Part shown: positions 1-45,994 of the stretch, in pieces
Position numbering within the stretch: position 1 is the first letter of the stretch
How the letters are laid out: the number at the start of each line of letters is the position of its first letter
Virus record (IMG/VR): IMGVR_UViG_3300043411_002184
Coordinates: 1 to 45,994 of that record
Source: a virus
DNA: 45,994 nucleotides
Reading direction: 5' to 3' (one strand)
Made by a program: the position numbers and the translations under genes
The notes under the pieces: generated by a model
Told to the model about the DNA's origin: nothing
Databases searched by the model: none
Seen by the model: only the letters and a program-made list of their open reading frames with translations

Positions 1-64
1 TGTAGGATTAGATCAGAAGCTGGCTGATATGATGTTTGCTAAGATTAAGAAGGTGCAAGAATGA
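1..64 (+). CDS. C-terminal end of a gene cut by the window edge
   Basis: Only the last 20 codons are visible, ending in TGA at 62-64. The stop overlaps the next start as ATGA, so the two genes are probably translationally coupled. The visible peptide is short, lysine-rich and likely helical. In T4 the gene before the tube-cap gene 48 is the tape measure gene 29, but the fragment is too short to identify. Confidence 0.6.
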   Translation, partial: VGLDQKLADMMFAKIKKVQE

Positions 65-1740
65 GTTCGGCATTAGTTGATAATTTACAAGCGAAATCAT
101 CGGCTCTTTCCGCCAGGCTACTTGACGCTGTTGAGTTAAGTGAAGCGTATAATGCAAAAATTGCGGCAATAGATCCTGCAGATAAAGATGCTAATTCCAA
201 GATTGAAGCACTAATAGTACAAAGGAATGAAGGATATGCGGCGGCAAAAGCTGCTGTTGCTGCAGCTGATAGAGAATATAAAGACGCTATTATCGAAATT
301 AATAATAATGGAACATCACAAGATATCTCAGAATGTAATGTTATTGTTTCGGCACAAACAACTTTTGGGGCTGATGTAATAAAACCGCGAGCCGATGCAG
401 CCAAAGCCGCATTCATTGATAATATTGCAGCTAAAAGAGCCGAAATAGGAACCACTTCTCCAGAGTCTAAACCGGAGCCAAAAGTAGAATCTCCTACTGC
501 ACCTACAACTCCTGCAGAAGTCAAAGAAACTTTGCCACCGGCAGAAAGTTCTGTCGGTGTTGGAACAGATAAGTTTGGTAATAAGGTTGAGGAAAGTCTT
601 AGAAGTGTAAACAATAGGTACGGTGCTGAAATTCCGTTCGCTAAACACTCGGCTTTGAGTCCGTTGTTTAAAGAATTGCAATATCCACTGGCTGTTGGTC
701 AATCCCAAGGTCTAGTTACTAACTCGGTTATAAATGATATTATTAAAAACAAAGTAGGTCCAGATAAACATCAGGCTTCTGCTGGTTCAGTTAATCAAGC
801 TACTGGTGCCACAGAACCAAGAGATGATAAATCACATCTTGTTACTCTTGAAGATAAAGAGGGAGCTTTAGTAGAATTTTTGGTGATGCCTGAAATAACA
901 GAGCAGCGTGGTGTGGCTTACGAACCTGTTGCACCTCCGCAATTTCCCGGCGCCTTTCAAAAGTATAAGGGGACTGAGAGCGTTCAGTGGACCATTAATG
1001 CTACATTTATTTCTAGAACTTCTAAAGAAGCCACTGAAAATCTTACAAATTTAAATATACTGCGTGGTTGGACAATGCCATATTTTGGCAGCAAAATTAC
1101 CACTTCAAGTAATGAGAAAATAAGAAATAAACTAGGTGCACCTCCTCCAGTATTAATTTTTAAAGGTCTACGACAGGCCATGATTGGACCTGTACCAGTA
1201 GTTATCACATCGCTAAATTGGAGTTGGCCAAGAGATGTGGATTATATTCCAGCATCTGCACCTTCTGGCGGTTTAGTAAATGTCCCATTTCCAACAGTAA
1301 TGACAGTGGCCATTAATATAGTAGAAAGCTTTAGTACTGAGCAGTTTAATAACTTTGATCTCCAAGCTTATAGAATGGGCCGATTTGAAGAAGCTTTTGG
1401 TGGTAAGGATGATGGGTATGTTGGAAATGAAAACACTATCGAAAAGTTTGCAAAACTAAGCAAAAGTGTAACAGAACCAGCTCAAGTAATAGCCGGTGCG
1501 GGTAATCTCGCAAAAGACAAACTTCTTAAAGAAGAAACTACCTTAGGAATTTGTGAACGAAAATTTGCCGAAAGTCAATACGTGAATTCAACGGTTCAAA
1601 CTATGATAACACCGTCGTCAATTCCTAGTTCACAGGAAAGCATCAACAAACATTTACGGAAACCTTTCTCTGATCTTTTAAAGATAAACAGCGTAAATCC
1701 ATTTCCGCCTGGCCAAAGTGCAAATCCAACCCCGCCTTAA
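61..1740 (+). CDS. Baseplate tail-tube cap/initiator-like protein (gp48/gp54 type)
   Basis: A 559-residue structural protein. Residues 1-135 are alanine-rich and helical, followed by a proline/glutamate-rich linker at about 138-165. The C-terminal half carries the recognisable part: a segment around residues 275-300 (VEFLVMPEITEQR), an LRGWTMPYFG segment near 335-345, and LGAPPPVLIF followed by PVVITSLNWSWPRDVDYIP at about 357-395. This resembles the tube-cap family of T4-like phages, where a GAPP-VL segment precedes PVV-TSL and P-DVDYI. In T4, gp48 and gp54 sit on the central hub and start tube polymerisation. The start is the ATG overlapping the upstream stop (ATGA). It lies directly before the gp53-like gene, as expected for a baseplate cluster. 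The long helical N-terminus is not part of T4 gp48 or gp54 and its role is unknown. Confidence 0.6.
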   Translation: MSSALVDNLQAKSSALSARLLDAVELSEAYNAKIAAIDPADKDANSKIEALIVQRNEGYAAAKAAVAAADREYKDAIIEINNNGTSQDISECNVIVSAQTTFGADVIKPRADAAKAAFIDNIAAKRAEIGTTSPESKPEPKVESPTAPTTPAEVKETLPPAESSVGVGTDKFGNKVEESLRSVNNRYGAEIPFAKHSALSPLFKELQYPLAVGQSQGLVTNSVINDIIKNKVGPDKHQASAGSVNQATGATEPRDDKSHLVTLEDKEGALVEFLVMPEITEQRGVAYEPVAPPQFPGAFQKYKGTESVQWTINATFISRTSKEATENLTNLNILRGWTMPYFGSKITTSSNEKIRNKLGAPPPVLIFKGLRQAMIGPVPVVITSLNWSWPRDVDYIPASAPSGGLVNVPFPTVMTVAINIVESFSTEQFNNFDLQAYRMGRFEEAFGGKDDGYVGNENTIEKFAKLSKSVTEPAQVIAGAGNLAKDKLLKEETTLGICERKFAESQYVNSTVQTMITPSSIPSSQESINKHLRKPFSDLLKINSVNPFPPGQSANPTPP

Positions 1741-1752
1741 AGGATTTTAAAC

Positions 1753-2124
1753 ATGTCAGAATTAAACAGTGTGCTAAACAAAAACTCAAGGTACGTGAGT
1801 GGTGGAAGAACAGAAGTTAACCCAACCGCATTAGAGTGGTGGGAGCGTATCCCTTTACCAGTAAATAAAGATGACACTGTTTATGTAGTAGAAAAAAGAT
1901 TTGAGGGTCGCTTAGATCAAATTGCTGCAGTATACCTTGGCGAACCAAGGTATTGGTGGGTTATTGCGCAATACAATAATATTCTGGATCCGTATTCAGA
2001 AATTTCTGAAGGCGCAATTTTGTATATTCCAAAAATTGAAAAGGTTAAAGCTTTGATGTCCGGTAAGACTGGTGGATATCCATCAGAGCGTGAAGTCCCA
2101 TTATCAATATTACCAATAGTTTAA
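1753..2124 (+). CDS. 53: Baseplate wedge protein gp53-like (LysM-like fold)
   Basis: A 123-residue protein. Residues about 45-95 read as a LysM-like module: a beta strand with 'FEGRLDQIAAVYLGEPRYWW', then 'VIAQYNNILDP' and a closing 'GAILYIP' strand. This is how phage baseplate LysM proteins and T4 gp53 look. T4 gp53 joins wedges around the hub during baseplate assembly. The start is preceded by AAAGG at about 1740, and the next gene begins 2 bases after the stop. The assignment rests on the LysM pattern and on its place beside gp5 and gp25 candidates. It is shorter than T4 gp53 (196 residues). Confidence 0.7.
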   Translation: MSELNSVLNKNSRYVSGGRTEVNPTALEWWERIPLPVNKDDTVYVVEKRFEGRLDQIAAVYLGEPRYWWVIAQYNNILDPYSEISEGAILYIPKIEKVKALMSGKTGGYPSEREVPLSILPIV

Positions 2125-2125
2125 A

Positions 2126-4309
2126 ATGGCAAAACCTCCAGGTACATTTCTCCCAAACCCACTAGATAAATTTCAGAGCTATTCAGTACATTACGTAATG
2201 GTAGCTTGTCGTACTACGGTTGCGGCGGAAGCCTTTGCGGCGTCAAATGATGAGATTGAAAATATGCCATCCTCATCATTACAAGCTATATCTAATACTA
2301 AAAGTCTTGGGGATCCAGTTAATGTTCCTGGGCATCCTAACGCTAAAGACGTATATCTTGTTTTAGATACACGACGCTTCTCACAATTCACTGTCGAAAA
2401 TTTAAAGTATGACGTCCTTATTAACGGTCTACAAACCGGTGCCTCTACTTCTAATTTAGCGACACAATTAGAAATGACAATTCTGGATAGCGTTGGAATT
2501 TCATTTGCCAATTTTATGCAGTGGCTTTTAAATGATCAAATGAAGACCAACTTTGATGGCATTATTTTTATGTTGCGCATCATCTTTGTCGGACACAATG
2601 TAGATGGAACTTCAGAAACAGTCCAGTCTGAAACTATTCCAATGATTCTAGCCAGAATGGATATTAATCTCGACTATGCAAAAGGTGCATATAATCTAGA
2701 ATTTTATCCTAATATGAATTTTAAAGTATCGAAGCTTGATAGGTATATGACTATCTCTACTGCTACCACTTGTAAAACCAGCGGCACTGGTAATACACTT
2801 GGCACGGCAATTCAAAGTTTCGAAGATTCTTTGAATCACGAAGCAAATATTTACTATTCTAAAATTCAAAAGATTTTAGGTCTAATGGATGAAAATGGAG
2901 TAATGAAGGGAAAAGCCAGAGGACGACCAGTAAAGTATATGATTACTTTACCTGTCGGAGAAAATGACGATCAGAATTGGAACCTCTATCCAATGAAAGG
3001 TCCTTCTATTGGATCTGCTGAAGAACTAAAATTTCCGAAGGTTGGAGCCGCTTCGGCCGAACAGAAAGACGAAAAAACTGGAAATGTTATAAACACTTTT
3101 GTGGCTGCCGATGCCGGTCGACTTATTACAGACGTTATAGATAAAATGCTAAGCCAAGTTCCAAGAATCTCAAAACTTGGAAACTTTCAAAGTACAGATG
3201 TTAATGATGAAAAAGCTGAAGTAATTTTCTACAAACAGGTCGTTGGCATCTCAAGTGACGATGATCAAATTATTGTTCATATTGATATTGTAGAATTTAA
3301 GGTGACTAACGTGTTTGCTGCTAGAGCCGAAAAGGCCAAAGCACAATCAGCCAATAATAGCGATCCACATTATTATGAAGTTAAGGATGAAGAAAGTAAT
3401 CTTATCAGGCGCGTTCCACGAGATTTTTTTGAATATGATTTTATCTTTACCGGAAAGAATAAAGACATTTTGAATTTTGATATTAAGATGCAGGATTTTC
3501 AAATGCTTTTAGCCGGCAACCTGAAAATCGGTGATTCAGAAACACGTCAAGTGTCAAACAAAAATGGAGATATTGTACCAGTAGACTTTTCTAAAATAGA
3601 TGAGCTAATATCCATGAGGGAATATGATCCACTACCAATACCATTTGATAGTGCTAAAGCATTAAAAAACTTTTCAGATTATGGTGACATAGGCCAAACA
3701 AAAGAAGCTGCAAAGACAGATAGAGAGAATGCCCAAAAGTATACTTCCAATCTATCAAAGTTTTATGCATCATGTGCCACTAGTGCGGTGATAACCATTA
3801 AAGGTAATCCAGATATTATGCATAAGTTTAATATTGGAAAATCTCCACCACACGGTGGAATTATAAAATCGACACCAGAACCATATAAAGATGCTTCTAA
3901 AAAAAGAACACCTAATGCGACTACAAATTTTCAAGGAGCAAAAAAAGCGTATAGAGAGGCATTAGAACAGAATATTCTAAAATCTAATCCGACATTTAAT
4001 CCGACAGTCTCTAAAACTTCTAAAACTTCTAAAGGATCTTTTACTGTCAAAGCCCAGGCACTAAGTGAAAAAAGTTATGCAGTATGTCCTGTCTATGTTC
4101 GCATTAATGTCAAGGGCCCTAATGTAGATTTTAAAACTAATACACTCTTGAGTGACGATATGACACAAAGCGATGTATTAACAGATAATTTCTATACTGT
4201 CATGAAAGTGACTAATAATATTTCAGGGCATAATTTTACTCAAGAGTTAGAACTTTATGTTCACAATATTTTCGGCACTACTAAAAATAAACCAGAGAAC
4301 AAAAAATGA
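2126..4309 (+). CDS. Putative baseplate hub protein (gp27 position)
   Basis: A 727-residue protein with no motif I can name. It starts 2 bases after the gp53-like gene and overlaps the gp5-like spike gene by ATGA, so it belongs to the hub operon. In T4-like and VgrG systems the spike (gp5) is carried by the hub protein gp27, and the position and mixed alpha/beta composition make a gp27-like hub plausible. Visible features are a conserved-looking N-terminal beta region to about residue 210, a central region, and a lysine/serine/threonine-rich stretch at about 590-645 that looks like a flexible linker. The last roughly 80 residues return to a beta-rich pattern. No transmembrane segment or signal peptide is seen. 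The hub role is inferred from context only. Confidence 0.4.
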   Translation: MAKPPGTFLPNPLDKFQSYSVHYVMVACRTTVAAEAFAASNDEIENMPSSSLQAISNTKSLGDPVNVPGHPNAKDVYLVLDTRRFSQFTVENLKYDVLINGLQTGASTSNLATQLEMTILDSVGISFANFMQWLLNDQMKTNFDGIIFMLRIIFVGHNVDGTSETVQSETIPMILARMDINLDYAKGAYNLEFYPNMNFKVSKLDRYMTISTATTCKTSGTGNTLGTAIQSFEDSLNHEANIYYSKIQKILGLMDENGVMKGKARGRPVKYMITLPVGENDDQNWNLYPMKGPSIGSAEELKFPKVGAASAEQKDEKTGNVINTFVAADAGRLITDVIDKMLSQVPRISKLGNFQSTDVNDEKAEVIFYKQVVGISSDDDQIIVHIDIVEFKVTNVFAARAEKAKAQSANNSDPHYYEVKDEESNLIRRVPRDFFEYDFIFTGKNKDILNFDIKMQDFQMLLAGNLKIGDSETRQVSNKNGDIVPVDFSKIDELISMREYDPLPIPFDSAKALKNFSDYGDIGQTKEAAKTDRENAQKYTSNLSKFYASCATSAVITIKGNPDIMHKFNIGKSPPHGGIIKSTPEPYKDASKKRTPNATTNFQGAKKAYREALEQNILKSNPTFNPTVSKTSKTSKGSFTVKAQALSEKSYAVCPVYVRINVKGPNVDFKTNTLLSDDMTQSDVLTDNFYTVMKVTNNISGHNFTQELELYVHNIFGTTKNKPENKK

Positions 4310-5430
4310 GAACACTCCCTCCATTTGTCGATGGTATAGTTATTGATACATCAGATCCACAAGAGATGGGTCGAATGAAAGTTTGGTGTCCTGCAATAGA
4401 TGGAGACAATGCTATTGTAGAAAATTTGCCGTGGGTTAAATACATAAGTCCATTAGCCGGTCAAGCCGATAGTTATCCAGCCGGTGGTTCGGCATCTGCT
4501 TCAACTGGTCCGGTGTCATATGGATTCTGGGCTATTCCTAAAGTTGGGGCTAGAGTGGTAATTGGATTCCTTTATGGCGATAGTAACCTTAGAATGTATA
4601 TGGGATCATTTTTTAATGATCACGGAAATCGATCTTTACCTGCCGGAAGGAATGCCGTTGGAGGTGCACCAACTTCAGACTCAGAAGAAATTATTGAACC
4701 AACCACTTCAAATCTAAAGGCACAATTTCAAAATAAGCTTTCAGACCCTATCGCACAGACTCGTGGTGTTTATGAGCGTCAAGTAGCTCAACCGAGAACT
4801 GAAAAAGACGATACCGAGGGTTATTCTGTACGAGTTGTAGAAATTCCTGAGGGTGATCCAGGGACAAGCAATCTAGATCCTCAGACCTATTGTATTACTA
4901 CGCCCGGAAGACATTCTATAATCATGCAGGATAATCCAAAGTTTGCAAGACTAAGGATCAAAACTGCAGAAGGTCATCAAGTAATATTTGATGATGCTAA
5001 TGAACGTATATATGTTTCTACAAGTAGAGGTAGAACTTGGATAGAAATGGATGTTGACGGACATGTACATTTGTATGCTGCTGAATCTATTAGCATGTCT
5101 GCAGGCAAGAACTTTAATTTGCAAGCATTAGGAAATATTACCTTATCGGCTGGTGGTAGCGTAGATATTTCGGCTAAAGGACATGCCAGAATTTCAGCAT
5201 GTGATGATGTTTCTTTATCAGGAGATGGTGGAGTCAATTTAACTTCTGGATCAGAATTTAATATTTTGGCTGCATCAAATATTATTGTAAGCGGATCTAG
5301 AATAGATTTAAATGGGCCAACTGCTATAGAAGCACCGTGTGCAGGCAAACCAGATATAGTTCCAAGCCATGAACCGTGGGCGGGAAGACCCGTCAGTACT
5401 TCTAAACGAGGAAAGAACTGGCGACCGTAA
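4306..5430 (+). CDS. 5: Baseplate central spike, gp5-like, without lysozyme domain
   Basis: A 374-residue protein. Residues 1-110 form an OB-fold typical of gp5/VgrG spikes: 'DPQEMGRMKVWCP', then 'PKVGARVVIGFLYGD'. After a linker (about 120-185) comes a gp5-type C-terminal region: 'TPGRHSIIMQD', 'GHQVIFDD', 'TWIEMDVDGHVHLYA' and then short repeating strands (SISMSAG, NITLSAG, VDISAKG, VSLSGDG) that match a triple-stranded beta-helix needle. The end holds an HEPW motif seen in T4-like gp5 proteins. T4 gp5 has a lysozyme domain between the OB-fold and the helix; here that gap is filled only by a linker, so the spike should puncture but not digest peptidoglycan. It overlaps the hub candidate by ATGA. 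Confidence 0.8.
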   Translation: MRTLPPFVDGIVIDTSDPQEMGRMKVWCPAIDGDNAIVENLPWVKYISPLAGQADSYPAGGSASASTGPVSYGFWAIPKVGARVVIGFLYGDSNLRMYMGSFFNDHGNRSLPAGRNAVGGAPTSDSEEIIEPTTSNLKAQFQNKLSDPIAQTRGVYERQVAQPRTEKDDTEGYSVRVVEIPEGDPGTSNLDPQTYCITTPGRHSIIMQDNPKFARLRIKTAEGHQVIFDDANERIYVSTSRGRTWIEMDVDGHVHLYAAESISMSAGKNFNLQALGNITLSAGGSVDISAKGHARISACDDVSLSGDGGVNLTSGSEFNILAASNIIVSGSRIDLNGPTAIEAPCAGKPDIVPSHEPWAGRPVSTSKRGKNWRP

Positions 5431-5458
5431 ATAGGTCTAAGATCAAAAGGATTTCATA

Positions 5459-5839
5459 ATGACACGTGCCGTCTATAAAGGTTTTTCGACCTTCACTAAC
5501 TTAGAAAAAAGAGGTAAGACTTTTATTACTACAGGGGCAGAGACAATCAAGAGAGACCTACTTAACCATATTTATTGTATCCCGGGCGAAAGGGTTATGA
5601 GGCCAACATTTGGAACAAGAATCCCATTACTCGCCTTTCAACCGCTAGATCAACAAACTATCAATATCATTAAAGAAGATCTTACAAAAGTCTTTAATGC
5701 CGATAATAGAGTAAGATTGATTGATATGGCTATTCTGCCGCTGCCGGATAATAACGCCATTACGGCTTTAGTGGATATTGAATATCTTGGTTTAGGAGTA
5801 AGTGAAACAATGAAAATGGAATTTAAGGTTGGATCATGA
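5459..5839 (+). CDS. 25: Baseplate wedge protein gp25-like
   Basis: A 126-residue protein of the gp25/IraD-like family, the wedge component conserved from T4 to type VI secretion (TssE). The typical pattern is present: a DLLNHIYCIPGERVMRPTFGT segment at about 42-60, where the conserved E-P-R turn of the family lies, then 'FQPLDQQTINIIKEDLTKVF' and a VDIEYLGLG strand near the end. Length agrees with T4 gp25 (132 residues). AAAAGG precedes the start, and a CGTAAATA sequence at 5426-5433 is a weak late-promoter candidate. Its stop overlaps the following LRR gene (ATGA at 5836), which couples the accessory gene to baseplate translation. Confidence 0.85.
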   Translation: MTRAVYKGFSTFTNLEKRGKTFITTGAETIKRDLLNHIYCIPGERVMRPTFGTRIPLLAFQPLDQQTINIIKEDLTKVFNADNRVRLIDMAILPLPDNNAITALVDIEYLGLGVSETMKMEFKVGS

Positions 5840-6303
5840 AAGTAAGTGAATTATTTGAAGAGACAGAAAGAAGTATTCTTACGGTAATGGGGCAACAGCC
5901 AGATCGCATTGCAGGTGACTTCACATGTGCTGGTAAATCTCTTATATCATTAGAAGGAGCACCTCGAGTGGTTACTGGATCTTTCTATTGTCAAAGAAAT
6001 TACATTGATAGTCTAGATCATGTGCCTGAATCAATGAACTATCTTAATTTCTACGAAAATGAATTAGAATCTTTACATAACATTCATAAGAAGATTAAAC
6101 ACTGCACCATCGGTGGTTTCGAAAAGAATCCAATCAAGTCACATGTGCTTGGATTACTTTTGATCGAAGGGTTAAATCACGTTTATTTTGATATACATCA
6201 CTTAGCTAAGATCATAAATGATCATCTTAAAGGCGATCGTGATGTCTTCGCATGTCAAGAAGAATTAATAGAAGCAGGATTTGAGGACTATGCACAATTA
6301 TGA
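5836..6303 (+). CDS. Leucine-rich-repeat-like phage accessory protein (paralogue of 10333-10866)
   Basis: A 155-residue protein. Residues about 20-85 carry short repeats of the form 'SLEGAPRVV-G-F-C--N', a phage LRR-like pattern with about 20 residues per unit. The C-terminal region (about 105-155) is a separate helical part ending in DVFACQEELIEAGFEDYAQL, nearly identical to the end of the paralogue at 10333-10866. The N-terminus MKVSELFEE matches the MKVHEL starts of two neighbours. It overlaps gp25 and the next gene by ATGA. No catalytic motif is visible. Similar repeats occur in accessory proteins of large myoviruses, but I know of no proven function. The conserved tail suggests it binds the same partner as its paralogue. 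Confidence 0.7.
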   Translation: MKVSELFEETERSILTVMGQQPDRIAGDFTCAGKSLISLEGAPRVVTGSFYCQRNYIDSLDHVPESMNYLNFYENELESLHNIHKKIKHCTIGGFEKNPIKSHVLGLLLIEGLNHVYFDIHHLAKIINDHLKGDRDVFACQEELIEAGFEDYAQL

Positions 6304-6725
6304 AAGTACATGAACTTCTAAACCTCCATGAAGAATTTGTTCATAAAGAATTAAAAGCGGGTTCTCTTACCTATGGTTGGAAGGATGATTTAGAAGAGGA
6401 AGAACATAAAGGATATATTCCCAAAGGCTATTCAAAAAGAGTTTTAGAACTTGGCGGTATCTATGCTAATACTCCTGGTCAAGGTCAAGGAGAAACCTTG
6501 ATGAAGTATTTTCTTTCCTCTCCAGAAGCTAAATCTGCCGAATTAATCTTTTTAGATCCATTTCCAGGTTTAGGTCCAAATTTTAAATCTGGTGTTTCCG
6601 ATGAAGATCAGATTAAGATGCTTCAAAAATTTTATAGAAGATTTGGATTTAGAAACAATCCTAAAGGGACTAGGATGTGGCTTGTCCAAAAAGGAACAAT
6701 TCCAGAAGACCGCCTTCCTACATAA
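6300..6725 (+). CDS. GNAT-like acetyltransferase, small accessory gene
   Basis: A 141-residue protein with a GNAT-like layout. 'LGGIYANTPGQGQGETLMKYFL' at about residues 50-72 resembles motif A, in which a G-x-G-x-G turn binds the acetyl-CoA pyrophosphate. 'AELIFLDPFPG' is the following strand, and 'KMLQKFYRRFGFRN' near residues 108-121 is a typical motif B ending (K-FY-r-GF). The N-terminus MKVHELLNLHEE shares the start seen in the two LRR proteins. It overlaps the LRR gene by ATGA and is followed by gp6. A substrate cannot be inferred. If real, it may acetylate a host or virion component. The family call rests on motif appearance only. Confidence 0.6.
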   Translation: MKVHELLNLHEEFVHKELKAGSLTYGWKDDLEEEEHKGYIPKGYSKRVLELGGIYANTPGQGQGETLMKYFLSSPEAKSAELIFLDPFPGLGPNFKSGVSDEDQIKMLQKFYRRFGFRNNPKGTRMWLVQKGTIPEDRLPT

Positions 6726-6728
6726 ATA
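6721..6728 (+). promoter_or_regulatory. T4-type late promoter candidate (CATAAATA) before gp6
   Basis: CATAAATA followed by GA lies 26 bases upstream of the gp6-like start and overlaps the stop codon of the GNAT-like gene. It differs by one base from the T4 late -10 element TATAAATA. The same CATAAATAGA form occurs before the giant gene at 10949. Confidence 0.5.
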
Positions 6729-6754
6729 GAAGATCAATATTTGGGATTTTCTAA

Positions 6755-9700
6755 ATGGCATTACGCACTACTTATTCTGCAGAATCTTGGACCGCGATTT
6801 ACACGGCATTTAATGCAGTCAGCTTTGTTTCGTATGGATACGACGAAATTCGACAGAGCATCCTTGACTACACCGCTACATATTATTCAGAGGTCTTTGA
6901 TGATTATCAGGCATCTTCTGAATTCATTGCCTTAATTGAATCATTTGCGTATATTGCAGAGCAATTAGCTTATCGTGTCGACATGGTCGCTCACGAGAAC
7001 TTTATTACTACTGCTCAGCGTAAACAATCTATTCTTAGGCTAGCTAAGTTAATCTCTTACAAAGCCACCAGAAATATTCCAGTCCGTGGCCTTGTTAAAC
7101 TTACTACAATTTCAACCTCTGAGCGCGTCTTAGATAGTCGAGGTGTAAATCTTGCAGGTCTTTCAATCACTTGGAATGATCCGAATAATCAAAATTGGAA
7201 AGAACAATTCATTCTGGTAATGAACAGGGTTCTCACTAATAGATTTGGACAACCACAAAAAACAGTTCAGATTGGCGATGTGGTAATGGACCTGTATTCA
7301 TTAAACAATGATGCTGCATCATTCAATAATGGTGTAATGGCATATACTGCTTCTACAGGCCTTGAGTCGTTTCCGATGGAGATCGTTCCGGCTGATATAG
7401 ACGAGAATGGCCCTTTCGAGCGTGAGCCAGATCTGGTTTCGACAATGTCTATTATCTATTCAAATGATGGAATAGGTGATGGATCTGATTATACTGGATT
7501 TTTGTTATTCACCAAACAAGGTGTTTTGACAAGGATTGACTACAGCATAGATGACCAATTGCCTGATCGCAAAATAGAATTTGCACCACAAAATGTTAAT
7601 CATACAGATGTCTGGGTTCAAAAATTAAATAATGATGGGAGCCTAGCCGAGCGCTGGAAGCAAGTTGATACTGTAAGCGAACAGAATTTAGTGTTCAACA
7701 ATGTTAGAACTACTAGAAACAAATTTGAAGTTGACACTTTAGAAAATGACAAGATTGCTGTGATCTTTGGAGACGGTGATTTTTCAAATGCACCACAAGG
7801 CAGTTTCAGATTTTGGATGAGACAATCTGAAAATAGAAGTCTAGTTGTTCAAAAGAATAAGATCACAAATGAATTCTTTGGATTCTCGTATACTTCGGCT
7901 ATTGGCAATACAGAGAATTGTGCAGCCACCTTTGCATTAACATCGACCTTGCAAAATGGCTCGGCCACAGAATCTATTGAACATATTCGCCGATCTGCAC
8001 CTTCTACTTACTATGCGCAAAATCGCATGGTCAATGGACAAGACTACAACACCTATCTTTTAAAAGATCCATCTATTCTCAGATTGAAAACTGTGAATAG
8101 AACTTTTGCCGGTCAACCAAAGTATATCGACTGGCATGATGCTTCAGGCCAATATGAGAATGTAAAGTTATTCGGAGACGATTCTGTTCTGAGATACCAA
8201 ATGGGAATCAACACCGTTTCTACTTCTGCTTCTGGTAAAAGTCTTATTGATGAGGTCATTGAACCGCTATTACGTTCTTCAGGTATAGTTAATACCTTAA
8301 TCAGAATTTCGGCTGATGATCCACTAACTAGAGGCATTGTAAGTTCCCCTAGACGAAAGTTTATTGAAGACAACCGTGGTTCTCGCTTCTATGATATTGA
8401 CGGTACTGAAGTTGCTGTTCTTGGTGCTGGCGATGGTTCACTAAAAGAGAAAACAGTGATGCAAGGCTTGATCGACCGTCATTGGTATGGTGAGCCATTA
8501 AGACAAGTTCTAGATTCTAATAATACTGTATTAGGCGTAATTCCAGATCCGAGCTTATTCCCAGAAGACGATAGTCGAATTTATGATGCTACATTGCCTA
8601 GAACTATCGACGGAGTAAACAAATATCCACCAGGTGATATTGGGTCTGGACTGCAACCTGTTTCACAACAGAATTATTTTGGTCTGCGATATCATCGGTT
8701 AATGTTAGGCATTGGTGAAGGAAGTATCGATTTATCTGCCGCAAATACTGCAGGCTCTGAATGGCTAATTAATAACTTTTGGCTGCCGAATGAAGTTTGG
8801 ACTATAGAAGTACAGGCTGATGGTTTGTCTTTAGCCGTAAGATCAAATTTAAGAGGAACCTTTCCGTCTGGTAAAATTGGAAGTGTATATGATATTCAGC
8901 CACAAGGTTTTTCGTCAAGTGCCCCAATGTTCCTTGTAACACAGGATATTTCGCCAAATGCCGTTAAGTTCGTTGCAGGTGATGCATTCATTCTAGATAC
9001 AAATTCGTCTGGTGTATTGTCGTCTAATTCTAGAACTTGGGGTTCTAATCCAATTAATTTAAACGGATGGTGGGAAGTCTTAAGTGCTACAATGATGCCA
9101 GACTATGCACTTGAAATTTTAGATCCACAAATCTTTACGACATCAAATGATTCTTCGCCAACAAATAATTTAAAACAACACAGTTGGATTATTTTTGTTC
9201 GGAAGATTAGACAGGCTAATTCAAATAACGTGATTGGGTATGAGATTCATCATCGTGATATGAAGTTGACTATTGAATCTCCAACTACTAAATTCTGGTA
9301 TAATGCCGTTGATCAATTATTAGACAATCAAACTAAGAAAAGAGTTTTTGACAACATCAAGATTCTCGGAAGCAACTTAGATACTAATGATCAAGTCTTA
9401 AAGAAGAATCAAATTTACGATGTGGTTGGTCCAATTGCTAATAACGAAGGCACAATCAATTTCAATAAATTAGAAATTGTCCCATCTGATCTTTTACAAG
9501 AAGATAGCTCAGGTGATTTAATTGCTGACAGATTATTGCAATTTGAAACCTTTGCTTCTGGAAGCTATGAATATTTCTTTGTAGATGCACCAACAGTAAT
9601 ATTGTCAGAAGCCGCAGAAGATCTTGCAATCGCTGCAGCATGGGAGCCTGGCAGTGCAGTTGATAATTCTAAGATCTATGGTCGAAATCTTAGAATGCCG

Positions 9701-10330
9701 AAGATCGGAGGGAATCCTGGATTAGATTTTATGTGGCAGCATTTTACGCCATTTACTAATATTATTGACCCATCGGTTACTAATATTCACGATGCGTATG
9801 TAATGACTCGTGGATATTACGATAATGTGACTAACTACATTAATGGAACTTCTGTTAATGCTCCAACACCTCCAACACCACTTGAATTAAGAAATAGTTA
9901 TGGGGCATTACTTGAGAACAAGATGCTTTCAGACACTGTGGTTTTGCATTCAGGTAAAATCAGGTTATTGTTTGGTAGCTTGGCTGAGCCACAACTTCGT
10001 GCTAAGTTTAAAGTCGTGAAATCACAAAGTGCCACTTTGACTAATGAGCGTATTAAAGAAGAAATCCTAAATGTGATTGGCACCTTCTTTGATATTGACG
10101 GTTGGGACTTTGGTGACACGTTTTATGCTACAGAACTAATAAGTCTAATTCATCAGAGACTTCCAGCCGATGTTGCCTCAGTAGTTTTAGTGCCAATCTA
10201 TAGTACCAACTCGTTTGGGTCTATGTTTACAGTAGAATCAGGCATAGATGAAATTCTACAATCTGGTGCGGCAATTAGTGATATTGAAATAGTAGAGGCA
10301 TTGACATCTACAGTACTAAGGCAACGATAA
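6755..10330 (+). CDS. 6: Baseplate wedge protein gp6-like, enlarged
   Basis: A 1191-residue protein whose two ends match gp6 (baseplate J-like) proteins. The N-terminal 120 residues include 'FIALIESFAYIAEQLAYRVD' and 'ENFITTAQRKQSILRLAKLI'. The last 130 residues contain 'FGSLAEPQLRAKFKVV' and a helical segment before 'VVLVPIYSTNSFGSMFTVESG'. In T4, gp6 dimers form the inner ring that holds wedges together and triggers sheath contraction. T4 gp6 has 660 residues, so about 500 are extra here, mostly in the middle (residues about 480-1000), where beta-rich sequence and an 'Asn-Ser-Arg-Thr-Trp' type region suggest added surface domains. It follows a CATAAATA promoter, and an LRR gene starts 2 bases after its stop. 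Order gp25-gp6 agrees with T4-like genomes. Confidence 0.82.
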   Translation: MALRTTYSAESWTAIYTAFNAVSFVSYGYDEIRQSILDYTATYYSEVFDDYQASSEFIALIESFAYIAEQLAYRVDMVAHENFITTAQRKQSILRLAKLISYKATRNIPVRGLVKLTTISTSERVLDSRGVNLAGLSITWNDPNNQNWKEQFILVMNRVLTNRFGQPQKTVQIGDVVMDLYSLNNDAASFNNGVMAYTASTGLESFPMEIVPADIDENGPFEREPDLVSTMSIIYSNDGIGDGSDYTGFLLFTKQGVLTRIDYSIDDQLPDRKIEFAPQNVNHTDVWVQKLNNDGSLAERWKQVDTVSEQNLVFNNVRTTRNKFEVDTLENDKIAVIFGDGDFSNAPQGSFRFWMRQSENRSLVVQKNKITNEFFGFSYTSAIGNTENCAATFALTSTLQNGSATESIEHIRRSAPSTYYAQNRMVNGQDYNTYLLKDPSILRLKTVNRTFAGQPKYIDWHDASGQYENVKLFGDDSVLRYQMGINTVSTSASGKSLIDEVIEPLLRSSGIVNTLIRISADDPLTRGIVSSPRRKFIEDNRGSRFYDIDGTEVAVLGAGDGSLKEKTVMQGLIDRHWYGEPLRQVLDSNNTVLGVIPDPSLFPEDDSRIYDATLPRTIDGVNKYPPGDIGSGLQPVSQQNYFGLRYHRLMLGIGEGSIDLSAANTAGSEWLINNFWLPNEVWTIEVQADGLSLAVRSNLRGTFPSGKIGSVYDIQPQGFSSSAPMFLVTQDISPNAVKFVAGDAFILDTNSSGVLSSNSRTWGSNPINLNGWWEVLSATMMPDYALEILDPQIFTTSNDSSPTNNLKQHSWIIFVRKIRQANSNNVIGYEIHHRDMKLTIESPTTKFWYNAVDQLLDNQTKKRVFDNIKILGSNLDTNDQVLKKNQIYDVVGPIANNEGTINFNKLEIVPSDLLQEDSSGDLIADRLLQFETFASGSYEYFFVDAPTVILSEAAEDLAIAAAWEPGSAVDNSKIYGRNLRMPKIGGNPGLDFMWQHFTPFTNIIDPSVTNIHDAYVMTRGYYDNVTNYINGTSVNAPTPPTPLELRNSYGALLENKMLSDTVVLHSGKIRLLFGSLAEPQLRAKFKVVKSQSATLTNERIKEEILNVIGTFFDIDGWDFGDTFYATELISLIHQRLPADVASVVLVPIYSTNSFGSMFTVESGIDEILQSGAAISDIEIVEALTSTVLRQR

Positions 10331-10332
10331 TT

Positions 10333-10866
10333 ATGAAAGTACATGAATTATTTGAAGATGAAGAAATAAGCATTCTTAGTGTTAAAGGAGTATTACCTGA
10401 TTATTTTAATGGAACAATTTTTGCTAGCGATCTTAATCTTACTTCATTAGAAGGTTCCCCATCTATAATAGGTACTTTATATTGCGACAATAATCAACTT
10501 GGTTCTTTAAAGGGTGGGCCTACCACTGTTAAAAACAACTTTGTATGTGAAATTAATAAGCTTACCTCACTAGAAGGAGCACCATCTTCAGTAGGTGGTC
10601 GTTTCGTTTGTTCTAGGAACAAGCTTACTTCATTACACAATATTCACAAGCACATTAAACACATTGGTAGTTATGCCGATTTTAACAATAATCCTATTAC
10701 CTCATGTGTACTTGGATTACTTCTGATAGATGGATTAGAGAAGGTTTATCTTGATAAGACAGCAGTACAAGAGATTATCAACAAACATCTTAGAGGCGAA
10801 AGAGACGTCTTCGCTTGTCAAGAAGAATTAATAGAAGCCGGTTTTGATGAATTTGCCCAATTGTAA
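10333..10866 (+). CDS. Leucine-rich-repeat-like phage accessory protein (longer paralogue)
   Basis: A 177-residue paralogue of the protein at 5836-6303. It has more repeat units of the form 'LTSLEGAPSSVGGRFVCSRN' (about four to five, residues 25-110), each with SLEG/SLKG and a Cys-x-x-N. The C-terminal 60 residues are nearly identical to the paralogue (VLGLLLI-GL, then DVFACQEELIEAGF). It starts with MKVHELFEDEE. It begins 2 bases after the gp6 stop and is followed by a promoter for the giant gene, so it closes the gp6 operon. The repeat number differs between copies while the tail is fixed, which fits a variable recognition face on a conserved effector or anchoring part. The function is unknown. 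Confidence 0.7.
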   Translation: MKVHELFEDEEISILSVKGVLPDYFNGTIFASDLNLTSLEGSPSIIGTLYCDNNQLGSLKGGPTTVKNNFVCEINKLTSLEGAPSSVGGRFVCSRNKLTSLHNIHKHIKHIGSYADFNNNPITSCVLGLLLIDGLEKVYLDKTAVQEIINKHLRGERDVFACQEELIEAGFDEFAQL

Positions 10867-10909
10867 GATCAGCACCTAAAAAGTCGACTTCTCCAGTTCC
10901 CTGGCTTTC

Positions 10910-10917
10910 CATAAATA
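10910..10917 (+). promoter_or_regulatory. T4-type late promoter candidate (CATAAATA) before the giant gene
   Basis: CATAAATAGA stands 31 bases upstream of the 3436-residue gene, in an 82-base gap that holds no gene. GAGAAG at about 10940 is the likely ribosome binding site. Confidence 0.55.
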
Positions 10918-10948
10918 GACAATCACAAATGATTGGCTATGAGAAGAC

Positions 10949-13900
10949 ATGACTCAAAAAATCGATTTTACTATCCCGTTCAATAATCTCGGTCAGTATG
11001 TTCCTATAAATCTACGAAACACCGTAGTAGAAGGTCTTACATCAAACCTATTTGATAGGTTTATGACTAATGATGAGAGCATTCCGTTGTACGGATATGT
11101 TGGAAGAAAACCAAATTCTCCAGATGATAGGGCGCCAAAGATCCCACAAGCCGATGTCGAGCGCGATATTAATGCCATAATTCCAGTCTTCAATTTTAAA
11201 CGCGGTTCAGAATATTTTGCCTTTACTGTTGAAGATATTCTTAATAAAGCCAAAGTTCTTGGTGTAACTGCTTCGCAAAGCAAATGGCTATATACCAAAG
11301 CTAATAACTATGTACCGCCAATTGACATAGACAAATTTGCAAATTACTACAATTATTTCTGGGTAGCTAAATCACTTCCATCTGTACCGACAATGGAATG
11401 GAATTTGGAATTGCTTCCAGAATACTATACTATTGCAAAGCCAAAAGATTCTGATTTGGATAAGCTAAATGCGATCGCTGCTACAACAGAAGCCGTTGTT
11501 AGGACTGGATCAGGTTTTTATGATCAAGTCTTTAAATTGAAATTTGTAAACAATCAGGACTTTACAATTGTTGCTCAGAATACTCTTGGTGCCTATTCTA
11601 CATTACCGTCTCCTCCAAAAACTGTTTCTGGAACTTTATCTTCATTTTCAGGTGACCTTTCAGGAAATGGAACACTCAATATTCCTGCTAATGCAACTCT
11701 GGTCACTCTTACTGGATCAGGAGGAACCGGAACGGCTGTTCATAATCCAGGTCAACCGGCAATAATCGGGACACCTATATTCTCGACTAATGAAGCCGTA
11801 GATTGGGTCATAACAAATTTTGTATCACTAGGCGTTAGTAACGTTAATTATGGATTAGATTTTGGAAAACCTGCTGGCCTCCCAGCCATAGGGGATACGG
11901 CTACTTCTAATGTTTCTTTCCCGGATGGGCTCGGTCAATTTGCAAGTTATGAAGTAACTTGGGGTTATGGGACTTACTTCCCAATTATTGGTTATACACC
12001 GTCTCAACCGTATATTGCTCCATTCGACACCATTACCGTAGGTGATAGTACTACTGCAACATTAGATGGAAATACTGAAACTTGGATTGGCGGTTCTGGG
12101 GCTATTGCTGGAGCGACGCTAATTAAATCATTAACATCAGACGGTACTGGTCAAACCCTGACATTCAGCATTGGGTCTGGTGGAACTTTGTCTTATGAAT
12201 ATGTTGTTGTGGTCAGCAATGATCCAAATTTAGAAGTCAGCAATAATACCTTAAAAATTCCAATTGGCGTAGTATCAGTTTCACTAACTGGCGCTGGTGG
12301 TGTGGGATATTCTACATCTAGTCCAGGATCTCCAGCCGTGCCGCCACAACCAATTTATGGAAATGTTTTAACATTATCTTGGCAGTCATTAGGCACAATC
12401 GGAAATCCGGCTTACACTCTAGTACCTCAATTCCCTGTCCAGTCTGGAGTTACGCCGCCTACCACACCTCCTACAGCGTTAAATCAAACAGAGATCACAC
12501 ATCACTCAACAATCATAAGTGATGGTAGTGTTTGGGATGGATATTACAATAATGTTTCAACTAATTGGGGCGTTACTGGGACTTATCCAATTATTGGGTA
12601 TACCCCTGGATCTCCAGCAGTGCCACCTTCAATTATTAATGTCAATGGGCCTAACACCATGGCATCTCTAAATGGTAATACCATTACATGGGTAGGTGGA
12701 AATGGGCCTGTAGCTGGAACACCGTCCACACATCAATTGACGTCTGATGGAACAGGCCAAGATTTAACTTTTAGTATTGGTAAAGGTGGTTCATTTGCCT
12801 TTACTTATAATATTCTAGATGACTTTGCACCCGGAACAGGATATGCTTATTCACTTTCAACGGCTGTAGGATCAACGGCTATTGAAGATAACTATACTTT
12901 TGTAGTTACTGGACCACAGGGCCTCTTCACACTTCTAACTTTCACTATTAGAAGAGATCCAATATTTGATAGTAATGGTATCTTTGTTGGGTTTGAAGAA
13001 TTTGCACCGGCCGATACATTTATGATCGACACGGCTTTCTTGTCTTTTAATTATACTATCACTTTTGCTGGGGCACCCGGGTTGAAGGGCAAGATTAAAA
13101 ATGTTAATGTCTTGAGAGAGTATCAAACCATTGATGGAGTAAAATTAAAAGAGGGTCAGCGAGTTTTAGTTAAAAACAATTCTGCTGAAGAAAATGGTAT
13201 CTACACGGTGAGTCCACATGGTTGGACTAGAGCTAGTGATTATGATGGTGTTAATATTGCCCCAGGCGCTAAAATCTGGATTGTTGAAGGGATAGTTAAT
13301 GGCGGTAAATTATTTACCTCAGATATTAACAGACTTTGGTCTGGTGTCTTTGCTCCAAGTAATACAAATGATTGGCAAGAGGGTAACTTCTGGGTTCATG
13401 TAAATGATCTTTCAACTCTCTCTTTATCTAGAGCTGATGCAACACAAGCGGTACGCCCAATTATAGAGTATAGTAATTACGTTCAGTTGAATGCCTTTTC
13501 AGTTAATGGGGTCCCATCTGACAATGGAGGGATGGCCTTCAAACAAGAGAAGACAGAATTTAATCAATTGCCAATGTTCGATTTGTTCAGATATGATGGT
13601 ACACATTCTAATTTAGTCAGCTCAATTTTTTATTATGTAGAAGATCTTACAGCCGAAGTAGATTTAGATTTGCAAAAGCGCATCAAATTAGATATTGGTG
13701 GAAGTCGAGATGCGGTATTTAATCACGGGCTTGTAGATTTAAATGGTGATATGTTATTCTATAAATTGGCAGGAGAATTAAAATCTATCTGGCACAATGG
13801 GTATTCTGAAGCTACAGCTGTTGATCAAACTTTTATTGGGACCTCAAAAGGCAAAGTATCATCTTTGAATCTAACATCGATAGCCGTCCCGAGAACATGG

Positions 13901-16900
13901 ACATTCACTGCAACTTCTCCTGGTTCATTCTCAGTTTCTAGAACCTTGACAGTCGGAGTTGGAACAGAGACATTATCTAACCCACTAATTGTTGGCGTTA
14001 AGTATATTGTTGATGAACTAGAAATCCTTATTACTGCAGGTACAGTTTTATTTGCCGTTGGCGAAAACTTTGTGTTTGATGTAATTGCTGGCCCAGTTGC
14101 TTCGGCAATTACTTTTAACGGGGCTGTAAAAGGAACTATTACTGCTATTGTGCCTAGTTTCTATTCGCAACAACAAGTCTGGACTTTAAAGGCACTTACC
14201 GCAACATCATTCAGCATTGTAGGGTCAAAAAATCAAATTCTTCCTGTTGGTCTTGACACAGTCACAGTAGGGGTCCCATATACAAATTCAGAACTTTCAT
14301 GTACTATTCTTGCTGGAACATTGCCATTTAACGAAGGCGATGAATTTTTAGTCAGAATCGGTAATATTGAAATGCCGCGCTATGTGTATAGAAATTCTGA
14401 CGACGGAATCTTTGATCTTTACGGTGGGGAAGCCGCTGACATTAACAATGTTGGTGCATATCAAGTGTCAAGATCGTTTATTCACAATCCATATAATGAA
14501 TCTAGAGATGAAGTTCTTGAAGGTACTTTGTTCTCCCACTTCAGAGGAATTTTACAAAATCAATTTTCGGGCACTCAGAATAATTATGCCTTCGGCGGCG
14601 CTATTAAAAATTGGAGTGAACAACATACTCTGCTTGCATCTTTGTTGATGCAACGTGATCTGACACCTATTAGTGTCATAGATTTAGCCAAAAATGAATA
14701 TGAGGTCGGTATCAATACTATTGCTGACATCTATAAACAGAATATTGTGCAATACATTGCAACTAACGGTGTCGTAGACCCGAATGACACAATCGATCAA
14801 AATCAAAAGCTTGAAGCATTACTTAATGATATTTTGCAGAAGCGTACTCTTGATAATGATGTGCGCACTGTTATTTTTGATACTACTGCAGGTGTACTAG
14901 GTTTTCCAGCTACGCTTCCTCAATTAGGTATTGTGGATGCTAAAGTTCCTTATATCGGATTTGATAACGTTCTTGGGTACAATGTTCTTTTTCACCATGA
15001 TGGACATAGCTCTGTATTGGCTATTGATACTATTGATTTTAGACGCCAAGTTTTAAATAATTCAGCCGATATCACCGTAGTTAGATCAGACGGAACAACT
15101 ACTCCGGCTGTTGGGTCATTTACTACGACACCACCGATTAGACCATATAAAGGTGAGCTTTGGATCATGCCTTATGGTGCCGAAAGCTTAATGTTTGCAT
15201 TTGATGTTGATTCTGATCTTGATGCTCCGATTTCACTGTCTATTGGTACTTCTTGGTACCGTAGAGATACAGGTATTCTAGTTGAATGGGATGGTTCAGC
15301 CTGGATAAATCAACCAACCATTATGTTAAAATGGCGGCTGATTGATTTAGCTGACACATTGAATCAATTGATTCTTCTTGTTGAAAATAAATTGTTTAAT
15401 CATATCAACCCAAATGCTAGAAAGGTTGATTTTATCAGTTTACAAAGTGATCTGGCTTTTAGTGATCAAATGAAACGTGAATTATTTACGTTTGCTGCCA
15501 ACAATAATCTATCCCCATTAGGATCAGATTATACTCCGGCAGATGCATTCACATGGAACTATTCAAATGCGAATGTTGCGAATGTTGCCCCAGTGAATAC
15601 ACCGACTGTGCCGGCTCGCTGGTATAATGTGTTGTTGGAGCATCATAAAACCTTTTTAAATGTTATTCCGACAGAACGTCCAAATCTCGAACCATGGAAA
15701 CTTTTAGGTTTTACTGAACTGGCTCCATGGTGGTCTACTTTAACTCCAATTCAACAACAAGCATTTTCTCCGTATGCTCAACCGTCTGAATTGCAATATT
15801 TCACTAATGGTGGTTATGTTAAAGTTGCTAAAACGACCTTTGGTGCTACTCCATTAAATGGGTTGCAAGTTATAGACGGTGTCAGTTTAATTAGCGGGGA
15901 TCTGGTATTATTACAAAATGAAATTGGGCCTGAGAATAATGGTATTTGGATTGTCTCTTCAGGATTATGGACAAGGTCTACTTTAGAATTATCTCAAGAT
16001 ACTTTTGTTCAAGTCGAAAGCGGTGCTGTGAATTTTAATACCGCTTGGGCACTTTCGAATAATGTTGTGACCATTAATGTGGACCCAGTATTATTTAAAC
16101 AAGTCAGATATTGGACTGATGCCTTGTGGGCTTATATTAAATCTATGAGACCAGGACTAACATTAAGTGTCGACACTACACGTGATGGTTTGTTGCCTCC
16201 GTATTTTAGTCCTACGCTTCTGCAATCAGTAAATGCATTAACTACTGTTGTGCCATCTAATATTGCTAGCACTTATCAATATGGAGAAGGTAGCCCTGTT
16301 GAAACTGTCTGGAAGAGTTCGATCGAATATGGATATTCTTTAGCACGTGCTTTATTTAGACATGACCCTCTTCAGTTTCTTGGATTCTGCTGGGGATTCA
16401 ACTGGGTCGAAGTAGACAATATCTTATATGATGCCTATGACATCAATACCCCAGGCCATAAACGATTCAGATTACACGGTGATCAAAATCGAATTGTAGA
16501 TCGTGGCACCTCAAACATAACTTTGGCTGGTGTAAGTGGACTTCAAAATATTGATCTCTCAATCACCTTTGACGCTTATGAAGTTAACGGCGCGAATAGA
16601 TATCAGAACTTTTCTATTAGGAATAACAAAACTGGAATTAACATTGGGTATGTTCGTGAAGGCACACCAATTATTGATATAAATTATCTAAGCATAATCT
16701 ATGTAAATGGGATCGCAATAGAAGATCGTGGTTTGCCATTCCATATTGGCGATAAATTTACTGTTACTGCAAATGCAGATGGTTCAAATCTTTTAGTAAC
16801 TTTTACTGCTGCAGTAAATTATAGTTATCTCGGATTTGGCCAGATTTTTACAAATGCACTACGCTCGTCAAGTGTAGACACAAATGATAGTTTTTCGATA

Positions 16901-19900
16901 GAGGCATTCCGTGGCTGGGATGTTAATATGGGATACCGTGCTGGTGGCCTTGTTGCAACAGATGATTTAGATATAAAAACTGATTCAGCGTCACTTTCTG
17001 CATCTAGCTTTAATTTGATCTTTAAGAAGAATAGCATAGCTAAAGATATGTGGATTCAAGGATTACGTATTACTGTTACTAACTTTGGAAATTCTACAGT
17101 TAATAATGACGGTGTCTATATTCCAAAATCAGATGGCAGCGATTGGATATTTTTTATCGAGGGATACAACCCGCGTTATTCTAATATTGAATATTATAAT
17201 TTGAATCTATTAGGTGATTTTGTCACATTTAATATTTTAGATCAACGACACACTTCGACAGTTTGGAAAACTTTTACAGATAATGTTAGTGTAACAAGTA
17301 GCTACTTACCGCTCACTATCACAGGGATTCAAAATGTTATTAATTTCTTGTACGGGTATTCTATATATTTAGAAGATCAAGGTTGGGAATTTAATAAACT
17401 TACTACAAATAATATCGATGCCGAAACTGGTAGATCTAGAACCTGGCAATTAGAAGTTGAAAAATTTGTAGATTCTTGCTATACTGGAATGCAAATAGGT
17501 CGTGGCCATATTGTTAATCCATTTATGGATCAGCTTTGGGTCAGACAAGATACTGGTCTTCTTTCAAACTTTATTGATACATCTCTATTTGATATTACTG
17601 GACATCCAGGAGTATTTGATATTGCTGGTATTAAAATGCCGATCAACGATCTAATGGTAACTAGAGGTAATGAAGTATCTCAATTTACTGCAGAAGCTCC
17701 TATCTATTCGGCACACGCACAAATAGATAATTTTGAGCATCTTTTCATATTCAATTACTATGTTGAAGACTCTCTAAAATCCGGATTGCTGTATAATCCA
17801 TTTTCTGGTGCGCGAGTTATTACATACAAGTTCAATGGAAGACGTTCGGCTGCTGGGTCATTTAGACCAGAATTTGGTGGTCATTATCTACTTGGTGGAA
17901 GTGGTAATAGTCAGGTAAAACAGAACTTACAAGCATCCACTAATAACGTGGCAAATTTTTATGACACTAACTCAGTATTTCAAAATGACCTAACTTCTAG
18001 ACACGCATTGTCACTACTCGGGTTTAGCACTAAATCATATTTTTCAGATCTAGATATTTCTAAGAAATCTCAATTTAATTTCTGGAGAGGATTAATCCAA
18101 TCTAAAGGCACTAACATGTCTGTGGATGCCTATCTCAATAATGACAGGTTTGAAGATGCTAAGATTGACGAATACTGGGCATACAAGGTGGCAGAGTATG
18201 GTGATGCTAGACAAAAGACTTTCCCAGAATTGAAAGTGACAGTTGATGATTCAGTTCAACAGTTTACGCAATTCCAATTCGATGCTACCGAGACAAATGG
18301 TATTCTAGCTGACTATACTCAAATCAGTCGTCTTGATGAATCTCGTTGGTTTAGCTTAGAAGACCTTGATCAAGATGCTTATTTTAAAGCTGAAGCTGTT
18401 GGGACCTATTCTCGGTCTAATTTTACTCAAGCTGAAGTAGATAAAATTCCATTCGTTATCAATTTGCCTTTTATAGCCGACAAATTAGTAATTTCTGGTT
18501 CTGCCGATGTTACCAAAATCAATGCCACAACACTATTGGTTAATAGTGTTACTTTAGCTAGTACTTTGTTGGTTGTCGGATACGGGCCTGCTACTCCTCG
18601 TTATAATCCTATTAAGTTGTTTAACTATGTGGCTGATGAATTGGTCGAAGAAATTCCACTTTGGCATCCGGCATTTGGCCAACATACTCCAGCTGCTTTA
18701 GAATCTATCAACATTATTTCTACTCAAAATCCAGCAAAGTACAGCTTCAGTACTCAAGTAGTCAATAACAATTCGTATGATCCACTGAGACCATGGGGTA
18801 ATAATGAAATAGGACGAGTGTGGTTCGATACTAGAAATCTAAAATACATTCCGTATTATGATGAAGTAATCTTTCCAAATCGTGCGTCCAGATTAAATCG
18901 TTGGGGATCTCTGGCCGATTTTGCCACTGTTGATGTCTATGAGTGGGTTAAGTCTTCTGTTCCGCCTTCAGAATATAATGCTTTGGCATTAAAAGAAGCC
19001 GGCAATGGCGATCTTGACCCAAGTACCAAGGCTGCTGGCGAAGTAGCTTTACAAGAAACTTATGTTCGAGATCGACGCTGGTTCTTGCGACCAGTGGCGT
19101 GGTCATATTCTACAGTTCCGGCTTCCAATACCTTTGATTGGGCAGGTTCACCACCATTCACTGCTTCTTATAATTCTAAACTTTATTTTGAGTCTAATGG
19201 ACGAGTTTCTTTAGATGTCGGAACTTTTGCAAGCTTCAATATTACAGCCGGTATGCGAATTGGGACATGGGACCCAACGCCAAGTAATTCAAAGCCTACT
19301 AGCGAATATCTTGTTAATAATGAATTTTCAAAGATTATTATTGATGGTGCACAAGAGTTTACCACTATTCATCAGCCACAAGATCCGGGATTTTATCCTG
19401 CATGTACTGTAGATCTGAAATTTAATAAGTACACCAGTGCTATTGGGTCCTTAACCTTTACTGCTGAGCCTCTTGTTGTAGTGACTACAACAGTTGATGA
19501 TAATGGAACACTTATAACTACAGATGATTATATTGTCCAACTTACTGTGTCAGATGATAGTGGTATCTCTGAAACCGTAGTGGTAAATCATGGCCCTGCG
19601 GCTTTACCAAATGCCACGATTAACATCACAACAGGAGACTCTGTTGTGGTTGTGCTAGAATCACTCGGCTTAACAATTTCAGTAATCTCAACTAGCGGTT
19701 CTGGCGTTTATGAAATTACCGCATGGCAGAAAGCTATTATTGCTGCCTTAGAGATAGATATTCTTCTGCGCGACACGGTTTCGGTTACACCAATTATTCC
19801 ATGGGACAGCGGAAATTATGGAAATAGCTATGTTGTTTCAAATGATGAAAACGACCAAGAATATACCGATAATGCTGGTTTAGGCTGGAGAGCTTGGAGT

Positions 19901-21259
19901 GTCCCGACACAGGCACAACTAGACGCAGACGGAAAACAACCAGTATCTTCTTGGAGACCTTATCTTGGAGATCTGATTGAAATCCAAGACATGTCATTGA
20001 CCCAAATTCAAGAGGCTGTCGCTTATAGCAATTCACCACTTACACTTAACGATGGTGTAGTTATTAATCGGACTGATACTAAGTGGACAGAATGGAAGTT
20101 GTTAAAAGATGAGACTATAATCTATACACAACTTTCAAATGTTGTGTCTGATATATTATTATCGCACACTGAAATTATCGACTCCACAAAAACTTCAGTT
20201 TATGTTAATGGTATAACATTGTTGTCGGCATCATATTCTATAGTTGGAAAAGACATCACTATTTTGAATGTTATGCCTGGTTCAGAAGTTAGAGTCAAGA
20301 TTCGCCACTACGAACCATCTGCTGAAGAATTGACATTTGATCCTGAAGTAGCTGATGATTTGGGTCATCAACAACAATACAAGCAAGATTATGAATATGT
20401 AGCTTTGCCAGTTAGAGATTCTGAAGGTGCTTTAAGTAGTACACTTTATTATTTTTGGGTTAAAAACAAATCTATTGCTGCTAACGGTAAAAAGTTATCT
20501 GTTCAATCTATTGCTCGCGAACTTGTCAATGGGCCGGCTAACTACATAACCCTTCAACATTTGATCGGGTCAGGTGTCAACACAGATGTTTTAAGATATG
20601 ATGCTATCTCTATTTCAGGATTGTCATATGTGGTGGCAAAAGATAATACCTTTAAATTAAGATTTACTCGAAACTTTACGCTTCGGGACGATCCAGAAAA
20701 TATAGAATTAAAAGACACTCATACTGAGTGGGCATTGATGCGTCCTAACCAAACGACTAGAATTCCTGAAGCACTTTGGAATAAGATGGTTGATTCTGCC
20801 GTAGGTTCAGATGTTGTCGGAAATGCTATTCCTGAGATAAGGCGTGTACTTTATGATGAAAGAAATGGTACTTCTATCAAATATGGATTTGGTAAGGGAC
20901 AGTCTTTAGCTCCTAAGGATCTGTTGACTTCATCGATATCTTATACTATCGTAAATACAAAGTTGGTTAATAAAAATGTTCCAAAGAATTCTGCAGGAGT
21001 TTATCCAGTAGACTTTATTGAATTTTTGAATTTTGATCAAAGTGATTCTTGGTTTGCTACTCCTGAATCGACTCGCCAAACGTTAACAGATATTTGGACT
21101 AATGCTAAAGTGACACAAATTAATGAAATCTTTTTTGCTGCATTAAATGATATGTTGTCATGTAACTATGAAGTTAGTGACATTTTTAAGACCTCAAGGT
21201 TATCAGCATACTCTATTAAGATTGTTGATACTATCTCAGCTAAACCAGTTTATGAGTAA
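10949..21259 (+). CDS. Giant baseplate/tail structural protein (gp7 position), 3436 residues
   Basis: One uninterrupted 10.3-kb gene directly after gp6, where T4 has gene 7 (1032 residues). The N-terminus (residues 1-170) has a 'FANYYNYFWVA' segment I associate with large structural proteins of T4-like phages. Residues about 242-622 hold a tandem duplication of a glycine-rich beta unit. Two modules of the type 'IDGV-L--G-RVLVKN----NGIY-V---W-R' lie at about 715-810 and 1625-1715; this module is common in tail fibres. Two Ig-like repeats lie at about 981-1141 (W---A-s--F-v-G ... GD-F-v-I). The C-terminal 100 residues are helical, with FFAALNDMLSC and KTSRLSAY segments. No enzyme motif was seen. 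The stop overlaps the next gene (ATGAGTAA). A wedge-to-fibre platform role is inferred from position; gp7 homology is unproven. Confidence 0.65.
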   Translation: MTQKIDFTIPFNNLGQYVPINLRNTVVEGLTSNLFDRFMTNDESIPLYGYVGRKPNSPDDRAPKIPQADVERDINAIIPVFNFKRGSEYFAFTVEDILNKAKVLGVTASQSKWLYTKANNYVPPIDIDKFANYYNYFWVAKSLPSVPTMEWNLELLPEYYTIAKPKDSDLDKLNAIAATTEAVVRTGSGFYDQVFKLKFVNNQDFTIVAQNTLGAYSTLPSPPKTVSGTLSSFSGDLSGNGTLNIPANATLVTLTGSGGTGTAVHNPGQPAIIGTPIFSTNEAVDWVITNFVSLGVSNVNYGLDFGKPAGLPAIGDTATSNVSFPDGLGQFASYEVTWGYGTYFPIIGYTPSQPYIAPFDTITVGDSTTATLDGNTETWIGGSGAIAGATLIKSLTSDGTGQTLTFSIGSGGTLSYEYVVVVSNDPNLEVSNNTLKIPIGVVSVSLTGAGGVGYSTSSPGSPAVPPQPIYGNVLTLSWQSLGTIGNPAYTLVPQFPVQSGVTPPTTPPTALNQTEITHHSTIISDGSVWDGYYNNVSTNWGVTGTYPIIGYTPGSPAVPPSIINVNGPNTMASLNGNTITWVGGNGPVAGTPSTHQLTSDGTGQDLTFSIGKGGSFAFTYNILDDFAPGTGYAYSLSTAVGSTAIEDNYTFVVTGPQGLFTLLTFTIRRDPIFDSNGIFVGFEEFAPADTFMIDTAFLSFNYTITFAGAPGLKGKIKNVNVLREYQTIDGVKLKEGQRVLVKNNSAEENGIYTVSPHGWTRASDYDGVNIAPGAKIWIVEGIVNGGKLFTSDINRLWSGVFAPSNTNDWQEGNFWVHVNDLSTLSLSRADATQAVRPIIEYSNYVQLNAFSVNGVPSDNGGMAFKQEKTEFNQLPMFDLFRYDGTHSNLVSSIFYYVEDLTAEVDLDLQKRIKLDIGGSRDAVFNHGLVDLNGDMLFYKLAGELKSIWHNGYSEATAVDQTFIGTSKGKVSSLNLTSIAVPRTWTFTATSPGSFSVSRTLTVGVGTETLSNPLIVGVKYIVDELEILITAGTVLFAVGENFVFDVIAGPVASAITFNGAVKGTITAIVPSFYSQQQVWTLKALTATSFSIVGSKNQILPVGLDTVTVGVPYTNSELSCTILAGTLPFNEGDEFLVRIGNIEMPRYVYRNSDDGIFDLYGGEAADINNVGAYQVSRSFIHNPYNESRDEVLEGTLFSHFRGILQNQFSGTQNNYAFGGAIKNWSEQHTLLASLLMQRDLTPISVIDLAKNEYEVGINTIADIYKQNIVQYIATNGVVDPNDTIDQNQKLEALLNDILQKRTLDNDVRTVIFDTTAGVLGFPATLPQLGIVDAKVPYIGFDNVLGYNVLFHHDGHSSVLAIDTIDFRRQVLNNSADITVVRSDGTTTPAVGSFTTTPPIRPYKGELWIMPYGAESLMFAFDVDSDLDAPISLSIGTSWYRRDTGILVEWDGSAWINQPTIMLKWRLIDLADTLNQLILLVENKLFNHINPNARKVDFISLQSDLAFSDQMKRELFTFAANNNLSPLGSDYTPADAFTWNYSNANVANVAPVNTPTVPARWYNVLLEHHKTFLNVIPTERPNLEPWKLLGFTELAPWWSTLTPIQQQAFSPYAQPSELQYFTNGGYVKVAKTTFGATPLNGLQVIDGVSLISGDLVLLQNEIGPENNGIWIVSSGLWTRSTLELSQDTFVQVESGAVNFNTAWALSNNVVTINVDPVLFKQVRYWTDALWAYIKSMRPGLTLSVDTTRDGLLPPYFSPTLLQSVNALTTVVPSNIASTYQYGEGSPVETVWKSSIEYGYSLARALFRHDPLQFLGFCWGFNWVEVDNILYDAYDINTPGHKRFRLHGDQNRIVDRGTSNITLAGVSGLQNIDLSITFDAYEVNGANRYQNFSIRNNKTGINIGYVREGTPIIDINYLSIIYVNGIAIEDRGLPFHIGDKFTVTANADGSNLLVTFTAAVNYSYLGFGQIFTNALRSSSVDTNDSFSIEAFRGWDVNMGYRAGGLVATDDLDIKTDSASLSASSFNLIFKKNSIAKDMWIQGLRITVTNFGNSTVNNDGVYIPKSDGSDWIFFIEGYNPRYSNIEYYNLNLLGDFVTFNILDQRHTSTVWKTFTDNVSVTSSYLPLTITGIQNVINFLYGYSIYLEDQGWEFNKLTTNNIDAETGRSRTWQLEVEKFVDSCYTGMQIGRGHIVNPFMDQLWVRQDTGLLSNFIDTSLFDITGHPGVFDIAGIKMPINDLMVTRGNEVSQFTAEAPIYSAHAQIDNFEHLFIFNYYVEDSLKSGLLYNPFSGARVITYKFNGRRSAAGSFRPEFGGHYLLGGSGNSQVKQNLQASTNNVANFYDTNSVFQNDLTSRHALSLLGFSTKSYFSDLDISKKSQFNFWRGLIQSKGTNMSVDAYLNNDRFEDAKIDEYWAYKVAEYGDARQKTFPELKVTVDDSVQQFTQFQFDATETNGILADYTQISRLDESRWFSLEDLDQDAYFKAEAVGTYSRSNFTQAEVDKIPFVINLPFIADKLVISGSADVTKINATTLLVNSVTLASTLLVVGYGPATPRYNPIKLFNYVADELVEEIPLWHPAFGQHTPAALESINIISTQNPAKYSFSTQVVNNNSYDPLRPWGNNEIGRVWFDTRNLKYIPYYDEVIFPNRASRLNRWGSLADFATVDVYEWVKSSVPPSEYNALALKEAGNGDLDPSTKAAGEVALQETYVRDRRWFLRPVAWSYSTVPASNTFDWAGSPPFTASYNSKLYFESNGRVSLDVGTFASFNITAGMRIGTWDPTPSNSKPTSEYLVNNEFSKIIIDGAQEFTTIHQPQDPGFYPACTVDLKFNKYTSAIGSLTFTAEPLVVVTTTVDDNGTLITTDDYIVQLTVSDDSGISETVVVNHGPAALPNATINITTGDSVVVVLESLGLTISVISTSGSGVYEITAWQKAIIAALEIDILLRDTVSVTPIIPWDSGNYGNSYVVSNDENDQEYTDNAGLGWRAWSVPTQAQLDADGKQPVSSWRPYLGDLIEIQDMSLTQIQEAVAYSNSPLTLNDGVVINRTDTKWTEWKLLKDETIIYTQLSNVVSDILLSHTEIIDSTKTSVYVNGITLLSASYSIVGKDITILNVMPGSEVRVKIRHYEPSAEELTFDPEVADDLGHQQQYKQDYEYVALPVRDSEGALSSTLYYFWVKNKSIAANGKKLSVQSIARELVNGPANYITLQHLIGSGVNTDVLRYDAISISGLSYVVAKDNTFKLRFTRNFTLRDDPENIELKDTHTEWALMRPNQTTRIPEALWNKMVDSAVGSDVVGNAIPEIRRVLYDERNGTSIKYGFGKGQSLAPKDLLTSSISYTIVNTKLVNKNVPKNSAGVYPVDFIEFLNFDQSDSWFATPESTRQTLTDIWTNAKVTQINEIFFAALNDMLSCNYEVSDIFKTSRLSAYSIKIVDTISAKPVYE
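11672..12814 (+). repeat. Tandem duplication inside the giant gene (two units of about 0.55 kb)
   Basis: Unit 1 (about 11672-12213) and unit 2 (about 12241-12814) encode the same protein pattern. Each starts with NxTLxIP and a VSLTGxGGxG turn, continues through TYPIIGYTPxxP, a TxASLDGNTxTWxGGxGxxAG segment, and ends with LTSDGTGQxLTFSIGxGG. The units have diverged and differ in length in the middle, so the duplication is old rather than an assembly artefact. Confidence 0.75.
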
Positions 21260-24200
21260 CATTTCAAATAAAAATTCGCAGTACATCAATTCGCTGGTTT
21301 CTTATCTAAATGATACGAAACCATACCATTGCAAATTAACTGATGTTGTAGAAGAGTATCAATTTTCTGATTCATTTAATGTCAATTTTCAAGAAAAGAC
21401 ATTTACCACTGTAAAGATAGGGCCAGTATTATCTAGCCCATTTAATTTCTTTTCGAGTGGTGATCCACAGTACAATTCAGTCCCAATCAAAAAGTTATTT
21501 TCGGCTGGGCATACAGAATTTTCATCAAATATAGATTTGAATCATCCAGGTTCGATAAAGGCCTTTAGAGATGAAATTACAGATTTTGCTGGAATGCCAT
21601 TTGTTTATTCAAAAAAATCTTTTGATGGAATCGGTATCTCTGAAGTATTTGTTGAACGAAATGGGGATAAAACTCTAAGAGAACCATTATTAGAAGGTCA
21701 TGATTACTTTCAAAGCCACGGTGGGTGTCAGATCAATATTAAGCAAGTACTTGACGCAAATTTGTCATTTGAACCGTTGTGGTGTGAATCGCGTGACGAT
21801 AATGTAATTTTTGAATCATTTGCGTTGACACGTCGATTAGCTAACGATTATGCAAATCCGTCATCTTCTATTAGAAGAATCGAGGGATTACTTGTTCAGA
21901 TGAGAACTGGGCTATTAAATGCCATTGTCTCTACCCCGTATGATTTTAATCAGTTTCCGTTTTCTAGTGCACCAAAAGAACCTGGGACGAACGTTCCGAT
22001 TTCTGGACCACTTTTAGAATATACCACAACTGGATTAGTATTAGTAGATAATCTTCTTGCACAAATCAGAGTACCACAGGATTATCAAGCCTTATATAAT
22101 TCAGCAATTGCCGATGGTGTAGTAATCTTTCCAGCATTTTTAACTGGATATGATTTAGTTGTTTATCTTCAAGCTAGAATTGCAAATCTTTCTGCAGGCA
22201 CAATATCGCTTTTAAATGGCCTTCTTGCTATTTTAGATTCTGAATTATTACCTAGGGACTACGAAGAACTTCTTATCATTCTAACAAATGGTGATCCTGG
22301 CGATGTGTCGGTTTTGCCTATAAATTTCCCAACATTGCCTGTTCCGATTATACCAGGATTTGAGGACTGGCTAGGATCAAATCCATTGTTACACCCATTT
22401 GATTCTACACCAAGCTCTTATGATTTCTGGCCGTGGGACGAAGATCCTTTTGGATATGATAATGGGTCTAGATTGGTTTTTGATAAATTTGTTGATGATC
22501 AGCTAAGTCATTTATCCCCATCAATTTACTTTAATGTCTTTACTGATTTTGCACAAAGGCATTCTGGTAAACCGAAATTTAGTGATGTCACATCGCCATT
22601 TATAAAAATCACTGGTGTTATAGCCAATGATTTATCCAGCCCTGGGAATAGCTGGCGAGTAATCGCTTCCAGTAATTCTGTTTCATCATATGACGTTATC
22701 AGTGGAATTTCTGGTTATATTGGGTCGTTTGTTATTTCAGGTGTTCTAACTACATTTTCGTCAAGTCAAGTTTCATTTGTTGCAACTAAAATTTCTCAAC
22801 CCACGATTGGGCAAGAAGTTTCTATCGAGAATGCAAACAGATTGGTTATCAATCATGGTGCACCACTCGAGACATGGGATCTTATTAAAGTCAACCCAAT
22901 GTCGTATACTCGACCTCTATTAAATTCTAATAGATACGGTTATATTCAAGACCAAGATGGTATTAGACATAAAGTTTCTCTATTAAATCTTATGTTGGTT
23001 CCGCAACCAACCCTTAGTGCAGATATAGTTTTAACGGCCAGAAGTGGTGGTCAATATTTCGATATCTCAAGTCCAGATATTTCCTATGTCGGATTGGCTC
23101 AAGTTGATATACCTTTTAATGACGGCAATTTGGCATTCACTATTATTTCAGGAACAGCTGGTCCATTCCAGAAGGGTGACAAATTCTATTTTAGAATTGA
23201 GAATGCGGCACAACCAGTTCAGATCTTAGACCTTTCTTTAGGATACGGTTTTGATCTTGATAGTTTTGATGCACAAGAATTAGTTTATAACAATACTAAT
23301 CCATTGCATCCTGATTATAATCGACCAGTTAATTTTACTTTTGATACGCGATTTGTCGATTATGATTTGTCATCTTTAAATGTAGTAGCGACAGATGATG
23401 CAGTAGATGGACGTAAGTGGAGGCTTTCTGCTATTCCAAATCTGTTAAAGCCTATTATCACACAGAAGAAAGACACCACGAGTTCTAATGCTATAGATCT
23501 TCAGGATACTTTGATTGGTGGAGATCCGTTAACGGCGCCGCTATATGCAATGCTTGGTGGTTTGACACCTGATTTGAAGTTGTATTATGCCGATTCATTT
23601 ACTATAGAATGGTCTGACGATAATTTTAATACAGTAAATTCTATTGGTGTGATTGCTGTTGGTGGATCTTATGTGGATGTGATTCAAGGTGTTTCGTTCT
23701 CAGTTTTGCCAGGAAATAAACCATTCGTTGCCGTAGAATCAGACGATCATATTTCAGGTGTTGTTTCTGGTGGTGATGTATTTTCTTTTACTGTTTCCAA
23801 TATCCCGAGTAAAATTGCAGAACACACCAATGGAGTAGTTTCTAGTTATGCCCCTAGAACTGTAGTTCACGGTGATACGTTTCATGAAACAGTTTCAGCT
23901 AATTGGTTTGTAACCTTCTCTTCTCCAACAGATTTTGAAGTGATGGGGTATTTGCTCGAAGGTAATGCCGGTTCATTAGTCCCAGGAACTCCACTATCGG
24001 CTTCGTTATCTACAAGTGGTCTAATTGTTGGCGAAGGGCAAAGCTTCGATTTATTCGGTTTGGGTTTGACATTTTATCCAGGACTTTATGGATTTGGCGC
24101 TGGTGATCAAATTACCTTTACCACATCATTTAAAAAGCCATCTGTATTAGTACATGGTTCAGTATCAGGGTGGCAGAAAAGTGCTATTATTGGTGAACCT

Positions 24201-27176
24201 TATTGGAATGGATTAATTGGGTTTAAGATTAATAAACCTATAGCCAAGTTATTTAATCCAATTACAAAAAATCATCTCTTTACAGATATTGATAATTCTA
24301 TTATCCCGGTTGCACCTCCACCTCCGCCAGTGGTGCAAGGGCATACTACATTATTAAATGTCAAATATGGAAATGATCCATGTCAATTTGTTAATGTATA
24401 TATTCCAATTGGGTCTATAAAAGGCGTGATATTAAGAGTTCATGGAGGTGGATGGAATAGCGGAAATGTCCTCCCATACCCATCAACGGTTGATGAAGAA
24501 CCTATTTTAATTCCAGTGGTTGAAACTGGTTATGTTGTGGTAGATGTCAATTATCGAGGAATTAATAATTCATCTGGATCTTTAGGCAATGGAATATTCC
24601 CGAATAACGTTAATGACGTTGTAACAGTTCTGAATTATTGTACTGTTTCAGGTGCTGGTGCAAATACCACATTAGATTCTAGATGGCAGACGCTCTATGA
24701 GATGATTGCCGATAAGGGATTTGTAGTTACAGGAACAAGTGCTGGTGGTCATTTGGCATTAATGGGTGTCTGTACTTATGGTGTAAGCTCACAAGTGTGG
24801 CCTAAGGCTGTAGAAATTATTGCTGGGCCATTTAATTTAGACTACAACAACATCTTCATTGATCCGCTTGTTAAACAATCTATCATTGATCCATATATTA
24901 ATGGTGGAAGTTTAAGTGATGCTAGTCCACACTTCTTATATGGGTCAGACATTTCACCTGGACCTTGGTTTGCAGCCATTAATAATTCGTCGTGTAAATT
25001 TAGCTTTATCCATAACGACAACGATACTCTAGTTTCAAATGGAATGGCCCGCACATCTATTTTGAATTTTGTTCAATTCAATACGAATGCATCAGCTTCC
25101 TTTGTTGCAGAAGGTCCTCCTCGTGCAGATTTTAATGGTCTTACACCAGTAACGTTACTTGGAAATACACCAGATAACACCACGGCCACATTACCTACGA
25201 CTGGGAATGCTTTAGGTGATTGCTGGTTCGCAAATAATCAATATTGGGTATTCAATAATGGAACTTATGCAGGTGACAATAATTCACCTGCCTCAGTTGG
25301 TGGATTCACTAGATGGTTTGATCATAATTACCTTGGGCAAGAATCTGACTATATTATTGCTTTTGGTAATAATAATTTTGTTGTGTCATTACCACCAATT
25401 TTAAATCCAATAATATCTGCACTTGATAATACTTGGATTTTTGGAAATGGGTCACTCACTGTTGCTAGAATTCGATTTGATGTTCCGTCACTTACTTATT
25501 GGTTAACACCCACACCAATTGGGTCTTTGACACCAACTGGGTGGATAGTAAATAGATCAGACATTGGTGTCACTGGATATTTGCCATTAGACGGACTTTT
25601 CTCAGACCAGTATATTTCTATTCTGACATCCAATATGGATCCAGGCAATGCCATGACATTGCAACTTTCAATTATTGCAGACTCAATAGATTGGTGGAAT
25701 GCACAAGATTCTGTAATTCTGCACCCATCTATTAATGCCAAGCTTCCAACTAATACAGACTTTGTCTTAATCGATAAAACTACAAAAGATACTCTTGCCT
25801 TTAATCTGAGTTATGGATCAGTACTACCAACAGATGTTCCGTCTTTATCATCGTTGGCACCTGTTTCTATTGATCCTAGGTATATTAATCTCTCAACTGG
25901 TTTTTCGCCAATCAGTCTGAAAAATACTTCCCCAGAAACAGAAATACTAAATGATTGGATTCCATTTACTGTAAAAGAATATGACAGTGCAACATCGCGC
26001 GCTGCCTTTAGTGATGGTGCCACTCGTATTAAATTAATTGCTGCAGGATCAGGTGAAGAGATTGGAACGGTTGTTCAACACGGATTAGAATTTCCATGGT
26101 CATCTCAAATGGAATGGGACCTAGATTTCTTTGCCAAATACTTGCCACTAAACTCAGAAGCCAATATTGTAGTTTATGGTTCTGGGCTTAATGAAAAACT
26201 CAACGTTAGAATATCTGAAAGCTTAAAGTTCTTAATTAGCGGTGGGGCATTAACAACAGACTTCCAATTCAATGAAACTATTCATATTGATGTTTCAGAA
26301 TATCATGATTGGAAGATTACACAATTTTCAGATGATTTGGTAAATGCCGAAATTTTAGATTCTCCTTTTGGTGGATTCTTGCCAGGATATGATAATCTCC
26401 CATATGACTTCGAAACTCAAATAGGAGACATTAATTTATCAGGTGGTGGTAGTTATGATGTTGGTACACCACTAACAGATCACTTCTATGAAGCACGACA
26501 GCTTGCTGGGTTAGATCCACTTAATGATTTCCAATTAGCACAATCGCAGCAGTGGAGAGATTCACGTTTAGCAATTTTACTTTCGCAACTCTCTAACTTT
26601 TTAAATGGGTCTCTTCAAAATACCACGTTTGATTTCTTTTTGTCACAACTTGATGCATTATCTGGCCCAGTAGCAATTGCTACTGGCTTTGGATTACCTG
26701 CACGTGGGCTTGGGATAGAGATTAATATTCAAGCCGGCCCAAGACCAGAAGATAATTTAGTTGGTGCTGGTGTTATAGATGCACTAGTTTTAGGTTCATT
26801 TGATCCTATCTCTCCATTTGACGATGACAACTTTGACACTAGTGAGTTTGATGCTAATGGAGAAAGAATTGCAATTTTAAATACTACATTTGCACCATCA
26901 ATCCCAGCGATTATTCCTGTATTCACAACTTACGAAGACTTTGAAACGCCTTTATCTGTTGTTGGGTTTAATGCACAGATATTCGAATTTAGCTTTACCA
27001 TTACATCTGGAAATCTTTTAGCAATTCAGAATATGCAAAAACCAGAGATTTTTGTTTGGCTACCACTTGCTTCAATGCCAGTTCAAATCCCTGTAGTCGA
27101 TAAGGTCGGAATTGGTAAATATCGAGTAAGTCTCCCATATCTTTCAGAAGCGAAATTCTATATCATAAATCCATAA
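21252..27176 (+). CDS. Giant structural protein with inserted alpha/beta-hydrolase (esterase-like) domain, 1974 residues
   Basis: I chose ATG 21252, which overlaps the upstream stop (ATGAGTAA); the longer frame from 21147 would run 108 bases into the upstream gene. The N-terminus has 'YINSLVSYLNDTKPYHCKL', a segment seen in T4-like tail proteins. Residues about 590-960 contain three or more Ig-like repeats related to those in the preceding gene. After a five-proline linker (about 1021-1027) an esterase-like domain occupies about 1030-1290: oxyanion-hole motif HGGGW (H1064), nucleophile elbow GTSAGG with Ser1163, and candidate acid Asp1258 in HNDNDTLV. The final catalytic His expected after the last strand is not obvious; a GPPRADF segment stands there. 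A fibre-like 'LPTTGNALGDCWFANNQYW' module follows. By position it may replace gp8. The likely role of the domain is removal of esters from host surface glycans. Confidence 0.7.
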   Translation: MSNISNKNSQYINSLVSYLNDTKPYHCKLTDVVEEYQFSDSFNVNFQEKTFTTVKIGPVLSSPFNFFSSGDPQYNSVPIKKLFSAGHTEFSSNIDLNHPGSIKAFRDEITDFAGMPFVYSKKSFDGIGISEVFVERNGDKTLREPLLEGHDYFQSHGGCQINIKQVLDANLSFEPLWCESRDDNVIFESFALTRRLANDYANPSSSIRRIEGLLVQMRTGLLNAIVSTPYDFNQFPFSSAPKEPGTNVPISGPLLEYTTTGLVLVDNLLAQIRVPQDYQALYNSAIADGVVIFPAFLTGYDLVVYLQARIANLSAGTISLLNGLLAILDSELLPRDYEELLIILTNGDPGDVSVLPINFPTLPVPIIPGFEDWLGSNPLLHPFDSTPSSYDFWPWDEDPFGYDNGSRLVFDKFVDDQLSHLSPSIYFNVFTDFAQRHSGKPKFSDVTSPFIKITGVIANDLSSPGNSWRVIASSNSVSSYDVISGISGYIGSFVISGVLTTFSSSQVSFVATKISQPTIGQEVSIENANRLVINHGAPLETWDLIKVNPMSYTRPLLNSNRYGYIQDQDGIRHKVSLLNLMLVPQPTLSADIVLTARSGGQYFDISSPDISYVGLAQVDIPFNDGNLAFTIISGTAGPFQKGDKFYFRIENAAQPVQILDLSLGYGFDLDSFDAQELVYNNTNPLHPDYNRPVNFTFDTRFVDYDLSSLNVVATDDAVDGRKWRLSAIPNLLKPIITQKKDTTSSNAIDLQDTLIGGDPLTAPLYAMLGGLTPDLKLYYADSFTIEWSDDNFNTVNSIGVIAVGGSYVDVIQGVSFSVLPGNKPFVAVESDDHISGVVSGGDVFSFTVSNIPSKIAEHTNGVVSSYAPRTVVHGDTFHETVSANWFVTFSSPTDFEVMGYLLEGNAGSLVPGTPLSASLSTSGLIVGEGQSFDLFGLGLTFYPGLYGFGAGDQITFTTSFKKPSVLVHGSVSGWQKSAIIGEPYWNGLIGFKINKPIAKLFNPITKNHLFTDIDNSIIPVAPPPPPVVQGHTTLLNVKYGNDPCQFVNVYIPIGSIKGVILRVHGGGWNSGNVLPYPSTVDEEPILIPVVETGYVVVDVNYRGINNSSGSLGNGIFPNNVNDVVTVLNYCTVSGAGANTTLDSRWQTLYEMIADKGFVVTGTSAGGHLALMGVCTYGVSSQVWPKAVEIIAGPFNLDYNNIFIDPLVKQSIIDPYINGGSLSDASPHFLYGSDISPGPWFAAINNSSCKFSFIHNDNDTLVSNGMARTSILNFVQFNTNASASFVAEGPPRADFNGLTPVTLLGNTPDNTTATLPTTGNALGDCWFANNQYWVFNNGTYAGDNNSPASVGGFTRWFDHNYLGQESDYIIAFGNNNFVVSLPPILNPIISALDNTWIFGNGSLTVARIRFDVPSLTYWLTPTPIGSLTPTGWIVNRSDIGVTGYLPLDGLFSDQYISILTSNMDPGNAMTLQLSIIADSIDWWNAQDSVILHPSINAKLPTNTDFVLIDKTTKDTLAFNLSYGSVLPTDVPSLSSLAPVSIDPRYINLSTGFSPISLKNTSPETEILNDWIPFTVKEYDSATSRAAFSDGATRIKLIAAGSGEEIGTVVQHGLEFPWSSQMEWDLDFFAKYLPLNSEANIVVYGSGLNEKLNVRISESLKFLISGGALTTDFQFNETIHIDVSEYHDWKITQFSDDLVNAEILDSPFGGFLPGYDNLPYDFETQIGDINLSGGGSYDVGTPLTDHFYEARQLAGLDPLNDFQLAQSQQWRDSRLAILLSQLSNFLNGSLQNTTFDFFLSQLDALSGPVAIATGFGLPARGLGIEINIQAGPRPEDNLVGAGVIDALVLGSFDPISPFDDDNFDTSEFDANGERIAILNTTFAPSIPAIIPVFTTYEDFETPLSVVGFNAQIFEFSFTITSGNLLAIQNMQKPEIFVWLPLASMPVQIPVVDKVGIGKYRVSLPYLSEAKFYIINP

Positions 27177-27234
27177 TCTACCTAAAAGTTTCATTTATTT
27201 CAAGCTATTAGGTTAGGGGTGATTTGGTGAAGTC

Positions 27235-27242
27235 TATAAATA
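27235..27242 (+). promoter_or_regulatory. T4-type late promoter (TATAAATA)
   Basis: A perfect TATAAATA in the context CTATAAATAG, 29 bases upstream of the gene at 27272. It lies in a 95-base gap after the second giant gene. AAAGGAAG at about 27256 is the ribosome binding site. It starts the receptor-binding module. Confidence 0.75.
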
Positions 27243-27271
27243 GAGCAATGCTTTAAAGGAAGTAATCTAAA

Positions 27272-27895
27272 ATGCTAACAACACAAATCCCAGTCCATAT
27301 TGATGGGCATGTTTTAATGACTGATCTAAAAACCGGTGAAGTCTTATGCGATCAGAAGAACCAAATCCATCCTAAAAATATGGCCACGGCCATTGCTCGT
27401 GGTCTTTCTAATTCTCAAAATTTTCAAATTTTTAAATTAAAACTTGGGAATCGCGGAACTTATATTGATGGTACTCAACAAATTGTTTTCAATCCTCCTA
27501 TTACCGTTGGAGATACAGCCGATCTTTATAATCCAACATACGTCGAGGTAGTTGATGATTCTAATGTTGGTGTTGGTGTTGGTAACAGTGTAACCTTTAC
27601 AAATATTCCAGCTACCACTAATACACGGGTAATTATTACTTGTGTTATCGCAGCTAATGAAGGTTTCAGTAATACCTCTGACACTATTAACTCTGGTCAA
27701 ATTGAAGGATCCTCTAGTGTGAGTCCTTATTTCTTTGACGAACTTGGCTTGTTTACCAAAGAGACTAGCGGCTTGAGTACTGATTTAGATCCGGCCGGAG
27801 AATTGATGTTGTCTCATCTGATCTTTTCACCGATTGAACATACAGGAAATAGGGAAATTTTAGTTAATTATACGTTAACGATCAGTGTGTCTTAA
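27272..27895 (+). CDS. Baseplate- or fibre-attached structural protein
   Basis: A 207-residue, beta-rich protein with a strong ribosome binding site and a perfect late promoter. The C-terminal part has the pattern 'YFFDELGLFTKE', then 'LMLSHLIFSPIEHTGNREILVNYTLTISV'. This FDELGL plus R-x-I-x-x-x-Y-T-L ending is common in baseplate or fibre-connector proteins of contractile phages, where it marks a beta-sandwich attached to the baseplate rim. T4 has the connector genes 9, 10 and 11 at this relative position, but I see no specific similarity to any of them. It starts the module that ends with the fibre genes, so a connector between the giant wedge proteins and the fibres is the best guess. Confidence 0.5.
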   Translation: MLTTQIPVHIDGHVLMTDLKTGEVLCDQKNQIHPKNMATAIARGLSNSQNFQIFKLKLGNRGTYIDGTQQIVFNPPITVGDTADLYNPTYVEVVDDSNVGVGVGNSVTFTNIPATTNTRVIITCVIAANEGFSNTSDTINSGQIEGSSSVSPYFFDELGLFTKETSGLSTDLDPAGELMLSHLIFSPIEHTGNREILVNYTLTISVS

Positions 27896-27913
27896 TTTTA
27901 AGTGTAGAAACTC

Positions 27914-29572
27914 ATGAAGCTTTCTTTCCGCCAAGGTATTGCAAGATACCAGACTGATGTCCTTTCAACACCCATATTCCTGCAGAAAGGTTCTGGGTCA
28001 AGTTTCTTTGTAAATCTGGTTGTTTCTCCAGATCCAACGATTATTGCATTTGCACATAAAAATGCAAATTACATTGTAGAAGAAATAAAATCTGTCCCAA
28101 ATGCCTGGGGTCCAATAGCCACAACACAAACTACTTACCTTTATTGGGACGTGGATATGTTGACGGGGAATATTACCCGTGGAATGACAGTCGCTCCACC
28201 AATTTATTCTGGTGCTGCCCCTAGTACTCCTGTAATAGATCAACACTGGTTTGATACTATTGAGACGGTCATGCGTATTTGGACAGGTTTCAAGTGGATT
28301 GATAAGATTCGTGTTTTTGCGGGTTTTGTTACTTCTGGCAGTATTATCCACCCATATCAACTTGGAACTCAAGCCGGCATAGTTCTTGAGTGCGAAGGTG
28401 GTAATCTTGTTCTAGATGCATATAATAAGCCATTAAGACAGACTGACGGAACCTTTGTTACTTCCGTTACTTCTCTTCTAATTGTTAACAACTCAGCTAA
28501 ACATGTAAAATTTGAAACTGAAGTTCTTTCTGGAATGGCGGCTGAGCCAATCCCAAAATTCAGTTTTGTTCAAATGCGTTCAGGTCGAAGAATCATTCTA
28601 GCTAGATCGACTGATTTTATGTCTAGAATCTCTGGAATAGTTTTAGAAGATCTTTATACTAATGAACCTGGTTCTATTATTGCCGATGGTCTAATTAGAA
28701 ATGAAAATTGGAATTTCTTGCCAATCCAAGTTAATCGGCCAGTATTTTGTGGTGCTAATGGTGAAATTACCACAACCCCACCTACAGTTGGTGTAATTCA
28801 AGTAGCCGGTTTTGTATATGACACTGATAGCATCTACATGAATATCTTTAGCCCTATTATTATAGATGATATTAATTCTATAGTTAACCCAAATCCACTT
28901 CCAGACCCAAGTGCTCCAACAGCAGACTTTTTTGCAGCAGTAACTTCTGGGTATGCACCACTTACCGTTAACTTCTCAAACGCATCAACCAACAACCCGG
29001 TTTCATTTGAATGGGACTTCTTAAATGAAGGTGTTATTGATGCCTCGACTCCATCGGCTTCTTACACTTTCTATTCGCCTGGAAATTATTCAGTCCGGTT
29101 GAGAGCCATAAACTCTTATGGGTACGATGATGAAATTAAGAATGGGTATATTTCTGTCTTGCCACCACTACCAACTGCAGGATTTACTAATCTTGATATT
29201 ACATTAGGTGCAGTTTCTCAAGTCCTAAGAGGACACACTTTCCCCGTTTCAGTATCTATTTCGAATGCTGGAACACTTACAGCAACTAACGTTATTAGAA
29301 CAATAGTTATTCCAAAATTCAAAGGTGATGAAGTCACCGTCACTGGACTTCCTCCGGGAGCAACAGTAGTGAAAGATCAACATAAGACAACTATCACACT
29401 AGCTGCGGTGGCTTTGTTGCCATCTGGTTTAACTTATGGTCCTATATCTTTTAATGTGATCGCTCCAAATAAGAGCGGTGTCATGACAATTACTGCCTCG
29501 GTATCTAGCCCAGAAAATGATGTAACTATAGGTGATAATACAACATCTATTTCAGTTGAGGTTAAGCTATGA
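27914..29572 (+). CDS. Virion protein with PKD and CARDB/DUF11-like Ig domains
   Basis: A 552-residue protein. Residues 1-330 are beta-rich structural sequence without a recognised family. Residues about 333-415 form a PKD domain: PTADF start, GYAPLTVNFSNAS, FEWDF, and 'YTFYSPGNYSVRLRAINSYG'. Residues about 419-552 resemble a CARDB/DUF11 Ig-like domain: 'FPVSVSISNAGTLTATNV', GLPPGATV, and DNTTSISVEV at the end. PKD and related Ig-like folds on phage virions are thought to give weak carbohydrate binding at the cell surface. It starts 18 bases after the previous stop and overlaps the following gene by ATGA. It probably forms part of the host-contact surface, as a short fibre or decoration. No enzyme motif is visible. 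Confidence 0.65.
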   Translation: MKLSFRQGIARYQTDVLSTPIFLQKGSGSSFFVNLVVSPDPTIIAFAHKNANYIVEEIKSVPNAWGPIATTQTTYLYWDVDMLTGNITRGMTVAPPIYSGAAPSTPVIDQHWFDTIETVMRIWTGFKWIDKIRVFAGFVTSGSIIHPYQLGTQAGIVLECEGGNLVLDAYNKPLRQTDGTFVTSVTSLLIVNNSAKHVKFETEVLSGMAAEPIPKFSFVQMRSGRRIILARSTDFMSRISGIVLEDLYTNEPGSIIADGLIRNENWNFLPIQVNRPVFCGANGEITTTPPTVGVIQVAGFVYDTDSIYMNIFSPIIIDDINSIVNPNPLPDPSAPTADFFAAVTSGYAPLTVNFSNASTNNPVSFEWDFLNEGVIDASTPSASYTFYSPGNYSVRLRAINSYGYDDEIKNGYISVLPPLPTAGFTNLDITLGAVSQVLRGHTFPVSVSISNAGTLTATNVIRTIVIPKFKGDEVTVTGLPPGATVVKDQHKTTITLAAVALLPSGLTYGPISFNVIAPNKSGVMTITASVSSPENDVTIGDNTTSISVEVKL

Positions 29573-29949
29573 CTATAGTTCATAAACCGTCGATAATTAT
29601 TGAAGAGCTCGGCGAGCTCGGCATATTACCTAATGGCGGGATTATCAATGCCGGTGGTGTTGTTGGATCATCTTTCACAGTTGGTGGAAAAGAGGTAGTA
29701 GTTCAAGAAAATGGTGTCGGCGGTGGTGCTGTAGTTGTTGGAGTTGTTGGAGTAGAACATGTTCAAGGTACCCCATCAACACTTTGGACAATTATTCATA
29801 ATAAGAACACAGTAAGAGTTCAATCAACTGTTTGGGATGCAACTAATGAAATGGTCCTTCCAGATATTATGAAAATTGTTGACCCTAACACCGTAACTAT
29901 TAGCTTTAATACATCTCTGGCTGGACGTGCTATTCTAATGTTGTTTTAA
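29569..29949 (+). CDS. Small fibre-tip protein: glycine/valine-rich N-terminus plus one HxQ beta domain
   Basis: A 126-residue protein. Residues 1-60 are rich in Gly and Val (IINAGGVVGSS, VVVGVVGVE). Residues about 62-126 are one copy of a domain that occurs six times in this module: H-x-Q near the start, W-T-I-I-H-N, a hydrophobic strand, a V-L-P turn, D-x-N-T-V-T-I-S-F and a final G-R-A. The closest relative in the window is the C-terminus of the long fibre at 30278. The start overlaps the stop of the PKD protein (ATGA), so the two are co-translated. It probably caps or decorates a fibre or the PKD protein. A late promoter for the next unit follows its stop. Confidence 0.6.
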   Translation: MTIVHKPSIIIEELGELGILPNGGIINAGGVVGSSFTVGGKEVVVQENGVGGGAVVVGVVGVEHVQGTPSTLWTIIHNKNTVRVQSTVWDATNEMVLPDIMKIVDPNTVTISFNTSLAGRAILMLF

Positions 29950-29982
29950 CATTATTTTTCTTGCACTCAATCTGTCCATCTC

Positions 29983-29990
29983 TATAAATA
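29983..29990 (+). promoter_or_regulatory. T4-type late promoter (TATAAATA)
   Basis: A perfect TATAAATA in the context TCTATAAATAAG, 18 bases upstream of the DUF5659-like gene and about 290 bases upstream of the long fibre gene. It is the only perfect late element before the fibre. Confidence 0.7.
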
Positions 29991-30007
29991 AGAGCGAATC
30001 AAATAAG

Positions 30008-30244
30008 ATGTGTATGACAAAAAAGAATATTGAATCTAGTGACATAATCCTTGCGGCAACCTTGAAGGTAAAGGGGTTTAAACTTGATAAGATAGAAAAA
30101 CAGGGTTCCCGTGGAATATTTTGTTTTTCAGACATCGATATTGATATACTCTCAGAGTTTGATTTAGGCAAATGCCTAGTTGAACCAGTTGCTTTCAATA
30201 ATGCAATTCGTGCATTAACCACCGCGACTCGTCGCATTATATAA
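30008..30244 (+). CDS. DUF5659-like small protein
   Basis: A 78-residue protein. The pattern 'SSDIILAATLKVKGFKLDKIEKQGSRGIFCF', a central acidic strand and a final VEPVAFNNAIRALTTAT helix matches the DUF5659 family of phage and prophage proteins, which have no known function. Two starts are possible (30008 and 30014, MCMTKK); neither has a clear Shine-Dalgarno sequence, so the true start may be the second Met. It sits between a perfect late promoter and the long fibre gene, which starts 33 bases after its stop. It should therefore be made late and in the same transcript as the fibre. A role in fibre assembly is possible but unsupported. A 100-residue reading frame on the opposite strand over the same bases lacks family similarity. 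Confidence 0.6.
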   Translation: MCMTKKNIESSDIILAATLKVKGFKLDKIEKQGSRGIFCFSDIDIDILSEFDLGKCLVEPVAFNNAIRALTTATRRII

Positions 30245-30277
30245 TCGTTTACTTTAACTCTAACAGGAGATCTCTCT

Positions 30278-32836
30278 ATGAAACTTAATGGCTCACTGGT
30301 ATTTGACGCTTCTTCAGCCTCAGAAATCCAAAATCTTCGCGTACAGAAATACGCTAATTACGCTGCAGTTCCAGCATATACATCGGCAGACGTTGGCCGT
30401 TTGGTATTCGTTACTGATACAGCCACTATGTACTTTGGTTCTGGTGTTTCAGGCAACTGGATCACTATGGCCACTGGTGGTGATGCAACTGCATTGCAAA
30501 ATGAAGTTAATGCACTTGAAACAACTCTTGGTGCTCTTGTTAACACTTCTGGTGTATTCCAAGTTGGTGCTGTAACTGGTCCAGCTTTCTCTGGTTCTGA
30601 AGCAGATGTCACTGAATTGTTGCAAGCTTTGTCTAACTATGCTAATGCGAATAACACATTGGCAGAATTGGATGATGTGGCATTGGTCTCCGCTGCCAAT
30701 AAAGACTTCTTGATGTATGATGGTGCAGCTTGGGTTGATCATGTTCTTGTTGCTGCTGATTTGACAGATGTCACTTCTACTGCTGCAGAATTGAATATCC
30801 TTGACGGTGCTACTCTTACCGTTACCGAATTGAATTATGTTGACGGTGTTACCTCTGGTATTCAAGACCAATTGGATAACAAACAAGCACTTGATGCTGG
30901 TTTGACAGCTTTGGCAGCATTTAATACTAATGGTATTATTGTTCAAACAGCCGACAATACTTTTGCTGGTCGCTCGTTGACAGCTCCTGCTGCTGGTATT
31001 ACTATCACTAATCCTGATGGTGTTTCTGGATCCCCAACATTTGCTTTGGCAAATGACTTGGCTGCTGTTGAAGCATTGGCAACTACCGGTTATATCGTTC
31101 GTACTGGTAATGGCACTGCTACTACCCGCACTATCGGTGGTCAAGCTGGTCGTATCGTAATTACTGATGGTGATGGTGTTGCTTCTAGCACTGACATCGA
31201 TTTGGCCACAGTGACAAATCCAGGTAATGGTGGTTCCTTCATGAAGGTTACTACTGACACATATGGTCGTGTCTCTAATTCTACAGCAGTAGTTGCTGGT
31301 GATATTACAGCCTTAGTTGATTCAGCTTATGTAAACGTGTCTGGCGATACAATGAGCTCTAACGCTTCGTTGACCTTCGTTGGTACAGGAACTGTAACTG
31401 GATTGCCAGCTCCAGTTGGTGATACTGATGCAGCTAACAAAGCTTATGTTGATGCAATCGCCCAAGGTCTTACTTGGAAGAATGCAGTTCACGTAATGTC
31501 TACAGCCAACGTTAGCATCTCTTCTGCACCAGCTGCAATCGATGGCTTCACATTGACTGCTGGTGATCGTGTCTTGTTGACTGGACAATCTACTGCTGCA
31601 GAAAATGGTATCTATGTGTTTAACGGCGCTGCTTCTGCAATGACCCGTGCACTTGATGCAGATGCTTATGGTGAGTTGAATGGCGCTGCTGTATTCGTTC
31701 AAGAAGGTACAGCAAGTGCTGATACAGGTTGGGTTCAAACTGCTGCATTGACAGCATTCACTGGTCAAACTTGGTCTCAGTTCTCTGGTTCCACATTGTA
31801 CACATGGGGTGTTGGCTTGGCATTGACTGGTAATACAGTTAACGTCAATCTTGGTTCTGGTATTTTTGAACAAGGTACTGACGCTGTTGGTATTGAGTTG
31901 CATGACGCTGCTACCGGCGCTATCATCTTGACAACTGATGGATCTGCTCGCTCTGTATCTGACGCTTCCAAGCTTCACTTGTTGCTCGACGGTGCTGGTG
32001 CTCTTGCACAAACAGCTTCAGGCTTGAAGATCAATGCTGCTTCTGTTACTAATACAATGTTGGTTAATCCAGCAATTGCTACCGACTCTGATGCTGGTAC
32101 AGGTTCGCTTGCACTCGGTTCTACATTGTTGGTTGCTGGTACATCTGCACAAGGTATTACTACCTCTGCTTCTGGTACTACTGTTACCATCTCTGCTTCT
32201 GATGCTACTACTGCATCTAAAGGTGTTGCTTCGTTTGACTCTGGTGACTTCGCCGTCGCTGCTGGTGTCGTAACTATTAAAGCTGCTGGTGTTGACAATG
32301 CCCAATTGGCAAACAGCACCGTGACTTTGACTGGTACTTCTGGTTCTGACGCATTCGCTCTTGGCGAGTCTGTTGCAGTAGTCGGTGGTGCTGGTGGTGA
32401 AGTTTCTACAGCTGTTACAGCTAATCAAGTTGCAATCTCTGTTCGCGATGCTACAGCATCGTTGAAAGGTGTTGCTTCCTTCGCTGCTGATGACTTCACA
32501 GTCACTGCCGGTGATGTAACAATTGTTGCTAAGGCACTTGATAGCTTGACAGACGTTGCAACCTCAAGCGTTGCTGCTGGTCAAACTTTGGTTTACAATG
32601 GTACTAACTTTGTAAATCGTAAAGTGTTCCACACTGAAGCATTCACTTCTTCTACATCGTGGGTTGTTTCTCACGGTATTGGACAAAAGTTCTGTAACGT
32701 TACTGTTATCGATGCTGCTGACGAAATGGTTATTCCACAGTCTGTTACCTTCAACAGTGCTACACAATTGACAGTTACTTTCAACACTGCCATCGCTGGT
32801 CAGGTTGCTGTATCTGGTGTTAATGCAGGTGCATAA
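30278..32836 (+). CDS. Long tail fibre, 852 residues
   Basis: A fibre protein preceded by AGGAGA. Residues 1-65 form an attachment-type head ('DVGRLVFVTDTATMYFG---GNWI'). 'AAELNILDGATLTVTELNYVDGV' and 'ANKAYVDAIAQGLTWKNAV' at about 165-195 and 385-405 are typical phage fibre segments. A module of the form IDGFTLTAGDRVLLTGQ----ENGIYVF--A---TRA lies at about 415-470 and is related to two modules in the 3436-residue giant. Two repeats of 'DATxAxKGVASFxxxDFxVxAGxVTI' lie at about 640-680 and 725-765. The last 65 residues (about 784-848) are the HxQ tip domain. Composition is rich in Ala, Gly, Thr and Val, and codons (GGT, GCT, TTG) are more uniform than in neighbours, as in strongly expressed genes. 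The transcript ends in a strong terminator 16 bases after the stop. Confidence 0.85.
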   Translation: MKLNGSLVFDASSASEIQNLRVQKYANYAAVPAYTSADVGRLVFVTDTATMYFGSGVSGNWITMATGGDATALQNEVNALETTLGALVNTSGVFQVGAVTGPAFSGSEADVTELLQALSNYANANNTLAELDDVALVSAANKDFLMYDGAAWVDHVLVAADLTDVTSTAAELNILDGATLTVTELNYVDGVTSGIQDQLDNKQALDAGLTALAAFNTNGIIVQTADNTFAGRSLTAPAAGITITNPDGVSGSPTFALANDLAAVEALATTGYIVRTGNGTATTRTIGGQAGRIVITDGDGVASSTDIDLATVTNPGNGGSFMKVTTDTYGRVSNSTAVVAGDITALVDSAYVNVSGDTMSSNASLTFVGTGTVTGLPAPVGDTDAANKAYVDAIAQGLTWKNAVHVMSTANVSISSAPAAIDGFTLTAGDRVLLTGQSTAAENGIYVFNGAASAMTRALDADAYGELNGAAVFVQEGTASADTGWVQTAALTAFTGQTWSQFSGSTLYTWGVGLALTGNTVNVNLGSGIFEQGTDAVGIELHDAATGAIILTTDGSARSVSDASKLHLLLDGAGALAQTASGLKINAASVTNTMLVNPAIATDSDAGTGSLALGSTLLVAGTSAQGITTSASGTTVTISASDATTASKGVASFDSGDFAVAAGVVTIKAAGVDNAQLANSTVTLTGTSGSDAFALGESVAVVGGAGGEVSTAVTANQVAISVRDATASLKGVASFAADDFTVTAGDVTIVAKALDSLTDVATSSVAAGQTLVYNGTNFVNRKVFHTEAFTSSTSWVVSHGIGQKFCNVTVIDAADEMVIPQSVTFNSATQLTVTFNTAIAGQVAVSGVNAGA

Positions 32837-32852
32837 AGCTTAAATGCTCTAT

Positions 32853-32880
32853 AAAAAAGGCTACTTCGGTAGCCTTTTTT
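32853..32880. terminator. Bidirectional rho-independent terminator
   Basis: A perfect 12-base-pair stem AAAAAAGGCTAC / GTAGCCTTTTTT closed by the stable TTCG tetraloop. The A-run and T-run make it work in both directions. It ends the fibre transcript on the plus strand and overlaps the stop codon of the minus-strand endonuclease gene (TAA at 32881-32879). Confidence 0.9.
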
Positions 32881-33847
32881 ATTGCCTGAAATTTATGGTG
32901 AATACTTTATTCCCACAATCTTCAACTTTTAGAAAAGTATTTATTTCCATGTTTTCAATTTCAGATTTAGAATTATCATATTTGACACCTAACAATTTCT
33001 TAAGTTGTGGTTTTTGACATTGAAAATTACTTTGTAATCGACCGTTCTTAATCCAAGATTGAGCTGGTGGCGTATCTTTAAGCTCGGCGAAGCCAAGAAG
33101 CCGATAAACTTTGCCTCGTGAATATCTCTTGTCGGCATATCCAATTAAAGTGGATCCGACAAAATCATTTTTAACTTTTGCAAAAAGATTTTGAATTCCA
33201 TCAATAACCGTGGTATTCAGTTTTGTAGCTATCCTATAAATTTCAAAATCCGCATTTATACCTGTCCTATTTTCGCCAATAGAAATGGCTTGAACAATTT
33301 TATTTTTATAAATTAACCCTAAACAATAATCGGCTTGTCTATATCCTAGAAGGTGATTTTCATTGAAAAATAATTCACTTTCTTGTTTCGATATAGGTCT
33401 TAGGTCACAGCTACTTGCAAAAATGGTGTTTTCAAATTTGTTGAGCTTTGTATAAATCATGGATAAGCAAATTTCAAATTTATTTAAAAGCTCATAATCC
33501 CAAAAATGGAGAAGTTGAATAGGTGATTTTTCTGTTTTAAATAAGAGACCTCTTCCATTAGAATATCTAGATTGATGCCAATAAACCCCATTCACTTCAA
33601 TCCCAATATCATTGATCACCATATCGATTTCGTATGGAGAAATCAATTTCCTATTATTCATTTCTATATTAGGAAATGATTGTTCTAAAATATTAAACAA
33701 TTTTTGTTCAATGGCCGATCTACCACATTTACAATATGGACAAACTGGGACTGAGCCATTTCCAAAATAAGCCGAAAAAGTTTTGTTGCACCCCTTATGG
33801 ATGAATTTGTACTCTACATGTTGTCCAATGTAATCTTCAATGCCCAC
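32879..33847 (-). CDS. Homing endonuclease, C-terminal part (VSR-like nuclease core), downstream of frameshift
   Basis: A 322-codon frame with only a GTG at its start; it is better read as the continuation of the frame ending at 33814. It begins in the middle of a zinc-knuckle region (CNKTF, CPYCKC). A nuclease core of the VSR/EDxHD type follows: 'SAIEQKLFNILEQ', then 'YEIDMVINDIGIEVNGVYWH' at about residues 68-87, where Glu/Asp and the ending G-x-Y-W-H are the family's active-site signature (I-Bth0305I-type). The remaining part ('FFNENHLLGYRQADYCLGLIYKNKIV', 'YADKRYSRGKVYRLLGF', then a Q-K-x-x-L-K-K-L-L ending) is the region usually found after the core in these phage endonucleases. The codons look intact apart from the shift. 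The stop lies inside the terminator. Activity depends on whether a fused product is made. Confidence 0.7.
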   Translation of the reverse strand: MGIEDYIGQHVEYKFIHKGCNKTFSAYFGNGSVPVCPYCKCGRSAIEQKLFNILEQSFPNIEMNNRKLISPYEIDMVINDIGIEVNGVYWHQSRYSNGRGLLFKTEKSPIQLLHFWDYELLNKFEICLSMIYTKLNKFENTIFASSCDLRPISKQESELFFNENHLLGYRQADYCLGLIYKNKIVQAISIGENRTGINADFEIYRIATKLNTTVIDGIQNLFAKVKNDFVGSTLIGYADKRYSRGKVYRLLGFAELKDTPPAQSWIKNGRLQSNFQCQKPQLKKLLGVKYDNSKSEIENMEINTFLKVEDCGNKVFTINFRQ

Positions 33848-34632
33848 ATAAATGGTTCAATCTTAGAATTAGCAAGCTGTTGTAATCTAATTGGGAGAAT
33901 TTCTTTTTTGTATGTTTTTATTCTTTTAATCTTATGTCTGGTTTTAAATTCTTCAGATTGTGCAATATGTTCTACACCAAAGTTTTTCAAATTATATTCT
34001 TTTAATTTTTCTCTCACTTCAGGAATTTGAAGATTGTATTCTACTCCGTGTCTTTTTAAATTTGTTTGTTTCACTTTATCTTTTATGATTTGGCTAGAAC
34101 TCGGATTCTCATTCCCAAATTTTTTAAGACTCGTGACTTTTGCTTTTTCACGCACTTCTTTACTTTGAAGAGTAGATGTCGTTCCATATTTTCGTAATGA
34201 GGTATTTCTGACTTTTTCTTTAAATTCTGGTGTAGATGAAGCCGATTCAAAACCATATTTTTCTAAATTGGTTTGCTTAATCTTATTTTTAAAGATCTCA
34301 CTCTGATAGACATTTTCGACACCATATTTTTCTAAATTAGATTTTGATCTCCTTTTCAAAAGGAGACTTTGAGCTACAGGACACTTCACACTACAAAATT
34401 GTCTAAAACCCTTTTCAGTGCTCCAGAGTGATGTAATGGCTCCACAAGCACATCTAGGTCTAACGTAATCATTATGAACTAAAGCATATACTTTTTCTTT
34501 AAATGTGAATAAATCTTTCATTTCAGTATTGTTTATAAGATCTCTTAATGATTTATTAGATTTCCAAAGCTTACAATTGTACTTTCCATTTTTCACCATC
34601 TTTGCATTAAAGTCTTCAATAAGCTTGCCCAT
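33814..34632 (-). CDS. Homing endonuclease, N-terminal part (zinc motif and repeated DNA-binding modules), upstream of frameshift
   Basis: A 272-residue frame starting at ATG 34632 with GAGGAG 7 bases upstream. A zinc-type C-x-C-G ... FCSxKC motif lies at about residues 60-80. From about 95 to 250 there are about six units of the form K-x-x-LxKYGxxNxxQSxxxxxKxK, each of roughly 23-25 residues, typical of the repeated minor-groove-binding modules of phage homing endonucleases with VSR-like nuclease cores. The frame ends at TAG 33814-33816, and the nuclease core is in the -1 frame from the overlap on. Reading 'EPFM' into 'GIEDYIGQHVEYKF' across the overlap restores a normal protein. This points to one lost or gained base. 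No slippery heptamer is visible, so a broken gene is more likely than programmed frameshifting. Confidence 0.7.
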   Translation of the reverse strand: MGKLIEDFNAKMVKNGKYNCKLWKSNKSLRDLINNTEMKDLFTFKEKVYALVHNDYVRPRCACGAITSLWSTEKGFRQFCSVKCPVAQSLLLKRRSKSNLEKYGVENVYQSEIFKNKIKQTNLEKYGFESASSTPEFKEKVRNTSLRKYGTTSTLQSKEVREKAKVTSLKKFGNENPSSSQIIKDKVKQTNLKRHGVEYNLQIPEVREKLKEYNLKNFGVEHIAQSEEFKTRHKIKRIKTYKKEILPIRLQQLANSKIEPFMWALKITLDNM

Positions 34633-34645
34633 TACTTGGCTCCTC

Positions 34646-34653
34646 TATAAATA
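34646..34653 (+). promoter_or_regulatory. T4-type late promoter (TATAAATA) for 34687-35747
   Basis: A perfect TATAAATA reading rightwards, 33 bases upstream of the small-fibre gene. It follows the endonuclease insertion and so re-supplies late transcription to the downstream fibre and lysis genes. The expected start point is near 34660. Confidence 0.75.
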
Positions 34654-34665
34654 CATAGTATCTTT

Positions 34666-34673
34666 TATTTATA
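34666..34673 (-). promoter_or_regulatory. T4-type late promoter (TATAAATA) for the endonuclease
   Basis: A perfect TATAAATA on the minus strand, 33 bases upstream of the endonuclease ATG at 34632. It faces the plus-strand late promoter, with both expected start points falling in the shared 12-base spacer. Confidence 0.7.
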
Positions 34674-34686
34674 GAGGGAAATTGAC

Positions 34687-35286
34687 ATGAAAAGTTATGG
34701 TCACTTAAATATGCTGCAGAATCAGCTCCAAAACGCGGCACTTCAAACACTTACTTCTTTCCCTACTACTCCGGTAGTTGGTCAACTAGCATTTGTCAAC
34801 AGTATTGTGTTCATTTGTGTTACAGCTGGTTCTCTTCCAGTATGGGTTCCGTTGACACGCGAAATTACTGCTTATACTCATACTCAAGAAGCCGCATCGG
34901 TACTGTGGAACGTAACACATAGTTTAAATACCACCTCAGTTAATGTTCAGGTTTTTGACGGCAATAACAAAGTGGTCCTTCCATCTGAAGTTACAACAAC
35001 TGGTCCAAATACTCTGACTATTGACTTTGGTTCAACCCAAGCAGGTCGTGCTGTAGTTGTTACTGGTCACTTTGATGGTAATGTCAAACCAACTTATGCT
35101 TATACACATTATCAATCCGTGGCTGATACCTCATGGTCGATTACACATAATCTTGGATACAATCCTATTATCCGTGTGTTTATTGGGACAAATGAAGTTC
35201 AACCTTCTACCATAGTACACAACTCCACAAATCAAGTGACCGTTACGTTCTCTACTCCACAAGTAGGTTATGTAAGAATGATATGA
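34687..35286 (+). CDS. Short fibre-like protein with two HxQ tip domains
   Basis: A 199-residue protein with GAGG 9 bases before the ATG. Residues 1-60 resemble the head of the long fibre at 30278: 'PTTPVVGQLAFVNSIVFICV---LPVWVPLT' against the fibre's 'DVGRLVFVTDTATMYFG---GNWI'. Two HxQ domains follow, at about 63-129 and 139-199, each with H-T/Y-Q, W-x-I/V-T-H-x-L, a hydrophobic strand, a P turn, and T-x-T-F/I-D-F with a final G-x-x-V. It looks like a minimal fibre: attachment head plus two tips without the long shaft. It may be an ancient internal deletion or duplication of the fibre gene. It likely takes part in receptor binding. Confidence 0.65.
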   Translation: MKSYGHLNMLQNQLQNAALQTLTSFPTTPVVGQLAFVNSIVFICVTAGSLPVWVPLTREITAYTHTQEAASVLWNVTHSLNTTSVNVQVFDGNNKVVLPSEVTTTGPNTLTIDFGSTQAGRAVVVTGHFDGNVKPTYAYTHYQSVADTSWSITHNLGYNPIIRVFIGTNEVQPSTIVHNSTNQVTVTFSTPQVGYVRMI

Positions 35287-35299
35287 GAATGAATTAGCC

Positions 35300-35527
35300 A
35301 TGACATTAGCACACAGAATTGCCACAGTATATAATCATACTCAGGCTACACCTTCGGACACATGGACTATCACACATAATCTAAAAGATTATCCTTTAGT
35401 TGATGTGTACATTGACTTTGATGGCGGAATCCAAAAGATCATTCCACTTGAAGTAATATATGTGGACACAAATAGTTGTACCATTACATTTTCAAATCCA
35501 CAAACTGGATTCGCTTCAGTAGTATAA
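35300..35527 (+). CDS. Free-standing single HxQ beta-domain protein
   Basis: A 75-residue protein. Apart from about ten leading residues it is one HxQ domain: YNHTQ, WTITHNL, PLVDVYIDF, IIPLEVIYVD, CTITFSNPQTGFASVV. No signal peptide and no membrane segment. The start ATG has only a weak ribosome site and lies 13 bases after the previous stop, so translation probably depends on the upstream gene. It may be a fibre-tip or baseplate decoration that assembles on its own. An independent protein consisting of just a tip domain is unusual. Confidence 0.65.
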   Translation: MTLAHRIATVYNHTQATPSDTWTITHNLKDYPLVDVYIDFDGGIQKIIPLEVIYVDTNSCTITFSNPQTGFASVV

Positions 35528-35537
35528 AGGAATTAAA

Positions 35538-35747
35538 ATGCTAGCACGATTCAAGCACGTTCAGTCTTCAGCTTCGGCTACTTGGACCATCACGCATAAT
35601 CTTGGAAAAAAACCTATTAATGATGTGGTTCTTAATGTGAATGGGGCTCAAACAGTTATTAATCCGACTTCGGTGATTCACACTGATGATAACACTTTAG
35701 TTATAACCTTTTCATCGGCACAAACTGGTGAAGCAAATTTGATTTAA
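35538..35747 (+). CDS. Free-standing single HxQ beta-domain protein
   Basis: A 69-residue protein, again almost only one HxQ domain: FKHVQ, WTITHNLGKKPINDVVL, INPTSVIHTDDNTLVITFSSAQTGEANLI. It is the closest to the family consensus of all six copies. AAAGGA precedes the ATG by six bases. It follows the 75-residue relative by 10 bases, giving two single-domain genes in tandem. The lysis cassette starts 15 bases later. It probably has the same role as its neighbour, with sequence divergence in the loops that would touch a ligand. Confidence 0.65.
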   Translation: MLARFKHVQSSASATWTITHNLGKKPINDVVLNVNGAQTVINPTSVIHTDDNTLVITFSSAQTGEANLI

Positions 35748-35762
35748 AGTCTTTGACATAAA

Positions 35763-36176
35763 ATGTTTAGTTTAATCTCATCAAAAATAATAGCCATATT
35801 TGCTGGTATTGCAATAGCCTCCTCATTAGCTTGGGGTGGCTATCAATATATCAAATTGCAAAGATCACTTGTCGAAACGGCCACATTCAAAGCCGAACGA
35901 GATGAAGCGGCAGCTGCTAGAGATTTGGCTATAGCCGTTAATAGCAAAAATGTTTTTGTGATCAATGAACTGAAAAACGAAAAATTAGATATTCAAAGGT
36001 CTTTAAAAAATCTTGAAGATCGACGTAAAAAAGATGCGGTGTCTATCGATAATCTTACTTCAATCATTAATGCACAAGCTTCTAATCCTGAAAACAAGGT
36101 TAAATTAAGCCCAGTGCTTCAAGAGGTAATAGACCAGATTCAAAAGAGCCGCAAAAAGAAAGAGGAAGTAAAATGA
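35763..36176 (+). CDS. i-spanin (Rz-like), inner-membrane lysis protein
   Basis: A 137-residue protein with one N-terminal membrane segment (about residues 7-30, IIAIFAGIAIASSLAWGGY) and no cleavage site, followed by a charged, heptad-like helical region (about 35-100) rich in Lys, Glu and Asp. This is the Rz layout: a type II inner-membrane protein whose periplasmic coiled coil meets an outer-membrane lipoprotein and fuses the two membranes at the end of lysis. The following lipoprotein gene starts at the overlapping ATGA (36173), as is usual for i-spanin/o-spanin pairs. The basic C-terminus (SRKKKEEVK) is typical. No family-specific motif is needed; the call rests on topology and gene order. 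Confidence 0.75.
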   Translation: MFSLISSKIIAIFAGIAIASSLAWGGYQYIKLQRSLVETATFKAERDEAAAARDLAIAVNSKNVFVINELKNEKLDIQRSLKNLEDRRKKDAVSIDNLTSIINAQASNPENKVKLSPVLQEVIDQIQKSRKKKEEVK

Positions 36177-36475
36177 AATCTCTTTTTCTTATTTTAGCTT
36201 TATCTCTTTCACTTTCAGGCTGTAGTAATACTAACCCATTCGTCCGAAAAGAAATTGTGGTAGAGTACAAATACGTGATAAGATCAGCTACATTGGCTCA
36301 AAAAGAAAAGCCTAAATACCCAGATGCAATAGATGTTATAACAGCTGATCAGCTTTCTTTAGCTACTTGGATTAAGCAATCTGAGGAACGTCAATTAAGG
36401 CTTGAAGCTATTATAGATGAACTAGTAGAATTTTATGAAAAGCCTGTGGACACAAAAGTAGAAGAGACAAAGTAA
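36173..36475 (+). CDS. o-spanin (Rz1-like) outer-membrane lipoprotein
   Basis: A 100-residue protein with a lipoprotein signal: a short basic start, a hydrophobic stretch and a lipobox LSGC with Cys at about residue 17. The mature part is 84 residues, long for an Rz1 protein and not proline-rich, with a helical, acidic C-terminal half (about 60-100). It overlaps the i-spanin gene by four bases, and the endolysin starts right after its stop codon, so the three form a lysis cassette. The non-acylated part probably pairs with the i-spanin coiled coil in the periplasm. Another small lipoprotein is possible, but the gene arrangement strongly favours a spanin. Confidence 0.75.
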   Translation: MKSLFLILALSLSLSGCSNTNPFVRKEIVVEYKYVIRSATLAQKEKPKYPDAIDVITADQLSLATWIKQSEERQLRLEAIIDELVEFYEKPVDTKVEETK

Positions 36476-38113
36476 ATGGGATGCTGTCCTGAATCGCCAC
36501 CAATTCTGGTTGCTGATGATACACCACCAAATAATGGTCCTGAGCAAGAGCTGAGACCAGGTGAAACCGTAGAGTGCTTCTCTAAGAGGGCAGGTAATTC
36601 TTCGGGTGCACATGATGATGCAGTTGAAAATCGGTTAGAAAAAATTCAAAATGAGAGCATTACAACTAGTAGCTCGGCCTCTGTTAATGTGCAATTCACA
36701 TTAACTCCTGGATCTATTTCCCCAAATGTAACCTATGAAATTTCAGGCGATGCTTTACCTGGAGTTACATTTACAACGTCTGGATTATTATCTGGTACCT
36801 TTGATAGCTCTGTTCATAGTAAAAAGTTAACAATTTCTATTTCAGCTAAGTCTAATGGTACTGAAATAGATAATAGGACTTATTCATTCTCACCGCAAAT
36901 TAGTACGGACAATAATTCGATCAAATTCGTATTGCCATTGCCTGGTGGAACCGTAAATTCCCCATTCGGCATGAGGATGCATCCAATCCATAAAGTTATG
37001 AAACTACATACTGGGATTGATTTAAAAATTGCGCCAGGTGTGGATGGGGATGTAGTTGCTGCTGCAGACGGTGTAGTCACTAAAGCATCAATGACTGATC
37101 CTCGTGGATACGGTAATGCTATTCATATTAAACATGAATCCGGAAGTGGAAAGCATTTGTGTACTACCACTTATAATCACCTTGCTAAATTTTATGTGGC
37201 TGTAGGTCAGAGAGTAATGGCCGGACAGAAAATTGCAAGAGAGGGTGGTGCACGTGGTGTTATAGGTTCTGGTGGTTCAACTGGACTACATTTACATTTT
37301 GAATGTAAACTCCCAAATGGGTCTTTTACCGATCCGCTGCCCTTTATAAAAGGCACAGTGGCTATTGATAGTACTAAAATGGCAAATGGGAACCCCGGTT
37401 CTCCAAGTGCAGTATCAAATAACTCTGCTTTGACGGTTTCAGATGTATCGGCTAAAGGTGGATGCCCTGAAATAGGAACTTCAAATTACCCAAAAGATCC
37501 TGACCCGAATAAGCCAGAACCAGCACAAGAAAATCTTCCTTCATCTGGAAATCCTGAATTTGAAGCTTTCGAACACGCTTGGTTTATTTGTATGAAGGGC
37601 GAGGTTGGTCCAGATTGGAATACCGCACCTGGCACCGATCCGTCAGATCCGGATATTTTAGCAGGAGCATGTGAAACTAAATTGCAGAAGAAAAAATGTG
37701 GCTTTAAAGAATGGCCACAAGCCGCTGGTGGAACAACAAAATTTGGCATTGCTAGTTCTGGTAATCCTGCCACTAACATTAAAGCATCAGATTATGCGGC
37801 ATGTAAAAAACTTGGGTATCAAAATTATTGGTTAAGAGGTAAGATTAATCCAAGTACTTTAGGAAAATATCTTGGTATCTTTATGTTTGATACAAATTAC
37901 CACCATGGGGACGGTAATGGGCGAAGCATTTATAATAAAGCTAATATTGCTAATATACCAAATACAGCTTCTAGAGACATTCAAATGGACGCTCTTGAAA
38001 AGTTATATAACTCAAGAATGGATTTTGCTAATACGTTGAAAGACACTTCTCTGATTAAGGGCGTCAGGAATAGAGTCACGGCGACATACAACTATATAAA
38101 AACACTTCCATAA
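36476..38113 (+). CDS. Bifunctional peptidoglycan hydrolase: M23 endopeptidase plus GH108-like muramidase
   Basis: A 545-residue protein with no membrane segment. Order: a Cys/Pro-rich start (MGCCPESPP), a putative Ig-like (He_PIG) domain at about 70-140 (GDALPGVTFTTSGLLSGTF), an M23/LytM peptidase at about 150-295 with HTGID (H178, D182), Tyr-Asn-His (H235) and LHLHFE (H272, H274) as zinc and catalytic residues, a proline-rich linker (about 335-358), and a GH108-like domain at about 360-545 with candidate acid Glu376 (KGEVG), GGTTKFGI at 418-425, a YW segment at about 451 and a helical C-terminal region like the family's peptidoglycan-binding part. Two bond types in peptidoglycan would be cut. 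The ATG abuts the o-spanin stop. Because the gp5-like spike lacks a lysozyme, this enzyme could serve in the virion, in lysis, or both. Confidence 0.8.
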   Translation: MGCCPESPPILVADDTPPNNGPEQELRPGETVECFSKRAGNSSGAHDDAVENRLEKIQNESITTSSSASVNVQFTLTPGSISPNVTYEISGDALPGVTFTTSGLLSGTFDSSVHSKKLTISISAKSNGTEIDNRTYSFSPQISTDNNSIKFVLPLPGGTVNSPFGMRMHPIHKVMKLHTGIDLKIAPGVDGDVVAAADGVVTKASMTDPRGYGNAIHIKHESGSGKHLCTTTYNHLAKFYVAVGQRVMAGQKIAREGGARGVIGSGGSTGLHLHFECKLPNGSFTDPLPFIKGTVAIDSTKMANGNPGSPSAVSNNSALTVSDVSAKGGCPEIGTSNYPKDPDPNKPEPAQENLPSSGNPEFEAFEHAWFICMKGEVGPDWNTAPGTDPSDPDILAGACETKLQKKKCGFKEWPQAAGGTTKFGIASSGNPATNIKASDYAACKKLGYQNYWLRGKINPSTLGKYLGIFMFDTNYHHGDGNGRSIYNKANIANIPNTASRDIQMDALEKLYNSRMDFANTLKDTSLIKGVRNRVTATYNYIKTLP

Positions 38114-38133
38114 ATTTCACAAGATGAAATAAG

Positions 38134-38160
38134 AATCATCTAGCATAATGTTAGATGATT
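38134..38160. other. Hairpin after the hydrolase gene
   Basis: Arms AATCATCTA and TAGATGATT (9 base pairs) with a 9-base loop, 20 bases after the hydrolase stop. There is no T-run, so it is more likely an mRNA 3'-end stabiliser or a rho-assisted stop than a full terminator. Confidence 0.5.
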
Positions 38161-38363
38161 TAGGGCATCTTCTTGAAAAGAGATCTCAAATCCTGTTTAT
38201 TCAATTCAAATGAACAGCAAAACTAAAAAGAAATCCATCACCAATTAAAACGCAACGCTAATTTAATAGCACTAGTTTGAGAATAAGGAATGGGATTTGT
38301 TTTTGATTTATTTTTGAATCCAAAGCTCTCTATATCTGGATCAAAATAACCAGCCATTATTGT

Positions 38364-38418
38364 GTCAAAAACTCATCGCTTTCACAACTTCCTGCGTAGT
38401 TTCTTAGCAGTTTTTGAC
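38364..38418. repeat. Inverted repeat with 35-base loop
   Basis: GTCAAAAACT (38364-38373) and AGTTTTTGAC (38409-38418) are perfect 10-base arms. The loop contains no reading frame. It lies just before the terminator and could be an RNA structure or a protein-binding site. Confidence 0.55.
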
Positions 38419-38455
38419 GGATTTAAAATGACTTTTCATTTAATGTAGAAACCCT

Positions 38456-38482
38456 GAAGGTCCTAAATAGGACCTTCTTTTT
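38456..38482 (+). terminator. Rho-independent terminator, plus strand
   Basis: Arms GAAGGTCC and GGACCTTC with a TAAATA loop, followed by five T residues. It ends rightward transcription just before the end of the leftward oxygenase gene. The minus strand has no T-run after it, so it is mainly one-directional. Confidence 0.8.
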
Positions 38483-38496
38483 AGAAATTAGACTGT

Positions 38497-39150
38497 CTAT
38501 TCTAATTCTGAAAACCATTCTTGATATGAGCCAGGAAAATTTGCAGGTTGATATACCCAACCTCCCTGATTGTCTGCCTTTAATTTAATAGAAAATTTCA
38601 CCTGTTCTAGTGAGCCTACTAGAACAGGTGAAATTGCTGTAATAAAATGAGGGCCTGCAGGAAATAATACCAAAGTTCCTCTTTGTGGAACTAGACTAAA
38701 ATTATATCCAGCAAATTCTAATTTGCCTCCATAGACCTCGAACCGTGGATCTAACGGAACCCCATTATTAAAATCTTTGAGCCAAACATATCCTACTAGA
38801 TCTACATCTTTTACCTTGACCCATTTCTTTCGAAGATACTTTGCATTTTCACATCCATGAGGTTCACATGGATTCTTGGCATCTTCGAAATACTGAGTGA
38901 ATATTGGATTCTCCATTCCAACTACCGAGGCTGAATATTTTTGTTCAATCGTTGAAACATGCTCTTGAATTCTAGACTTAAACAAATGCACATACTCTGT
39001 ATCTTTCAGAATACGTTCATTCTTAAAAACCTTACCGGCTTCATCAGAAGTTGGATCTTTAATTCCAAGTTCAGAAATAAGCTTCTCGCATATTGATGGC
39101 GAAATAAAGTTTTCGACCACCAAAAAAGGCGAATGTGTTTTATGAGTCAT
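38497..39150 (-). CDS. 2OG-Fe(II) oxygenase (prolyl-hydroxylase-like)
   Basis: A 217-residue protein. An N-terminal helical part ('FLVVENFISPSICEKLISEL') is followed by a double-stranded beta-helix core: 'LVGYVWLKDFN' at about 118-127, 'FEVYGGKLEF' at 137-146 and 'RGTLVLFPAGPHFITAISPV' at 157-175, typical of phage 2OG-Fe(II) oxygenases. Candidate metal ligands are His98 (EPHGCEN) and His168. The usual H-x-D aspartate is not in register: HGCE gives Glu101 at the wrong spacing, so the centre may be altered. The 2OG-binding Arg near the end seems replaced by Lys (K185 or K189). Such phage enzymes are common in T4-like genomes and their substrates are mostly unknown. It is the last gene of the minus-strand unit. 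No clear ribosome site precedes the ATG. Confidence 0.65.
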   Translation of the reverse strand: MTHKTHSPFLVVENFISPSICEKLISELGIKDPTSDEAGKVFKNERILKDTEYVHLFKSRIQEHVSTIEQKYSASVVGMENPIFTQYFEDAKNPCEPHGCENAKYLRKKWVKVKDVDLVGYVWLKDFNNGVPLDPRFEVYGGKLEFAGYNFSLVPQRGTLVLFPAGPHFITAISPVLVGSLEQVKFSIKLKADNQGGWVYQPANFPGSYQEWFSELE

Positions 39151-39162
39151 TTTTGAAATGAA

Positions 39163-39705
39163 TTATTTGAAAATGTGCAAAAGGTCGTCCCCAATTAAAA
39201 TATAAGGATCTTTCTTTTTGCTTTCTTGAATTTTTAAGTCAATAGAGGCACGATGTTTATTATGCTCAACCACCATGCGATTAGATATTACATTTTTTGC
39301 TTCTGGCCAGAATGAGTAAACACTTTCGTTTACCGAGTAAGTTGTCTTTGCGTCGACTGAAAGTGACTTAACAAAGAATGTACTAAAAGTGCCTTTGCCT
39401 TTATAAGCTGAAACCTTTTCACCATCAACTACGACGGTGCCAAGACTTTCTTCAACTACTGGTTCTTCATCAACCTCACCAGCATCCTCTTCTGGTGGAA
39501 GTTCTTCGGCACCATCTTCAGGCTCTTCTTCAGGCTTTGGTTCCTCGTCTTCTTTAGGAGCTTCTGTATCGACCATACCAATTACAATATGAAGAAGATT
39601 TGCGGCAGTCGGTTCGATAACATCGAAATCTAGACTTGCACCTTCTAAGGCGGTCTTGACGGCTTCACTATCCTCGGCACTTGCTAATACTACTATTTTT
39701 CCCAT
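39163..39705 (-). CDS. Acidic-linker protein of unknown function (shares SLDFD segment with 42356-42889)
   Basis: A 180-residue protein with GGAG before its start. Residues 1-45 look like a small alpha/beta unit ('IVVLASAEDSEAVKTALEGA', SLDFDVIEPT). Residues about 48-88 are almost only Glu, Asp and Pro. Residues about 90-180 form a basic, mixed domain (TVVVDGEKVSAYKGKG ... LIGDDLLHIF). The helix plus SLDFD element recurs in the acidic protein at 42356-42889 of the same unit. Acidic proteins of this kind include prohead-core components such as T4 gp67, but no direct similarity is visible. The function is unknown. Confidence 0.55.
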   Translation of the reverse strand: MGKIVVLASAEDSEAVKTALEGASLDFDVIEPTAANLLHIVIGMVDTEAPKEDEEPKPEEEPEDGAEELPPEEDAGEVDEEPVVEESLGTVVVDGEKVSAYKGKGTFSTFFVKSLSVDAKTTYSVNESVYSFWPEAKNVISNRMVVEHNKHRASIDLKIQESKKKDPYILIGDDLLHIFK

Positions 39706-39709
39706 GATT

Positions 39710-40117
39710 TTACTCCAAACCTGCTAATCTTTTAAATCTTTTGGCTTCAGACAAAATTGGTTTTTGTTCTACAACCTTTTTGGCTTCAATAATTGAAATT
39801 GGAGTTCCAGAAGAAGCCTCAGCCGCCAACTTACATTTATCTACGCCAATGCGTTTAACTACTTGATACGTTTTACAATTAGTAGAATTATTATCTGAAA
39901 TAGTTACAGTAAAAACAACATCGAAGCTCACAATATTAGAATCTGAAGGACCATATTCTGATGCGGTAAAAGAAGAGGAATAAACGTTAATTTGAGCCGC
40001 ATCACATTTTTCTATCTCATCAACTGGTGATCCGATAACTACTGTTTCATCAGGTTCACCATTTGCAGTATCAAATGAAACCGACATATCATCCCCATTC
40101 GCATAACTATCATCCAT
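39710..40117 (-). CDS. Hypothetical protein with C-terminal RFKRLAGL motif
   Basis: A 135-residue protein with AAGGAA before the ATG. The N-terminal 40 residues are acidic, the middle (about 45-100) is beta-rich with alternating hydrophobic residues (IVSFDVVFTVTIS), and the end is basic: 'SEAKRFKRLAGLE'. Similar short RF-x-x-LAGL ends occur on many otherwise unrelated proteins of T4-like phages, where I suspect a shared binding or processing signal; that is inference. It ends 5 bases before the start of the acidic-linker gene. No enzyme motif is seen. Confidence 0.5.
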   Translation of the reverse strand: MDDSYANGDDMSVSFDTANGEPDETVVIGSPVDEIEKCDAAQINVYSSSFTASEYGPSDSNIVSFDVVFTVTISDNNSTNCKTYQVVKRIGVDKCKLAAEASSGTPISIIEAKKVVEQKPILSEAKRFKRLAGLE

Positions 40118-40135
40118 GATTAATTCCTTAATAAC

Positions 40136-40822
40136 TTAATAATTCTTATTTACGACTTTCCGCCAGAACTCTGAAGACCTAGCTTTCAGTGGTTCATAAA
40201 ATTCTTCTAGGTTAACATGGAATTCTAATGGGAAACCTGAATCGGCCACCATTAACACCACACCTTCTTTTATGTTAGTGCCGTGCATTTCATTATGACT
40301 AGCACCATAAAAGGCCAATTGTAAATTATAGTCGGCAATGTCTTTCTTATCTTTTATTCTACCCGCAGTTTTAAAATCTACAATACACGGAATCCCTTTA
40401 TATGTTCCTACTAAATCACATCGACCGGCAATTTCAAATTCTCTAGAAAACAAAGCACATTCTTGTCCCCAAACTTCATCAACCTTATCCAGTTTAGATT
40501 TTAAAGTTTTAAATGCACCTAGGTCTTTAGAAGATACAGGTTGGCCATTAATTAAGTCATCCACCTTCTGATTCTTTAGATATCTCTCGGCTAACAAATG
40601 TACATTAGTTCCATGGTCACAAGCCGCTTTTGATGCGGCATCGGCTTTAGTTGGACCTAAAGACGTTCTCCAATTAGCTAGAGACTTTTTAGTTTCTTCG
40701 GATTGAGTAGTTCCAAGAATTGTTGTAATGGATGGAAAAAACGTTTCGTCATCAATCTTGTACCACCGCATCCCATCGAAAGTTTCTGTACTTAAATCTG
40801 GATAGGAAAATGGTGGGTTCAT
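40136..40822 (-). CDS. PD-(D/E)XK nuclease family protein (RecB/Cas4-like exonuclease)
   Basis: A 228-residue protein with the full motif set of the RecB-type PD-(D/E)XK fold: 'GTNVHLLAERYL' with His75 and Glu79 (motif I), 'GRCDLVGTYKGIPCIVDFKTA' with Asp136 and the Asp149-x-Lys151 pair (motifs II and III), and 'YNLQLAFYG' with Gln168 and Tyr172 (QxxxY motif). Enzymes of this type are usually DNA exonucleases in phage recombination and DNA processing. All key residues are present, so it should be active. No Cas4-type iron-sulphur cysteines are apparent. The start overlaps the upstream stop (ATGA), which couples it to the basic protein at 40819-41496. Confidence 0.78.
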   Translation of the reverse strand: MNPPFSYPDLSTETFDGMRWYKIDDETFFPSITTILGTTQSEETKKSLANWRTSLGPTKADAASKAACDHGTNVHLLAERYLKNQKVDDLINGQPVSSKDLGAFKTLKSKLDKVDEVWGQECALFSREFEIAGRCDLVGTYKGIPCIVDFKTAGRIKDKKDIADYNLQLAFYGASHNEMHGTNIKEGVVLMVADSGFPLEFHVNLEEFYEPLKARSSEFWRKVVNKNY

Positions 40823-41496
40823 TTGATTCGCTTGTTCATTCTTACTAATCGTTTACTTACCGACTTGCGTCTTGTGCGTTTACCTTTTAGAACTCTTACA
40901 ACGCGTTTACGTCTTGAAGCCACTTTCATTTTCATTCTCGTGGCCGCTGACTTCCTTGGCTTGTACGCACCTTTTGGCGACATCACTATTCGACCACGTC
41001 TAAAACCTGAAGTAACTCGATAACCTCTTTTGATCTTCTTACCTGATCGCTTAAAAGCTCTCTTAATACCTTCCTCTATTTTATCATCACTTTCTAATTC
41101 ATCAAGTACTTCTTCAGGATCGATTTCATCAATATCTTCTTCATCCCCTAGTTCGTCGAGGTCATCATCGACTTCCTCTTCATACTTCTCAATTCCCATT
41201 TCTTTTAGGGCTTCGATATCTAGAAGAAGACCATTAGGAAAATCTAAGTTATCCTTCGGAATAAGAATTATTCCGTTGTCAGTCGGAACAACACTTACTT
41301 GATTTCCATCATGATCTTTTAGATTGACGTGTTTATCATCTTCGGCAGCATCAAAAAGTAAATTTAGATTGTCTAAGTCTAAACGAATAGAGAAGCCATC
41401 ACAACTTAATAAAAGGCCTAAATTTGCAAGATGGCCAACATTCCACCCCTTCGGGTCAAATGGCATGCCAACGGTGACTTCTCTAATTAAACTCAT
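40819..41496 (-). CDS. Two-faced charged protein: acidic centre, very basic C-terminus
   Basis: A 225-residue protein. Residues 1-95 form a mixed domain (GLLLSCDGFSIRLDLDNLNLLFD, IILIPKD). Residues about 100-140 are highly acidic (DDDLDELGDEEDIDEIDPEE). Residues about 142-225 are highly basic, with 'KIKRGYRVTSGFRRGRIV', 'KPRKSAATRMKMKVASRRKR' and 'KGKRTRRKSVSKRLVRMNKR'. I recall this basic ending from small proteins in other large phages, without assigned function. It could bind nucleic acid or organise a head core; the acidic part may shield it. It overlaps the upstream gene by one base (TAATG) and the downstream nuclease by ATGA, so the three are co-translated. AAGAGAGA is the ribosome site. 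Confidence 0.6.
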   Translation of the reverse strand: MSLIREVTVGMPFDPKGWNVGHLANLGLLLSCDGFSIRLDLDNLNLLFDAAEDDKHVNLKDHDGNQVSVVPTDNGIILIPKDNLDFPNGLLLDIEALKEMGIEKYEEEVDDDLDELGDEEDIDEIDPEEVLDELESDDKIEEGIKRAFKRSGKKIKRGYRVTSGFRRGRIVMSPKGAYKPRKSAATRMKMKVASRRKRVVRVLKGKRTRRKSVSKRLVRMNKRIK

Positions 41497-42308
41497 TAGT
41501 CTCTCTTTTCAAGTTCGGTGAGAAGCTTATCCATTAAACGTCTAGATACACCACTGGCCGAATCGTGTGTGGCAGATTTTTTCATCATAGCCACTACCGT
41601 CGGTTTAGTAAGAATCATTTCTGGAACGCCAAAGGCCACACATATTTTCTTTGCAGAGTCCATGAACCCTTTAAGTCCTGCATCTACGTGATTTGGGTCA
41701 GTACCCATTGATCCAACAGCTACGGCTTCTTGAACCTTAGCTTTTTTATCGCCAATCACACCATCATGGAATTTAATACCTGCTAATTTTGCAAAATTTC
41801 TAATCGCCATAAAGACTGCATCATCTGCACGAACCTTAGAAATAGTTCTTTTCAATCCAGATTTAATCCCGGCTTTGGCATCATGTTCAACCATTTCTGC
41901 AGGAAGACCTAATGATACTAAAATTTCTTCAACCGATTGTTGAAGTGGAGTACCTTCAAGTTCATCTTCTTCGCTTTTGGCTTCATCAATCTTTGAAGGT
42001 GTAATACCATAAAAATTGTATAATGCACTATGGAGTGCAAGGAAAGCACGAACTCGAGCTGGTTTAGATTTAAGGTTCATTGCACCTTCAACTACACTCT
42101 CACGAACAGCTGGTTTATTCAAATACATTCCAGGAATGCCAAACATAGAAAATAGTTCTGCAATTTTGTCTGCATAATTATTAGAACCGCCAATATCTCG
42201 CATTGATCGCTTCATTGCTTCCACAGAACGATCAAACGTAAAGCCCTTAGTGTCTTCTTTTTTACCTTCAGACAAAACACGAGCTAGAAAATTTTTACCA
42301 ATCGACAT
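41496..42308 (-). CDS. Protein of three helical repeats, unknown function
   Basis: A 270-residue, mostly helical protein with AAGGAG before the start. Three repeats of about 50 residues are visible, at about 46-99, 124-178 and 216-268. Each has a helix leading into G-[ILV]-P (Gly57, Gly134, Gly227), then a short turn (GMYLNKPAV, AEMVEHDAK, EMILTKPTV), a lysine/serine-rich stretch and a closing helix (RVRAFLALHSAL, DDAVFMAIRNFA, VSRRLMDKLLTEL). Linkers between them are acidic or polar. The N-terminal 'LARVLSEGKK' contains an L-x-E-G sequence that resembles T4 prohead-protease sites, which would fit a head-core protein, but this is weak. No enzyme motif is seen. Confidence 0.6.
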   Translation of the reverse strand: MSIGKNFLARVLSEGKKEDTKGFTFDRSVEAMKRSMRDIGGSNNYADKIAELFSMFGIPGMYLNKPAVRESVVEGAMNLKSKPARVRAFLALHSALYNFYGITPSKIDEAKSEEDELEGTPLQQSVEEILVSLGLPAEMVEHDAKAGIKSGLKRTISKVRADDAVFMAIRNFAKLAGIKFHDGVIGDKKAKVQEAVAVGSMGTDPNHVDAGLKGFMDSAKKICVAFGVPEMILTKPTVVAMMKKSATHDSASGVSRRLMDKLLTELEKRD

Positions 42309-42355
42309 AAATTATCTCCTTAAAATGTAGTTGTATTTACTGAAAAGATCGCTTT

Positions 42356-42889
42356 TCATTTGAGGGAATCTAAGTCCCCAATGACTTCCATCTCATCGTC
42401 TTCATCATCGTCTAGCGAGTCGAGATCATCATCGTCTCCTAAGTCAAGATCTTTTTCTTCTTCGCCGTCTGGGTTTTTGTCCTTCGGCCAGACTACATCA
42501 ACAATGTCGAAGTCTAAAGACAACTTATTAATGGCTGCTTCAATATCGTCTTCAACACCCAGAAGCTTTTTCATCTCTTCTTCGAACCTATCTGATTGTT
42601 CGGCATTAACATAGACCTTGATAATATCGCCATCATCTGTCTCAAGCCCAAATGGTACAGTATCAACTTCATCATTAATATCGGCTGCCTTCTCAAGATA
42701 ATCTGCCACATCTGACCCAGTAACTTCGCCTTCAGAATTAATAGTGTTTCTCATCATAGAAAAACCAACATCTGTAGACTTGACTTTATTAGCTACGTCA
42801 TTTTTTCCAGCATCGCTCGAATCGCTCTTTTTAAGGTCTAGCACTTTTGGTGCTGATGACAAGCCATTAACTTCTTTTAGTAGGTTCAT
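42356..42889 (-). CDS. Acidic protein of unknown function (head-core-like composition)
   Basis: A 177-residue protein that overlaps the upstream ligase-domain gene by ATGA. Residues 1-70 are polar and helical. Residues about 80-135 form a folded unit (VPFGLETDDGDIIKVYVN, 'DIEAAINKLSLDFDIVDVVW') sharing the SLDFD element with the protein at 39163-39705. Residues about 140-177 are mostly Asp and Glu. Acidic tails like this occur in scaffold or core proteins and in DNA mimics; neither can be shown. A 7-base-pair hairpin (42341-42358) begins at its stop codon, and an AGTAAATAC sequence beyond it could be a degraded late promoter for the next gene. Confidence 0.55.
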   Translation of the reverse strand: MNLLKEVNGLSSAPKVLDLKKSDSSDAGKNDVANKVKSTDVGFSMMRNTINSEGEVTGSDVADYLEKAADINDEVDTVPFGLETDDGDIIKVYVNAEQSDRFEEEMKKLLGVEDDIEAAINKLSLDFDIVDVVWPKDKNPDGEEEKDLDLGDDDDLDSLDDDEDDEMEVIGDLDSLK

Positions 42890-45204
42890 TGTTGGTCCTT
42901 TGGGTCAGGTTTCTTAAATTTAAGAAACTTAATGTTTGGATTTCTCTTACGCTTTACAATTTGTTTTCCACCGACTTTATCCTGCACCGGGGCAATACTT
43001 GCAGACAAAGTTGTAGTTCCACCAGCTACTTCGCCAGTAGCTGGCTGTCCTGAAACAGGTTCACCTTCTTCTTTAAGAAGCTCTTGATCAACCGTCATAA
43101 TTAATGGAGTATCTTTATCGCCACCTAGCACCTGATTTTGAATTGCTCTAACTCTGGTAATTAATGGAGAAGTTGGAACAAATTGTTGAGCATAAAAATA
43201 CAGTTTAGGCAAGAATTTAACCTTCTGGTCAAATGTTAATTCTTCATATCTGAAAGCATTATTTACAAGATTTGTAACACGCTCCATTTTTATTCCAGGA
43301 GCTTGTTGAACTAAAAGGGAAATAGTTTTAAAATGATCCGCCCAGTCAATAGGAACATCTCTCCCAAATGATAAATCCATGTGTAAAAATTTAACCCACT
43401 GTGCTGGAATTTTTCGAGTAGTTTTAAAAGTTTCAGCTGCTATTTTTTTGCTAATTAATTTTGCGACAGCTGGAGAACTGGCTCGCCAGACTGGATATCC
43501 CCAGAAGTTTAAGGCGCTCATTTCATTTGTCCAAGAGGTCATTCTATAATGAGCTTTATCTCGCACAAGTCTAATGCCACGTGTATCATCTGCTTTGTAG
43601 ATTAACACAGTCATTAAAACTGTAGCTATGTAGATATTAAACAGCGTCCAAGAATCTGGGACAGAAGCGTATCTCGCCTTGTCGGTATAGTTTCGCTTTT
43701 CGAGAAGTAAAGAACCAGCTTCTTCAAATAAGCTTTCAGTAAGTTCTTCTTCGCCACCAGCGTGAACCATCTTGGCAATGCGGCCATAGAGTGCTGCAAC
43801 TAGTTCATCAAAGGCTTTAGTATTTTTAACCTTTTCTAATAATTCGGCAAGATTTCGTTTAGTTTCTGCAAATGAAACTAATGTCCTCTTAACAATTTCT
43901 TTGCTTAACCCAATTGTCTTTCCGGATTTTAATTTTAAACGATAAGTATGTTCAATATCATCTTTATGATGTTTGAAGTCTTCTAACATCTGTTTTAACT
44001 CGTCTAAAGTAGATGAAATTACGGCTACCGCCTTATTCTTAGTTCCATTGAAATCATCTGCACCATTTAATGTCTTTGCTACATTTCTGAGAGTAGACGA
44101 AGCATCTTCTCCCTTTGCATCAGTAAAAATCTTTTTAACAGATCGACCAAGTGCTAAGTCTTTATTTCCGAACAAATCGGCCAGACGAATCTTCATCTGA
44201 CCTACAATCCCGCCTCTAGATTCTAACGGTGCCGAATCATCTAGAGTTCTAATCATTCCAGAAATCTGATTTCTGACAGCAAAGTTGAATTGATTGATAG
44301 TAGTGAAACCATCTTTATCAACAATCTTAATCTGTTCACCAGTGGTCGGATCTTTTAATACTACACCTTCAATGCCAATATCTTCATCGCTAGTCAAATC
44401 ATTCGCAGCAAGTGCTGGCTTAATTTTACTAACAAACTTATCAAGTAATTCTTTTTTGATTGCAACTTTGTATTTTGTTTTTACATCAGAAAGGATTTGC
44501 TCTTTAGCGATCTTTGCTTCGGCCCGCTTGTCTTTTGGGATCGATCCTAATGAGGTGGTCATTAAGTCAAAGTTAGAAAAGTTATCTACGCCAGAACTAG
44601 CTTCTAAGAAATTTTCAAGTTCTTTAATTTCTTTTTCAACATCAATAGACTTAAGAGTTTCTGGTTTTATCTTTTGTACACCCACGAACCTAAAAGTTTG
44701 AGTTGTCGGAATCCGTTCTAAATTTTCACCGTCTTTGGTATCAACAATATGAATCTTTACCGAGACCTCTTGGTTCTCTAACATACCAGCTAGTTGATCA
44801 GCCTTAACATCTGTAGTGCCTTCTACTCCACGAAGGATAGCAATAAAATTCTTTCCATCTAATCCATAAGACACAGCATTAGGTTGTCGTCCGAATAAGA
44901 TTTCAACCTCAATAGTATCGCCTGGCTGCAAGACCGTTTTAATGTCTCGCTCTTTTTCTAATAGTACTGCTTGAACACCACGTGATCCATTGTACGCAGC
45001 AAAGTACGGATAGTCTTGTTCTGAATAGAATTTTTCAGAATTTTCTCTTTTCCCAGCTCTAGATGTATAAATCTTACCCTCATCATCTAGACCGAACCAG
45101 AGATTCATTCCGTCATTTTTTTCGGAAACCCGCATATTAGCAATATTTCGTACTGCGGTAATAAAGGCTTTGACCTCAAGGTCTTCAATATGTGTAATTG
45201 ACAT
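42886..45204 (-). CDS. Ligase-type nucleotidyltransferase domain fused to a large C-terminal region
   Basis: A 772-residue protein. The N-terminal 300 residues carry the covalent nucleotidyltransferase motifs of DNA/RNA ligases and capping enzymes in order: motif I K29-N-D-G32, a YTSRAGK segment at 46-52, a GDTIEVEILFG strand at 95-105 (motif III-like), FIAILRGV at about 120-127 (IIIa-like), E279-G-V-V-L-K284 (motif IV) and K293-I-V-D-K297 (motif V). Lys29 would be the AMP- or GMP-accepting residue. The remaining roughly 470 residues include helices (about 395-490), a hydrophobic stretch near 525-540 (LFNIYIATVLMTVLIY), aromatic-rich sequence and a basic tail. I do not recognise this part. 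It heads the operon with the charged proteins and PD-(D/E)XK nuclease, from a perfect late promoter. The substrate is unknown. Confidence 0.65.
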   Translation of the reverse strand: MSITHIEDLEVKAFITAVRNIANMRVSEKNDGMNLWFGLDDEGKIYTSRAGKRENSEKFYSEQDYPYFAAYNGSRGVQAVLLEKERDIKTVLQPGDTIEVEILFGRQPNAVSYGLDGKNFIAILRGVEGTTDVKADQLAGMLENQEVSVKIHIVDTKDGENLERIPTTQTFRFVGVQKIKPETLKSIDVEKEIKELENFLEASSGVDNFSNFDLMTTSLGSIPKDKRAEAKIAKEQILSDVKTKYKVAIKKELLDKFVSKIKPALAANDLTSDEDIGIEGVVLKDPTTGEQIKIVDKDGFTTINQFNFAVRNQISGMIRTLDDSAPLESRGGIVGQMKIRLADLFGNKDLALGRSVKKIFTDAKGEDASSTLRNVAKTLNGADDFNGTKNKAVAVISSTLDELKQMLEDFKHHKDDIEHTYRLKLKSGKTIGLSKEIVKRTLVSFAETKRNLAELLEKVKNTKAFDELVAALYGRIAKMVHAGGEEELTESLFEEAGSLLLEKRNYTDKARYASVPDSWTLFNIYIATVLMTVLIYKADDTRGIRLVRDKAHYRMTSWTNEMSALNFWGYPVWRASSPAVAKLISKKIAAETFKTTRKIPAQWVKFLHMDLSFGRDVPIDWADHFKTISLLVQQAPGIKMERVTNLVNNAFRYEELTFDQKVKFLPKLYFYAQQFVPTSPLITRVRAIQNQVLGGDKDTPLIMTVDQELLKEEGEPVSGQPATGEVAGGTTTLSASIAPVQDKVGGKQIVKRKRNPNIKFLKFKKPDPKDQQ

Positions 45205-45234
45205 TTTTCATTCAGAATGATTAGCTAGTAGATC

Positions 45235-45242
45235 TATTTATA
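45235..45242 (-). promoter_or_regulatory. T4-type late promoter (TATAAATA), minus strand
   Basis: A perfect TATAAATA on the minus strand in the context TTTCTATAAATAGA, 30 bases upstream of the ligase-domain gene. It probably drives the whole leftward unit down to the oxygenase. Confidence 0.75.
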
Positions 45243-45250
45243 GAAACCCT

Positions 45251-45283
45251 AAAGGGTCAGAAGAATTAATCCTCTGACCCTTT
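45251..45283 (-). terminator. Hairpin terminator candidate after the DUF6447-like gene
   Basis: A perfect 11-base-pair stem (AAAGGGTCAGA / TCTGACCCTTT) with an 11-base loop, between the DUF6447-like stop and the late promoter of the next gene. The T-tract on the minus strand is only three bases and lies in the stem, so termination may be partial. Confidence 0.55.
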
Positions 45284-45301
45284 AATCATATGAAATTGAA
45301 G

Positions 45302-45556
45302 TTATTCGATGCCTGGTTCAGCCACTGCTTCTGGCACGGATGCTGCTTCTTTTTCAGCAAGTTCTTTCTTTACAGCTTCGGCAATCTGAGCGCCAATAGC
45401 CTGAAGAGCCGCCTGCGATTTAATCACGGCCATTTGTTCACGTTGAAGATCAGCGTTAATAGCGTTATAAACACCTACGGCCGATTGAACACCTTGGCTA
45501 AAGTCCTCAACATTGTGAGTTACACCGTCGAGAGTAAGAGTACGTTGGTCTGTCAT
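45302..45556 (-). CDS. DUF6447-like small helical protein
   Basis: An 84-residue protein with AAAGGAAA before the ATG. 'TLTLDGVTHNVEDFS' at the start followed by one long helix ('AINADLQREQMAVIKSQAALQAIGAQI') fits the DUF6447 family of small phage proteins, in which a short beta hairpin (I-x-x-D-G-x-x-Y) precedes a coiled coil. Here the hairpin Tyr is His. The C-terminal 20 residues are Ala/Glu/Pro-rich and probably disordered. Its function is not known. It stands alone between a CATAAATA promoter and a hairpin. Confidence 0.55.
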   Translation of the reverse strand: MTDQRTLTLDGVTHNVEDFSQGVQSAVGVYNAINADLQREQMAVIKSQAALQAIGAQIAEAVKKELAEKEAASVPEAVAEPGIE

Positions 45557-45607
45557 TTTGAATTTCCTTTTGTGGTTTTTGAAAACAATGCTTTCGCATC
45601 TGAGAAT

Positions 45608-45615
45608 TATTTATG
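45608..45615 (-). promoter_or_regulatory. Late promoter candidate (CATAAATA), minus strand
   Basis: CATAAATAAT on the minus strand, 51 bases upstream of the DUF6447-like gene, in a 94-base gap without a gene. It has the same one-base variant as the two plus-strand CATAAATA sites. Confidence 0.45.
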
Positions 45616-45650
45616 CAAAATAATTTAGTATAATTAGGCAAAATTTAGGT

Positions 45651-45994
45651 TCAAGAATCGCCTGCTAATCCTCCTAAAGTTTGTTTTGCTTGACCTGGCT
45701 TCACATCACTCATCTGAAGGCCAGGTCTTTTCTTCTTCAATTCGAGAACTGGCGCTGATCCGTCAGTTACTCGAAGTGATTCTGAATTGAACTTCATTTC
45801 ACATGACTTGCCGACTGCGTCGGCATTTCTGGATTTAATGAATTCAAATCGATATAGACCTTGTTCTTTCATCGCATTACTACGAACTGTTGCAATCATC
45901 ACATCGCTCGTATTAGTTTTCGAGCTTCCTGACTGTACTAATCCCTGATGCATAGTCTTTCCCTCTTCGATCATTTCCGTCGCGCTCTTTGCTA
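45651..45994 (-). CDS. DnaB-like replicative helicase, C-terminal part (cut by window edge)
   Basis: The frame is open to the window end, so the Met at 45974 is probably internal. About 114 residues are visible. 'LVQSGSSKTNTSDVMIATV', 'AMKEQGLYRFEFIKSRNADAVG' and 'EMKFNSESLRVTDG' match the last RecA-fold strands of phage DnaB/gp41-type helicases, which carry a gG-SK-NT-D segment, an M-E-G-Y--F--KSR arginine-finger-like segment and an L-I-D ending. The Walker motifs lie outside the window. The last 30 residues are a basic, flexible tail. If correct, a replication gene lies directly upstream of the late minus-strand unit. Confidence 0.6.
   Translation of the reverse strand, partial: AKSATEMIEEGKTMHQGLVQSGSSKTNTSDVMIATVRSNAMKEQGLYRFEFIKSRNADAVGKSCEMKFNSESLRVTDGSAPVLELKKKRPGLQMSDVKPGQAKQTLGGLAGDS

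Follow-up and report, generated by a model that had tools for sequence, protein, structure and literature searches.

A protein of 1974 residues encoded in the baseplate gene cluster of an IMG/VR virus record carries an α/β-hydrolase domain (residues 1027-1392) that is probably an active, virion-borne carbohydrate esterase using Ser1163, Asp1258, and His1358; its activity, substrate, and location in the virion are what we infer. The whole record of 45,994 bases, hereafter the window, was analysed and is likely a fragment. The features of the domain, its carrier, and the neighbouring genes are collected in Table 1.

Table 1. Features of the window. Residue numbers refer to the 1974-residue carrier.
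Feature	Position	Strand	Basis
Baseplate wedge, gp6-like, 1191 aa	6755-10330	+	45% identity over 498 residues to XacN1 ORF324
Giant baseplate protein, 3436 residues, gp7-like by position	10949-21259	+	54% identity to L017 protein
Carrier, 1974-residue baseplate-associated protein	21252-27176	+	Open reading frame; orthologues directly 3' of giant gp7-like gene
Conserved N-terminal segment (...LVSYLNDTKPYHCKLTDVVEEYQF...), probable virion anchor	21252-21431	+	Kept in L012, L014, L015, L022
Inserted cassette, ~380 residues (~1003-1383)	24258-25400	+	L017 join; boundary and orthologue alignments
PPPPP linker, from residue 1022	24315-24329	+	Sequence
α/β-Hydrolase core, strands 1-8, residues 1027-1287	24330-25112	+	Pfam BD-FAE; AlphaFold2 model 2; Foldseek
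HGGGW oxyanion-hole motif, residues 1064-1068	24441-24455	+	Sequence; invariant in three phage members
GTSAGG nucleophile elbow, residues 1161-1166, Ser1163	24732-24749	+	Flanked by strand 131-136 and helix 138-154 in model 2
HNDNDTLV, residues 1254-1261, Asp1258, catalytic acid	25011-25034	+	Aligns with family Asp; follows model strand 223-229
GPPRADF, from residue 1288, canonical His region, here Arg1291	25113-25133	+	R/L/L in three members
Fibre-like insert, ~62 residues (1295-1356)	25134-25319	+	PHROG 3904 tail fibre, E 4e-4
His1358, proposed displaced catalytic base	25323-25325	+	Sole invariant His after Asp1258 in three members
Predicted terminal helix αF, residues 1363-1377	25338-25382	+	Helix 337-351 of model 2

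The domain matched the Pfam family BD-FAE (PF20434) with an E-value of 9e-12 and a score of 45.4 bits (curated cut-off, 26.8 bits). AlphaFold2 model 2, based on an alignment of 13 sequences, had a mean pLDDT of 68, with 62 residues at 90 or more; values in the core were mostly 80-93, and the inserted fibre-like module was of low confidence in the structure models. The strands of the model (residues 5-12, 20-26, 32-37, 68-73, 131-136, 160-164, 223-229, and 254-261) and its helices followed one another in α/β-hydrolase order. Both of two AlphaFold2 runs gave this eight-strand order with Ser1163 (model residue 137) directly between a strand and a helix; Asp1258 is model residue 232. Foldseek returned over 1000 PDB matches at E ≤ 1e-3, α/β-hydrolases, including Lip_vut4 (3e-13), BD-FAE structures 6XYC and 6TKX (~2e-11), feruloyl esterase 4ZRS (6e-10), and 6MLY. 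The best solved fold by E-value was 6NKF, named a lipase. A Pfam search of the carrier gave no SGNH match, and the predicted fold is that of an α/β-hydrolase, not SGNH/GDSL. The original prediction had proposed an esterase-like α/β-hydrolase in a 1974-residue protein from the positions of PPPPP, HGGGW, GTSAGG, HNDNDTLV, and GPPRADF, with structure prediction and structural search as the check. All of these positions were correct, the check returned the expected fold with Ser1163 at a strand-helix elbow, and the run of motifs is not due to chance. Likewise, the model and the alignments support its choice of Ser1163 and Asp1258.

In α/β-hydrolase esterases of the BD-FAE kind, the catalytic His is expected past strand 8 and ahead of the final helix, usually ~32 residues after the Asp. 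At the canonical site, a His is present in 21 of 22 reference enzymes, mostly 30-32 residues after the Asp. Arg1291 occupies about that place in the window, and two related phage domains, L028 and L085, have Leu, so the original remark that the final His was not obvious at GPPRADF was well founded. The fibre-like module (LPTTGNALGDCWF..YWVFNNGTY), a weak match to tail-fibre family PHROG 3904, separates strand 8 from the last helix, as it does in L028 and L085; a collagen-like fibre of L028 also contains a segment resembling it. After the module, the chain resumes as GGFTRWFDH(1358)NYL. In model 2, the predicted terminal helix begins five residues past His1358; pLDDT was about 52-67 in the terminal-helix block and below 50 in the His1358 stretch. 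The distance from His1358 to the PP linker, ~24 residues, compares with 21-41 for its counterpart in most reference enzymes.

Conservation points to the same residue. The window domain has six His, and the only ones invariant in the three members are those of HGGGW and SAGGH and His1358, whose equivalents lie in WFTHWTI (L028) and WFQHNYT (L085). The stretch around it, PASVGGFTRWFDH, is the best conserved part of the domain, with 10 of 13 positions invariant (77%), as compared to 8 of 15 (53%) in the elbow and 16-20% in the neighbouring strand-8 and terminal-helix segments. Part of this conservation may serve the small fibre-like module: by comparison with the L028 fibre, GGFTRW seems to be the last strand of the module. 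That fibre lacks the His that comes soon after GGFTRW in the cassette. In unguided alignment A6, the canonical His fell on His1358; in MAFFT alignment A8 of 13 sequences it did not, and a profile HMM alignment intended to settle the point stopped short of His1358, the C-terminal half having diverged too far. Based on these data, we regard His1358 as the likely catalytic base. The original prediction had offered a displaced His or a binding domain derived from an enzyme; conservation and topology favour the former over the latter.

The carrier gene lies directly 3' of baseplate wedge genes. Translation from the ATG at 21252, which overlaps the end of the giant gene, yields 1974 residues, and the longest open reading frame encodes 2009. 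The giant protein was 29% identical to ORF325 of phage XacN1 over 550 residues, and XacN1 ORF324, the match of the gp6-like protein, is annotated as 'baseplate wedge'. The window also encodes a hub protein (374 residues, 30% identical to XacN1 ORF321) and a gp25-like protein (126 residues, 39% identical to XacN1 ORF323). Based on these similarities in the baseplate cluster, the phage is distant kin of the giant myophages Xanthomonas XacN1 and Stenotrophomonas RAS14. The giant gene is common to 18 IMG/VR loci, many of them on contigs of 130-370 kb. The carrier itself had no match among the XacN1 wedge ORFs or the wedge families of Pfam and PHROG, and searches of named phages with its non-esterase part and with the L006 orthologue gave none. 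Synteny suggests that the carrier is present in the virion.

Orthologues of the carrier follow the giant gene at ten loci, eight of them distinct (L006, L007/L008, L009/L010, L011, L013, L016, L017, and L023), and all lack the esterase cassette. The idea that this baseplate protein normally contains the esterase was accordingly rejected. In L017, residues 212-854 and 857-1352 correspond to 306-1002 and 1383-1878 of the window protein, joining the cassette flanks within two residues. According to the boundary alignment, the cassette entered a loop flanked by '..GFKINKPIAKLF' and 'W.FGNGSLTVARIR'. The original coordinates, 24316-25140, end too early: the inserted unit also takes in the fibre-like module and what is probably the terminal helix. 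In third-codon-position GC, the cassette (0.239) matches its flanks (0.245 and 0.235) and thus does not appear to have been acquired very recently. No esterase was found in 13 related giant-phage records, some of which may be fragments.

Other parts of the carrier vary as well. The L023 orthologue (12481-18564) has C-terminal LamG domains, which are ConA-like and lectin-like (Laminin_G_3, E 9e-21), and private segments of 635 and 186 residues occur in L013 and L010, respectively; distant relatives retain mainly the N-terminal ~50 residues (TKPYHxKL). As the cassette is absent from the orthologues and their accessory domains differ, the carrier has the appearance of a modular adhesin, or enzyme carrier, attached to the baseplate by its N terminus rather than of a wedge. 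Its description in the original prediction as a giant wedge-like protein was apt for its position beside wedge genes, but the constant N-terminal anchor, the varying accessory domains, and the lack of a wedge match speak against it.

Single window sequences used as queries found no viral relatives; these came to light when alignments, either of the gp7-like protein or of pairs of esterases, served as queries. The domains of L085 (726 residues) and L028 (2234 residues) are 47% and 44% identical to that of the window, respectively, and retain HGGGW, the Ser, the Asp, the fibre-like module, and the equivalent of His1358. In both proteins, the esterase is N-terminal, is followed by Ig-like domains, and is encoded in a gene cluster of tail-fibre type, unlike the window esterase with its place inside a giant-phage baseplate protein. 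With the window, they make up the three members that carry the module; we lean slightly towards viewing these as a phage-specific subfamily in which a fibre-type module between Asp and His, with the His ~70 residues later, caps the site and the unit is mobile between unrelated tail proteins. A search of 299 genomes of L027's phylum, run without a positive control, found no member. Two matches labelled 'Acinetobacter phage MD-2021a', including L004 (CAKLQH020000022.1), were discarded as bacterial chromosome, given housekeeping genes such as rsmI and dnaQ next to them. Directly upstream of the esterase gene, L028 encodes an 860-residue sedolisin-type (S53) peptidase-like protein (5382-7964). The esterase proteins of L028 (7983-14684) and L097 (13165-15345) have in common a region after the Ig-like domain (GQDS.F...RYPRN.WH...) that is possibly a glycosidase-like barrel.

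We propose that a modular, adhesin-type protein attached to the baseplate acquired a BD-FAE-type domain in one of its loops, by way of flexible linkers. As the tail of the giant myophage nears the cell, the esterase would strip acetyl or other acyl esters from the host's capsule, O-antigen, or exopolysaccharide. Ser1163 would be the nucleophile, acting with Asp1258 and with His1358, which would sit behind the fibre-like module that interrupts the loop joining strand 8 to the last helix; the module could also help to hold the glycan. The lectin-like LamG domains in a relative's same protein were counted as support for a glycan-directed role. The active site of BD-FAE is shallow and open, and the enzyme cleaves off both feruloyl and acetyl groups (PMC8165983); such a site would be compatible with polymeric substrates. 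In Klebsiella prophages, tail fibres of the SGNH type have acetyl esterase activity, and gp63.1 of phage G7C deacetylates LPS (PMC13123978); by analogy with them, the cassette would deacylate a host glycan during adsorption.

The replacement of the canonical His in all three phage members would also suit a dead glycan-binding domain, an esterase minus its His whose fibre-like module forms part of the binding surface. The lectin-like domains of the relative fit this reading too, and His1358 may not reach Ser1163. Nevertheless, HGGGW, GxSAGGH, and NDTLV are invariant even though the three proteins are divergent (44-47% identical to that of the window), an inactive protein need not retain such motifs, and no stretch is better conserved than that of His1358; we consider a dead domain unlikely. 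An active hydrolase directed at a lipid, a peptidoglycan-linked ester, or a feruloyl-type ester is less likely still. BD-FAE itself cuts feruloyl as well as acetyl esters (PMC8165983), 6NKF is called a lipase, and virion-associated lipases were predicted earlier in Cellulophaga phages (PMC5380687), but the lectin-like domains argue for a glycan. Finally, the fusion was seen on only one contig, as would be the case if misassembly of metagenomic reads had put a bacterial esterase into a phage gene. The reading frame is unbroken through 1974 residues, third-position GC is even across the joins, and the esterase resembles the phage versions with the module, not bacterial ones, making a chimera very improbable.

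The tail esterases known to trim host glycans are mostly SGNH enzymes. Those of G7C (gp63.1) and the Klebsiella prophages resemble the proposed esterase in being tail-borne, and their acetyl esterase activity has been shown (PMC13123978), but their fold is SGNH, whereas the window domain is predicted to be an α/β-hydrolase. With BD-FAE (PF20434; 6TKX/6XYC), representing bacterial feruloyl and acetyl xylan esterases, the domain shares this fold, HGGxW, GxSAGG, and an Asp after strand 7. It differs from BD-FAE, whose triad is Ser128-Asp237-His269 (PMC8165983), in having no His at the canonical site, in the ~62-residue module in the His loop, and in being embedded in a phage baseplate protein. 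BD-FAE-like esterases of phages also include PHROG 3341 proteins (mycobacteriophages), L005, and L066-L078. They are free, those of PHROG 3341 and L005 being ~260 residues long, and the canonical His is present in L005 and in its relatives from viruses, unlike in the window domain. In L082, L083, L084, and L087, an HGGGW esterase domain that has the canonical His (EKGHSF) lies within a 968-residue, repeat-rich, tail-type phage protein. The novelty originally claimed for the domain is thus reduced, as free HGGGW esterases and esterase domains in other phage tail-type proteins already exist. What appears to be new is the subfamily whose His loop carries a fibre-like module, together with the insertion of such an esterase in the baseplate protein of a giant phage; no description of this was found in the open-access literature. 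A structure-based survey of phage polysaccharide-degrading folds, covering glycoside hydrolases and lyases but not esterases, screened for the α/β-hydrolase fold and reported only four other folds (PMC11326577). If active, the domain would represent a second enzyme fold for deacylation of surface glycans by phage virions, reveal where a giant myophage places such an esterase, and provide a directly testable example of a relocated catalytic His.

Other genes of the window have features of their own. Two related small proteins with leucine-rich-type repeats (SLEGAP..., SLHNIHKHIKH) are encoded between baseplate genes at 5836-6303 and 10333-10866. Two tail-region genes on the minus strand (32879-34632) have LEKYG-type repeats and the look of endonucleases, possibly homing endonuclease-like. 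A 545-residue protein (36476-38113) combines an M23 peptidase domain (E 2.6e-18) with a weak GH108 match and is possibly a two-enzyme lysin.

Follow-up and report, generated by a model that had tools for sequence, protein, structure and literature searches.

A divergent RNA-ligase-like protein encoded among head-protein-like genes of a T4-related phage, and its possible delivery in the capsid

The RNA ligases of phages are known to be produced in the infected cell, where they undo tRNA-cutting defences. The usual reaction of the superfamily to which they belong is the transfer of AMP from ATP to a lysine, and its canonical motif V is K-x-K, with the second lysine at +2. The described enzymes most similar to the protein reported here are T4 RNA ligase 2 (RnlB, gp24.1) and RNA editing ligase 1 of trypanosomes (TbREL1), both of the Rnl2 type (PF09414), with which it has motifs I, Ia, III and IV in common. 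With respect to gene setting, the comparison is with the internal head proteins of T4 (IPI-III and Alt): the T4 protease gp21 cleaves after L/I-X-E, and short N-terminal leaders target internal proteins to the prohead (PMC9026906). Polyvalent phage proteins are multi-domain and are thought to be injected with the phage DNA (PMC5512222); in that work RNA ligases figure solely as separate enzymes of phages (PMC5512222). Finally, DUF6267 (PF19782) comprises proteins without an assigned function in T4-like cyanophages and pelagiphages.

Here we describe a 772-residue RNA-ligase-like protein (P0001) encoded at positions 42886-45204 of the window, that is, of the whole 45,994-nucleotide stretch of viral DNA that was analysed (IMG/VR record IMGVR_UViG_3300043411_002184). 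The gene is an intact ORF with an ATG start on the minus strand, as are all features given by coordinates below. The 46-kb source record carries T4-like baseplate genes and, since the contigs that carry IMG/VR homologues of the ligase reach 389 kb, we infer that the window is probably part of the genome of a jumbo phage. A search of public viral contigs yielded 80 loci homologous to the ligase locus. The bacterial and archaeal collection yielded just one relative, in a metagenome-assembled genome on a contig of 30 kb, and with this sole relative a cellular origin of the family is not traceable. Based on the evidence presented below, we slightly favour the view that the protein is a divergent ATP-dependent enzyme of RNA-ligase type, carried as capsid cargo by a T4-related jumbo phage, which would seal breaks after injection.

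The preliminary description of this DNA, made from the letters alone, had assigned the protein to the ligase superfamily by the motifs KNDG, SRAGK, EGVVLK and KIVDK, and all four are present as quoted, with key residues invariant in the 63 homologues of our alignment (A2; 27-53% identity to the window protein as query). Motif I, K29-N-D-G-M-N34 (45103-45120), contains Lys29 as the predicted AMP acceptor, and is followed by motif Ia, S48-R-A-G-K52 (45049-45063), motif III, E99-V-E101-I-L-F-G105-R-Q-P108-N109 (44878-44910), motif IV, E279-G-V-V-L-K284 (44353-44370), and motif V, K293-I-V-D-K297 (44314-44328). Motif III (E99 to N109) had been missing from the earlier list. Residues K29, D31 and G32 of motif I, R49 and K52 of motif Ia, E101, G105, P108 and N109 of motif III, E279 and G280 of motif IV and K293 of motif V are identical in 63/63 sequences although overall identity to the query is so low, and we therefore do not regard them as chance matches. 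Lys29, whose absence from homologues had been named as an argument against the assignment, is thus a lysine throughout the family. The statement that the motif spacings fit the superfamily stands for K29 to E101, where the distance of 72 is normal. It does not stand for E101 to E279, where the distance of 178 is long owing to a large insert that separates motif III from motif IV, nor for motif V, which in the family reads K-[ILV]-V-D-[KR]: the +2 position from K293 is Val in 62/63 and Ile in 1/63, and the basic residue is at +4 (position 297, Lys in 56/63 and Arg in 7/63). Both the motif III-IV spacing and the form of motif V set the family apart from T4 Rnl2 and TbREL1.

These two peculiarities would suit a nucleotidyltransferase that uses the ligase fold on a different kind of target, for example a protein or small molecule. 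We consider this very improbable, as every polynucleotide-ligase motif residue is kept except the second lysine of motif V and the closest structures are RNA ligases (see below). Even less probable is that the protein has lost its activity, has retained the fold only and serves inside the head as a structural or DNA-binding protein. The head-cargo context, the helical additions and the disordered basic tail could be cited for this reading; against it, not one of the catalytic residues varies in a family with 27-53% overall identity. The position five residues after Lys29 (position 34) also bears on the class of ligase. It is Asn in 44/63 homologues, Gln in 9/63 and Arg in 0/63, so that motif I of the family (K[LIV]DG[AS]N) has the Asn of T4 RnlB (KIHGTN) and never takes the form K-x-D-G-x-R; the corresponding stretch of the T4 DNA ligase gp30 is KADGAR.

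Profile searches, which the preliminary description had proposed as a check, place the family nearest to RNA ligases, if weakly. With hmmscan, 57 of the 63 members match PF09414 RNA_ligase (E up to 0.1, best 2e-6) and 20 of the 63 match the RNA ligase family phrog_548, and superfamily membership stands. In their own genomes, family members score 13-19 bits against PF09414, below the curated cut-off of 27, and the window protein alone matches neither PF09414 nor phrog_548. The ATP-dependent DNA ligase family PF01068 does not figure in the hmmscan families listed for these members and, with position 34 as described, the family shows no DNA-ligase signature. Searched on its own, the window protein found nothing useful in Pfam, PHROGs or PDB sequences, alignment profiles against PDB sequences gave chance helical matches only, and a search of NCBIfam gave no match.

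An AlphaFold2 model of the 772-residue protein built with the same alignment is confident (mean pLDDT 88.5) and, together with VIA alignment to RNA ligases, delimits an adenylyltransferase domain at residues 1-307 (44284-45204). Foldseek found no significant match for the whole 772-residue model in the PDB; the ranking given here came from VIA re-alignment after Foldseek. Its first 21 rows are all RNA ligases, including TbREL1 (Z 9.2 over 191 residues at 3.7 A), T4 Rnl2 (Z 8.1-8.8), a Naegleria RNA ligase (Z 8.3-8.7), T4 Rnl1 (Z 8.2-8.3) and a Palaeococcus RNA ligase (Z 8.2), while DNA ligases reach Z 6.9 at most. T4 Rnl2 and TbREL1 are the best structural matches of the domain, at about 11-15% identity in the structural alignment. 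As to the Rnl2-specific C-terminal domain, most alignments stop near residue 303-307, and the single longer one to Rnl2 has an rmsd of 18.8. With middling Z values and no significant Foldseek match, the structure backs the motif and profile evidence and cannot replace it. Cumulatively, the protein is almost certainly a member of the covalent nucleotidyltransferase (ligase/capping) superfamily and very probably RNA-ligase-like, and, as far as sequence can tell, polynucleotide ligase activity is likely. By its motifs and predicted fold the catalytic half sits beside known RNA ligases, although it passes the cut-off of no curated family; the earlier suggestion of a new enzyme is not upheld if it is taken to mean a novel fold or chemistry.

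The C-terminal 470 residues had been described as a single unrecognised region, and this description has to be replaced by three parts and a linker. Residues 308-482 (43759-44283) form a helical C-domain that is found family-wide, including in stand-alone short homologues of 410-500 residues (PA5oct, Phosso and many contigs). It is followed by a disordered linker at residues 483-502 (43699-43758; pLDDT below 50 at 485-504) with the prohead-protease-type sites ELTE490 and LLLE502/KR, and by an all-helical partner module at residues 503-697 (43114-43698). In loci L054, L055 and L145-L154 this module is a gene of its own directly 3' of a short ligase and, in all loci examined, it is either fused to a ligase gene or directly after one. 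The protein ends in a disordered tail at residues 698-772 (42889-43113) with a further [LI]xE at E712 and the conserved basic end KRKRNPNIKFLKFKKP; members without the helical module have a similar basic stretch after the ligase domain. Structure prediction of the C-terminal half, also proposed earlier, succeeded in modelling both helical parts (the module on its own at pLDDT 80.7) and did not give a confident match for the module: its fold search returned generic ferritin-like bundles only, and with best matches of Z 4.9 or less we claim no fold for it. Its matches in a viral library were unannotated phage proteins. A duplication of the ligase C-domain was considered as its source and rejected (hhalign probability 0.5%). 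The apparently different C-domain and the extra helical module, as well as the scores under the PF09414 cut-off and the head-protein gene block described below, distinguish the window protein from T4 Rnl2 and TbREL1.

A late promoter had been noted at the head of the unit, and a T4-type late promoter octamer, TATAAATA, indeed lies at 45235-45242, 38 nt 5' of the ligase ATG; the same octamer occurs close to the ligase start in 16/71 homologous loci as compared to about 2.6% expected. The accompanying claim that replication genes are lacking from the surroundings proved only partly right. The upstream same-strand neighbour (45651-45974), cut by the window end, groups in a BLAST cluster with the DnaB-type helicases of 66 homologous loci (cluster representative, phrog_19 at 4e-65), and 5' of the ligase a primase is found in 50 loci and a helicase in 66. 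This position, together with the PD-(D/E)XK exonuclease downstream (40136-40822; phrog_298 8e-50, PF12705 1e-6), which is kept in the block in 46 loci, is what would be expected of a DNA-sealing enzyme that acts on genome nicks during packaging or just after injection, or at the replication fork beside primase and helicase; the basic tail and a location with packaged DNA would suit it as well. We nevertheless regard a DNA-sealing role as rather unlikely. Profile and fold likeness are to RNA ligases, with DNA ligases lower; in the window the late promoter separates the helicase gene from the ligase; and 10 of 13 large IMG/VR records with the ligase family, as well as PA5oct, have an ATP-dependent DNA ligase as a separate gene. 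Separate standard RNA ligases are present in 12 of the 13 records. With standard DNA and RNA ligases elsewhere in most of these genomes, the window-type ligase is an additional enzyme.

Downstream, the ligase gene is followed by a row of genes with features of T4-like head cargo. The next gene (42356-42889) encodes a 177-residue protein that starts MNLLKE, and in 16 homologous ORFs of 1,003-1,304 residues its homologue is fused to the ligase; the modules of these polyproteins are separated by sites like LIKSISE|DD. Beyond it lie a 270-residue protein (41496-42308) with the leader-like start MSIGKNFLARVLSE/GK, the homologue of which is in many relatives fused to that of the 177-residue protein, and a 225-residue protein (40819-41496) with the leader-like start MSLIRE and a very basic C-terminus. 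Among genes within 5 kb downstream of the ligase, [LI]xE is found near the N-terminus in 43.7% and internally in 18.8%; the control values for opposite-strand ORFs are 15.8% and 13.1%. The ligases themselves frequently begin in this way: 32 of 61 non-redundant homologues carry [LI]xE[GSA] within residues 2-22, as in LITE|GI, LLSE|SI, ILAE|GI and FIVE|GI, whereas the pattern occurs in only 2.7% of internal windows and in 7.3% of leaders after shuffling. The linker that joins the ligase to the helical module keeps an [LI]xE site in 22/24 members, where shuffling predicts 10.1, and a stricter form of the site in 20 of the 24, where 4.2 are expected; since the sequences are related, neither the leader nor the linker counts are independent statistics. 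A gp21-type protease (PF03420) is encoded in 15/15 larger records, relatives and T4 included. In PA5oct, a virion mass spectrometry (MS) note is attached to 12/17 of the block's genes, among them the Pol-beta-like nucleotidyltransferase (NTase) EST35_0231, as compared to 1/10 genes directly upstream. In Atu_ph07, the CDS 31-76 cluster accounts for 29 detected virion proteins, a cluster-wide total that is not specific to gp66 (PMC6102473), and the ligase homologue gp66, its number counted from the gp18 anchor, falls inside this cluster.

The leaders, junction sites, fusions and protease thus lend independent, if circumstantial, weight to the earlier conjecture that the protein is perhaps packaged. 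Several observations point the other way. Neither the window protein nor its nearest relatives begin with a leader, a stop codon being placed before Lys-Met, and the cutting sites of the window protein are internal only (E502, possibly E712). The PA5oct homologue EST35_0228 bears no virion MS note, and gp87 of cyanophage S-CREM2, the DUF6267 relative, is not among the 52 virion proteins detected; for no relative did we come across a detection in virions. Given these absences and the relatedness of the sequences counted, packaging is something we infer: it is plausible and reasonably probable for the family, judging by its genes, and for the window member the balance tips only narrowly in its favour. 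The same absences are what would be expected of an ordinary late RNA ligase that works inside infected cells, for instance in the repair of tRNAs cut by host nucleases, and is never packaged, the [LI]xE sites being incidental or relevant to the neighbours only; RNA ligases for tRNA repair are, moreover, common in jumbo phages (PMC7824862). This explanation is unlikely, yet the strongest of the alternatives considered. It is opposed by the strong enrichment of leaders and junction sites, by the fusion to a head-cargo-like gene row, by the other canonical RNA ligases already encoded, and by late expression, which is late for counter-defence.

Since the ligase stands in a late-gene row marked with T4-like head-protein cutting sites, it may be a repair enzyme injected with the viral DNA. 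Under this preferred reading, the protein would be made late and enter the prohead, where the gp21-type protease would cut it at [LI]xE, after E502 and perhaps also near E712. Ligase, helical partner and basic peptide would then remain with the packaged DNA and be injected. In the new host, Lys29 would accept AMP from ATP, and the enzyme would activate a 5'-phosphate end and join it to a 3'-OH, so that the phage would gain break-sealing before the expression of its own genes. The substrate would most likely be RNA, such as tRNA or rRNA cleaved by host defence nucleases, with nicked incoming DNA as the main alternative; our preference for RNA over DNA is a weak one.

Relatives with identical motifs are annotated as hypothetical proteins in PA5oct (EST35_0228), Phosso and Atu_ph07 (gp66). 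They are of the short form, and the partner module and the Pol-beta-like NTase are separate genes. In some relatives such an NTase is encoded shortly downstream of the ligase or fused to it (L065). In jumbo phages, RlaP NTases have been described alongside RNA ligases (PMC7824862), and RlaP was considered as the identity of the neighbouring enzyme and rejected, as the NTase genes of the relatives have no match to PF10127. Two side observations concern the same gene neighbourhoods: putative ADP-ribosyltransferase-like neighbours in Atu_ph07, L010 and L012, which contain YRG[LM] motifs, and an insert in L022. Pfam and PDB backed neither, though the insert has a match (2.6e-5) to a PHROG of the type 'minor head protein'.

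To DUF6267 the window family is linked by profile-profile comparison only (P 96.5%, E 8e-10); 3/63 members match PF19782 weakly (best 0.0035), and genome matches are under the cut-off. Both families have an H.E(D) start, K.DG, EG.V and K[LI][VI]..[KR]..F...N(.)F. Furthermore, DUF6267 genes come after the gp41 helicase in several phages, and leader-like [LI]xE starts occur in 3/8 aligned members. DUF6267 proteins differ from the window ligase in being shorter (270-420 residues), in a motif III that reads QGD and in having no fused helical module. The P-SSM2 member has relatives in 469 phage records, mostly of cyanophages. In the open-licence literature we found no description of the window family as a ligase or as packaged. 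With the T4 internal head proteins the resemblance consists of the short [LI]xE leader in many homologues, the gp21-type protease and the late promoter; it ends at the nature of the presumed cargo, a ligase, at the fusion of several such proteins into one polyprotein with internal [LI]xE sites, at the window member without a leader, and at the packaging, which is putative in the window family. Unlike those of polyvalent proteins, the modules of the window family are bounded by prohead-protease-type sites.

These comparisons lead us to propose, tentatively and at somewhat less than even odds, that T4-related jumbo phages deliver a capsid repair kit consisting of the RNA-ligase-type enzyme, its helical partner and, in some phages, the Pol-beta-like NTase, encoded as a gene row or as a polyprotein cut by the prohead protease, and that DUF6267 of marine T4-like phages belongs to the same system. 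If true, a capsid-carried ligase could work from the very start of infection, ahead of all phage gene expression, and this would explain why phages that possess canonical RNA and DNA ligases keep another beside head-protein-like genes. It would also give a testable function to a family that has none, although its homologues occur on jumbo-phage contigs by the dozen and, if DUF6267 is included, in several hundred records of T4-like phages. The fusions suggest, in addition, that injected enzymes may in some jumbo phages be made as protease-processed polyproteins.

In the window, a small acidic ORF of 84 residues (45302-45556, minus strand) is flanked by the helicase and ligase genes, and its position is taken by ORFs of similar size in 35 homologous loci. 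The block of late genes running on from the ligase is closed by a 217-residue protein (38497-39150, minus strand), which is conserved there in 39 loci and very weakly matches a 2OG-Fe(II) oxygenase family among the PHROG profiles (0.037). Elsewhere in the window, two adjacent ORFs (32879-34632, minus strand) each match part of one homing-endonuclease family, phrog_3339, and probably represent a single broken homing endonuclease amid structural genes. On the plus strand, a 545-residue protein (36476-38113) carries a peptidase/endolysin-like region at residues 143-313 and a second endolysin-like region at its C-terminus (residues 409-539).

The ligase gene itself is interrupted in a 10 kb IMG/VR contig (L084:6609-8546), where the break falls within motif I (…TEKLDG|C … ANGILVHN|SNLWFG…) and an endonuclease-like reading frame sits between both ligase halves; the interruption looks like an intein or a remnant of one. 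In another homologous locus, a domain of about 150 residues (L022:8850-9335) is inserted between the ligase and the all-helical module; its weak match is to phrog_16619 (2.6e-5), which PHROGs labels 'minor head protein'.

In Agrobacterium phage Atu_ph07 (L105:11679-17029; record 44090-49507), some eight genes, all much alike in length, line up behind the ligase, nucleotidyltransferase and helical module, and the first of these genes share MRWHQLIE or MKWHQLTE starts and a YRG[LM] motif. This motif recalls ADP-ribosyltransferases such as T4 Alt, a likeness that no profile bears out (phrog_11975, unknown function). A single ORF in a further locus (L065:7974-10163) joins the ligase domain to a Pol-beta-like nucleotidyltransferase (GSAF..SSDIDIAL), and this same nucleotidyltransferase adjoins short ligases as a gene of its own in 11 loci. 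In phage PA5oct it is EST35_0231, which bears a virion mass-spectrometry note.
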